From: a virus
Direction: 5' to 3' (one strand)
Virus record (IMG/VR): IMGVR_UViG_3300042905_004854
Span: 1-36,953 of that record
DNA: 36,953 nucleotides
Part shown: positions 1-36,953 of the stretch, piece after piece
How the letters are laid out: each line of letters starts with the position of its first letter
How positions within the stretch are numbered: the first letter of the stretch is position 1
Notes under the pieces: model-generated
The model's database searches: none
The model's input: only the letters and a program-made list of their open reading frames with translations
Told to the model about the DNA's origin: nothing
Made by a program: the position numbers and the translations under genes

Positions 1-3
1 AGG

Positions 4-11
4 TATAAATA
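4..11 (+). promoter_or_regulatory. T4-type late promoter, TATAAATA
   Basis: Exact match to the T4 late promoter core. By T4 geometry (core at about -13 to -6) transcription would start near base 17, downstream of the ATG at 15 and upstream of the ATG at 24. This favours the start at 24 for the RuvC-like gene. Confidence 0.6.
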
Positions 12-23
12 CCTATGTTCTAT

Positions 24-563
24 ATGCTTGTAGGTGTTGACTACTCAATAACTTGCCCGTGCTTATGTCTATTTGACGAGCGCAAAGAATTTAAATTCTC
101 AAACTGCTTTTTCTATTATCTGACAAACACTAAAAAGTTTGCAGATAAAATTTTGCCCAATATTAATGGTGAAAGTTTTCAGGAATATGTGGCCGATGTG
201 GATCGCTTTGACAGCATATCCGATTGGGCATCAAATTTATGTATTGGGGCTTCTGATGTTGCCATAGAAGGGTATTCTTATGGCTCAAAAGGCAAAGTTT
301 TTAACCTTGCCGAGAATATGGGAATATTCAAGCATAAGCTCTATAAGGCCGGGGTTCCCGTGACCATCATAGAGCCGTCCAAAGCAAAGAAACTCGCCAC
401 AGGCAAAGGTAACGCCGATAAAGTGGCAATGTACAAAGCCTTCTCCGAGGAGACAGGAACAAATTTAGTCTTTACCTTTAATCAAAAAAGTTTGACAAAT
501 CCTGTGACGGATATTGTGGACAGTTATTATATTTTAAAATCTTTGCTGGCTACCAAAAATTAA
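24..563 (+). CDS. RuvC-like Holliday junction resolvase
   Basis: This 179-residue protein looks like a RuvC/RNase H-fold resolvase, which in large phages resolves branched DNA before packaging. Residue 6 is the Asp of the first strand (VGVDYS), residue 82 is the Glu of the fourth-strand motif (AIEGYSYG), and the C-terminal helix carries Asp163 and Asp166 (PVTDIVDSYYIL), giving the expected acidic active site. A Lys-rich stretch (PSKAKKLATGKGNADK) fits the DNA-binding region. The length is close to that of RuvC (about 170). An in-frame ATG at 15 would add three residues, but the late promoter at 4-11 favours 24. The gene ends in a 4-base convergent overlap with the zinc-ribbon gene. The fold call is firm; the exact substrate is inferred. 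Confidence 0.8.
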   Translation: MLVGVDYSITCPCLCLFDERKEFKFSNCFFYYLTNTKKFADKILPNINGESFQEYVADVDRFDSISDWASNLCIGASDVAIEGYSYGSKGKVFNLAENMGIFKHKLYKAGVPVTIIEPSKAKKLATGKGNADKVAMYKAFSEETGTNLVFTFNQKSLTNPVTDIVDSYYILKSLLATKN

Positions 564-865
564 CGGACGTAGCGGACAGCTGATCCCTTGCCAGCATTGT
601 CCAGTTGTGCATGGAATCTTTTTGGAACTTGCCCGGATCCTTTGATTCTTGAAATAACCTCGTTCCACGCACTTCCACAAACTTTGGTTGGAGTCAGGGT
701 TGCATCAAAAGCAATTGAGTTTCTTTGAGCACCCCAATTTTTGGCAACTTTCTTTTTACCACAGTTTGGGCATTTTTCCTTGGTGGGTTGGTCATTCTCG
801 CTCATCTTGAGAAAAACTTCAAATTCATGTTTACAGGCACCGCATTCGAATGAATAGTTAGGCAT
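560..865 (-). CDS. FmdB-like zinc-ribbon protein
   Basis: The 101-residue protein has a single zinc ribbon with Cys8/Cys11 and Cys32/Cys35, and begins MPNYSFEC, the typical opening of the FmdB family of putative regulatory zinc ribbons. The C-terminal half is basic and has no recognised domain. It is translated after the HNH gene: its ATG lies 8 bases inside the end of that gene, with AGGA about ten bases upstream. It may be a small regulator or a zinc-binding accessory of a nucleoprotein complex; the family has no settled biochemical role. Confidence 0.75.
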   Translation of the reverse strand: MPNYSFECGACKHEFEVFLKMSENDQPTKEKCPNCGKKKVAKNWGAQRNSIAFDATLTPTKVCGSAWNEVISRIKGSGQVPKRFHAQLDNAGKGSAVRYVR

Positions 866-1355
866 TGTTTTTGTTCCTAAAAGTAATTAGCATGTGGTCA
901 AACAGGAATCCATAAGAAGGTTCCTTTGGTTTGTTTTTCAACTGCATCTTTGCTTCCTTGGGAGTTCTATTTCCTTTGGTTGTATTGCAGTCTTTGCATG
1001 ATGTGACCATATTGACCCAAGTGGAACCACCACCCTTTGATCTTGGAACCACATGATCAACAGTGGCTGTCTTTTCGCAGAGATCAATTCCACAGTATTG
1101 ACAGACATAACTGTCTCTGCGAAAGATGTTCTTTCTGTTTGCAACTACCTTCTTGAAAGGAAGTTTTACATAATACTTGAGAATCAAAATTTTGGGAATC
1201 TTGACAATTTTGCTGACAGATACAACTTCATAAAAATCTGATGAAGTTTCGTCAATCCAAACCTTGTCTTTGGATATCAACTTGAATGCTTTTCCAACGG
1301 TAATAATATTAAGCGGTGTATTATCTTGGTTGAGCAAGAGAACCTGCTTCTTCAT
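858..1355 (-). CDS. HNH endonuclease
   Basis: The 165-residue protein has the layout of the widespread HNH family that opens MKKQVLLLN and carries a C-terminal HNH nuclease. The zinc knuckle is formed by CQYCG and CKDCN, the catalytic motif is TVDHVVPRSKGG, and NTTKGNRTPKEA completes the fold. In-frame ATGs at 1409 and 1397 are possible, but the start at 1355 matches the family, has AAAAGG just before it, and sits 10 bases after a minus-strand late motif at 1366-1373. It may act in DNA processing at packaging or as a homing-type nuclease; nothing flanking it looks like an intron. It is the first gene of a two-gene unit with the zinc-ribbon gene. Confidence 0.85.
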   Translation of the reverse strand: MKKQVLLLNQDNTPLNIITVGKAFKLISKDKVWIDETSSDFYEVVSVSKIVKIPKILILKYYVKLPFKKVVANRKNIFRRDSYVCQYCGIDLCEKTATVDHVVPRSKGGGSTWVNMVTSCKDCNTTKGNRTPKEAKMQLKNKPKEPSYGFLFDHMLITFRNKNNA

Positions 1356-1365
1356 ACCTTTTAAG

Positions 1366-1373
1366 TATTTATG
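1366..1373 (-). promoter_or_regulatory. Late promoter (CATAAATA) for HNH gene
   Basis: The minus strand reads CATAAATA 10 bases before the ATG at 1355. It lies back to back with the plus-strand CTAAATA at 1379-1385, only five bases away, so the two late units diverge from one short control region. Confidence 0.6.
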
Positions 1374-1378
1374 AAAAT

Positions 1379-1385
1379 CTAAATA
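1379..1385 (+). promoter_or_regulatory. Late promoter (CTAAATA)
   Basis: CTAAATA lies 10 bases before the ATG at 1396 and starts the rightward late block. It is one of about a dozen copies of this motif immediately before start codons in the window. Confidence 0.65.
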
Positions 1386-1395
1386 TTTTACAGCC

Positions 1396-2472
1396 ATGGA
1401 TAATAACAAAGATAGACAGTTTTACTGGGAAGTCAAGGATTTCATGACCAAAAAGCATGAGCCTGTTCAAAACAATAAACCGCAAAGTCTTAAAGATGCA
1501 GTAAAATCTATTGTTGAGCAAAATAAAATTTATCAACAATCTTCATTCAACATGGAATCTGGGGCTGTTGATGCTGCAAAGAAAGCCATCAATCATGTTC
1601 AATCAGTTGAAAATGGATTCACACCCTCTTCTGTCGGTTATACAAAAAACCAAGATCGTTCTTCTTTTCAAAAATTAGATGAGGCTGCTTTGGGTGGCCT
1701 TGGAAGAATGGTTCGCTCAGGTCTTAGAAATATTCGTCCACAGGCACCAGCAAAAAAGTTTGGTGACTATGTTGTTCCTGCTATTGGTGGAGCAGCAATT
1801 GGTGGTGGTGCTATGTACGGTGGATTCAAGTTGGGACAAACTTTGAGCACAGCAACTTCAGAGGCTGATGCAATGAGAAAGAAAGCCGAAGAGGTCGGTG
1901 GTGTTCCACAATTATCCCCAGAAGATCAAGAACTTGCTGACATGAGAAGAAAAGCACAGGATATTGGTGGTGTGCCACAAACAAGTGAAGAAGACAAAGA
2001 ACTATTTGCAATGCGAAAGAAGGCCGAGGAAATCGGTGGAGTGCCCATGCCTTCTTCCACAACTCCCTCAACAACCCCCACGACACCCACAACTTCACCA
2101 AGTCCAGCAAAACCTTTGTCCGACAAAGACAAATATTTGGAAGCAAGAAAGGCTTACTGGAAAAGAAGAAACACCGAAAGACGCGGAGAAGCCGAAGAAA
2201 ATCTTGCACGAACTCAATTTGGAAGACCCACCACAGCATATCAGGCTGGATCAATGGCCGCAAATCGTTTGCGCCAACAGAAAGCCGCAGAAGGTAGTGG
2301 TGATTGGAGCGATGAGAAGATCGAACGAATGGCACAAAAAGAAACTGAACTTCGTTTCCGCACACCAGAAGAGCGTGAAGCCAAGAAAAAAGAAAATGAA
2401 TCCGTAGTTGCTTCTTTGGCCAAGGCAGCTGATGAAATTCGTGCAAGAGAAGCAAACGCACCAAAAACTTAA
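1396..2472 (+). CDS. Putative virion protein with glycine zipper and 24-residue repeats
   Basis: Function is not recognised. The 358-residue protein has a polar helical N-terminus with an (I/L)-x-E site (SIVE) like those cut by T4 prohead protease. A glycine-zipper or membrane-seeking segment lies at about residues 130-152 (PAIGGAAIGGGAMYGG). Three imperfect repeats of about 24 residues follow, each with MR(K/R)KA..(V/I)GGVP, then a Thr/Pro linker and a highly charged C-terminal helix region. It is first in a run of three genes with comparable glycine- or proline-rich design. The late promoter and composition suggest a structural or ejected internal protein; that is inference. Confidence 0.6.
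   Translation: MDNNKDRQFYWEVKDFMTKKHEPVQNNKPQSLKDAVKSIVEQNKIYQQSSFNMESGAVDAAKKAINHVQSVENGFTPSSVGYTKNQDRSSFQKLDEAALGGLGRMVRSGLRNIRPQAPAKKFGDYVVPAIGGAAIGGGAMYGGFKLGQTLSTATSEADAMRKKAEEVGGVPQLSPEDQELADMRRKAQDIGGVPQTSEEDKELFAMRKKAEEIGGVPMPSSTTPSTTPTTPTTSPSPAKPLSDKDKYLEARKAYWKRRNTERRGEAEENLARTQFGRPTTAYQAGSMAANRLRQQKAAEGSGDWSDEKIERMAQKETELRFRTPEEREAKKKENESVVASLAKAADEIRAREANAPKT
1867..2055 (+). repeat. Three tandem 24-residue coding repeats
   Basis: Three diverged copies of a unit of about 72 bases encode MRKKAEEVGGVP, MRRKAQDIGGVP and MRKKAEEIGGVP, each followed by an acidic Ser/Pro linker. The pattern suggests internal duplication within the gene. Confidence 0.7.
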
Positions 2473-2481
2473 GGATCTAAT

Positions 2482-4107
2482 ATGGACCATCTAACAAATC
2501 TTTACAGAAACAGAGCCGAAACATTAGCCGCAAAAGTAAAATATTTGGAGGAGCAATTGTCTTTGCTCAACGAAGCCACTCCACCAGCAACAGCCTTTAG
2601 AACAGGTGATAAGTCTCAGGCTGCTTGGAGTGATCTTGAATTGGAAAACCGTGCAAGAAGCATCAAAAAGGGTGGTCTGTTTCAAAAAGTCAATGATGAA
2701 CAACAATCACAGGAATGGAAAGACATTCAAGCAGAATTGGGTCGTAGAAAGCAACCCAAAGCAGAAACCAAAACAGATACTGGTGTAAGAACCGTTCCCG
2801 TTGGTCCCGGTGAAGGGTCTGGCATTCGCAAGGTTCCCGGAACAGAAGCACCCAGTGGTCGTGTTCCCAAGCAACCAATGGCCCAACCAAAGAGTGAAAA
2901 AATTGCTCTTCCTGAGCCAAAGGGTCCGCTTGATACTGGAAGACAAAGACCACAACCTGCTCCACAACCCGTAGTCGGTGGTCCGGGTGCTGGTGGTGTC
3001 TCACCAAAGAAAGCAGAAACCACAGCCGCTGGAACTGGAAAAGAAGAAACTTGGAGCATGGATCCAAAACTTGCTGTCGGTGCAATTGGTGCAGGATTGT
3101 ATTTGGGAAATAAAGTTGCTGAAAGATTTGCAAGACAACGCGGTGGTCCAGCAGCACCAGCAGAACCAACAAAAGCCCCAAGACCAAAGGCTCCAGAAGC
3201 AACAAAGACACAAGCAGGCAAAACTCCTGCTCCCGAAACACCCAAGCCAAAAGTAGGGGAAAAGGTTCGTGTTCCAGATAGCATGAAAAAAGGAACTTAT
3301 CTTTTTGATCTTCCCGCACAAGCAGAATGGACTATGAATCCCCCTGAATGGGAAATGAAGGGAAGAGAGAAGTTCAGCGTTCCACAAACTTCAGTCGGTC
3401 CCAAGAAACCATTCAGCAAGCCCGGTCTTGAGCGTGCTGCTGGAACCCCGATGACTGGAGAGATTCCAGAAAGACCACTTCCTGCTGAAACCACAATCGG
3501 TGGAAAACAAATAGCAAAAGGCAAAGGAACAGTCGCAGATCGTGCAGCCGTTGGAAGAGATCTTTTGAGAGCAAGAGCAGAAGCTGCAAAAGCCGTTGCC
3601 GATGCAAAGGCAAAAGCAGTTGCTCCAGCATTCCAACAAACTCCCGCTGAACCAACAGTCAAACAAGGAGATATGAGCACCAAGGAAGGTAAAGTTGTTA
3701 GCAAAGGTTCTCAAGTGTCTTCGAAGATTGGTCGTATCACCAAAGGTACTCTTCGTGGGGCTGGTTCACTTGGTGCAGCATTAGGTGGAGAAATGGCAGT
3801 AGAAAAGGGTCTTGAAGCCCTTGGAGTAGAAAATGAGACTGTCAAGGGAGTTGTTGCACCAACTGTTGGTTGGGCAGCAGGTGAAGGTGCCTTGGCAACT
3901 GGTCTAGGACTTGCCCGTGGTCTAGGATTTGGTGCAGCCGTGGCTGGCGGTGCTGCCGCAGCAGTTCCAGCAGCAATCTATGGAGCACTAGCATACCCGT
4001 CCTACAAAGCAGCCGAAGCCTCTAAAGCAGCAATGGAAAAAGAAGCACAAAGAATCCGAGAAACAGGATCAGCAACAAAAGCCAGATTTACTGGGCCTAA
4101 GTATTGA
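2482..4107 (+). CDS. Putative virion protein with coiled-coil N-terminus and hydrophobic C-terminus
   Basis: Function is not recognised. The 541-residue protein starts with an amphipathic helix ending in LSLLNE-ATPP, a good match to the (I/L)-x-E prohead protease site. A long Pro/Lys/Thr-rich low-complexity region (about 90-350) is interrupted by a short hydrophobic glycine-rich segment (LAVGAIGAGLYLG, near 195-210). Two longer glycine/alanine hydrophobic stretches follow at about 430-510. Such zipper segments occur in phage proteins that enter or cross membranes at infection, but no homology is claimed. AAGGA precedes the ATG, and the gene follows its neighbour by nine bases, so the two are likely cotranscribed. 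Confidence 0.6.
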   Translation: MDHLTNLYRNRAETLAAKVKYLEEQLSLLNEATPPATAFRTGDKSQAAWSDLELENRARSIKKGGLFQKVNDEQQSQEWKDIQAELGRRKQPKAETKTDTGVRTVPVGPGEGSGIRKVPGTEAPSGRVPKQPMAQPKSEKIALPEPKGPLDTGRQRPQPAPQPVVGGPGAGGVSPKKAETTAAGTGKEETWSMDPKLAVGAIGAGLYLGNKVAERFARQRGGPAAPAEPTKAPRPKAPEATKTQAGKTPAPETPKPKVGEKVRVPDSMKKGTYLFDLPAQAEWTMNPPEWEMKGREKFSVPQTSVGPKKPFSKPGLERAAGTPMTGEIPERPLPAETTIGGKQIAKGKGTVADRAAVGRDLLRARAEAAKAVADAKAKAVAPAFQQTPAEPTVKQGDMSTKEGKVVSKGSQVSSKIGRITKGTLRGAGSLGAALGGEMAVEKGLEALGVENETVKGVVAPTVGWAAGEGALATGLGLARGLGFGAAVAGGAAAAVPAAIYGALAYPSYKAAEASKAAMEKEAQRIRETGSATKARFTGPKY

Positions 4108-4128
4108 TGTAATGGATTGTTCAAAAGT

Positions 4129-5073
4129 ATGAAAAATAAACTCATACAACAAATTTTAGAAGAACGCTATAATCGATTAAATGATGGCGAGCAATTAGCC
4201 AACAATTATTCTTTTGGTTTATTTCTAGAATCTGTTACGGCTCTTGTTCGTGGGGGCTTACGTGTTGCTTTAGGTCAAGCAGCAAAACAAGGAGCCAAAA
4301 CAGCCGTTGGTGAAGTTTTGTCGAAGCAAGCGTTAAAGCAAATCGAAACAACAGCAGCAAAATTTGCAGAAAATGGACTGAAAGGTAAAGATTTAATTGC
4401 TGCTGTGCAAAAAGAATTAAATTTAGTTGGCGATGATGCAATTAAGGCTGCTAGTGAAGCGGCCACCAGAGCAGAACAGACAATGGCTCAAGTTCAGGGT
4501 GGTGTTGTTGCTCCACCAGCACCCACTGCACCACCAAAGGCTCCACCAAAAGAACCTAAAACACCCACACCCGGCCCAAGACCAGAACCAAAGCCAGCCC
4601 CCGAGCCACCCGCACCCGGTCCCAGACCGGAGCCTGCCCCTGCACCACCAAAGCCAGCACCCGGTCCAAGACCTGAGCCTGCTCCGGTTCCACCTACTCC
4701 AAAACCGAAGCCTCGGCCCACAGAGACTCCAAGACCAACAGAGACTCCAAGACCAACAGAGACTCCAAGACCAACAGAGACTCCAAGACCAACAGAGACT
4801 CCAAGACCAACAGAGACTCCAAGACCAACAGAGACTCCAAGACCAACAGAGACTCCAAGAAGAACCCCTCCCAAACCACCACCAGCACAGCCACCTAAAA
4901 AGACTCCCCCCAAGCCAAAAACACCTCCACCAAAAACCCCTCTGCCACTAGGGTTTGGTGGTGATGACCGTGAATCCGAAGAAATTGGTGATACGGGCAA
5001 ATCTATCAAACTTAATATTGGTTTGGTAAAAAATGCCCTTGGTAAGTATGCTACATATTTGGGTATTGCATAA
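4129..5073 (+). CDS. Proline-rich repeat protein, putative virion component
   Basis: The 314-residue protein has an N-terminal helical part (ILEERYNRLNDGE, with an I-L-E site) and an Ala-rich helical segment to about residue 125. A proline-rich rod of about 140 residues follows, built of PGPRPEP-like units and then eight RPTETP hexapeptides, before a short C-terminal domain. Such rods act as stiff spacers in TonB and in some phage tail proteins; its role here is unknown. An in-frame TTG at 4117 could add four residues, but ATG 4129 is preferred. It is the third of the three late genes with low-complexity bodies. Confidence 0.65.
   Translation: MKNKLIQQILEERYNRLNDGEQLANNYSFGLFLESVTALVRGGLRVALGQAAKQGAKTAVGEVLSKQALKQIETTAAKFAENGLKGKDLIAAVQKELNLVGDDAIKAASEAATRAEQTMAQVQGGVVAPPAPTAPPKAPPKEPKTPTPGPRPEPKPAPEPPAPGPRPEPAPAPPKPAPGPRPEPAPVPPTPKPKPRPTETPRPTETPRPTETPRPTETPRPTETPRPTETPRPTETPRPTETPRRTPPKPPPAQPPKKTPPKPKTPPPKTPLPLGFGGDDRESEEIGDTGKSIKLNIGLVKNALGKYATYLGIA
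4717..4860 (+). repeat. Eight tandem 18-bp repeats coding PTETPR
   Basis: Eight consecutive copies of an 18-base unit (CCAACAGAGACTCCAAGA) run in frame; only the first differs, beginning CCC instead of CCA. The near identity at DNA level implies recent expansion and likely copy-number change by slippage or recombination. Confidence 0.95.
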
Positions 5074-5093
5074 ACTCAAAGTCGTGTTATAAT
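5066..5093 (+). promoter_or_regulatory. Sigma70-like promoter for exonuclease gene
   Basis: TTGCAT (5066-5071), a 16-base spacer and TATAAT (5088-5093) lie at the end of the preceding gene. The -10 box is perfect and the -35 box matches four of six bases. It would let the exonuclease be made early, independent of the late transcript. Confidence 0.5.
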
Positions 5094-5102
5094 TACATAA
5101 AG

Positions 5103-5786
5103 TTGTATCTAGTGAATATAAAAACATTTACACATAAACCTATCGATATTTCTTGGAAACTTGAAGAAGTAACTCACAACGGATCAAGATTCTATAAAAC
5201 TCCCGCTGGAATATTTCCAAGCGTGACTACAGTTGTTGGTTGGGAAAAACAAAAGTTCTTCAGTGAATGGCGAGCCAAGAATCCGGAAGAAAGCAAAAGA
5301 GTTACTTCACGGGGAACAAAGTTTCACAAGTTGCTTGAAAATTATTTGAACAATGAAACATTGGATTTCGACAACATGCATTCCATGCAGAAGTCCTTAT
5401 TCTCATTGATAAGACCAGAAATAGACAAAATTGATAATATAATTGCTTTGGAAACTCCTTTGTTCTCAAAGACAATAGGACTGGCTGGCAGAGTAGACTG
5501 CATTGCGGAATACGATGGAAAACTTTCTATTATAGATTTTAAAGCCAGCACCAAAGAAAAGCGAGAATCAGATATTGACAACTACTTTGCACAAGCAACT
5601 GCTTATGCATTGATGTTCCAAGAAAGAACTGGAATAAGAATAGATAATTTTGCAATTTTAATTGCATGTGAAGACGGTCTTCGCCAAGTCTTCACTGGCC
5701 AGCCCCTTAAATATGTTAGGCACTTGTCTAATTTAATAAAGCGATATAAGGAGGCTAATGATGTTCCAAGAGCAGAAGACAATTGA
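5103..5786 (+). CDS. PD-(D/E)XK exonuclease, RecB/Cas4/MGME1-like
   Basis: The 227-residue protein has the RecB-type nuclease core: a helix Glu (HKLLENYL), then GLAGRVDCIAEYDG with the catalytic Asp, then LSIIDFKAS with the D-x-K pair, and the QATAYALMF helix carrying the conserved Q-x-x-x-Y. This is the arrangement of MGME1/RecB-like exonucleases in T4-like marine phages, acting on single-stranded or flap DNA in recombination. There is no ATG near the start; TTG at 5103 or GTG at 5112 must be used. It overlaps the next gene by 26 bases. Family assignment is strong; the exact start is uncertain. Confidence 0.8.
   Translation: MYLVNIKTFTHKPIDISWKLEEVTHNGSRFYKTPAGIFPSVTTVVGWEKQKFFSEWRAKNPEESKRVTSRGTKFHKLLENYLNNETLDFDNMHSMQKSLFSLIRPEIDKIDNIIALETPLFSKTIGLAGRVDCIAEYDGKLSIIDFKASTKEKRESDIDNYFAQATAYALMFQERTGIRIDNFAILIACEDGLRQVFTGQPLKYVRHLSNLIKRYKEANDVPRAEDN
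5748..5754 (+). promoter_or_regulatory. Strong ribosome binding site AAGGAGG
   Basis: A full Shine-Dalgarno sequence lies inside the end of the exonuclease gene. It is 3 bases before ATG 5758 and 6 bases before ATG 5761, so 5761 is the better start. Most genes here lack such a strong site. Confidence 0.75.
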
Positions 5787-6357
5787 AGATCAAGTAAACA
5801 CCAAGGGAACAAAACTTTGGATGCAGATGAATGATAACTCCAAGGCCGCAAAATTGCGAGCCTTGTTTGTTCAACAGCACGGAGGCTTCTTTCTGCAAGA
5901 AGGAAGATATTGGATTTGGAAGAGTCCAATCGAACAACAAAATGGATATTGGCTCAAACGAGTAGACACGGGAGAAAAGGTCTTCTTCACAAGTATGACA
6001 GAATTCGGGGAAAAGAATGGTCTGTCTTGTGTAAAAATTTGTGAATTGATGAATGGAAAAAGAAAGACATACAAAGGTTGGACAGCTGTAGAACTTCGTC
6101 CCGTACAGAAACAAGAAGGTGCAAAGAAAAAGATAAAGAAACCAAAGAAGAAAAAGATTCAAATAACCATGTCTGCAACTTTTGTGGACATAAGAACCAA
6201 TCAACATATTCAAGTTTCAAATATTTCTCAGTTTGCCAAAGAGAACAATCTAGATTATGCCAATTTAAGAAAATTGGTCATAGGGAAGGCAAAGACCTAT
6301 AAACATCTAAAATTATACAATCCTTTTGAGGTTCCCGGCGAATCTACAGAAGGCTAA
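5761..6357 (+). CDS. DNA-binding protein with two NUMOD1/IENR1-like repeats
   Basis: The 198-residue protein has two copies of a helix-turn-helix module of the NUMOD1/IENR1 type. The first is at about 70-110 (TEFGEKNGLSCVKICELMNG, then KTYKGW); the second is at about 148-190 (FAKENNLDYANLRKLV, then KTYKHL). They are joined by a very basic linker (KKKIKKPKKKK). These modules are normally DNA-contacting tails of homing endonucleases, but no GIY-YIG or HNH nuclease core is visible. It may be a stand-alone DNA-binding protein or a relic of a homing enzyme. Its coupling to the exonuclease suggests a shared role on DNA, which is inference. Confidence 0.7.
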   Translation: MFQEQKTIEDQVNTKGTKLWMQMNDNSKAAKLRALFVQQHGGFFLQEGRYWIWKSPIEQQNGYWLKRVDTGEKVFFTSMTEFGEKNGLSCVKICELMNGKRKTYKGWTAVELRPVQKQEGAKKKIKKPKKKKIQITMSATFVDIRTNQHIQVSNISQFAKENNLDYANLRKLVIGKAKTYKHLKLYNPFEVPGESTEG

Positions 6358-6360
6358 ATA
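6354..6360 (+). promoter_or_regulatory. Late promoter (CTAAATA)
   Basis: CTAAATA contains the TAA stop of the previous gene and lies 7 bases before ATG 6368, giving a predicted leader of about two bases. Confidence 0.65.
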
Positions 6361-6367
6361 ATTTAAG

Positions 6368-8716
6368 ATGAAATTCCCATACTTTTTACAACATTTAGAA
6401 GAAGCAACTGCAAAAATTGGTGAAAGTCTCCGGAAAGAGTCTAGAAAAGCAGGCTCAGGGGATCTAAAGGCAAAAGACGCTGCACGAAAGCGCGCAGAGC
6501 GTTCTCGTCAAATTCCTCGCGACAGAAAATCAAAGCAGGAATTGGTCAAGGAAATCATTGCAGTCAAGACCCGCGATGGACGATTGCAACTCATCTTCAA
6601 GGATTCTTTCAATCCAGATACTCATGAAAAAGTAGGAAAAGATGCGCTTTCAATGGAAGAAGCACAGCAAATTTCCAATGATCCAAAATTTGAACAAACC
6701 CGAGCTTCTAAACTTCTTTTTGGTGATGTGAAAGGCAAGAAGCCTTCAGATAAAAAAGAAGAAAAGAAAACAGAACGCAAAGAAGGTGGAGAAACCAAAA
6801 AAGAAGAATCTCGGGAAGAAAAGAAAGAAAGCAAGACAAAAGCAAAACGCATGTCCAAGGAAGACATTTTCAAAGCAATGTCTCAAATGGATGGAAACCA
6901 ACTTGCTCAGATGCCATTGGATGTTCGGCAAGAATACTTCAAGGCCACAAGAAGACCACCAGCAAACACAGATTTCGACAATCTCAGTTATGAAGCACTG
7001 ACAGTCAAGTTTGCAATCAGTCCTGTATCAAATCTTCCATACAATCAACAAGTACTGAATGCATTGATGTTCTTGGCCAAGATCAAGGCTGGTGCATCTG
7101 AGCAGGAGATGCAGACATATAATTCACTGGCACCAACTGCCACTGAATTCACCCGCAATGCCTTCAACACTGCAAGAAAAATTCTTTCACAAATTGGTGA
7201 CGAATGCATTCAAAATCTAGTCTCAACAATTGAGACTGGTGGAACTCCGGTCAACTCCGAAGGTGCCGTTGACATGCAATGCGGAAACTACAAATTCAAG
7301 GTTTCTGCCGGTGGTGAAATGGCTCTTTCGACAACTCAGTTTGATCAAGGAAATAAGTCTTTCAAAGGACTCATTGCTTCGGCTTTGATGCAGACTTTGA
7401 GCAACCCTCAAATGATGCAAGCAGATCCCAAACTTGCAGAAATGATGCAAAGTGCATCACAGGAAACTACAGGCTTTGCCACATCATTGATTCCAGATGA
7501 ATTGCTTGGAACAATCATGGCCGATGAATCTTTGGTTTCTGAACTGCAGAAGATCAAGTTGAAAAATTACCAAGGCCAAGACATTGGACCAATTTTGGAC
7601 GGCGAAGGAAATCTAAATCCTTTGGCCTCTCTTCAAAATTACAAAAACACATGGCTTGAAAGAACAAAGGGAATGTTTAGCGGAAGCAAGTCAAGCAGCA
7701 AGTCACCGCTTCGTGCTGCCGTTGTTTCCACAATTCTCAAAGCAAATCTAAGAGGCGATGGTCTGGTTCCCCCCGAAGTGGCTCCGAATCATTTGGTCAC
7801 CATCAACGGTGTGTTTCCGCTCACCGATGATTACTTCAACACGATTTCACAGCAGGCAGATATTGACATCAAGAAAGCAAAGGATGTAATAAACTCTGCA
7901 AACATTGGATCGCTTCGATCAAGATCCGCCGAGACAATGAAGAAATATAGAACCATTGTTGAGGCCAAGGAAAAAAAGAAATCTCTGAAAGACATCTTGA
8001 TTGATGCAAAGACAATCAATCCAATCGAATTCATTGTCAGGGACATAGTGGATAACAATGACTTCCTGATGAATGCAAGTCTTCTTCCAGGTTTCTCACC
8101 GAAGGACTTGAATTCCGTTGAATACAACTATGTAACAATTGGCAAAAAGACAATAAAGATTCCTGTCATCACAAATGACAGAATTGCCAACCAAATGATG
8201 CAGGAATCTGCCTTGTTGGTCAACGACTGCTTAATCGAAGCCTTGACTAATAATTTTGTGCTCAAGGCATTCAGAAACATTGAGTTGATAACCGATTCAG
8301 AGCAGGCTTTGTTTGAGGACAATCCTTCCATGCTTCTTGAGTCATATGAAGATGTGATTCCTCTGAAAGAAATCTACAAGGCAATCATGGAAAAAATTCA
8401 AGAAGATCCATCAATTCTTGAAGCATTCATTCTTCAACTTGAGGAAGCCGAAAGAGACTACGAGAAGGAATACAAAAATTACCACGGAAAGCCCAAGCAA
8501 AGAAAACAAAGGGCAGCAAGAACTGCTGCCCGTGAACTTATGATCAAGAAAGGAAGAGCCAAGCGTGGTGATGGCAAGGATATCGACCACAAGAAGCCTC
8601 TTCGACGGGGTGGTTCCAAAGGCATAAATAATTTACGTGTTCGTGATAAGTCTGCTAATCGTTCTGACAACGGACACAAAAAAGGCGAAACACAGAAAAA
8701 AGGTAGTTGGGAATGA
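6368..8716 (+). CDS. Large putative virion protein with C-terminal HNH-like motif
   Basis: The 782-residue protein begins MKFPYFLQHLEEATAK, resembling the capsid-targeting peptide of T4 internal proteins (MKTYQEFIAE), with L-E-E followed by A as a possible prohead protease cut. A charged Lys/Glu region (about 120-160) leads to a long, mostly helical body of unknown fold. At the C-terminus a basic stretch precedes KDIDHKKPLRRGG and NNLRVRDKSANRS (about 736-766), an HNH-type pattern with Asp740-His741 and the later Asn/Arg. An ejected or packaged nuclease is one reading; a non-catalytic DNA-binding use is another. It overlaps the next gene by ATGA. Confidence 0.6.
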   Translation: MKFPYFLQHLEEATAKIGESLRKESRKAGSGDLKAKDAARKRAERSRQIPRDRKSKQELVKEIIAVKTRDGRLQLIFKDSFNPDTHEKVGKDALSMEEAQQISNDPKFEQTRASKLLFGDVKGKKPSDKKEEKKTERKEGGETKKEESREEKKESKTKAKRMSKEDIFKAMSQMDGNQLAQMPLDVRQEYFKATRRPPANTDFDNLSYEALTVKFAISPVSNLPYNQQVLNALMFLAKIKAGASEQEMQTYNSLAPTATEFTRNAFNTARKILSQIGDECIQNLVSTIETGGTPVNSEGAVDMQCGNYKFKVSAGGEMALSTTQFDQGNKSFKGLIASALMQTLSNPQMMQADPKLAEMMQSASQETTGFATSLIPDELLGTIMADESLVSELQKIKLKNYQGQDIGPILDGEGNLNPLASLQNYKNTWLERTKGMFSGSKSSSKSPLRAAVVSTILKANLRGDGLVPPEVAPNHLVTINGVFPLTDDYFNTISQQADIDIKKAKDVINSANIGSLRSRSAETMKKYRTIVEAKEKKKSLKDILIDAKTINPIEFIVRDIVDNNDFLMNASLLPGFSPKDLNSVEYNYVTIGKKTIKIPVITNDRIANQMMQESALLVNDCLIEALTNNFVLKAFRNIELITDSEQALFEDNPSMLLESYEDVIPLKEIYKAIMEKIQEDPSILEAFILQLEEAERDYEKEYKNYHGKPKQRKQRAARTAARELMIKKGRAKRGDGKDIDHKKPLRRGGSKGINNLRVRDKSANRSDNGHKKGETQKKGSWE

Positions 8717-9864
8717 TCTCCAAGAAAATAAAGTTAATAACTGAAAAAGTTTACTCTGATTCTGGCCTCGGTAAATGGTTCAACCGGGAATCCGCTGGCG
8801 GGGGTCCGGGTTGGGATCGTTACAATACTAAGGGAGAACGAGTAGGCAAGTGTGGTGATGCCAAGGAAGGTGAAGCCTATGCTGCCTGCCTCAGCCGCCA
8901 AAAGGCCGAGAAACTTGGAAAGAAAAAGATTGGGAGTTTTGTACGCAGAAAGCGTGTAGCCCAACACAAGGCAGGAAGAGGAAAGAAGGGCGAAGGCAAG
9001 AGTGGAAAGAAGCCAATCTTCGTCAAAACTGGTGTAACTGAAGTAAAGGAATGCTTTGATTACTTCTTGGTTGAAAATTCAAACCATGTAATTCCTCTCC
9101 AATTTGCTCCCATCGAAGCGCAGGAACTTCTTCCATTTGATTTGGTCATCAATGAAAATGGTGACTTCTTGAATGTAGACATGATTGAAATCACCGAAGA
9201 TGGAAAGTATGAAGTTACTTTCAGCGATGAATTTGGCTGTGAGTTGAAGGAATCTTTCACTCCCGACACAACCATGGGCTTTGTAGATGTGACCGAAGAC
9301 CAAGAATACAATCAACTTGACGAAATGCTTGAACTTCATGAAGAAGAAAAGAAGAAAGTCAAGCTCAATAAGATCATGCGTGGTGATGTCAAGAAATACA
9401 AAGTTTATGTAAAAAATGACAAAGGAAATGTCGTTAAGGTAAACTTTGGTGATCCCAACATGGAAATAAAGCGGGATGATCCTGCACGGAGAAAAAACTT
9501 CCGGGCTCGCCATAACTGCGACAACCCCGGTCCTCGCTGGAAGGCTCGTTACTGGGCCTGCAAGACTTGGAGCGCCAAGCCTGTCTCTGCCATGTTGAAA
9601 GAGTCTGAAGTCTTGGAGGAAGCCAAAAACAAGCCAAAGAATCCAAAGAAATGGTCATCATGTATTTCTCAAGCAAAACAAAAATTTGATGTATATCCAT
9701 CAGCTTATGCTAATGCTTGGGCAGCAAAGTGCTACAAGAGCAAGGGTGGTAAGTGGAAAAAATTGACAGAAGACATTGCCGAATACGCTTTGAACAACAT
9801 GAAAAACAAAATTTATAACCCAGACCTTTTTGGGTTGATCCGAAACAGAAACAGTAAAAATTAA
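8713..9864 (+). CDS. Multidomain virion-associated protein (DUF5872-like and two T4-like-phage motifs)
   Basis: The 383-residue protein joins three short Cys/Trp-rich modules. At about 13-70 is a KWFNRESAGGG...GWDRY...GKCGDA module resembling DUF5872. At about 245-290 is GDPNMEIKRDDPARRK, then FRARHNCDNPG and KARYWACKTW, a motif common in proteins of T4-like marine phages. At about 307-352 is KFDVYPSAYANAWAAK, then KGGKW. A central acidic beta-like region (about 110-200) links them. No enzymatic role is known to me. The ATG at 8713 overlaps the previous stop as ATGA, so translation is coupled. The N-terminus (IKLITE-KVYS) has an I-T-E protease-like site. Confidence 0.65.
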   Translation: MISKKIKLITEKVYSDSGLGKWFNRESAGGGPGWDRYNTKGERVGKCGDAKEGEAYAACLSRQKAEKLGKKKIGSFVRRKRVAQHKAGRGKKGEGKSGKKPIFVKTGVTEVKECFDYFLVENSNHVIPLQFAPIEAQELLPFDLVINENGDFLNVDMIEITEDGKYEVTFSDEFGCELKESFTPDTTMGFVDVTEDQEYNQLDEMLELHEEEKKKVKLNKIMRGDVKKYKVYVKNDKGNVVKVNFGDPNMEIKRDDPARRKNFRARHNCDNPGPRWKARYWACKTWSAKPVSAMLKESEVLEEAKNKPKNPKKWSSCISQAKQKFDVYPSAYANAWAAKCYKSKGGKWKKLTEDIAEYALNNMKNKIYNPDLFGLIRNRNSKN

Positions 9865-9865
9865 T

Positions 9866-9872
9866 CTAAATA
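9866..9872 (+). promoter_or_regulatory. Late promoter (CTAAATA)
   Basis: CTAAATA follows the stop of the previous gene by one base and lies 11 bases before ATG 9884. GAAGAGAAG in the gap may serve as a weak ribosome site. Confidence 0.65.
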
Positions 9873-9883
9873 GAAGAGAAGCC

Positions 9884-10438
9884 ATGAAATTCAAACAATT
9901 ACTTTCAAAAATCAACACATTGGTCGAAAATGCTCCAGAGCACACTTTCGGTGGTGGTCTTTATGTAGGAGATCCCCAAGGAGCAGGAAAAGTTTCAGCT
10001 CTTTCGGACAAGGGAACTTTCAATCTAAAACTTCCTCGGTCTATTGATGCAATCAATGCCCTTCTCCACACATTCTCAAACAGAGACTACATCGATCCAG
10101 ATGGTCTAACAGGCATCGTAAAGCAAAAGTTGAATCACTTCGGTCTTGACTTCTCTTGCAGTGGACGAGTCAACGATGGTGAAAATGTATATGAACTGGT
10201 TCAATACGGAAGCCCACAACTCGGTGTTTACGGGCAAAACCCATACGATGACATCAATAAGACAGGCTTCAAGCAAGGTGATGGAATCAAGGAAAAACTT
10301 GGCCACTCATTGAATCTAGTAGTATCCATCCAAAAGATGCCCAACGGTCTTCGCAAAGTCGGAATGATGATTGTTCCAGCCGCTTCTTCTTCGTACAACA
10401 GTGACATGGCGGATTCTGATTGTGGATGTCAACACTAA
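9884..10438 (+). CDS. Putative virion protein, unknown function
   Basis: Not recognised. The 184-residue protein starts MKFKQLLSKINTLVE-NAPEH, a short amphipathic helix with an L-V-E site like T4 capsid-targeting peptides. The remainder is a compact mixed alpha/beta-looking domain (GGGLYVGDPQGAGKVSALSD, then ELVQYGSPQLGVYGQNPYDD) without membrane segments. It ends in an unusual Cys-containing tail (SDCGCQH) that could bind metal. It has its own late promoter. A packaged or structural role is inferred from the N-terminus and promoter only. Confidence 0.6.
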   Translation: MKFKQLLSKINTLVENAPEHTFGGGLYVGDPQGAGKVSALSDKGTFNLKLPRSIDAINALLHTFSNRDYIDPDGLTGIVKQKLNHFGLDFSCSGRVNDGENVYELVQYGSPQLGVYGQNPYDDINKTGFKQGDGIKEKLGHSLNLVVSIQKMPNGLRKVGMMIVPAASSSYNSDMADSDCGCQH

Positions 10439-10445
10439 CTTATTG

Positions 10446-10844
10446 ATGCAAGAAAAAATAAACTCTCTGACAGAAGAAAACTTTATTGAATTCTGTCAGA
10501 GATATTATTTTAATCCAGAATGTTCTGGAAAGAATGAGTTCGTTGATGACCTAAAAAGAGTCAAGTACATAAAAAGATTATTGCAAAAGATTCACAAACA
10601 CAAGACCTTAAAGTCAATTCGTGAACGATTAATAATAAACCATCTTATAATTTTAAGAAATGTATTCGGGGACCAAAATTGTTCCCGAATTTTGTTTTTC
10701 AAGTTGGAACCTAGACTACATTCATATCTCAAATCTTTCACCGTATTTTTGGAATTTGATATTAAAAATTCACCTGAAGTAAAATACACGGATTTGAACA
10801 CAGATCCCAGAGTTGACAGAAAACTCTCTCAAACAGAAAACTAA
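10446..10844 (+). CDS. Conserved T4-like-phage protein of unknown function
   Basis: The 132-residue protein reads as mostly helical: LTEENFIEFCQRYYFNPEC, then DDLKRVKYIKRLLQKI, then RLIINHLIILRNVFG and RILFFKLEPRLHSYLKSF. I recognise this layout (short helical protein with INHLI...NVFG...LFFK) from T4-like marine phages, where it has no assigned function. The reading frame stays open upstream to 10371, but ATG 10446 gives the family-like start, eight bases after the previous stop. A terminator-like hairpin lies inside the gene at 10664-10690. Confidence 0.6.
   Translation: MQEKINSLTEENFIEFCQRYYFNPECSGKNEFVDDLKRVKYIKRLLQKIHKHKTLKSIRERLIINHLIILRNVFGDQNCSRILFFKLEPRLHSYLKSFTVFLEFDIKNSPEVKYTDLNTDPRVDRKLSQTEN
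10664..10699 (+). terminator. Terminator-like hairpin inside coding sequence
   Basis: ATTCGGGGAC and GTTCCCGAAT form a 10-bp stem (one G-T wobble) with a 7-base loop, followed at once by TTTTGTTTTT. It has the form of a rho-independent terminator but lies mid-gene at codons for NVFGDQNCSRILFF. It may be fortuitous or attenuate the transcript. Confidence 0.45.
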
Positions 10845-10847
10845 ATA
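10841..10847 (+). promoter_or_regulatory. Late promoter (CTAAATA)
   Basis: CTAAATA contains the TAA stop of the previous gene and lies 6 bases before ATG 10854. Confidence 0.65.
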
Positions 10848-10853
10848 TTTTAG

Positions 10854-11567
10854 ATGCATCCCGGAAATCTGGTTCCTACCTTTTATTTCTATAAGTTGGC
10901 TGATGCCCTAAGCAGCCCATATACTGCTTTGACTGCTTATTCTGCAGGCATCATTGATGCACAGGGAAATATTCTTAAGCCAGAAAGCAGCATTGACCCA
11001 TTTGAATATATGGTAATAAAATTAAAGAAGATCTTTGACCAATTGCCATATGGAATGACTAGGGCAAGACTTGGAAATTATATGTCAACTCTTCAAATGT
11101 TCTCAGAAGAAGTTGAACAATTTGAAATTACACAGGAACAATTTCATTGCTTGGTTGAAGGAATAATTACACAAAATTCAAATGGTGAAGTCAGTTACTT
11201 AGAACTTCTTGAAGACATGGCAACTGGTGGTGGAGCAGGCGCACTGGGTGTTCCTGCCGAAGGTGGAAACATCAATCAAGGTGGAATCTCAGGATTTGAT
11301 CCCAAACTTGGTATGCCTCTTCAAAGAAGAAAGATGCCAAAGTATTTTGACAACTGCGAAGTCTTTGAAGTATGTCCTGAAGAATTTATTCAATTAAAAG
11401 CAGCCAAATCTTGGAAAGATGTTCCAGATAGCGAAAACAAGACTTATTTGCAGCGGTTTCAGAGAAGAAACAAGTCTGGAAAGATAGCAGTGAAGTCATT
11501 AAATCCGTTGAACGGAGAAAATGAACTTCACTGGATAAACTATCCTGCCAAAAATTTTATGGACTGA
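10854..11567 (+). CDS. Putative structural protein of T4-like marine phages
   Basis: The 237-residue protein opens MHPGNLVPTFYFYKLADALS and continues YTALTAYSAGIIDAQGNILK, a pattern (NL-P-F-FYK, then AYxAGIIDxxGxxLKP) that I associate with a conserved T4-like marine phage protein without known function. The first 110 residues look helical. A Gly-rich linker (about 122-150) leads to a basic C-terminal domain with PKYFDNCEVFEV and FQRRNKSGKIAVKSLN. It has its own late promoter and ends in a convergent junction with the small minus-strand gene, both stops lying in one palindrome. Confidence 0.55.
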   Translation: MHPGNLVPTFYFYKLADALSSPYTALTAYSAGIIDAQGNILKPESSIDPFEYMVIKLKKIFDQLPYGMTRARLGNYMSTLQMFSEEVEQFEITQEQFHCLVEGIITQNSNGEVSYLELLEDMATGGGAGALGVPAEGGNINQGGISGFDPKLGMPLQRRKMPKYFDNCEVFEVCPEEFIQLKAAKSWKDVPDSENKTYLQRFQRRNKSGKIAVKSLNPLNGENELHWINYPAKNFMD

Positions 11568-11574
11568 TCAGTCC
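11561..11574. repeat. 14-bp perfect palindrome holding both convergent stop codons
   Basis: GGACTGATCAGTCC is its own reverse complement. The plus-strand gene ends GAC TGA and the minus-strand gene ends GAC TGA within it, so both proteins end in Asp and the two stop codons abut. Confidence 0.9.
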
Positions 11575-11789
11575 TGAATAAAGTTTTTCTTCTTGCAGCA
11601 CTTTGGCTTTGTGCAAGAATTTCTTTCTCTGGCCTCGTTGATGATCTTCGTATCGGCATCTTCCCAGCCAGTCTTGTACTCCTTCCAATAAGGATCAATT
11701 GAAAAGACTGCTTGATTTGGAAGTTCACCACCATTCATACGACAACCAAAACCTTTATCATAACCTTCACCGGGCTTATATGAACTCAT
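11568..11789 (-). CDS. Small protein, unknown
   Basis: The 73-residue protein is not firmly recognised. It has GYDKGFGCRMNGG and DPYWKEYKTGWEDAD, loosely like the G...NPY...GW layout of ribosome modulation factor-type small proteins, and a Cys-rich basic tail (CTKPKCCKKK). It is last in the leftward operon from 12919 and starts two bases after the previous gene ends. The ribosome-modulation resemblance is weak and should not be taken as a function. Confidence 0.55.
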   Translation of the reverse strand: MSSYKPGEGYDKGFGCRMNGGELPNQAVFSIDPYWKEYKTGWEDADTKIINEARERNSCTKPKCCKKKNFIQD

Positions 11790-11791
11790 TT

Positions 11792-12211
11792 TTAATCCTT
11801 TTGATTTGGAGGAAATGGAATCATTTGAATCTGATTCAAGACTTTATCTAATGCTTTCACGTGTGCGTACTGTTCAGTAATTGCAAGATAGCCACGAATC
11901 TCAATCAACTTCATGTATTCATCTTGTGTAAAATTAACCACTGTGGATTTTCTGTTGTTTTTACGATTAGGCTTCTTAATGTTCTGTTGTCTTGCATGTT
12001 CTTTCAGCAATTCATTGATATTCAAATAGTTTGCTAAATCATCCATTCCATCGCCCTTGTTCATGTTCTCCCACATTTTGCGGAATGATTCAGAATATTT
12101 GGAATTGTTTGGAAATTTCCAATAATTAAATGGAGGATAATTGTTTGGATTGTTGGAGTCATAATCTCCATTTTGCCATTGATCAAAATCGTTATGGTCA
12201 GAGTTATTCAT
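11792..12211 (-). CDS. Hypothetical protein with Asn-rich N-terminus
   Basis: Function is not recognised. The 139-residue protein has a low-complexity first 40 residues rich in Asn, Asp, Pro and aromatic residues. Predicted helices follow (YSESFRKMWENMNKG, LANYLNINELLKEHARQQN), then a basic patch (KKPNRKNNRKS) and a helical C-terminus. The basic patch could contact nucleic acid. It belongs to the leftward operon. Confidence 0.6.
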   Translation of the reverse strand: MNNSDHNDFDQWQNGDYDSNNPNNYPPFNYWKFPNNSKYSESFRKMWENMNKGDGMDDLANYLNINELLKEHARQQNIKKPNRKNNRKSTVVNFTQDEYMKLIEIRGYLAITEQYAHVKALDKVLNQIQMIPFPPNQKD

Positions 12212-12220
12212 AGTTTCCTT

Positions 12221-12517
12221 TCAGGTGACATCAAAAAACTGCTCATACAAAACTTTTCCATGATTATCCGTCACGGAAAGATAACGCACATGACGAGTCA
12301 GTGCATCACTTATATTTAGGGCATCCTTTGAACCAAATGAAAGGTTCTTGATCCAAGCAGAACAACCACCCAAGGAAATTCTGACTTCATAGCCATTCAT
12401 ATCAGAACCATAGAAATCAAAGGTGGCCTTCTCACCATCATAATAGGTGAAGAAACAATCAATCTTATCAAACTTCTTGCGAATGTCCTCAATGGACATC
12501 TGTGTGGAATTAGCCAT
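12221..12517 (-). CDS. Small hypothetical protein
   Basis: The 98-residue protein begins MANSTQMSIEDIRKKFDKID and then looks beta-rich (CFFTYYDGEKATFDFYG, YEVRISLGG, VRYLSVTDNHGKVLYEQFF). I do not recognise it. The start at 12517 overlaps the end of the upstream 57-residue gene by 8 bases. An upstream extension to 12586 in the same frame would run antiparallel-free over that gene and is less likely. Confidence 0.6.
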   Translation of the reverse strand: MANSTQMSIEDIRKKFDKIDCFFTYYDGEKATFDFYGSDMNGYEVRISLGGCSAWIKNLSFGSKDALNISDALTRHVRYLSVTDNHGKVLYEQFFDVT

Positions 12518-12683
12518 TCGGCAATCTCTCTTGCTTGACAGACTTAGGAAGTTGGCCAATCCGGTCAAGCTCTCGGAGTGTTCCAACCTTGGCGTTCATC
12601 AGGCTAGTAGCCCTCTTACGCTTACGAAGTTCATGGCTTCTCTTGTGCTTACGATTAGTAATGCGTTGCTTTGAATTAGGCAT
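12510..12683 (-). CDS. 57-residue highly basic protein
   Basis: This short gene reads MPNSKQRITNRKHKRSHE, then LRKRKRATSLMNAKVGTLRE and ends KQERLPNG. It has the charge of a nucleic-acid-binding peptide (Arg/Lys-rich first half) and no recognised domain. Support comes from a TTGACA-N17-TATACT promoter whose -10 box ends 6 bases before its ATG, and from an 8-base overlap with the next gene. The -35 box lies inside the upstream gene. Confidence 0.7.
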   Translation of the reverse strand: MPNSKQRITNRKHKRSHELRKRKRATSLMNAKVGTLRELDRIGQLPKSVKQERLPNG

Positions 12684-12689
12684 AGTTAT

Positions 12690-12718
12690 AGTATATCACT
12701 TTCTCTTCTTCTTGTCAA
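12690..12718 (-). promoter_or_regulatory. Sigma70-like promoter, predicted +1 at ATG
   Basis: On the minus strand TTGACA (12718-12713), 17 bases, TATACT (12695-12690), then six bases (ATAACT) and ATG at 12683. With the usual -12 to -7 position of the -10 box, +1 is the A of ATG, so the mRNA would be leaderless. Confidence 0.7.
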
Positions 12719-12842
12719 GTTTTTTCTTTAAATCCATGTTTTCTGCCGCTAATTTTCCAGCAGCAACAGTTATTTCACGATTTACTTTTTGGAGTTCTTG
12801 GACTTTTTCTTTGAGCTTTTTGATCGTTTGTTCGTCTGACAT
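12696..12842 (-). CDS. 48-residue coiled-coil protein
   Basis: The protein reads MSDEQTIKKLKEKVQELQKV, then NREITVAAGKLAAENMDLKK and a Lys-rich tail. Heptad-spaced Leu/Val/Ile residues indicate a short coiled coil. It begins inside the upstream 45-residue gene (61-base overlap in another frame), with GGGAG about 11 bases before the ATG. Its 3' end carries the -35 box of the next promoter. Unknown function; the regular heptads argue that the frame is coding. Confidence 0.6.
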   Translation of the reverse strand: MSDEQTIKKLKEKVQELQKVNREITVAAGKLAAENMDLKKKLDKKKRK

Positions 12843-12919
12843 CCAAAAATTTTCTCCCAATTTTCACAGTAAATTTTGTAGTTTACTGGCCGATAAGAAT
12901 CCCCTTTTCCTGAACTCAT
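12782..12919 (-). CDS. 45-residue small phage protein (KGDSYRPV type)
   Basis: The protein opens MSSGKGDSYRPVNYKIYCEN and continues WEKIFG, then a Lys/Ser-rich tail. I recognise the KGD..RPV...W..IFG layout from small conserved phage proteins of unknown function. The Lys/Ser tail is the part that shares DNA with the coiled-coil gene. It has a near-perfect sigma70 promoter and is first in the leftward operon. Confidence 0.65.
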   Translation of the reverse strand: MSSGKGDSYRPVNYKIYCENWEKIFGCQTNKRSKSSKKKSKNSKK

Positions 12920-12925
12920 AACAAT

Positions 12926-12953
12926 ATTATATATCACGGTCAACGAATGTCAA
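12926..12953 (-). promoter_or_regulatory. Consensus sigma70 promoter, predicted +1 at ATG
   Basis: TTGACA (12953-12948), 16 bases, TATAAT (12931-12926), six bases (ATTGTT), ATG at 12919. Both hexamers are perfect. The -35 box is two bases from the plus-strand late motif at 12956-12962, so early leftward and late rightward transcription share one site. Confidence 0.8.
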
Positions 12954-12955
12954 AT

Positions 12956-12962
12956 CTAAATA
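12956..12962 (+). promoter_or_regulatory. Late promoter (CTAAATA), 5 bases from ATG
   Basis: CTAAATA ends 5 bases before ATG 12968, so the predicted T4-like +1 is the A of that ATG. An in-frame ATG at 12947 lies upstream of the promoter and would not be in this transcript. Confidence 0.65.
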
Positions 12963-12967
12963 ATTTT

Positions 12968-13648
12968 ATGAAGAACAATAAAGGTTATTATAGTTGGATT
13001 CATTCCCTCAAGCAAGCCGCCATGGAATCTCAAGCCAAAGGTGTAGAGATGATTACAGAGGCAAAGAGAGGGAAAATGGAAGCTGGTATGGATCTTGCTG
13101 CAAAGGCTCAAATTGATGCTGAAATTCGGTCAAGAGGTGAAAGAAAAGCATTGAGTGCCAGAGAATTGGCTGCTGGTGGTGACGCTGATTATGTCGCAGC
13201 AGAGGCAGGAGAAGATGAAGATGCCGATCACATTCCAGACATCGCTGATCCTGATTCTGGTAAACTTCCAACCTTTAATGTTCCTGCAACTCCAGTAACT
13301 ACTCAGCACCCTGAACCAATGTATAAGAGTGCTGCAGAAGCAGAAGCAGCAGTTCGTGCCCACAATCAAGCACGACATGGCCACCTAACACAAAAGGCAG
13401 CAGATTTTGCTGGAGCAGTTCAAGCAGGAAGAGAAACCGCACAAGAAGCTAGAAAAAAGGGTATGTTGCCAAAGAGCGTAAAGTCTGCAGTCAAAAAGAG
13501 AATTGAAGATTATAAGGCATCAAAAAAGGCAGAACGCGAAGAAGAAGCCCCTGAAAGATTTGAAGAAGTAATTACTCCAGAGGGTCATCGTATGCACATG
13601 CCCATGGAATCAGTTAATGATAAGATCAATAGATTCTTGAAAGATTAA
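12968..13648 (+). CDS. Putative virion protein, helical and Ala/Glu-rich
   Basis: The 226-residue protein begins MKNNKGYYSWIHSLKQAAME and has an I-T-E site (VEMITE-AKRGK) like other late proteins here. Ala/Glu-rich helices, an acidic stretch (EAGEDEDADHIPDIADPDSG, about residues 82-101) and Lys/Ala helices follow; no domain is recognised. The acidic stretch resembles Ca-binding loops only weakly. It has a late promoter and ends in a 4-base convergent overlap with the next minus-strand gene. A structural or packaged role is inferred. Confidence 0.6.
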   Translation: MKNNKGYYSWIHSLKQAAMESQAKGVEMITEAKRGKMEAGMDLAAKAQIDAEIRSRGERKALSARELAAGGDADYVAAEAGEDEDADHIPDIADPDSGKLPTFNVPATPVTTQHPEPMYKSAAEAEAAVRAHNQARHGHLTQKAADFAGAVQAGRETAQEARKKGMLPKSVKSAVKKRIEDYKASKKAEREEEAPERFEEVITPEGHRMHMPMESVNDKINRFLKD

Positions 13649-13851
13649 GCGTCGGGATTCCCGATATCTCGGGTCCATTCCCATTCTTCCCAGATTATTT
13701 GAGCAAAATCGTCGCCCTTATTATGGCGACGATTTTCTATTTCAGCCATTCCGGGAGCGGAGATGGGGGCTTCAAGTTCCCATGAATACCAATACCACTC
13801 TCCGGGATCTAGTCTCCTGTTCGTAACTAGACACCGGATTTCTCTAGACAT
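13645..13851 (-). CDS. Small Trp-rich hypothetical protein
   Basis: The 68-residue protein opens MSREIRCLVTNRRLDPGEWY and is rich in Trp, Glu and Arg (WEEWEWTRDIG). I do not recognise it. It starts three bases after the stop of the upstream gene (TGATTTATG), so it is probably coupled. A strong bidirectional-looking terminator hairpin lies inside it. Confidence 0.55.
   Translation of the reverse strand: MSREIRCLVTNRRLDPGEWYWYSWELEAPISAPGMAEIENRRHNKGDDFAQIIWEEWEWTRDIGNPDA
13705..13736. terminator. 12-bp perfect hairpin with A and T tracts
   Basis: AAAATCGTCGCC and GGCGACGATTTT pair perfectly around an 8-base loop. In the plus direction it lies 57 bases after the late gene ending at 13648 and ends in TTTTC. 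It could terminate that transcript although it lies in the coding part of the opposing gene. Confidence 0.6.
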
Positions 13852-13854
13852 AAA

Positions 13855-14106
13855 TCAGTTCAAGGTATATACGTTTGCACCAGAAATTGCTGTGACGGCG
13901 TAAACATTCATTGGAAAAATTTGTGGTCCTGCGGCTGTTGCTGCAGCAAAATTTAATCCTAAGTTAAAAGTTCCACCTGAACTATTGAATGCCCAAGCAG
14001 TTAATCCCGGTGTACCAGTTGTTGGAACTACCAACAAACCCTTGTGCTTTGCTAATTGTGTTACGCCAGCAGTTACTTGTGATGCTTGTGAGTATTTGTC
14101 GTACAT
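13855..14106 (-). CDS. Small putative virion protein
   Basis: The 83-residue protein begins MYDKYSQASQVTAGVTQLAK and is rich in Ala, Gly, Thr and Asn with short beta-like runs (GLLVVPTTGTPGLTAWAF, VYAVTAISGANVYTLN). The small size, beta-rich composition and late promoter 8 bases from the ATG suggest a decoration or small structural protein, but I cannot name the family. Longer in-frame starts to 14214 lie upstream of the promoter and overlap the preceding gene. Confidence 0.6.
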   Translation of the reverse strand: MYDKYSQASQVTAGVTQLAKHKGLLVVPTTGTPGLTAWAFNSSGGTFNLGLNFAAATAAGPQIFPMNVYAVTAISGANVYTLN

Positions 14107-14114
14107 GTTACAAA

Positions 14115-14121
14115 TATTTAG
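14115..14121 (-). promoter_or_regulatory. Late promoter (CTAAATA)
   Basis: The minus strand reads CTAAATA 8 bases before ATG 14106. Its TAA is the stop codon of the upstream gene, the same stop-in-promoter arrangement as on the plus strand. Confidence 0.65.
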
Positions 14122-14420
14122 GTTGATTTTATAGTCACATCTTTCATAGGCAAAGAAGTCCAGAAGGGCTGCAAATGTTCGGGTCCTGTGGCAAATCCAA
14201 CCATCCAAACACATCTTTGAACTCTCCCAACGATTTGGTTCACGCCCACATGATAGGCAGCACCCTCTTCGTATTGGTCAATTTTGACCTTGAAAGATGT
14301 CTTGGATTCCACTTCCTGAATAAATTTTTCAAGATATTCAGGATAGACTGGCTTGACAATTTTAACAGGCTTATTTGGCTTACGCTTTGGCTGTGTTGAT
14401 TTTTTTCTATATCTTGTCAT
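14118..14420 (-). CDS. Basic hypothetical protein following tRNA-Gly
   Basis: The 100-residue protein has a strongly basic N-terminus (TRYRKKSTQPKRKPNK) and a beta-like body (YHVGVNQIVGRVQRCVWMVGF). Function is not recognised. Its ATG comes three bases (TTT) after the discriminator base of tRNA-Gly, with no ribosome site visible, so its translation start depends on read-through or on processing of the tRNA. Confidence 0.55.
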   Translation of the reverse strand: MTRYRKKSTQPKRKPNKPVKIVKPVYPEYLEKFIQEVESKTSFKVKIDQYEEGAAYHVGVNQIVGRVQRCVWMVGFATGPEHLQPFWTSLPMKDVTIKST

Positions 14421-14423
14421 AAA

Positions 14424-14494
14424 TGCGTATACAGGGATTTGAACCCAGACGGCCAGAATGGAAATCTGGCATGCTACCGTTACATCATATACGC
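14424..14494 (-). tRNA. tRNA-Gly(TCC)
   Basis: The minus strand folds as a cloverleaf: acceptor GCGTATA/TATACGC, D arm with AACGGTAG, anticodon stem CCAGA/TCTGG around loop TTTCCAT (anticodon TCC, codon GGA), T loop TTCAAAT. The T stem has one T-T mismatch. CCA is not encoded; the 3' flank is ATTT. GGA is frequent in the fibre genes. The plus-strand late promoter at 14497 begins three bases from its 5' end. Confidence 0.9.
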
Positions 14495-14496
14495 TA

Positions 14497-14503
14497 CTAA
14501 ATA
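14497..14503 (+). promoter_or_regulatory. Late promoter (CTAAATA), 5 bases from ATG
   Basis: CTAAATA ends 5 bases before ATG 14509 and abuts the 5' end of the opposing tRNA-Gly gene. Confidence 0.6.
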
Positions 14504-14508
14504 TTTAC

Positions 14509-14703
14509 ATGAAAAAATTAAAAGAAGGCAATCTTTACAATGTTGAGCAATCCGTGACTCCCGGAACCGGAACAAATGCTACCAAAGTTGGATTGGCTGC
14601 TTGGAACCGTGATATGAGAAAACAGTTGATGCAAAAATTGAAGCATTATTCACCCGACCAAATAGAAAAAATAATAAACGCTACTTTTGGGGACAACATT
14701 TAA
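14509..14703 (+). CDS. Small late protein, unknown
   Basis: The 64-residue protein reads MKKLKEGNLYNVEQSVTPGT and continues to a basic helix (DMRKQLMQKLKHYSPDQIEK). Function is not recognised. An in-frame ATG at 14458 lies within the tRNA-Gly gene and upstream of the late promoter, so 14509 is preferred. The gene ends in a 4-base convergent overlap with the next minus-strand gene. Confidence 0.6.
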   Translation: MKKLKEGNLYNVEQSVTPGTGTNATKVGLAAWNRDMRKQLMQKLKHYSPDQIEKIINATFGDNI

Positions 14704-14894
14704 ACTCCAAGCGTCTTTCTTAGTTTTGTGTCTCTCTTGAAATACGAATCAAACCTTGAGACAATCTTTTCCTTTTGGGAAAGAAGTTTGTTGTATTCCT
14801 TGGTGCTGGATTTGTCATTGGTTTCACAGCGCCCAATGTGCTTCATCGTCTCACCGTACTCATAAATCAACTCTTCAAGTTCTCTGTTGTTCAT
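14700..14894 (-). CDS. Small helical hypothetical protein
   Basis: The 64-residue protein starts MNNRELEELIYEYGETMKHI and is charged and helical throughout, with one Cys. It is not recognised. A TTGACC-N16-TATACT promoter lies just upstream, with 9 bases between the -10 box and ATG. Its transcript probably reads on into tRNA-Gly and the genes beyond it. Confidence 0.6.
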   Translation of the reverse strand: MNNRELEELIYEYGETMKHIGRCETNDKSSTKEYNKLLSQKEKIVSRFDSYFKRDTKLRKTLGV

Positions 14895-14897
14895 GGT

Positions 14898-14904
14898 CTA
14901 AATA
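14898..14904 (+). promoter_or_regulatory. Late promoter (CTAAATA) for fibre cluster
   Basis: CTAAATA lies 34 bases before ATG 14939. It shares base 14904 with the -10 box of the opposing promoter, so the two cannot be occupied together. Confidence 0.55.
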
Positions 14905-14931
14905 GTATAGCAGCGAATAGAGGTTGGTCAA
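14904..14931 (-). promoter_or_regulatory. Sigma70-like promoter (TTGACC-N16-TATACT)
   Basis: TTGACC (14931-14926) and TATACT (14909-14904) with a 16-base spacer precede ATG 14894 by 9 bases. The predicted leader is about three bases. Confidence 0.6.
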
Positions 14932-14938
14932 GCAATTC

Positions 14939-15526
14939 ATGAAACACCCAAATCAATCATTTATTGACAACTTTAATAGACCAAACCAGGGGCCAGAAGG
15001 AGTTCCAACCTATCGCTATACTCAAAAATTTATAGAAAAGAAAAGAAAACAAAAGTTTGAATATTTTGTTGAGTCTTTGAATAATCCCAAACCAAAGACC
15101 AATACTCTTGCACAAGAAATAAATCGAATCTTTTCTTACAATACTCTCGCAAAAAATACGAATAAAACTTTGTTAGAAACCAAGCAAAGTGTTGGTTCGC
15201 TGCCACAACAGTTTAATTACAATGGTTTGTTGTATGCATTCAATCAAGAATTGAATATGTACGTCAATCAACATGGACATGCAATTTCAATTGAGCAAGC
15301 CACGGCTTTCATGGAGATGGCACAACTTGAAGAAGTTGGTTCATTTGCATCAGAATCCGATACGGATGGTGGTGCAATTGCCCTTCCTTCGGTTGTTCCG
15401 GGACCACCAGAAGCACCTACTGGATTGACTGCTATGAATATAAATATTGAAGGTGTAACTTTATCTTGGCAGGATAATTCTACAACAGAAACAGAATTCA
15501 AAATTTATTATAGAACAGAAGAATAA
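14939..15526 (+). CDS. Fibre adaptor 1, ending in half an FN3 domain
   Basis: The 195-residue protein has a basic, helical N-terminus. A module at about 90-130 (NYNGLLYAFNQELNMYVNQH, then GHAISIEQATAFME) recurs in the second adaptor, and an acidic linker precedes the first strands of an FN3 domain (PPEAPTGLTAMNINIEGVTL, then SWQDNSTTETEFKIYYRTEE). The domain stops there: strands C' to G are at the start of the next gene, whose ATG shares its A with this stop (TAATG). The shared N-terminal module is inferred to attach to the virion. An in-frame TTG at 14924 is a possible alternative start. Confidence 0.7.
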   Translation: MKHPNQSFIDNFNRPNQGPEGVPTYRYTQKFIEKKRKQKFEYFVESLNNPKPKTNTLAQEINRIFSYNTLAKNTNKTLLETKQSVGSLPQQFNYNGLLYAFNQELNMYVNQHGHAISIEQATAFMEMAQLEEVGSFASESDTDGGAIALPSVVPGPPEAPTGLTAMNINIEGVTLSWQDNSTTETEFKIYYRTEE

Positions 15527-18129
15527 TGCCTAATCTAAATCCAATTACATTAGATCAAATCGACATTGATGGAAATACTTTTACTTTGGGTGCTACTCTT
15601 CCAGGTACAATTACGACTGGTGAAGTTATTACAAATATTACCGGATTAAATCCGGGTATCAGTTATTATTTTTCTGTAGTTGCTTTTAATGATTCATCTG
15701 GATATTCGGGCTGGGCAGGTCCAATTGTTGTTTACATACGACCAGAAGTCAGAACAATAATTAATGCTTATTCTTGGACTTGGCCACATTCTCCCTTATA
15801 CACAACAGCATATGGTGGAGATCCATTTATACCCATAAGCCAATTCTCCAATACTCAGGAGAATTTATTCTATCTAAGCAACAATAGTTATATAACTCCT
15901 ATTTGGGCTGCTGGTAATTTTACTTCAGCAAATTCTAGTTTGAGTAAATTCACTGGAATAACGCCACCTTTTCCGGGTGCAAATGTTACCGCGATACACA
16001 TCAAAACCGCTGGATATTTTAATTTAAATGAAAAAATTGAAAATCTTACGCCGGGTGTAACATATAATTATTCGTTCTATCACTATGTGGAAGGATTGAC
16101 TGGGGATCTTTCATATAGAATTGATCACGCTTTAGGTTTGACTACTTATATTAGACAAATTGAACCAGTTGATCAAGGTAATTTTGGTCTTAGTGAAGAT
16201 AATCCAACAAATACGATTAGATATGTCACATATCCAACGGGTGGAACTGGTTGGAAACGATTTGTTGCACAGTTTGTTACTAATCCGGGACAAACTTATG
16301 GGAACTTTTCCTTATTCAGTTATTCTACTAATGGTTCTAGATTGGGAACAGCATATGTTGCTGCACCACAATTAGCAATTGGTTCTACTGCTGCTCCATT
16401 TGTAGCAACTACTGTAATTTCAAATTGGCAAGGTGTGTGTGCAGATGATGATAAATGGTTGGCTTTTGGTGATTCTTATGGCTTAACTTACATTGCCCCC
16501 ACGATTAATCCAACTCTTGAGTTAGGTATTGCGCCAAATAATTTGATTTATGGTGAAGGTTTTTATGGAAGCAACACAGTACAAAGAACTTCCAAATTGC
16601 TTAAAGCACTTCCACAAAACAAAAGAGCCATATTGCCTGGTTATTTCTTCTCCGATGATACTTGGTATTACTATGAAGATTCTTTAAATTTTGCAAGTGG
16701 TAATTGTTACACATTCTTTGAAAATTATTATGATAGAATTGATTCAGATCAAAATTATCCCTCTATTTGGCCATTTGCTGGTGTCAGTTATGGAAAAGGA
16801 ATATGGAATTCCATTTTAACATCCTTGGCAAATACTGGTGCTACATTTGATTATTTAATCAGTAATGCAGAGATGTACGGCAATTATGGCAATTATAATT
16901 GGAATACTCCGGGTTTGACAACTGCAATGTCATCAGGTGGGAAAGGTTCATATTATTATGATTCTTATAGAGGTTTAACTTCTTGGAATGATTGGTTGAT
17001 TTCCTACGGAGCAACAATTGCCAATGTCATGGGTGCCAATGATGCTGATGGAAATGCAAAAATTTATGAAGGTTGGTCTAGTGGTAAATTGGATTTTGCA
17101 GTATGGGACATGATCAATCGTGCTCATGAGTTAAGAGCACTTGATGCCATATTTGAAGGAACTACGGCTTATTATCCAAATGCAGTATTGGCTGAATATG
17201 AATGGTCTTACATAACGGATGGAAATCCAATTGATGGACCAGCAAATATAGCTGGTAATCCAGATTTTTGGCAATATTACTTTGGAAATGCGTCAGCACC
17301 ACAGTTGTATGGTTGGATGAGTGGTATTGTTGTCAATTCAGGTATATGTGGATCAAATCCTTCATATCTTTATTTTGCTCCAAATAGTGCTGGTGGAGCA
17401 GGGCCTCCAAATTTTGGATTGGCTCCCGGTGATACAAGACCACAAAAGAATGCTTGGACAAGTTTTGTAATGGGTCTTCAAGCGGTCAGAAGTTCGAAGA
17501 GAGCACGACCAAATCTACAAATAACTCCTTGGATTGCTTCAGTTAAATTCCCAGGACAAGATGCACAATATCCCGGAGGAAGTGCAGATAGACCACAAAT
17601 TGGATTTGCAGACATTAATGTTGGTTATAATGCTCAACAAGGTTTGACTTTAAATGTTGCTGGTGGAAATAGTGCTTATTATTATGAAATGATTCGTCAT
17701 GCTGCGCTATCTGGAGTAAAGGGATTCCTATATTGGAATACATCGTCCTTTATAGATTATAGAATAGATTCCGATCCAAATTCAACTGTAAATTCTTCTC
17801 TTGTTAAATTTGCAAACAATCAAGGTGGTACTTATTTCATTGAAGACATGCAAAATTTAAATTCTGTGCTCAATGACGTAAATGATAAACTTGGTGGATT
17901 CACACTCACAACTGCTGATACAAGTAGAATAAGTTGGTTGGCTCCTTATCTTGCATCAGGAGCCCCCGGACCAAATGGTGTCACTTGGTGGTGGAGAATT
18001 ACGACAAATCCCGGAAACACCACGTTTGTCAATGGACAAACATTGTCTGTTGCTAATAATAATATTGTCGGAACTTGGGTTTCGACTACCGGGCCAACTT
18101 TGGCTGGAATAAGTATCACATACACCTAA
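15526..18129 (+). CDS. Receptor-binding ligand 1: FN3 C-half, jelly-roll-like, barrel-like glycosidase fold
   Basis: The 867-residue protein begins with the second half of an FN3 domain (ITGLNPGISYYFSVVAFN, residues 1-70) completing the domain of adaptor 1. A beta-rich region (about 75-290) with LTPGVTYNYSFYHYVEG and APQLAIG resembles phage carbohydrate-binding jelly rolls. The rest (about 295-867) matches ligands 2 and 3 and has alternating beta/alpha character with DYLISNAEM (Glu449), ending in TWWWRITT...VNGQTLSV. This looks like a TIM-barrel glycosidase-like domain with a small C-terminal beta domain; activity is unproven. It lacks the lectin-like tail of the other ligands and is one uninterrupted gene. 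Confidence 0.65.
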   Translation: MPNLNPITLDQIDIDGNTFTLGATLPGTITTGEVITNITGLNPGISYYFSVVAFNDSSGYSGWAGPIVVYIRPEVRTIINAYSWTWPHSPLYTTAYGGDPFIPISQFSNTQENLFYLSNNSYITPIWAAGNFTSANSSLSKFTGITPPFPGANVTAIHIKTAGYFNLNEKIENLTPGVTYNYSFYHYVEGLTGDLSYRIDHALGLTTYIRQIEPVDQGNFGLSEDNPTNTIRYVTYPTGGTGWKRFVAQFVTNPGQTYGNFSLFSYSTNGSRLGTAYVAAPQLAIGSTAAPFVATTVISNWQGVCADDDKWLAFGDSYGLTYIAPTINPTLELGIAPNNLIYGEGFYGSNTVQRTSKLLKALPQNKRAILPGYFFSDDTWYYYEDSLNFASGNCYTFFENYYDRIDSDQNYPSIWPFAGVSYGKGIWNSILTSLANTGATFDYLISNAEMYGNYGNYNWNTPGLTTAMSSGGKGSYYYDSYRGLTSWNDWLISYGATIANVMGANDADGNAKIYEGWSSGKLDFAVWDMINRAHELRALDAIFEGTTAYYPNAVLAEYEWSYITDGNPIDGPANIAGNPDFWQYYFGNASAPQLYGWMSGIVVNSGICGSNPSYLYFAPNSAGGAGPPNFGLAPGDTRPQKNAWTSFVMGLQAVRSSKRARPNLQITPWIASVKFPGQDAQYPGGSADRPQIGFADINVGYNAQQGLTLNVAGGNSAYYYEMIRHAALSGVKGFLYWNTSSFIDYRIDSDPNSTVNSSLVKFANNQGGTYFIEDMQNLNSVLNDVNDKLGGFTLTTADTSRISWLAPYLASGAPGPNGVTWWWRITTNPGNTTFVNGQTLSVANNNIVGTWVSTTGPTLAGISITYT

Positions 18130-18132
18130 ATA
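18126..18132 (+). promoter_or_regulatory. Late promoter (CTAAATA)
   Basis: CTAAATA contains the TAA stop of ligand 1 and lies 10 bases before ATG 18143. Confidence 0.65.
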
Positions 18133-18142
18133 AGAATAGACC

Positions 18143-19999
18143 ATGGATCCAAGAATAATTCGCCAATATCTTGCAGGTATTCAAGGAGCCAAAAATCCTT
18201 TTCTCATGGAAAATTCTCGTTTTCTGGGAAATCTTCCAGAAAACATTGTGTACAATGGTCTTCTGTACACCTATAATCTCCGTGAAAATGCTTTCATAAA
18301 CCAATTTGGTCATAAAATTGATCCAAGCGCTGCTCCAGCATTCATTACGGAAGCCAAGGCATTCGAACAGCAGAACTTGGCTATCTTGGATATTTCTTCA
18401 AGTTCTTCTGACAATAGTTCTTCACGACCCACTCCAGAAAGTGGAGCAGAAAAACCCCAAGGATTAATTGCAAATCCGGATAATACTAAAGATCCAACTA
18501 CTGGTATTATCATTACATTCACAATTAATGATCCTGATAAGGCAGACTCTTTTATCCTTTTCCGTGCAACAGATCCAAAAGGACCCTTTACTCAAGTTAA
18601 AACTGAACCAAATAAATTTACAACAGCCTTTATTGATGATGGTTTGACTCCAGGTACTACTTATTATTATCAAGTTGCTGCCGTATTGGATGGTAAGCAA
18701 GGACCAACATCTGATGTTGTATCCACAACTACAGATACCGTTAAACCACCTTCAATTGGTATTACAGCACCTAGTGGATTAACTGCAACTTCAATTGCAC
18801 AAAATAGAGTTGATCTTTCTTGGACTGACAATTCCACAAATGAACTTGGATTCTATCTATATCAATCCTTGAATGGTTCATCATTTACTTTGATCGAAGG
18901 ATTAGTTGCTGGAGCCACAACAGCCTCTGTAAAGGGACTTTCTCAAGACAGCAATTATTGGTACCGAGTACAAGCATTTGCAACCGGAAGCACATCTGCA
19001 TTCTCCAATACTGTTGCACTACGAACTCTTCCAACAATTCCAACTGCTCCCAGCAATCTTTCATTGCTGATTGGTGGAACTTCACAAATTCAGGTTTCTT
19101 GGCAAGACAACTCAAATAACGAACAATTCTTCAATCTTTTCCGATCTACAGATGGCGTTTCGTATCCATTCGGAATCACGCTTCCAGCAGGTTCTACAAC
19201 ATACTTGAATACAGGTTTGAGTGCTGGAACCACTTACTTCTACAGAATAAATGCCGCAAATACAGGAGGAACTTCAGGCTTTGCAGGACCAACATCTGCA
19301 ACCACTCTTCCAACAATTCCAACTGCACCGTCAAATCTAAGATTTACCAATAGAACAACAACAAGATTGGATTTGGCTTGGAATGACAATTCCAACAATG
19401 AATCTGGATTCTTGATTCAATCTTCATTGACTGGTGTTACCTATACAAATTTAGATACTGTTGGTGCTAATGTAACTGGTTATGAAGTCAGGGGATTAAA
19501 TGTAGGAACAACCTACTTCTTCCAAGTTGCTGCATTCAACGCAGGAGGAACATCATCCTTCAGTGGAGCAACTTCATGGCAAACCTTGCCAAATGCACCT
19601 GCAACACCAGCATTTACATCAATTCTTGCTGGATCATCAACACAAATTAATATAAATTGGACAAATGTTGCAAATGAAACTGGATATAACCTATATCGCT
19701 CATTGAATGATGTAAGTTATACTGGAATCACAACATTGGGTTCTGATGTAACTGGCTTCACCAACAGTGGTCTATCAGCAGGAACAACTTATTTCTATAA
19801 GATTGAAGCATTCAATGTGGGTGGTACTTCTGCTCTATCGGGTGCAACAAGTACAATTACCTTGCCAGCAGGAACAACTCCATCTGCCCCATCAGGATTC
19901 ACTGCAATATCAGCGACAAGCAATTCAGTAACTCTGCAGTGGACAGACACATCTACCAACGAAGATGGATTCCTGATCTACTACAGAGGAATAACCTGA
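18143..19999 (+). CDS. Fibre adaptor 2 with five FN3 domains and a terminal half FN3
   Basis: The 618-residue protein starts with the adaptor module (VYNGLLYTYNLRENAFINQF, then GHKID...AFITEA) shared with adaptor 1. A Ser-rich linker and five complete FN3 domains of about 90 residues follow, each with a W.DNS.NE motif in strand B/C and GTTYFYR(V/I).A.N in strand F. Residues from about 582 begin a sixth FN3 (APSGFTAISATSNSVTLQWT, then DTSTNEDGFLIYYRGIT) that stops after strand C. The next gene starts one base later with the missing strands. FN3 arrays are common spacers on phage virions that aid adhesion to carbohydrates. Confidence 0.8.
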   Translation: MDPRIIRQYLAGIQGAKNPFLMENSRFLGNLPENIVYNGLLYTYNLRENAFINQFGHKIDPSAAPAFITEAKAFEQQNLAILDISSSSSDNSSSRPTPESGAEKPQGLIANPDNTKDPTTGIIITFTINDPDKADSFILFRATDPKGPFTQVKTEPNKFTTAFIDDGLTPGTTYYYQVAAVLDGKQGPTSDVVSTTTDTVKPPSIGITAPSGLTATSIAQNRVDLSWTDNSTNELGFYLYQSLNGSSFTLIEGLVAGATTASVKGLSQDSNYWYRVQAFATGSTSAFSNTVALRTLPTIPTAPSNLSLLIGGTSQIQVSWQDNSNNEQFFNLFRSTDGVSYPFGITLPAGSTTYLNTGLSAGTTYFYRINAANTGGTSGFAGPTSATTLPTIPTAPSNLRFTNRTTTRLDLAWNDNSNNESGFLIQSSLTGVTYTNLDTVGANVTGYEVRGLNVGTTYFFQVAAFNAGGTSSFSGATSWQTLPNAPATPAFTSILAGSSTQININWTNVANETGYNLYRSLNDVSYTGITTLGSDVTGFTNSGLSAGTTYFYKIEAFNVGGTSALSGATSTITLPAGTTPSAPSGFTAISATSNSVTLQWTDTSTNEDGFLIYYRGIT

Positions 20000-20000
20000 A

Positions 20001-20207
20001 ATGTCTAGTGTATTCTTTAATGGGAATACCTACACTTTTGGAGCCACAGTTTCGGCAAATCCGGGAACTGGGACAACTTCATATATTTTTGGTGGGTTGA
20101 GTTCAGGAGAGACTTATGGTTTCATTCTAAGGGCATTTAATGGGTTTGGGTTCTCAAATTTTGTGGGACCAGTTACAAAAGTAACATTATCAGAAATTCC
20201 TGAAGAA
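20001..20207 (+). repeat. FN3 C-half repeat, copy 1
   Basis: The 69 residues coded here match the copy at 24589-24795 at 59 positions by my count, with identical spacing and an identical DNA run of over 20 bases around 20055. The pair flanks the whole of ligand 2. Confidence 0.85.
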
Positions 20208-20849
20208 CAAAGAACTATAATTGCTGCTTTTGAATGGGATAGTCCATATGAAATAATAACACCATATACCAAATATATCGATCCAACACCAATAAATAAT
20301 ACAAACTTATTGATTTCAAGCACCAATTTAACACCAACACAAGCAGGTGGAACCTGGTGGAATACGGATGGTAATAGTCCAGTAACACCACCCATGTCTA
20401 TTACAACTGGACATACTGCCCCAGATGGCTCAACAACGGCATGGGCATTCCAAAGCAGTTCAAATACTGGATGGAGTGTAGCAAGAACCGTATATCTAGA
20501 AAAAGGATTTACATATTATCTTTCATTCTATTACGATCATTCAAGGGGAAATACAGGAAACATATCATATCCTGCCATGTATTGGGATGGAACTGATATT
20601 GTTGGGATACAGTCTGTATCAAGACAACAAATTTTGCCTGTAATTGGTACAATGACAACGTCATCAGAAACTGCACTACCTGGAACATCTACTGGTTGGA
20701 CCAGATATGCCTTCCAATTCTACACTTTATATGGAGAAGCAACAAGATTGAACATTGGTGGTTTATTTAATATTCCAAGTGGAAATGCTTTAGGTGTTTC
20801 AAATGGTATTCGTTATTATTGGGGACCACAATTAGAAAAGGCAACTTGA
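20001..20849 (+). CDS. Ligand 2a: FN3 C-half plus jelly-roll carbohydrate-binding module
   Basis: The 282-residue protein opens with FN3 strands C' to G (NTYTFGATVSANPGTG, GGLSSGETYGFILRAFNG; residues 1-69), the complement of the half domain ending adaptor 2. A jelly-roll-like module follows (about 75-282) with TAPDGSTTAWAFQ, FTYYLSFYYDHS and the closing YYWGPQLE, a signature of carbohydrate-binding modules in phage tail proteins. It matches the first third of ligand 1, which there is fused to the barrel. TGA-A-ATG couples it to adaptor 2. Confidence 0.7.
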   Translation: MSSVFFNGNTYTFGATVSANPGTGTTSYIFGGLSSGETYGFILRAFNGFGFSNFVGPVTKVTLSEIPEEQRTIIAAFEWDSPYEIITPYTKYIDPTPINNTNLLISSTNLTPTQAGGTWWNTDGNSPVTPPMSITTGHTAPDGSTTAWAFQSSSNTGWSVARTVYLEKGFTYYLSFYYDHSRGNTGNISYPAMYWDGTDIVGIQSVSRQQILPVIGTMTTSSETALPGTSTGWTRYAFQFYTLYGEATRLNIGGLFNIPSGNALGVSNGIRYYWGPQLEKAT

Positions 20850-20861
20850 TAGGAACATAAT

Positions 20862-23800
20862 ATGTCAACAGGACCAACATTTTATTATCCAACTACTGAT
20901 CAGCCTTACTCAAGAATATTACCAGCAATCAAATATTATTATGACAATGCAGGGAACACTGTTTATGAAGTTGGATTTGATAAACGATTAAATTTTTGTT
21001 TAGATTCAAGTAATACTTATACAGCACCATTTGCAGATTTTTCCGGAGGAGGTTTGGCTGGTCAATTTTTTGGTGTTGGTAATAGAAGGGGAATTACACT
21101 TTCAGACCCAGCGTATACAACAATTGAACTTTTTAAACAATTTCCTAAAGGAAAAAGGGCCACACAACCTTTTTTGTTTAATACAACAACTTTGTGGCAA
21201 TTTGCAGATGATGCTACCTCTCGTCCAGGTAGTTCATTGAATATGTATGATTCAAATGGTAATCAAATTACGAAATCCAATTCAACTTGGGGTTTTTGGC
21301 CTGATGCTGGCATCTCATTTACAAATGCTTGGGCTGATTTAGTATTCAGTAGTATGGCAGATGTAGGAGCCACATTAGATTATCTAATGATAGATAATGA
21401 AATGGTAATAGTGGATTCTTCTGTTACCAATTCAATAACAGGAGCAACTTTATTCAATCAATCTTGGAGAGGTTTGTCATCTTGGTTAGAATATTATTTA
21501 TTGGAAGGTGGGAAGACTTCTTATGATTTTTCAAATACAACTCAAGGATTCATAAACAGTTCTGCATGGAGTGCTGCTTGGAATAGAATCAAAAATAAGG
21601 CAATGAATGATGCGTTTGTTCCAGCATTGACTACTTATAATACTGAAGCTGTTGTGAGTGATTACATGGAATATGTGTATCCATACACACCGGGATATAC
21701 TGGATTGTATATTTTAGGAGAATATGGTACTCCTGAAACAATAACACATAGACTTCCAGCTGGAAACGGAACATCTCCTGTTTTATATGGATGGTTTTCT
21801 GTCGGTCCTGTTGCAGACAACGTAAATTTTGGTCAAAGAACACCTGCTGTTTATTATTATGATCCAACAAAAATTATGCGATATGGAACGTCGTATGAAG
21901 ATTCTCAGTTTGACAAATATTTTACACTTGGTCCTTGGAGTAGTTTTATTTCTTGTGTTTCTGAAATGAGACAAGCAAAATGGGGAGCACCACACCTTCC
22001 AGTAACTCCATGGATTCCTTCGCCTTGGCAAGCTGGACAATATAATTTTGGAATCGGTACAATATATAAAAGAGAAACTGCATCAAGCACATTCCCTTGG
22101 GGCAAAGATCTTGGAGTTGATCAAATGCCAGTGGAAATTGGCCACAATCGTTGGAGATTTAGATTAATTAATACCGAGACAGGTGGATTTACTGGGCCAA
22201 CTGGATTAACAAATGGAATTAGAATAACAACGCAATCTAGTAGTCAAAAATTGTTATCGTGGATTTATAATGGAATTACAAGTGGTACAACATACGTATT
22301 CTCTTATTATATAAACACATCCAGTGGAAATACTAATTTTAATTTTGGTGTTAATAATTTTAGAAGAACACACTATAACAAGCCTACCGGAATAACATTT
22401 TATCAAACTTTACCAGCTGCAACTGGACCATTCTATTCATTCACTACTGGTGGAATATATTATCCTTCTGGAACCTCAAATTGGACTCAAGTTCAATATG
22501 AATTTTCAGTTCCATCTGATGATCCTTTGAATCCAACATTTAATCCAACACTTGAGGTAACTGTATTTGAAGATTCAATAACAAGTTCTGGAATGACAAT
22601 GTTTATTACAAATCCAACATTTGAAATAAAGGGAATTACTTTAAATACTTCAGTAATAGACATAACATCGATTTTGTCAGAAGATAATCAAATTATAGGA
22701 GCAAATAGTGCACCATGTGGTTTTGCGGTTTGTGAAAAGGGTTACAACCCACGACAAGCCATATATAATGCTGGTAATAGAGGTAATAGTGCATATTTAT
22801 ATGAATTAATTCGTCATTGCTGTTTGCTGGGAGCAAAAGCATTTGGGTGGTTCAATTCATTTTCTTTTGTAGATAATTCATATGATGGAGCACGATCATA
22901 CGGATTTAATGGTCAAAATGCGTTAGATGCAGGAAAACAAAAAATTGCAATGACAAAAGGATTCACCGGATTCCTTGAAGATTATAAATTAATGAATGAA
23001 ACCTTAGATGATGTTCATGAAAAGATAAAAGGGTTTACACTAGCAACCGCTGGTTTGGATGAACGTTGGAATTGGTCACTACCATATCATGCCTCTGCTG
23101 CACCAGATACAAGAGGTCAGACATGGTGGTGGAGAATTACTGTACAAAATGGATACACACTTTATGTTAATGGAATGACTTTGCCAACAGCAAATGGTGA
23201 AGTTGGGTTGTGGTTGGGTACAACTGGTCCAACATTGGCTGGAGTAAATATAACACACACAGAACCTATTCCACCACCAGAACCAACAGGAATAACCGCT
23301 CTTAGAGAATTTAATTTCTATCAAATGAATTCTTTGGCTGATTTGACTGGAAATTCTCTGTCCTTCAGTCGTGGATCATCTGCATCATTTATTGGTGCAA
23401 GTGGATTCTTAGTAACTGTAGGTTCAGGGCAACCTCGTTTCCATTATGATCCAGAAACATTAAGACCAAGAGGAATTTTGCTAGAGCCATCTGTTGCAAA
23501 TCAATTAAACTGGAGTGAATCCTTTGCTTCAACTGGCGGTTCTCAAAACAACTGGATTGATACAAATCTTACAAGAATAACAGGAAACACATCACCATCA
23601 AATGATCTATCTGCAATAAGATTTACGGCTACAGGAGCAAATGCCACATTGCTGTCTACAAATGCTGTTGGAAATACAACAGATGATAAAGTATTGAGTA
23701 TATGGTTGAAAGGAATTACAGGAAATGAGAGTGTTCAATATACTGTTGACGGTGGAACATCTTGGAATAATATTCCAAACATAAAAAATTCTTGGAACCG

Positions 23801-24563
23801 ATTTGCATTTGGGCCAATATTCAATGGTGTATGTTTCTTCGGACACCATGTTGGTTTCCGCCTAGGTAATACTAATGATTCCGTGATGATATGGGGAGCT
23901 CAATTAGAAAACTTCGTTTATCAACTTCTTGGAAATGGTTTTATAACAGGTAATAGAGTTGATCCAAGTTATTATCTTCCTTTAGAAACATCTTACATAA
24001 AAACTTTGGGTTCGACAGTTACAAGAAATGCCGATTCATTGACATTCCCAGCAGCAACTGCGTGGCTTGGAAACACCTATGGAACCATAATAATTGAATC
24101 AGAAAATGTAAGTTTTGATAATAGTATACAGTTTGGTTTAAATACACCAAGTGGAATCTGTGGTGGTGGTGCGATAACTCTTGGTCCAAATAATAGTGGA
24201 TTTAGATTTGATTTAAATGATAGAAGATTTGGACCAAATGTTCAATCTGTAAATACAGTAGGAAACTGTCTTACTACAAGAGCTGGCGCAGGACCAAACA
24301 CACCATACAAATATTGTTGGGGATGGTCTCCAATAGGATTTAAGGTTGCTTCTAATTCAATCATTAAAACTATTCCTTACGCTTTGGGGTGGGGAAATCC
24401 ACTTTCATTTACTCCACCTTCATGCACAATAAAATCAATTAGATCTTTTGATAGAGTATTTGAGGATTCGATTTTAAGACAATTTGCAATGGGTGGAGTA
24501 ACCCAAATCGGATGGTTGAACAATGGAGACGGTAAGTTAAAACCAGTTACGTACTATACTTAA
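20862..24563 (+). CDS. Ligand 2b: barrel-like domain with one jelly-roll insert and C-terminal lectin-like domain
   Basis: The 1233-residue protein aligns with the barrel-like part of ligand 1: DYLMIDNEM places Glu180 at the conserved acid (N-E is the typical clan-A acid/base pair), and TQPFLF, SVLYGWFS and GAKAFGWFNSF also match. Between TPWIPSPW (about 382) and CEKGYNPRQA (about 623) it carries an extra beta module (SGTTYVFSYYINTSSGNT) absent from ligand 1. From about 817 a lectin-like domain seen in many phage fibres begins (SLSFSRGSSASFI, PRFHYDPETLRPRGILLEPS, MIWGAQLEN). AGGA precedes the ATG. Two stops (TGA TAG) separate it from ligand 2a in the same frame. Confidence 0.65.
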   Translation: MSTGPTFYYPTTDQPYSRILPAIKYYYDNAGNTVYEVGFDKRLNFCLDSSNTYTAPFADFSGGGLAGQFFGVGNRRGITLSDPAYTTIELFKQFPKGKRATQPFLFNTTTLWQFADDATSRPGSSLNMYDSNGNQITKSNSTWGFWPDAGISFTNAWADLVFSSMADVGATLDYLMIDNEMVIVDSSVTNSITGATLFNQSWRGLSSWLEYYLLEGGKTSYDFSNTTQGFINSSAWSAAWNRIKNKAMNDAFVPALTTYNTEAVVSDYMEYVYPYTPGYTGLYILGEYGTPETITHRLPAGNGTSPVLYGWFSVGPVADNVNFGQRTPAVYYYDPTKIMRYGTSYEDSQFDKYFTLGPWSSFISCVSEMRQAKWGAPHLPVTPWIPSPWQAGQYNFGIGTIYKRETASSTFPWGKDLGVDQMPVEIGHNRWRFRLINTETGGFTGPTGLTNGIRITTQSSSQKLLSWIYNGITSGTTYVFSYYINTSSGNTNFNFGVNNFRRTHYNKPTGITFYQTLPAATGPFYSFTTGGIYYPSGTSNWTQVQYEFSVPSDDPLNPTFNPTLEVTVFEDSITSSGMTMFITNPTFEIKGITLNTSVIDITSILSEDNQIIGANSAPCGFAVCEKGYNPRQAIYNAGNRGNSAYLYELIRHCCLLGAKAFGWFNSFSFVDNSYDGARSYGFNGQNALDAGKQKIAMTKGFTGFLEDYKLMNETLDDVHEKIKGFTLATAGLDERWNWSLPYHASAAPDTRGQTWWWRITVQNGYTLYVNGMTLPTANGEVGLWLGTTGPTLAGVNITHTEPIPPPEPTGITALREFNFYQMNSLADLTGNSLSFSRGSSASFIGASGFLVTVGSGQPRFHYDPETLRPRGILLEPSVANQLNWSESFASTGGSQNNWIDTNLTRITGNTSPSNDLSAIRFTATGANATLLSTNAVGNTTDDKVLSIWLKGITGNESVQYTVDGGTSWNNIPNIKNSWNRFAFGPIFNGVCFFGHHVGFRLGNTNDSVMIWGAQLENFVYQLLGNGFITGNRVDPSYYLPLETSYIKTLGSTVTRNADSLTFPAATAWLGNTYGTIIIESENVSFDNSIQFGLNTPSGICGGGAITLGPNNSGFRFDLNDRRFGPNVQSVNTVGNCLTTRAGAGPNTPYKYCWGWSPIGFKVASNSIIKTIPYALGWGNPLSFTPPSCTIKSIRSFDRVFEDSILRQFAMGGVTQIGWLNNGDGKLKPVTYYT

Positions 24564-24574
24564 AACAATAATAG

Positions 24575-24581
24575 ATAAATA
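24575..24581 (+). promoter_or_regulatory. Late promoter (ATAAATA)
   Basis: GATAAATA lies 7 bases before ATG 24589, so ligand 3 can be transcribed independently of ligand 2. No such motif precedes ligand 2a. Confidence 0.6.
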
Positions 24582-24588
24582 ACTTAGA

Positions 24589-24795
24589 ATGTCCTATATA
24601 ATTTTTGAAGGCAACACCTACACATTTGGAGCAACAGTCTCGGCAAATCCGGGAACTGGGACGACTTCTTATGTCTTTGGTGGATTGAGTTCTGGGTGGA
24701 CTTATGGGTTCATTATTTGGGCTTTTAATGGGTTTGGGAATTCAAATATTGTTGGACCAGTTACCAAAGTTACTTTATCTGAAATTCCAGAAGAA
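24589..24795 (+). repeat. FN3 C-half repeat, copy 2
   Basis: Direct repeat of 20001-20207. Recombination between the copies would remove 4588 bases holding ligand 2a and 2b and bring ligand 3 next to adaptor 2. Confidence 0.85.
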
Positions 24796-25494
24796 ATAAG
24801 ACCAATGATTGGTGCTGCTTCATGGGCTTGGCCACATTCCAGATTAAATAATTCTATTACAATAGGTTCTGGAAGTGAATTAAATTTAATACCTGTAAGT
24901 GAAGATATGAGCAATCGTTCCTATTGGTCATATCCCACTCAAACTTCTGCATTAGGTGGAAGTGTTAAAGGAGCAACGATGACAACAGGATTTACTGCTC
25001 CAGATGGGACAAATACTGCATTTAAATATGAATTTGGAAATACTTCTGATTCTGGATATAGGACGATTACTCCATTATTAAATATAACACCAATTTATGG
25101 TGGTACATATATTGCTTCAATTTATGTCACTGGAACAAATTATGGAGCAACATCTTGGAATACTAATTTTTATACTTTAGTTTCTGGTAGTGCTTTAATG
25201 CCAGGATATCAGCAACAGATATTACCAACAACAGGAACTAAAACCACATCTACACAATTAAATATTAATTTTTCTGGATATTGTGGAGCAACGTGGAATA
25301 GATTTGCATGGGTTCTTTACATAGACCCATCATCACCGGGATTTAATTCAACATTAGGATATATAGACACAAGATATTGGAGTTTTATGCGTCCAACAGC
25401 AAATGCTGGACAAATAGGAGAAATGTATCTTTGGGGACCACAATTAGAACCCGTGGATGTAATAATTCCAGGTTTTACGGGAGAATCAGAGTAA
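24589..25494 (+). CDS. Ligand 3a: FN3 C-half plus jelly-roll carbohydrate-binding module
   Basis: The 301-residue protein has the same plan as ligand 2a: FN3 strands C' to G (residues 1-69), then a jelly-roll-like module with TAPDGTNTAFKYEFG, YGGTYIASIYVTG and YLWGPQLEP. Unlike ligand 2a, the gene before it does not end in an FN3 first half, so its half domain has no partner next door. The most likely partner is adaptor 2, whose half domain fits both ligands. The jelly roll is more diverged from ligand 2a than the FN3 half is. Confidence 0.7.
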   Translation: MSYIIFEGNTYTFGATVSANPGTGTTSYVFGGLSSGWTYGFIIWAFNGFGNSNIVGPVTKVTLSEIPEEIRPMIGAASWAWPHSRLNNSITIGSGSELNLIPVSEDMSNRSYWSYPTQTSALGGSVKGATMTTGFTAPDGTNTAFKYEFGNTSDSGYRTITPLLNITPIYGGTYIASIYVTGTNYGATSWNTNFYTLVSGSALMPGYQQQILPTTGTKTTSTQLNINFSGYCGATWNRFAWVLYIDPSSPGFNSTLGYIDTRYWSFMRPTANAGQIGEMYLWGPQLEPVDVIIPGFTGESE

Positions 25495-25495
25495 C

Positions 25496-28400
25496 ATGGC
25501 AGAAACACTAGCACCATCAATATACACGGCAACTACCCTTCAAGGGGCATTAGAACCATTTTATGCTGTTCCCTATCAAATCTATAGAGATGCAGACGGA
25601 AATACTTTGTATGAAACATCAATCACAAAAGTGATTGAATATGCAAATAGTCCGGGAATGACTTATTTGGGTCCATTCATAAGTGGAATAAATCCTTGGT
25701 TTTTTCAAACAACAGCCCCAGGCCCAACGGCTATTAATACTAGATTTATTGGTTTAACTTCAGCCCCAGTTTCAGAGGAATCTTATTATGTAATGAAAAA
25801 TTTATCGGAAGGAAGAAGGGGTGTTTTAGGTGTTGCTATGATTTCCGGAACACCACCAGGATTCAATCAATTTTTTGAAGATAGAATACTAGAACCATCA
25901 TCATCTACAAATAGAACTTACTATAAACAAGATTGGACGACAACGACATCCACAGGTGCTCTTTTTAGTATATGGCCAACAACAGGAGTAAGTTCAGTTG
26001 GATCAATATATAAGACTTGGTTGCAAAGTGCATCAAATACAGGTGCTACCGTAGATTACATAATGACAGATACTGAAAATTTGGGTGAATTTCAAGATTA
26101 TATTGAGATAGCATCACGAAGAACAGCATTAATTGGAAATACTCAATTTTTTAATCCTTGGCAAGGCATTTCATCCATTTGGGATTATTATCAATATGCT
26201 GGTGGAATTACAATAACAGGAACAACCTACGATTCTGATGCTTGGAGATACGCAAAAGAAAGATATAGAGGACATCATTGGAAATTGGCAGTAGCTGATC
26301 CTCTGCAACAAGTATTTCCAAATTCAATGATGTCTAATTATGACTTTTATGAAGGTCTTTCAAATGATGAAACTTATGATCAAAATTCATGCACATATGA
26401 CGGAAGAGTCGATATAGAAAGATCCGTTGCAGGAAATGCATCATCTCCAGTACTTTATGGATGGGTTAGACAAGCTGCAAGACCAGAAAATGAAACTCTT
26501 TCAATTGTTTCAGTTGTTTCAGATTTTTATCGCACAAAATTAATAACAAGAGAACAAAGACAAACAATTTATTCATCGATAAGATCACCTTTTGATAAAA
26601 TATTCCGTCTTGGTCCTTGGACCAGTTTTATGTTTGCATTGGCTGAGTTAAGGGAAGGAAAAAGACATCGACCAGATCTTCCCTCAAATCCTTGGATTTC
26701 AGATGCATTGACTACAATGGACACTGCTTTTGCACTTACTCCTATATTTGATAGATCGACTTCAGGAAGTCCACCCGAAGTTCTTCATAACTCTTGGAAT
26801 AGATTAAATTTTCCACGTGCAAATTTTAGAACAAACTTAGCCGATTATGCAGGTTCATCGACTGCAATAAGCATGAATAATGTTGGTATGAATGGTGTTG
26901 TAGCATCGGTGAATAATGGAATTTATTACCGTTACAATATAACTGGAATAACCTTTGAAGGAAATACTTCAACAATACAAATCAATACAATAGGAACAAC
27001 AGGTGTCACTGCTGCTTTGGCACTTTACATGAATAATATTACATCTGGTGTGACTTATGTTTTTTCTTATGAAATTGACTTAGATAGAGGATTTACTGGG
27101 GGTCTTTCCAGATTCATTCTTTGGAATACAACAGATAATATCTATTTTGCTCCATGGAGACCAACTTCAACTACAAATCCAACAGGAATTACATATCAAC
27201 AAATTTTACCAGTAACTTCATCATTTGTAAACAGAGAATCTACAATTGGTTATACAAGTGGTGATTCTGGTTGGACAAAAGTTGCTTGGAGATTTATTGG
27301 GCCGTCAACACCTAGAGTTGGAATGAATCTATATTATGCTCCTAATTCAGGAACAACATCTGGTGGTTATACGGCTTATTTAAGAAATCCCACATTAATA
27401 ATAGAATCTTCTGGTGCAACGGTATCTATAAATCCCTTTGATTCTAGATATTATCCAACAACAAGCAATACTTTATTTGAATATGCTTTTAATGGTTTGA
27501 CTTCTGGGATTACTTATGTTTGGTCATATTATAATCATATAAACAATTCAACAGGACTGACTTTCTTTGGAAATCAACAAAGAATAGATCATTTAAGTTT
27601 ATCAAAATATGGTTTGACAAATGGGATTACCTTTTACCAAACTCTTCCTGTAACAGGTGGTCCACATCATATTTCAGGAAATATAAATTATAGTTCTAGT
27701 ACTGGTTGGACAAAATTTGAATGGGAATTTTTATTACCACCAGATACAACTTCACAAGAAATTCTATTCAATCCTACTACTAGGCTTTCTACAGTTTATA
27801 ATTCAAATTATTATTATTCACTCACGGATGCAAGTAGCAGAGAATATTTGGCAGGTATAACTGCCTTTTTCTCTCATGCTGAATTTGGAACAAGAAGTGG
27901 AACGGGAATAAGTTCTTACAATACCCGTCAATTTTTAGATGAATACAATCATGGTTTTAAGAATTCTGCTTCAGGTTTACTTTGGAATACTTCTGCCGGA
28001 ATTGGAATAGGACATGCTACAAAAGGATACAATGAAAAAGAAGGCATGTATTATACAGACTACGGTGGAAATTCTGCATATTATTATGAACTAGTAAGAC
28101 ATGTTTGTATGCATGGAACAAAGGGAATGGGTTTCTTTCCAATAGGAAGTATGCGTGATTATGGTGTAACTGGAACCTATTCTACTGGTCGTGCTCAAAT
28201 CAGTTCGGGAAGAAATATTTATTTACTTTCAGGAAAAACAACTTACATACCAATTTTTTCTAAATTCAATGAAGTCATGCAAGAAATACATGACAACATA
28301 AAAGGATATACACTTACATGTCATACAGATTTAATTGATTGGACTTTACCTTATGTTTATAGTGGTGTACCAGATACAAAAGGAAATACTTGGGTATGGA

Positions 28401-29773
28401 GATTAACGGTAAAACCGGGATATACTTTATATTGCAATGGAAATACTTTAAGTGCATTTACTAATCCAGGGATGTGGATTAAAACACCCGGATCGTGTTT
28501 TGGTGTCGTTAACATTTCAACAGAAATTTGGCCTCCACCTATAACACCACCTGATATTGGTCCAGTGTCAAAAGAAATAAATTTTTTGACAATGAGCAAT
28601 ATAAGTGATTTGACTTCTGCTGGTTGCACATTCAGTCGCGGAAGTACGGCAACATATATCGATTCAAATGGAAAAGTTACCACCGTTGGTCCAAATGTAC
28701 CAAGATTTGAATATTTTGCGGATACTTTACAACCACGTGGATTACTACTGGAAAATGCTGCTACTAATTTAATAAATTGGAGCGAGGCTTTTGCATTAAC
28801 TGGTGGATCCCAAAATAACTGGGTTGAAACAAATTTAACACGAAGTTTGGGTAATACGGCTCCATCAGGTATTACTAATTCAATTAGATTTACAGCAAAC
28901 AGTTCTAACGCATCATTGATGTCAAGCACTGCTGCAAGTGGTTCCACATATGCTGCATTTAGTATATGGATTCGTGGAATCACTGGAAATGAAAATGTTT
29001 TCTATACTTTAAACAATGGAATAACATGGTCTGGAATTTCTGGAATTTCTAATAGTTGGCAAAGATTTGGATTTGGACCAGTTACGGTCATTCCTCAAGT
29101 TGGCATAAGAATTGGAAATACAGGTCAAGCAATTGAACTTTGGGGCGCTCAAGTTGAGAATAGAACATTCTCAGATTATGCGTGGAATTCTTTTGTTAAT
29201 AATCCATATACATCATACATAAAAACCGATGCAAATATTGCATCAAGAATGGCAGATATTTGTAATGTAGAAGGAATTAGTTTTAGTTCTTGGTTTGGTT
29301 CTACTTATGGTACAATAGCCTTTGAAAATGAACGCTTGCAATTAAAAATAACAGGAACTGGATCAAACAATTTTATTAGTTATCAACCTTATGATGAAAG
29401 ACGGGCTCTATTACAATTCAATAGTTCAGCATATTCGTTGTCAGATAATACAATAGATCGATCATTATACGATTCGCTTTTATTTCCTTTAAATACTCCT
29501 ACTAAATTTGCATACACATATTCTCCTATGGGGTGGCAATTCTGTCAATCATTCAATTATTCCTACAGCGGATCTGTAAAAAGAACTCCAATAATAGAAG
29601 GAGCAAATAAAGTTGAATTTAGAAATAATATCAATGGATTTGCTTCTGAAGGTCATGCTCGTAAATTCCAGTATTGGAATTATTCGGCCACTGAATCTGA
29701 ATTAAAACAACTTGCAAGATCTGAAATACAAAACTATGGAGTATTTAATCCTCACGACAGAGTAATTTGTTAA
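25496..29773 (+). CDS. Ligand 3b: barrel-like domain with two jelly-roll inserts and C-terminal lectin-like domain
   Basis: This 1425-residue protein is the longest in the window and follows ligand 2b in plan. The conserved acid is Glu194 in DYIMTDTEN; VLYGWVRQA and LGPWTSFMFALAELREGK match the other ligands. Between NPWISDA (about 400) and GHATKGYNEK (about 840) lie two beta modules, each with an ITSGVTYVFSY- or LTSGITYVWSY-type strand, where ligand 2b has one and ligand 1 none. The C-terminus (about 1020-1425) has FSRGSTATYIDSNGK, PRFEYFADTLQPRGLLLENA and ELWGAQVEN. It starts one base after ligand 3a stops. Receptor binding or polysaccharide cleavage is inferred. Confidence 0.65.
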   Translation: MAETLAPSIYTATTLQGALEPFYAVPYQIYRDADGNTLYETSITKVIEYANSPGMTYLGPFISGINPWFFQTTAPGPTAINTRFIGLTSAPVSEESYYVMKNLSEGRRGVLGVAMISGTPPGFNQFFEDRILEPSSSTNRTYYKQDWTTTTSTGALFSIWPTTGVSSVGSIYKTWLQSASNTGATVDYIMTDTENLGEFQDYIEIASRRTALIGNTQFFNPWQGISSIWDYYQYAGGITITGTTYDSDAWRYAKERYRGHHWKLAVADPLQQVFPNSMMSNYDFYEGLSNDETYDQNSCTYDGRVDIERSVAGNASSPVLYGWVRQAARPENETLSIVSVVSDFYRTKLITREQRQTIYSSIRSPFDKIFRLGPWTSFMFALAELREGKRHRPDLPSNPWISDALTTMDTAFALTPIFDRSTSGSPPEVLHNSWNRLNFPRANFRTNLADYAGSSTAISMNNVGMNGVVASVNNGIYYRYNITGITFEGNTSTIQINTIGTTGVTAALALYMNNITSGVTYVFSYEIDLDRGFTGGLSRFILWNTTDNIYFAPWRPTSTTNPTGITYQQILPVTSSFVNRESTIGYTSGDSGWTKVAWRFIGPSTPRVGMNLYYAPNSGTTSGGYTAYLRNPTLIIESSGATVSINPFDSRYYPTTSNTLFEYAFNGLTSGITYVWSYYNHINNSTGLTFFGNQQRIDHLSLSKYGLTNGITFYQTLPVTGGPHHISGNINYSSSTGWTKFEWEFLLPPDTTSQEILFNPTTRLSTVYNSNYYYSLTDASSREYLAGITAFFSHAEFGTRSGTGISSYNTRQFLDEYNHGFKNSASGLLWNTSAGIGIGHATKGYNEKEGMYYTDYGGNSAYYYELVRHVCMHGTKGMGFFPIGSMRDYGVTGTYSTGRAQISSGRNIYLLSGKTTYIPIFSKFNEVMQEIHDNIKGYTLTCHTDLIDWTLPYVYSGVPDTKGNTWVWRLTVKPGYTLYCNGNTLSAFTNPGMWIKTPGSCFGVVNISTEIWPPPITPPDIGPVSKEINFLTMSNISDLTSAGCTFSRGSTATYIDSNGKVTTVGPNVPRFEYFADTLQPRGLLLENAATNLINWSEAFALTGGSQNNWVETNLTRSLGNTAPSGITNSIRFTANSSNASLMSSTAASGSTYAAFSIWIRGITGNENVFYTLNNGITWSGISGISNSWQRFGFGPVTVIPQVGIRIGNTGQAIELWGAQVENRTFSDYAWNSFVNNPYTSYIKTDANIASRMADICNVEGISFSSWFGSTYGTIAFENERLQLKITGTGSNNFISYQPYDERRALLQFNSSAYSLSDNTIDRSLYDSLLFPLNTPTKFAYTYSPMGWQFCQSFNYSYSGSVKRTPIIEGANKVEFRNNINGFASEGHARKFQYWNYSATESELKQLARSEIQNYGVFNPHDRVIC

Positions 29774-29787
29774 TACTGGAACTACCT

Positions 29788-30039
29788 ATGAAAAAAACTT
29801 ATAAAGTAGAATTTGAATTTATGAAAGATAACATGTCTCATTTTCAAATCATATTTGTTTACGGTAACTATGATATTTTATCTGACATGAAAAGAATTTT
29901 ACTAAAATATGCAGAAATGCAAAAAATTTTTAATGTAAAAAAAATCATTGAAATGCCTGAATTCTGGAATGATGAAGATGACATTAACATAGAAAATTTA
30001 GATTCTTGGTTTATTGATATGCTTAATATTAAAGAATAA
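29788..30039 (+). CDS. Small acidic protein, unknown
   Basis: The 83-residue protein starts MKKTYKVEFEFMKDNMSHFQ and looks like a small alpha/beta domain (IIFVYGNYDILSDMKRILLK) with an acidic C-terminus. Function is not recognised. An in-frame start at 29767 would overlap the end of ligand 3b; ATG 29788 is preferred. Being last in the fibre block, it could be a fibre assembly chaperone, but only its position suggests this. Confidence 0.5.
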   Translation: MKKTYKVEFEFMKDNMSHFQIIFVYGNYDILSDMKRILLKYAEMQKIFNVKKIIEMPEFWNDEDDINIENLDSWFIDMLNIKE

Positions 30040-30042
30040 ATA
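30036..30042 (+). promoter_or_regulatory. Late promoter (ATAAATA), 5 bases from ATG
   Basis: ATAAATA includes the TAA stop of the previous gene and ends 5 bases before ATG 30048. Confidence 0.65.
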
Positions 30043-30047
30043 TCTTC

Positions 30048-30899
30048 ATGATCGTCAAAAGAGGAAATAAGTTCGTTGTAATGGATTCCGAAGGAGAAAA
30101 AGTCCTTGGAACCCATGAAACCAAACAACAAGCAGAAAAGCAATTAACTGCTATTCATATTTCCCAAAAGAAGAGAAAATCACTCAAAGAGTTTCTTGAA
30201 GAAACTTCTCAACTCACTCTACAATACCACGACCAATTGAATCCAAATCTTTGGGAAAACAACAAACTAAAAGAAGAAGTCAGAAACAAACTTCTTCAAA
30301 TAGCCGATGTGTGGACAAAGTTTGCAAAGATTCCTTCAGAAGCTGTTGAGGATGTATTGGTTGTTGGAGGGAATGCAAACTTCAACTATACACCCTATTC
30401 TGACATAGATCTCCATATTCTCGTAGACAAGTCAAAGATTGCAGACTGCCCAGAAATACTTGATGAATACCTCAAAGACAAGAAGCAACTCTGGGCACAC
30501 TCACATGACATAAAGATCTACAGCCACGATGTCGAAATCTATGCCCAAGACATCTCAGAGCAAGTTCCAGCCAATCAAGGCTCTTATAGCCTAACACAGA
30601 ACGAGTGGTTAAACGAACCCAAGCAAGAAGAAGTAAATTTGGAAGATCCTGAAATTTCATTGAAAGTCAATGAACTTATTAACAAAATTGAAGGTATGAT
30701 TTCTTCTAAGGCAAGTGACGAATCTTTCACAAAATTGAAGGAAAAGTTTCGTACAATGAGATCTGCTGGCCTAAAGAAAGCAGGAGAATTTTCAGTTGAA
30801 AATTTGGTATTCAAGGAACTTCGAAACCGTGGATATTTGGATAAAGTGAATGATTATATTCTAAGCACACAAGACGAAAATCTAAGCCTTAAAAATTAA
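30048..30899 (+). CDS. Nucleotidyltransferase-fold protein, possibly virion-associated
   Basis: The 283-residue protein begins with a small module (GNKFVVMDSEGEKVLGTHET, then KQQAEKQLTAIHI) found at the ends of several phage head proteins. KSLKEFLEETSQ, a capsid-targeting-like peptide with L-E-E, follows at about 44. Residues 105-127 carry the polymerase-beta-type motif VGGNANFNYTPYSDIDLHIL with the Asp pair, and DVEIYAQD near 160 supplies the third acid. This is the catalytic signature of the minimal nucleotidyltransferase superfamily (toxin, tRNA and antibiotic nucleotidyltransferases). Substrate is unknown. Late expression fits packaging or late modification. Confidence 0.75.
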   Translation: MIVKRGNKFVVMDSEGEKVLGTHETKQQAEKQLTAIHISQKKRKSLKEFLEETSQLTLQYHDQLNPNLWENNKLKEEVRNKLLQIADVWTKFAKIPSEAVEDVLVVGGNANFNYTPYSDIDLHILVDKSKIADCPEILDEYLKDKKQLWAHSHDIKIYSHDVEIYAQDISEQVPANQGSYSLTQNEWLNEPKQEEVNLEDPEISLKVNELINKIEGMISSKASDESFTKLKEKFRTMRSAGLKKAGEFSVENLVFKELRNRGYLDKVNDYILSTQDENLSLKN

Positions 30900-30905
30900 T
30901 AAATA
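30899..30905 (+). promoter_or_regulatory. Late promoter (ATAAATA), 5 bases from ATG
   Basis: ATAAATA overlaps the end of the previous stop and ends 5 bases before ATG 30911. Confidence 0.65.
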
Positions 30906-30910
30906 ATATT

Positions 30911-31645
30911 ATGAGCGACTTAAACAGAGATCTAATCGAACAACTACTTCAACGCATCGACCTTCTTGAGAAGGAAATGAAGCATCACAAGAAGAAGAAA
31001 AAGATGGCCGACAAGGATTACGACAAGGACGGAAAGGTAGAGTCTTCAGAAGACGAATACCTAGGTTCAAGAGATCGTGCCATCAAGAAGGCCAAGGGAG
31101 AAAAGATTGAAGAAGCCCTTGACAGAATCGGTGGGAATGTAAATAATAACAGCCCAAGCATTCGTTCCTTGGCAAGCAAGATTGAAAAATCAGATTTGGT
31201 AGAAAAAGTAGTGAACAGACTAGATGAAATGAATGGCATGAACAAAAAGTCTATCAAAGATCACGGTACAAAAGTTCAACTTTCAGAAAATTTGATATTT
31301 GGTGGATTCCCTCGCACCAAGTTGAATGAACAGTCTGCCAATTTACATCAAGAACTTGAAAAACATATGTCTGTCATTGGAAGACATGGACAAATGTTAC
31401 ACGATACAGATAATCCAAATAGATATAAATTTGGAAAAATTTGGTCTGCATTTAGTCAAGGAAAATTTGATAACGCTGATGAATTAATCAAAATGGGGGC
31501 TGATGCAGAAGCAATTGGTAACTACATCAAGATTGCGACTTCTCCGGAATATAAAGAACATATGGCAAAAGTGCGTGCTAATATTTCTCCAGAGTCAATG
31601 GGATACGGTGCTCCGGGATCTCCATCAAGACTAACCGGGGACTAA
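30911..31645 (+). CDS. EF-hand-type calcium-loop protein, putative virion component
   Basis: The 244-residue protein has a helical N-terminus (LIEQLLQRIDLLEKEMKHH) with L-L-E sites and a poly-Lys stretch. Residues 36-47 (DYDKDGKVESSE) fit the EF-hand/dockerin loop D-x-D-x-D-G-x-(I/V)-x-x-x-E exactly, followed by YLGSRDRAIKKAKGEKIEEA. Such loops recur in T4-like marine phage structural proteins. The C-terminal half is helical (KFGKIWSAFSQGKFDNADEL) and ends in a Gly/Pro/Ser tail. Calcium binding is inferred from the loop. Confidence 0.65.
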   Translation: MSDLNRDLIEQLLQRIDLLEKEMKHHKKKKKMADKDYDKDGKVESSEDEYLGSRDRAIKKAKGEKIEEALDRIGGNVNNNSPSIRSLASKIEKSDLVEKVVNRLDEMNGMNKKSIKDHGTKVQLSENLIFGGFPRTKLNEQSANLHQELEKHMSVIGRHGQMLHDTDNPNRYKFGKIWSAFSQGKFDNADELIKMGADAEAIGNYIKIATSPEYKEHMAKVRANISPESMGYGAPGSPSRLTGD

Positions 31646-31648
31646 ATA
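31642..31648 (+). promoter_or_regulatory. Late promoter (CTAAATA)
   Basis: CTAAATA contains the stop of the previous gene and lies 16 bases before ATG 31665, the widest spacing among the clear copies apart from 14898. AAGG lies in the gap. Confidence 0.6.
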
Positions 31649-31664
31649 AAGTACAAGGCAAACA

Positions 31665-31994
31665 ATGGACCCATATATCAAACATCTCAACGAACTCGTC
31701 TACACCGTTCAAGCCCTCACAGAGGAACTTGAAATCGCCTATGATATCATCGACAATCTCTTTGAAGATGAAGATTTTGATTTAAACGAAGAAGTTCTTC
31801 TTGAGAAGAAGAAGTGGATTCAAGCAGCCATTGAGAAGGAAGGGTCACTCCGCAAGACTCTCAAGACCAAGGAAGGAAAGAACATTCCTGTATCCAAACT
31901 TGAGAAGGCTGCACAAAAGAGTGGCAAGACTGGCAAGAGAGCCAGACTTGCACTCACCCTCCGCAAATTGTCCAAGAAGAAAAAGAAAGACTAA
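31665..31994 (+). CDS. Small late protein with acidic N-terminus and basic C-terminal domain
   Basis: The 109-residue protein has a helical acidic first half (LNELVYTVQALTEELEIAYD, then DNLFEDEDFDLNEE) containing L-N-E and L-L-E sites. Its basic second half (KKWIQAAIEKEGSLRKTLKT, then KAAQKSGKTGKRARLALTLR) is a domain I recognise from virion proteins of large phages but cannot name. A cleavable acidic propeptide and a DNA-contacting basic core would fit an internal protein; that is inference. A strong terminator follows. Confidence 0.6.
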   Translation: MDPYIKHLNELVYTVQALTEELEIAYDIIDNLFEDEDFDLNEEVLLEKKKWIQAAIEKEGSLRKTLKTKEGKNIPVSKLEKAAQKSGKTGKRARLALTLRKLSKKKKKD

Positions 31995-31997
31995 TAC

Positions 31998-32054
31998 CCT
32001 AGGAAGAGTATTCTTAGGCCGACAACCCCGTGAAGTGCGGGGTTGTTTCTTTTA
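31998..32054 (+). terminator. Rho-independent terminator with preceding hairpin
   Basis: ACAACCCCG (32022-32030) and CGGGGTTGT (32038-32046) pair perfectly around a 7-base loop and are followed by TTTCTTTT. A weaker hairpin (CCTAGGAA/TTCTTAGG, from 31998) precedes it. It ends the rightward late block at the convergent junction. The minus direction has the same stem but no T tract. Confidence 0.9.
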
Positions 32055-32372
32055 GAAATCTATGTTTCTGTAGTAATCCATGACTTCAACATGATCTTCA
32101 AGTTCATGGAATCTCTTCATCACCTGCATCTTGATGTCGTATGCACGGGCTGAGATGTCAAGGTAATCTTCTCTGTCATAGTATTTGTTTGGAAACTTGG
32201 CAAGAATCTTGCCGATCTCTTCGCAGGCAGTTGCATACTCGTTCAAAAGAATCTTGACAGGCATGATGCTGATTCTCTCTTGGAATTGCTTTTCATCCAT
32301 GTCAATGAAGAATGGTGCGGTCTTCCAAGGAATTGTTTTTGTGACCATTTTTTTAATTTTTTTCTTTGCCAT
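32052..32372 (-). CDS. Helical hypothetical protein
   Basis: The 106-residue protein starts with a basic segment (MAKKKIKKMVTKTIPWKTAP) and continues as amphipathic helices (VKILLNEYATACEEIGKILA, then ISARAYDIKMQVMKRFHELE). It is not recognised. The ATG lies one base after the co-chaperonin stop, with GGAGAG upstream, so the two are coupled. In-frame starts up to 32432 would lie inside the co-chaperonin gene. Confidence 0.6.
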   Translation of the reverse strand: MAKKKIKKMVTKTIPWKTAPFFIDMDEKQFQERISIMPVKILLNEYATACEEIGKILAKFPNKYYDREDYLDISARAYDIKMQVMKRFHELEDHVEVMDYYRNIDF

Positions 32373-32373
32373 A

Positions 32374-32640
32374 TTATCTCTCCACGAATGAAACCCAATC
32401 TTGATGAACCACATGGTTACCAGCGTAACCATCTTTTATCTTGCTGACATCCCACCAGATCACATCACCAACCTGAATGTCTTCGGTGAGTTTATTACCG
32501 ACTGCTTCTACCTTTGCAGGAATGATCTTTGAGGATGACTTCTCGTTGTATATGATTCCTGCAGCAGTGGTCTTTTGACCACCGATCAGAGACTTTGCGA
32601 GTATCCATTTACCGACTGGTTTTATTTGTTTATCTTTCAT
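32374..32640 (-). CDS. GroES/gp31-like co-chaperonin
   Basis: The 88-residue protein matches the chaperonin-10 fold: IKPVGKWILAK as first strand, TTAAGIIYN in place of the usual mobile-loop GGI(V/I) region, KIIPAKVEAVGN, then the conserved VGDVI(W) strand and a C-terminal beta strand (DWVSFVER). T4-like phages use gp31-type proteins with host GroEL to fold the capsid protein. The mobile loop (about 17-32) is about GroES length. The gene starts four bases after the tRNA-Gln acceptor stem, whose AAGGA serves as the only visible ribosome site. Confidence 0.75.
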   Translation of the reverse strand: MKDKQIKPVGKWILAKSLIGGQKTTAAGIIYNEKSSSKIIPAKVEAVGNKLTEDIQVGDVIWWDVSKIKDGYAGNHVVHQDWVSFVER

Positions 32641-32643
32641 AAA

Positions 32644-32714
32644 TTCCTTCGCTAGGATTCGAACCTAGAAACAGAGATCCAAAGTCTCCAGTGTTACCGT
32701 TACACCACGAAGGA
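32644..32714 (-). tRNA. tRNA-Gln(TTG)
   Basis: Acceptor TCCTTCG/CGAAGGA, D arm with AACGGTAA, anticodon stem GGAGA/TCTCT around loop CTTTGGA (anticodon TTG, codon CAA), T arm CTAGG-TTCGAAT-CCTAG. Discriminator A; CCA is not encoded (flank ATTT). Its 5' end overlaps the methyltransferase stop codon region by 15 bases, and its 3' acceptor strand provides the ribosome site of the co-chaperonin gene. Confidence 0.93.
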
Positions 32715-33260
32715 GTGAACCTTGGCACAATAATTGTTCATTATGATACCAGAGGCCGTACCAACATTGATGCTTCTCACAGAACCATACTGGGGAATGT
32801 AAAGAAGATCATCACACATATCTAGAACGTTTGCAGGAACACCGATTTGTTCCTGACCAAAGATCATAATATAGTGCACATTTGGGTCAAAGTCAAATGC
32901 ATTTATGTCTTTTGCTTCACGTACATTGTCAATTCCCAATAGTTTAACTTTGCCTTCATGCTTGGAAACAGTTTCTTCAATGTAGGAGCCGAGATTGTCA
33001 ATGCTTTTGACATGACGGAAGTTTGTGTAGTGATGAGTACCGACAGTCCCTCGCCTATCGTATTTCTTATTCCCATAGATTACTACTTCTTTCGCCAGAA
33101 ACGCATTAGCATTCCGTATAATGGTTGCAATATTAAAATCGTTACCAATGTTGCAGCAGATAACAGAAAAGTTATGGCGCTTAGTCTCAAGATCAGCTCT
33201 GATCGCGTCATCTGTCCAATATTTATAGTGATCAATAAGGTTGCGGGTTTCCATATTCAT
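32700..33260 (-). CDS. SpoU/TrmH-family RNA 2'-O-methyltransferase
   Basis: The 186-residue protein is a SPOUT-class enzyme that transfers a methyl group from AdoMet to a ribose 2'-OH. The motifs are NIGNDFNIATIIRNANAF (motif 1 with the conserved Asn/Arg), MIFGQEQIGVP (motif 2, with Gly and Glu) and SVRSINVGTASGIIMNNY (motif 3, forming the trefoil knot). Length is close to the minimal SpoU domain. The gene runs 15 bases into tRNA-Gln, and its ATG overlaps the speD-like stop as ATGA. A tRNA target is plausible from context but unproven. Confidence 0.85.
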   Translation of the reverse strand: MNMETRNLIDHYKYWTDDAIRADLETKRHNFSVICCNIGNDFNIATIIRNANAFLAKEVVIYGNKKYDRRGTVGTHHYTNFRHVKSIDNLGSYIEETVSKHEGKVKLLGIDNVREAKDINAFDFDPNVHYIMIFGQEQIGVPANVLDMCDDLLYIPQYGSVRSINVGTASGIIMNNYCAKVHSFVV

Positions 33261-33652
33261 CCAATATTTCCATACCCCATACCACGAACAAAGAAATGTT
33301 CTTCGTGGCGATTAAAACCAAAGCATTCTCTTGCATAATCAAGAACAATCATCTTGTCAAATTTATTGCAGGAGTATACATCAAGAGTAATGAAACGGCT
33401 TGGTTCGATTGAATGGATTTGAATACCACTTTCAATCAGAGGAACCCAAGCACTGACACCAAGTTTATCGGGATAAAGTTCTTTTCCATCTTTTGTAGGG
33501 CCGTGAATGACAATAGGCTGACTCATGCGGGTCATACCGATCTTATCAACAACTCGCTCAAGGAAGCGATAATGTAATTCTAGATCATCTGCTGCACCAA
33601 CACGACAATTATACATATCCAAATAATAGGAATAACCAAATGGCTTACTCAT
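33257..33652 (-). CDS. speD-like: AdoMet decarboxylase-like pyruvoyl enzyme (SpeD fold)
   Basis: The 131-residue protein has the bacterial SpeD layout: GVSAWVPLIESGIQIHS then DVYSC. Glu74-Ser75 match the self-cleavage site that makes the pyruvoyl group, and His80 and Cys95 lie +5 and +20 from that Ser, the same spacing as Ser63/His68/Cys83 of the Thermotoga enzyme. The normal role is decarboxylation of AdoMet for spermidine. SpeD homologues occur in cyanophages, and some phage members are reported to have changed substrate to arginine or ornithine. The substrate here cannot be told from sequence by eye. It overlaps both neighbours by a few bases. Confidence 0.75.
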   Translation of the reverse strand: MSKPFGYSYYLDMYNCRVGAADDLELHYRFLERVVDKIGMTRMSQPIVIHGPTKDGKELYPDKLGVSAWVPLIESGIQIHSIEPSRFITLDVYSCNKFDKMIVLDYARECFGFNRHEEHFFVRGMGYGNIG

Positions 33653-33794
33653 TTACTAAAACTTTCTTTTCCAGTTCCTTTACTCTATTTTCCAATCGTT
33701 CCATTTGGATAAGTTGCAACATAAAAGTTACACACAACACAGCTGCTGCAAACAATGCATCTTTGTAAGTAAAATACTTATTCTCGTTATTCAT
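33645..33794 (-). CDS. 49-residue single-membrane-span protein
   Basis: The protein reads MNNENKYFTYKDALFAAAVL, then a hydrophobic span (FAAAVLCVTFMLQLI, about 15-29) and a charged coiled-coil tail (MERLENRVKELEKKVLVNE). The ATG at 33794 overlaps the upstream gene by 8 bases; an in-frame ATG at 33833 would lengthen the overlap and is less likely. The topology is like many small phage membrane proteins; function unknown. Confidence 0.6.
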   Translation of the reverse strand: MNNENKYFTYKDALFAAAVLCVTFMLQLIQMERLENRVKELEKKVLVNE

Positions 33795-34032
33795 CTTTGC
33801 CCTTTCCCCATCCCCCACCATTTTTATATTCATTTAAAACAGAACGATTTATATCAATATGATCTTTATAAATTTCATTAAGTCTGTGTTGCATTGGAAA
33901 ATGTTTCAACACTCTTTCTGCTCGTTCCCTCACTTCTGATGGAACTTTAGGAGTGTGAGCAGGATTCAAAAGATCATAAAGAAAGTTTTTTGTAGCAACT
34001 AAACTATGGTATTCTTCATATGGTAATGTCAT
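33787..34032 (-). CDS. BPSL0761-like protein
   Basis: The 81-residue protein begins MTLPYEEYHSLVATKNFLYD and continues LLNPAHTPKVPSEVRERAER and VLKHFP. The pattern (T-x-P-x-E, L..T..FL.DL..P..TP.VP..VR..A...L.H.P) closely follows the BPSL0761 family of small proteins found in proteobacteria and their phages, of unknown function. The ATG shares a base with the upstream stop (TAATG). Confidence 0.65.
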   Translation of the reverse strand: MTLPYEEYHSLVATKNFLYDLLNPAHTPKVPSEVRERAERVLKHFPMQHRLNEIYKDHIDINRSVLNEYKNGGGWGKGKDE

Positions 34033-34334
34033 TAGTGTAACCCCAATTCTTCATCTAGATCAGCAAGCCTGTCAAGGGCTTCATTTGGTTTGTTCCATCT
34101 ATCTTCATACGCTTGCTTTCGTTCAAGAGTTTTAAATTTTTTCATGTGAGAACACGAACAAAAGTGAAATTCATCAGAGTCAGCATGAATAAGAAGATCA
34201 TCCCATTCAGCACAGAAATGCCAACCTTCTTTCATCTCATCTTCAGAGAGACGAATACATGGACCTGTTCCTTCCATGAGACACTTGTAACGCTCAATGG
34301 GCATTCCATAAAAAGTTTTATTTTCCATACGCAT
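34032..34334 (-). CDS. Cys/His-rich small protein of T4-like phages
   Basis: The 100-residue protein carries EGWHFCAEWDDLLIHADSDE followed by FHFCSCSHMK. I recognise the EGWHFC..WD.LLI...C.C layout from T4-like phages, with no known function; the Cys/His cluster suggests zinc binding. Two starts are possible: ATG 34334, served by AGGAGG six bases upstream, and ATG 34328, which is the predicted +1 of an overlapping promoter. Confidence 0.6.
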   Translation of the reverse strand: MRMENKTFYGMPIERYKCLMEGTGPCIRLSEDEMKEGWHFCAEWDDLLIHADSDEFHFCSCSHMKKFKTLERKQAYEDRWNKPNEALDRLADLDEELGLH

Positions 34335-34362
34335 ATTATACCTCCTATCAATTTAATGTCAA
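34335..34362 (-). promoter_or_regulatory. Consensus sigma70 promoter overlapping an AGGAGG site
   Basis: TTGACA (34362-34357), 16 bases, TATAAT (34340-34335), six bases, ATG 34328. The spacer holds AGGAGG, which serves ATG 34334 on longer transcripts. Thus the same bases are promoter for a leaderless mRNA and ribosome site on a read-through mRNA. Confidence 0.7.
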
Positions 34363-34511
34363 TTTTTACAACCAGTTTTTTCCTCTTTTACAAAAAAACT
34401 GTATATGGTTCCAACTATTACTGAGTAAATTACTATGGAAGCAAATATGCTCAAATAAAAAAACAGTATGATTGGATCATACCAATGATCAAATCTTTTC
34501 TTTTCTTCCAA
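34359..34511 (-). CDS. 50-residue membrane protein with TTG start
   Basis: Reading from TTG 34511, the peptide is MEEKKRFDHWYDPIILFFYL, then a continuous hydrophobic span (SIFASIVIYSVIVGTIYSFF, about residues 21-40) and VKEEKTGCKN. GGAG lies nine bases before the TTG, inside the end of the phosphatase gene, which it overlaps by 23 bases. The clear span and ribosome site support it; the non-ATG start lowers confidence. Its last codons form part of the TTGACA box. Confidence 0.5.
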   Translation of the reverse strand: MEEKKRFDHWYDPIILFFYLSIFASIVIYSVIVGTIYSFFVKEEKTGCKN

Positions 34512-35247
34512 GTTTTAATTCTCCATTTTCATCTTCATAAACAAAAGAACAATTTTCTTTCTCTGTCCAGCAACCGCAATTTATGTAAAGAGTTTCATTT
34601 TTAGTTGTTATTTTTGGATCATGTATATGACCACAGATAACACCATCATAGCCTCTGTCTTTTGCATACTTGCAAATAACTTCTTCAAAACTCTCTATGA
34701 ACTGAGCTGCCTTCTTTACTTTTATCTTTATGTATTTTGAGATTGACCAATATTTCATTCCCAAAATTTTTCTAAACCAGTTAAATACTTCATTTATTGA
34801 AAGCAACCATTCATAAGCCCAATCACCTAATTTGTATAGATATGAACTTATTGGATATTTTGTCAACAAATCAAATTGGTGACCATGCATCACCAAATAC
34901 TTTTTTCCATTTGAAGAAACGTAATCAATTCTTTCATGTAGGAATATATTGCCAAAAAGTTCATGGTCAATGAACTTTGATAAAAATTCATCATGGTTTC
35001 CATATACGTAATGAATTTTTGTTCCTTTGCGGGACAATTTTAAAAAACATTCAATTATTTCCACATGCAAATTTTGTTTTTCAAAATTCATTGAAAATGC
35101 TTGACGAAATCTCCATATATCTATGATGTCGCCTACCAAAAACATTTCGTCAAATTCATTTTCTTTTAAAAAAGAAAGAATTGTTTTTGCTTTTGCTTTT
35201 TTAGAAGCAAGATGTAGATCAGAAATAAAAACTGTCTTATAATGCAT
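34489..35247 (-). CDS. LpxH-like UDP-diacylglucosamine pyrophosphatase (metallophosphoesterase)
   Basis: The 252-residue protein has all metallophosphoesterase motifs: SDLHLA (Asp10, His12), GDIIDIW (Asp40), GNHD (83-86), MHGHQFD (His121, His123) and CGHIHDP (His207, His209). Motif wording and length match LpxH (about 240), which cleaves UDP-2,3-diacylglucosamine to lipid X in lipid A synthesis at the inner membrane. The central insert with helices (about 130-190) fits the lipid-binding lid. A phage copy could alter lipid A flow during infection; another phosphatase substrate is possible. It follows tRNA-Glu by 27 bases. Confidence 0.75.
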   Translation of the reverse strand: MHYKTVFISDLHLASKKAKAKTILSFLKENEFDEMFLVGDIIDIWRFRQAFSMNFEKQNLHVEIIECFLKLSRKGTKIHYVYGNHDEFLSKFIDHELFGNIFLHERIDYVSSNGKKYLVMHGHQFDLLTKYPISSYLYKLGDWAYEWLLSINEVFNWFRKILGMKYWSISKYIKIKVKKAAQFIESFEEVICKYAKDRGYDGVICGHIHDPKITTKNETLYINCGCWTEKENCSFVYEDENGELKLGRKEKI

Positions 35248-35261
35248 CTACAAATATGTAG
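35248..35261. repeat. Small inverted repeat before the LpxH-like ATG
   Basis: CTACA and TGTAG form a 5-bp hairpin with a 4-base loop ending directly before the ATG. No ribosome site is evident here. It may affect initiation, but the stem is weak. Confidence 0.35.
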
Positions 35262-35274
35262 AGCATATTTTAAA

Positions 35275-35348
35275 TGATCCCTAGGGGATTCGAACCCCTG
35301 TTATGGCCTTGAAAGGGCCGTGTCCTAGACCGACTAGACGAAGGGACC
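35275..35348 (-). tRNA. tRNA-Glu(TTC)
   Basis: Acceptor GGTCCCT/AGGGATC, D arm beginning GTCTAG, anticodon loop CTTTCAA (anticodon TTC, codon GAA) on a CGGCC/GGCCA stem with one mismatch, T arm AGGGG-TTCGAAT-CCCCT. It closely resembles bacterial tRNA-Glu. CCA is not encoded; the 3' flank is ATTT, as with the other two tRNAs. It begins three bases after the 54-residue gene and is probably cotranscribed with it. Confidence 0.93.
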
Positions 35349-35351
35349 AGT

Positions 35352-35516
35352 TCACTCGTACTTAGCCTTGATTTCAAGAGCAAGGAAAGCAACAATCATT
35401 CCAACTACGCTTCCGACCACAGCACCCTCATAGTTCTTGTGGAATACAAAACCAACGAAGTTGATGGCAAGGAGAATGAGCATGGGAACCATTAGTTTGT
35501 TTAGAATCTGTTTCAT
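35352..35516 (-). CDS. 54-residue protein with two membrane spans
   Basis: The protein reads MKQILNKLMVPMLILLAINF, then VGFVFHKNYEGAVVGSVVGM and IVAFLALEIKAKYE. Two hydrophobic segments (about 8-25 and 31-47) are separated by a short charged loop (HKNYEG). It is not recognised; the size and two spans allow a small holin-like or membrane-modifying role, but nothing proves it. A TTGACA-N16-TATACT promoter ends 6 bases before its ATG. Confidence 0.65.
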   Translation of the reverse strand: MKQILNKLMVPMLILLAINFVGFVFHKNYEGAVVGSVVGMIVAFLALEIKAKYE

Positions 35517-35522
35517 GTCTAT

Positions 35523-35550
35523 AGTATATTGTCTATGATCAGAATGTCAA
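35523..35550 (-). promoter_or_regulatory. Sigma70-like promoter, predicted +1 at ATG
   Basis: TTGACA (35550-35545), 16 bases, TATACT (35528-35523), six bases (ATAGAC), ATG at 35516. It has the same geometry as the promoters before 12919, 12683 and 34328. It is predicted to drive the 54-residue gene, tRNA-Glu and the LpxH-like gene. Confidence 0.75.
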
Positions 35551-36146
35551 ATAAAAAAGTCATCTAATGACTTTTTATTGTTTGACGGTATCAAATTTAT
35601 ATCATTGATAAATTTGTCAAATGTATATTTGGTGGAAAGTTGGAGATGATCTCCCATCCCAAAAGTTATCATGGGGCAAAAGAAGTCATACAACCCATTC
35701 TTTATCATCTTGTCAAATTTTAAAGTCACATCGTCTGTCAATTTTTTTGGAAGCAATAAATTGTGACTTCTTTGCAGAGTAAAGACCATTATGTATCCCA
35801 ACCTGTAGTCAGGATCAAAGTGTTTTACATCAATCGCAGAACCCATGGCTTCTTCTATTCGATTGCCTATATTTCTCTTTAAATTTTTGTATGGGCTCTT
35901 GGGTTGCTGTTTGAGAACAAACTGAGTCTGTTGCTCGGTTGCGATTGTCTTGTACTCAATGGCAACCTTCTTGGCAGGGAAATGAATGTCCCATTTCTTC
36001 TGCCCTTTGTACATTGTCTTGATCTTGTCTTGAGGGATACCGGGAGAATTGATTCGTGTCATCAATTCAGAGTCAAGAGCATCAAAATGCTTGTTGCAAA
36101 ATACTCTTTCTTGTTTCCAGTAATTATCAAGAAAATCAAGGTTCAT
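35547..36146 (-). CDS. PaeR7I/XhoI-like type II restriction endonuclease
   Basis: The 199-residue protein has the PD-(D/E)XK pattern KWDIHFPAKKVAIEYKT (Asp53, Glu64-x-Lys66) followed by GNRIEEAMGSAID (about 94-106). This resembles the NNR.EEA.G.A.D motif after the catalytic strand in PaeR7I and XhoI, which cut CTCGAG. It is somewhat shorter than PaeR7I (about 246). No partner methyltransferase is in the window. It could attack host or competing phage DNA. Specificity is inferred from the family and needs a proper alignment. Confidence 0.65.
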   Translation of the reverse strand: MNLDFLDNYWKQERVFCNKHFDALDSELMTRINSPGIPQDKIKTMYKGQKKWDIHFPAKKVAIEYKTIATEQQTQFVLKQQPKSPYKNLKRNIGNRIEEAMGSAIDVKHFDPDYRLGYIMVFTLQRSHNLLLPKKLTDDVTLKFDKMIKNGLYDFFCPMITFGMGDHLQLSTKYTFDKFINDINLIPSNNKKSLDDFFI

Positions 36147-36158
36147 TTTAATTTATTG

Positions 36159-36611
36159 TTATATATTTAAACGACTTCTTTTAGCAATGAGAGCTGCAAG
36201 CCCAAGCATTGCAAGGACTCCGGGTGCAGGAACATCAGGAGGCTCACAATCGCTTCCATTAACTTCGGTAGAAGCCTGCATACAGACGCTCTCAATGCGA
36301 TCATGGGCAACAGGAATGAACATATCCTGATCCACGGTCTGAACGGTCATTACGAGCCTTCCACCGTTGAAGATCTTATGGACCCAAAATCCATCAAAAG
36401 ATCCCATAAAGTATTTATTTGCAGTTTCAGGATAATTTGAAACCGTATTGTTTGAAATAGATTCGTTGATGGGCTCTGTGATCGTAAATTGAGTATCGAA
36501 CACAAGTCTATCGGTGAAAGTGACTTCCTGATAAATTGCTCCCTGATACTCGGAGCGAGAGAAAGTCTGACCGTTTGAATTATAGATTGTAGATGTAGGG
36601 ACGATAGCCAT
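36159..36611 (-). CDS. Phage protein with PEP-CTERM-like sorting tail
   Basis: The 150-residue protein begins MAIVPTSTIYNSNGQTFSRS and is beta-rich with no signal peptide. Its last 24 residues have the PEP-CTERM layout: VPAPG, a hydrophobic helix (VLAMLGLAALIA) and a basic end (KRSR). In bacteria this tail is cut by exosortase at the membrane during export. A Cys pair (VCMQ, SDCEPP) precedes it. The start at 36611 lies one base after the previous stop. The tail may be a captured host sorting signal or simply a membrane anchor. Confidence 0.6.
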   Translation of the reverse strand: MAIVPTSTIYNSNGQTFSRSEYQGAIYQEVTFTDRLVFDTQFTITEPINESISNNTVSNYPETANKYFMGSFDGFWVHKIFNGGRLVMTVQTVDQDMFIPVAHDRIESVCMQASTEVNGSDCEPPDVPAPGVLAMLGLAALIAKRSRLNI

Positions 36612-36612
36612 T

Positions 36613-36897
36613 TTATTTTCTATTCTTGTAAGCGAGTTTAATATCTTCGATAATTTTATCTGCAATTACTTGCCAACCATCCACAGCAGTCAAATCTTCA
36701 CATGCTTCAAAAGTCACAGCAAAATTTATTTCAATGTAGTTGCTGAACATCTTTTCACGAACCCACCAAACATAAGGTGAGTTTCTAACTCTATCAATTT
36801 CTCCCTTGAGTTTGTAATACTCAACTTCATCAAGACATTTCATTTGTCTCTTGTATTTTGGTTCGGGAGCAGTGTAAAATTCTTCATCGTTGCACAT
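36613..36897 (-). CDS. Small hypothetical protein
   Basis: The 94-residue protein starts MCNDEEFYTAPEPKYKRQMK and includes helical and beta-like stretches (YYKLKGEIDRVRNSPYVWWV, then EINFAVTFEACED). It is not recognised. Its ATG shares a base with the stop of the gene entering from the right (TAATG), and AAAGGA lies ten bases before it. Confidence 0.6.
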   Translation of the reverse strand: MCNDEEFYTAPEPKYKRQMKCLDEVEYYKLKGEIDRVRNSPYVWWVREKMFSNYIEINFAVTFEACEDLTAVDGWQVIADKIIEDIKLAYKNRK

Positions 36898-36953
36898 TAA
36901 ATTTGTCCTTTACGAAACAACTCATTATTTGAATCGGCTTCCATCTTTGCATG
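36897..36953 (-). CDS. 3' end of a gene continuing beyond the window
   Basis: The last bases read ...AKMEADSNNELFRKGQI and a TAA stop on the minus strand, overlapping the next ATG. Only about 18 residues are visible; an internal ATG is present, so the true start may be inside or outside the window. Confidence 0.55.
   Translation of the reverse strand, partial: HAKMEADSNNELFRKGQI

Follow-up and report, generated by a model that had tools for sequence, protein, structure and literature searches.

The window analysed in this work is the whole of one IMG/VR virus record (IMGVR_UViG_3300042905_004854), 36,953 bases in length. It contains a gene (30048-30899) belonging to phrog_36119, whose matches are annotated in some records as nucleotidyltransferase-like and whose best matches (about 50% identity) lie in large phages of Synechococcus (164-178 kb); on the basis of this identity, the window probably belongs to an uncultured relative of these phages. 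Genes for tRNA-Gly (14424-14494), tRNA-Gln (32644-32714), and tRNA-Glu (35274-35349) are located on the minus strand, and an ORF at 4117-5073 carries a long TPRPTETPRPTE repeat, with a second frame open too (4427-4951).

The genes considered here all lie on the plus strand. The first of them encodes adaptor 1 (P0001, 195 aa; 14939..15526), which consists of an N-terminal part followed by a lone N-terminal half (N-half) of an FN3 domain. This half, referred to as type A and comprising strands A-B-C, occupies the last ~37 residues (15413..15523) and terminates in FKIYYRTEE; the last ~35 residues match positions 2-38 of the 84 positions of Pfam fn3, and a local HMM gave 87 bits with the match 1 aa from the end of the protein. 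The ATG of the next gene overlaps the stop of adaptor 1 by one base, and the first ~72 residues of its product (15526..15741) represent a C-terminal half (C-half) of type A, with strands C'-E-F-G (fn3 42-74 of 84). The remainder of this protein, cargo 1 (P0002, 867 aa; 15526..18129), would embed a beta-sandwich CBM-like domain, an alpha/beta region with marginal glycoside-hydrolase-like matches, and a C-terminal beta domain, according to a low-confidence model.

Adaptor 2 (P0003, 618 aa; 18143..19999) shares with adaptor 1 the motif YNGLxYxxN..NQxGH in the N-terminal part, which is followed by five FN3s and by a lone terminal N-half of type B (19880..19996; fn3 positions 1-37) ending in FLIYYRGIT. 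One base past its stop begins the gene coding for the plug protein P0004 (282 aa; 20001..20849), composed of a type B C-half (20001..20192; fn3 42-78) and a CBM_4_9-like domain (weak match). Cargo 2 (P0005, 1233 aa; 20862..24563) has a phrog_5939 tail domain and is homologous to residues 344-866 of P0002, without the C-half and the CBM-like part of the latter. A second type B C-half (24589..24780) opens the plug protein P0006 (301 aa; 24589..25494), whose partner is probably cargo 3 (P0007, 1425 aa; 25496..29773), which also has a phrog_5939 tail domain. The pairs P0004+P0005 (20001-24563) and P0006+P0007 (24589-29773) resemble a P0002 divided at the point where its CBM-like part meets its main body, suggesting that a domain boundary, too, has served as a place of gene splitting in this region. 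The C-halves of P0006 and P0004 are 84% identical (64 codons) and the whole proteins 40%, a pattern that, as far as it can be read from the sequences, is that of a conserved plug and a diverging cargo.

The sequence-only reading had described this region as one FN3 domain repeatedly split between adjacent genes. This holds for the two adaptors, both of which end after strand C and are followed by genes starting with the remainder of the domain. As for the gene at 24589, the same reading was right in assigning a C-half to its start; however, the C-terminus of P0005, encoded by the preceding gene, does not carry an N-half, and P0006 is therefore an unpaired C-half rather than a case of adjacent-gene split.

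The comparison with Pfam fn3 (PF00041, gathering cut-off 25 bits) revealed that the single halves fall below the cut-off (about 15-24 bits each), whereas the joined type A or type B halves reach 27.9-43.9 bits in five pairings, that is, scores qualifying for PF00041 and comparable to those of the intact FN3 repeats of adaptor 2 (22.9-45.7 bits). The joined halves of one related contig (L006, see below) gave 16.1 bits, under the cut-off. When used as a query, the joined type B halves matched the FN3s of six other viral records, each match running uninterrupted over the joint, and the match in HJTV-4 falls inside a single annotated gene; the C-half alone gave no match. Both the scores of the joined halves and these matches across the joint indicate that the split is not a product of chance, as the sequence-only reading had supposed. 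In the alignment with intact repeats, the break falls in the C-C' loop every time, in both junctions of the window as well as in the relatives, with about 6-16 extra residues at the chain ends; thus, the structural point of the break is indeed always the same. The break thus lies in the CD loop and core residues are retained by both halves, which are the sequence features expected of FN3 fragments able to complement each other. Sequencing error, already regarded as improbable, can be rejected as the source of the split, which recurs in several different IMG/VR contigs.

The IMG/VR searches yielded eight related contigs, and complementary FN3 halves in adjacent genes were found among these relatives as well. 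All terminal N-half matches end no more than 2 residues from the stop (local HMM scan). The window harbors two lone N-halves and three C-halves; the corresponding numbers are three and four in G001 (L003), one and one in G002 (L004), two and three in G003/G005 (L005/L007), one and one in G004 (L006), one and two in G006/G007 (L008/L009; the second C-half was seen in G006), and zero and zero in G008 (L010). Hence, genes with N-halves and genes with C-halves occur together in the window and in G001-G007 and are both missing from G008; one kind never occurs alone. Adaptor 2 of G002 and G004 lacks the terminal N-half, and no C-half gene comes after it. The cargo and adaptor 2 genes of G002 (L004/L045) are broken across several frames, apparently as a result of assembly or read errors; this contig served mostly for the analysis of the adaptor 1 junction with its two halves. 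The adaptor 1 genes of L008 and L010 directly carry other cargo, without FN3 halves.

Some of the relatives exhibit a different arrangement of the halves. In L006 the N-half is placed at the end of the adaptor, and the only C-half forms the C-terminus of the next gene, past a region with a GDSG motif; given this position, a simple local fusion of the two genes would give no ordinary FN3. This cargo gene (8591-9934) is possibly protease-like, as judged by eye, and Pfam and PDB sequence searches with its GDSG part returned no family. In L051, a relative of the L006 partner, the protein is kept without the C-half, and the surrounding DNA examined revealed no N-half. Adaptor 1 of L005 and L007 carries a tandem pair of N-halves, and three C-half genes come after it. 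The L003 gene at 9705-10589 has a type B C-half at the start, then two FN3s, and a type A N-half at the end. A C-half gene of 164 aa (L005 11270-11764, also present in L007) seems to stop abruptly after one FN3-like domain, and might possibly be a truncated converter gene like that of L003.

No intact fused version was found among the near relatives. Similarly, searches of cultured phages with the C-half and the adaptor N-terminal parts, and of bacterial and archaeal genome contigs, gave no match, and a DNA pattern scan of viral contigs for the adaptor 2 junction returned three matches, all in contigs already known. Since the related contigs are only about eight and all belong to one phage group, the splits they share are not to be counted as independent events.

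A first alternative is that programmed frameshifting, or else ribosome hopping, joins adaptor and cargo covalently at the junction and thereby restores an intact FN3. The addition of Ig-like domains by frameshift is established in phages, in both directions (PMC5009743), and the adaptor 2 junction, ACC TGA A ATG (+1), hardly differs between the window and related contigs. For adaptor 1, however, the relative frame at the junction is 2 in the window, L004, and L005 but 1 in L003, and the last codons differ among the adaptor 1 homologues, with no conserved slippery site seen there. Moreover, every C-half placed at an N-terminus possesses a separate ATG right at the boundary, the C-half of L006 sits far from the junction, and about half of the C-half starts are not immediately preceded by an N-half, so that local recoding cannot serve these genes. 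In other words, the combination of a conserved recoding site and a frame relation yielding one fused product, typical of the frameshift-added Ig-like domains, was not found, although at adaptor 2 the +1 context might in principle allow a shift. The varying frames and the unpaired C-halves imply that frameshift fusion fails to explain the whole set; we therefore reject it as the common cause of the splits and regard it, on the whole, as unlikely. It is a serious rival at adaptor 2 only, where a minor fused product is possible.

It might also be proposed that the halves are remnants of recombination or gene fission, the FN3 repeats having served as crossover sites for swaps of cargo modules, with no joint structure being formed. 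The tandem near-repeats and the mosaic gene content would fit such a history, as would the truncated-looking gene of 164 aa that closes the L005/L007 array. However, pairwise pN/pS values (type A: N-half 0.14-0.65, C-half 0.12-0.50; type B: N-half 0.17-0.30, C-half 0.14-0.45; intact FN3 preceding N-half B: 0.15-0.18) indicate that both halves are under purifying selection, i.e., constrained rather than decaying. Decaying remnants would also be difficult to reconcile with the intact fold signature of the joined halves, with a break point that is identical everywhere, and with the co-occurrence of the two halves; accordingly, we consider this explanation quite unlikely. The conservation of the C-halves, together with the divergence of the cargo, is what marks the docking part in systems made of an adaptor and exchangeable receptor-binding proteins.

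The number of C-halves raises a further issue. Fibre proteins are often trimers, and C-halves outnumber N-halves; hence, a C-half might dock onto another C-half within a trimer, or onto the edge strand of an intact FN3, with the N-half docking elsewhere too. However, no contig has only one kind of half, and in L006, where the C-half has been relocated, the two kinds are nonetheless present once each. We hold this possibility to be very improbable. The excess of C-halves (3:2 in the window) also counts against the plug-and-socket reading given below, in which some plugs must then share a socket or have none.

Structure models were obtained with AlphaFold2. In the model of L003 9705-10586, where a C-half and an N-half are present in one chain, the strands are regular and the best confidence is reached at the two halves (pLDDT ~51-71 for the C-half and ~56-70 for the N-half), in a model that is poor overall. 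In the model of P0002, which has a C-half and no N-half and is likewise poor overall, the C-half shows broken strands and a pLDDT of 24-45. The contrast lends weak support to a completion of the C-half by an N-half, the comparison being between two low-confidence models and confounded by alignment depth. Concerning the function of the cargo, Foldseek on P0002 gave marginal matches only, including agarase, mannanase, and carbohydrate-binding modules, and a cargo profile matched the PDB head spike fibre 6tb9 (E 6e-7). These weak carbohydrate-related matches suggest a carbohydrate-active cargo.

On the whole, we think it likely that the FN3 is completed in trans and acts as a plug-and-socket joint between an adaptor and an exchangeable, probably carbohydrate-active cargo. 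Such a joint had been proposed in the sequence-only reading; the part of that proposal concerning the joint agrees with halves that are complementary, recurrent, constrained, and co-occurring, while its "receptor-binding ligand" would be a matter of interpreting the weak fold matches mentioned above. According to this model, the C-termini of adaptors 1 and 2 would supply strands A, B, and C, and the cargo or plug proteins strands C', E, F, and G; the two chains would be made separately, their translation probably being tightly coupled where adaptor and cargo genes meet, and would jointly complete one FN3 fold non-covalently. The joint would thereby fasten a carbohydrate-active fibre cargo onto an adaptor that we infer to be virion-bound. 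P0004 and P0006, being plugs of one type, might both use the socket of adaptor 2, and through a shared socket alternative cargoes might be mounted or exchanged. Trans pairing is also the simplest explanation for the C-terminal C-half of L006, for the unpaired extra C-halves, and for the tandem N-halves of L005/L007.

A broader and more tentative idea, to which we give somewhat less than even chances, is that a single phage might possess a whole construction set based on split-domain trans-complementation: half-FN3 plugs and sockets of distinct types (A, B, and that of L006), tandem sockets, and plug-to-socket converters (L003 9705-10589), giving rise to branched or chained fibres with interchangeable cargo. 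If the proposed joint is real, then phages attach fibre cargo by natural split-domain complementation, which would explain whole-gene cargo swaps leaving the adaptor untouched and would provide ready, typed pairs of self-assembling protein halves. It would also predict that other phages hide inter-chain joints, which annotation would miss because each half is under the domain cut-offs.

To our knowledge, a split-domain joint of this kind is otherwise known only from protein engineering, and we found no papers on naturally split FN3s in phages in the literature searched. The completion of an Ig-like fold of one chain by another is known from the donor-strand complementation of chaperone-usher pili. 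The joint described here, as deduced from the gene sequences, would be similar in this respect; nevertheless, in the pili one strand is donated, whereas here the FN3 is divided into halves of three and four strands. Another parallel concerns the site of the cut: an FN3 monobody split in the CD loop (residues 4-45 and 46-98), corresponding to the C-C' loop of this work, refolds from two non-covalent peptides into a working FN3 that binds its target (~100 nM), with a Tm of ~45 C versus 78 C for the unsplit protein (PMC11666773). According to the same paper, which cites Dutta et al. (2005; PMID 16199661), earlier work had shown complementation to be most efficient with these fragments. Unlike these artificial and less stable molecules, the phage split is encoded by separate genes and is conserved. 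The frameshift-added Ig-like domains of phages (Fraser et al. 2006, as reviewed in PMC5009743) likewise place an Ig-fold next to a reading-frame break in structural genes; however, they are C-terminal extensions on a proportion of the protein, while here the break falls inside one domain, the frames are not constant, and many C-halves lack an N-half upstream. Finally, the branched receptor-binding complexes of Ackermannviridae (PMC11414711) combine a conserved attachment part with diverging cargo and carry several cargoes per virion, an organization that the genes analysed here also seem to suggest; in those phages the exchange occurs via conserved N-terminal domains of tail spike proteins, whereas here it would occur via a shared split FN3.

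Follow-up and report, generated by a model that had tools for sequence, protein, structure and literature searches.

A PEP-CTERM-type tail on a family of phage proteins that lack a signal peptide

In the accepted model of the PEP-CTERM/exosortase (EpsH) system, proteins cross the inner membrane by means of a signal peptide, and the tail then keeps them at this membrane for exosortase to act on (PMC1569441, PMC12188702). The enzyme is taken to work on the periplasmic side, once export through the signal has occurred (PMC1569441). The LPXTG/sortase proteins have an analogous C-terminal motif, helix and basic end, an analogy made in PMC1569441 itself. They depend on another enzyme family and belong to another envelope, and no LPXTG motif is present in the family described here. 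LPXTG/sortase surface proteins of Gram-positive bacteria include phage-borne ones. The T4-like superinfection-exclusion membrane proteins, such as Imm, are by description comparable to our family in being small, encoded outside the structural block and probably located at the inner membrane; we know of no sorting motif in them. Among titles and the opening parts of abstracts we found no report of a phage-encoded PEP-CTERM protein, a negative that is weak evidence of novelty since most subscription journals lie outside this coverage. The PEP-CTERM passages of PMC12642866 concern host genes.

The window analysed here comprises all 36,953 bases of an IMG/VR virus record. Close to its end lies a gene whose product carries a tail of this kind, with the following parts:

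36159-36611, minus strand: phage protein gene of 150 codons (150 aa), ATG at 36609-36611 and stop codon at 36159-36161, known from its open frame and translation and from 33 family members in viral records
36276-36611, minus strand: conserved N-terminal domain, residues 1-112, without signal peptide (alignments A3 and A4)
36219-36233, minus strand: VPAPG motif, residues 127-131, the proposed exosortase recognition motif (pN/pS 0.122; host-tail HMM)
36183-36218, minus strand: hydrophobic stretch VLAMLGLAALIA, residues 132-143 (12 residues), from its hydrophobicity and a helix at 132-148 in a low-confidence model
36162-36182, minus strand: basic C-terminal end KRSRLNI, residues 144-150; such residues follow the motif throughout the family

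The tail, PPDVPAPGVLAMLGLAALIAKRSRLNI, runs in the order PPD, VPAPG, VLAMLGLAALIA and KRSRLNI, with acidic charge before the helix and basic charge after it. A sequence-only reading had the coordinates and the tail right; to this we add that the minus strand carries the gene and that A stands in place of E as the third residue of the motif. The three-part plan of P-x-P motif, hydrophobic stretch and basic end is that of the PEP-CTERM/exosortase system (TIGR02595, PF07589, PF09721; cf. PMC1569441), from which the family differs in being phage-encoded, in its missing signal peptide, in having mostly P-A-P for P-E-P and, for the window protein, in scoring below the curated cut-offs.

Profile and protein scans of viral contigs, together with DNA patterns that supplied two further members, gave a family of 33 rows including the window (31 distinct), with identities to the window protein ranging from 99% down to 39% in alignment A3; another scan of the viral contigs with A3 added no new records. 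All 33 members keep motif, hydrophobic helix and basic end, as the sequence-only reading had suggested looking for in homologues, and the third motif residue is A, S or E. The motif itself is VPAPG in 24 rows, VPAPS in four, and VPSPG, VPSAG, VPEPS, VPEPT and IPSPS in one each. It is followed by an uncharged hydrophobic stretch, 12-14 residues long in 32 rows and 17 in the other, and by two to five basic residues in every case, the basic end being weak in L022-L024. We regard L096 and L303 as the most telling members, as they carry a textbook P-E-P (VPEPS and VPEPT, respectively) on the same N-terminal domain. L303 and L265 are counted in the 33-row tallies and left out of the 31-row HMM and selection tests below. 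No cellular relative of the N-terminal domain was confirmed among 50 pattern matches from a scan of genome contigs with alignment A1, and in 298 genomes of the candidate host class the sole match (E 0.009) covered just the tail of a host protein that has a signal peptide; a cellular origin of the domain was rejected on these two results. Two queries of INPHARED returned no credible relative of the family protein.

Whether the tail deserves its name depends on the model used to score it. The window protein reaches 14.4 bits against PF07589, below the cut-off of 20.7, and TIGR02595 (NCBIfam) is absent from its listed matches. The curated profiles are centred on P-E-P, and the window protein falls below their cut-offs because its third motif residue is A. 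Among 22 members scanned singly, five passed the TIGR02595 cut-off of 16 (L029, L031, L032, L091 and L303) and six had no NCBIfam match at all (L022, L034, L038, L093, L096 and L265); the PF07589 cut-off was passed by no member among the scores shown, the best being 18.9. With E values up to 10 allowed, PF07589 was matched by 11 and TIGR02595 by eight of the 12 members of alignment A1. A score below threshold, which the earlier reading had named as grounds for giving up the PEP-CTERM assignment, is therefore true of the window protein on PF07589 and untrue of the family on TIGR02595. We also built an HMM from 54 PEP-CTERM tails of the candidate-host genomes G025 and G027 (55 places, less L152, which has no motif). 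On this model the window protein scores 16.3 bits. Among 7121 other ORFs taken from 13 phage records the highest score is 6.7 bits, and among 1550 family proteins with shuffled tails, none of which reaches 10, it is 3.7 bits. The window tail is more than chance, and the reading of it as a PEP-CTERM-type tail is supported. Of the 31 members searched, 29 were listed and 21 exceeded the best decoy ORF; the ten that did not are L022-L024, L034 and L091-L096.

The window's failure to reach the curated cut-offs is also what would be expected if the helix were an ordinary tail anchor, fixing the protein to the inner membrane, with the PEP-CTERM likeness arising by descent from host tails or by convergence; a C-terminal helix and a basic end would suffice for this. 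A membrane anchor requires hydrophobicity alone. Over all pairs of the 31 rows, VPAPG has a pN/pS of 0.122, compared with 0.326 in the domain, 0.665 in the linker, 0.585 in the hydrophobic stretch and 0.700 in the end, and in eight close relatives the respective values are 0.000, 0.139, 0.283, 0.443 and 0.729; these ratios are descriptive, since the motif contributes only five codons and the rows are related. Several synonymous codons are used at each motif position. By this measure the motif is the most constrained region, whereas the hydrophobic stretch and basic end drift, unlike those of an ordinary anchor, and the homologues do not vary in the way that had been named as evidence for one. 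Moreover, the motif varies only among the host-used forms P-A-P, P-S-P and P-E-P, one VPSAG apart. As selection appears to keep the motif and not the helix, we consider a simple anchor improbable.

The predicted absence of a signal peptide is the truly odd feature of the family. According to Haft et al. 2006 (PMC1569441), 97% of PEP-CTERM proteins have a signal site. In the window there are 18 in-frame codons before the ATG and no more, and the most hydrophobic 12-residue stretch between the upstream stop and residue 40 has a Kyte-Doolittle mean of 0.65. Over the same span, 28 of the 33 rows, the window included, have no 12-residue stretch of 1.6 or above; the five that do are L026, L027, L028, L041 and L265. 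A signal hidden by a wrongly chosen start was ruled out, as only 0-43 codons separate the upstream stops from the starts. The original observation that the protein has no N-terminal signal is thus borne out by both the hydrophobicity scan and the short upstream frame. The signal-bearing PEP-CTERM proteins of Phycisphaerae, such as L191 with the tail VPAPGAVALLGIAGLIASRRRR, have tails nearly identical to those of the family and differ in an unrelated N-terminal domain and in the signal, with a hydrophobic N-terminal stretch in 31 of 34 host frames, a count in which starts were picked for maximal hydrophobicity, favouring signals, and which includes one wrong-frame read (L191, 338 codons).

The most likely reading, to which we give an even chance, is that the tail acts as a decoy or tether, engaging the exosortase of the host at the inner membrane. 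In this model the tail would insert into the inner membrane and the VPAPG motif would be recognised by the host exosortase, so that during infection the protein would occupy or redirect the enzyme, possibly changing the set of host proteins or matrix that reaches the surface, for example against superinfection or by loosening the matrix. The lack of a Sec signal on the N-terminal domain leads us to favour a decoy or tether over a conventional exported surface protein. The same property also counts against it, as a protein without a signal cannot reach an exosortase at the periplasmic face in the usual way (PMC1569441). The window's scores below the curated cut-offs, the ten of 31 rows under the best decoy ORF and the weak basic end of L022-L024 weigh against it too.

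The arrangement of one record bears on this question. The 119,654-base phage record L265, which holds a family member, encodes two other tail proteins:

L265:7417-8046, plus strand: tail protein with a hydrophobic N-terminal signal
L265:10603-11280, minus strand: tail protein with a hydrophobic N-terminal signal

One of these signal-bearing proteins directly precedes the family gene. This gene order, with the family gene immediately behind that of a similarly tailed, signal-bearing protein, argues for a decoy or tether. It would also suit surface display, in which export would proceed without a classical signal peptide (at a late stage via holin-type lesions, or alongside a signal-bearing partner) and the protein would then be processed by exosortase and placed on the cell surface or in the matrix. 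Signals on other tail proteins of these phages are consistent with such display, as is the charge pattern of the window protein, acidic before and basic after the helix, which favours the normal PEP-CTERM orientation with the domain outside. However, the window has no room for a signal peptide and an export route for such a protein is not known, and we therefore consider display rather unlikely, if less so than a plain anchor.

A decoy or tether would need a host with an exosortase, and the tail itself offers a clue to that host. PEP-CTERM regions are more alike within species than between them (Haft et al. 2006, PMC1569441). Of the 54 tails of G025 and G027, 42 have A at motif position 3, eight T, four S and none E; of 39 tails of G024 and G026 (40 places, less L227), 34 have E there and none A, a sample of high-ranking places that leans to P-E-P and in which some tails have V, I or L at position 3 with P-E-P just behind. 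A single bacterial class thus holds two dialects, P-A-P in G025 and G027 and P-E-P in G024 and G026. When scored with dialect models built from 39 tails each, the window reaches 16.9 bits on P-A-P and 6.2 on P-E-P, and 23 of 31 family rows score higher on the former. The P-A-P dialect of the phage tail is used by two of five planctomycete genomes related to these phages through a protease. The phage tail probably follows the dialect of the likely hosts, Phycisphaerae-like planctomycetes that have exosortase.

The protease in question is an exported, subtilisin-like enzyme of the phage record G005 (L049:3257-4660, plus strand), which ends in a GC-type dockerin (NCBIfam, 34.3 bits, cut-off 29). 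Its relatives in genome contigs number five, and all five are planctomycete MAGs by title (Planctomycetota, Phycisphaerales, Phycisphaeraceae twice, and Phycisphaerae). Homologues with 57-62% identity are present in L022, L025, L039 and L091, all four of which also carry the family gene, with the family proteins of L022 and L025 sharing 91% and 90% identity with that of the window; L265 has a Dockerin_1 protein and a prepilin-like protein. These protease, dockerin and prepilin-like genes make a planctomycete the probable host of the window's relatives, and from the relatives' genes we infer the same for the window itself. A comparison of DNA gave no CRISPR or other link between the window and a host, the listed rows being tRNA-gene matches; as about two candidates were scored per genome, spacers could be missed in it. 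The gp46 and terminase proteins are nearest to those of cyanophages (46-55% identity); a cyanobacterial host was set aside, these being old core genes. Exosortase is over its cut-off in all five protease-related MAGs; for the candidate class the count is 98 of 101 sampled genomes, compared with one of 14 controls; PEP-CTERM matches are over cut-off in the same five MAGs and in none of the 14 controls. The proposal that the tail points to a host with an exosortase is therefore supported for the probable host class, with the host itself deduced from relatives. No exosortase gene was found in any of the 23 phage records searched, all possibly fragments; a phage-encoded exosortase was rejected on this basis, and the enzyme would be the host's.

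The surrounding genes indicate that the family belongs to T4-like tailed phages and does not stem from contaminating host DNA. A T4-like large terminase is present in six of the 17 family records searched (G004, G007, G423, G425, G426 and G429), besides G005, the 177-kb record that supplied the terminase query. The window has no T4-like terminase; it has tail-protein, RuvC-like and HNH-type phage matches, with long tail-protein-like ORFs on the plus strand, and its bases 1-24000 have no near DNA relatives among INPHARED phages. The family gene of the window sits among small accessory genes, including:

34489-35247, minus strand: phosphoesterase related to phage proteins annotated as UDP-2,3-diacylglucosamine hydrolase
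33257-33652, minus strand: S-adenosylmethionine decarboxylase gene
32700-33260, minus strand: SpoU-type methylase gene

This position, and that of the G005 gene, which on reading the translations of its T4-like blocks lies outside the terminase-capsid-tail block, speak against a small structural protein of the virion, its tail buried in the particle or meeting the membrane at injection. Such a role would fit the N-terminal domain, for which two AlphaFold2 models of poor quality (mean pLDDT 44.5 and 49.4) predict mostly beta-strand with low confidence, and PF22021, an FnIII-type domain, gives a weak hint (E 0.026 at best); the single match of the family to solved structures is at chance level (E 1.1). 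Overall, we consider a virion component highly improbable.

PEP-CTERM-type tails are not confined to this family. A VPAPG-type DNA pattern occurs in 24 stretches of viral contigs (23 matches analysed, 16 of them C-terminal) and a VPEP-type pattern in at least 120 (among those listed, 88 matches analysed, 74 C-terminal, 66 of these with a hydrophobic N-terminus), counts that mix phage, provirus and host DNA. Tail-bearing proteins, their origins unsorted, may be common in viral records. Further examples are:

L265:6712-7401, plus strand, and L255:9202-9903, minus strand: similar-looking pair of 230 and 234 aa
L264:454-861, minus strand; L255:4873-5298, minus strand; L259 and L268: short phage proteins of 136-142 aa with VPAPG-type tails, unrelated to the window family

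Both proteins of the pair have a lysine-rich N-terminal part and an internal hydrophobic helix, with tails ending IPSPSGIYLFAMGGMFGSRNRS and VIPAPSALAFLLMFPVMRRRRR, and they may form a further tail-bearing family that has a signal anchor. The short L264 protein (136 aa) is from a record with a T4-like terminase, as are the L265 tail proteins (the two signal-bearing ones and the one with an internal helix); L294 has a further tail-bearing protein and a terminase match of only 32%. The phage protein encoded at L265:12473-13558 (minus strand) has an N-terminus resembling that of type IV prepilins and exceeds the cut-offs of both PF07963 and TIGR02532.

More tentatively, and at somewhat less than an even chance, we suggest that the family is a virus-encoded exosortase antagonist, a PEP-CTERM mimic without a signal acting on the host enzyme, among a wider set of unrelated phage tail proteins (variously signal-bearing, short or with an internal helix) through which viruses systematically use bacterial surface sorting. 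Exosortase has few direct experimental handles. A compact phage ligand that has the recognition tail and no export signal would separate recognition from export, and a natural phage ligand of this enzyme might serve as a probe or inhibitor. The tail would also link uncultured T4-like phages to planctomycetes through the sorting dialect of the host, which could become a signal for host prediction.
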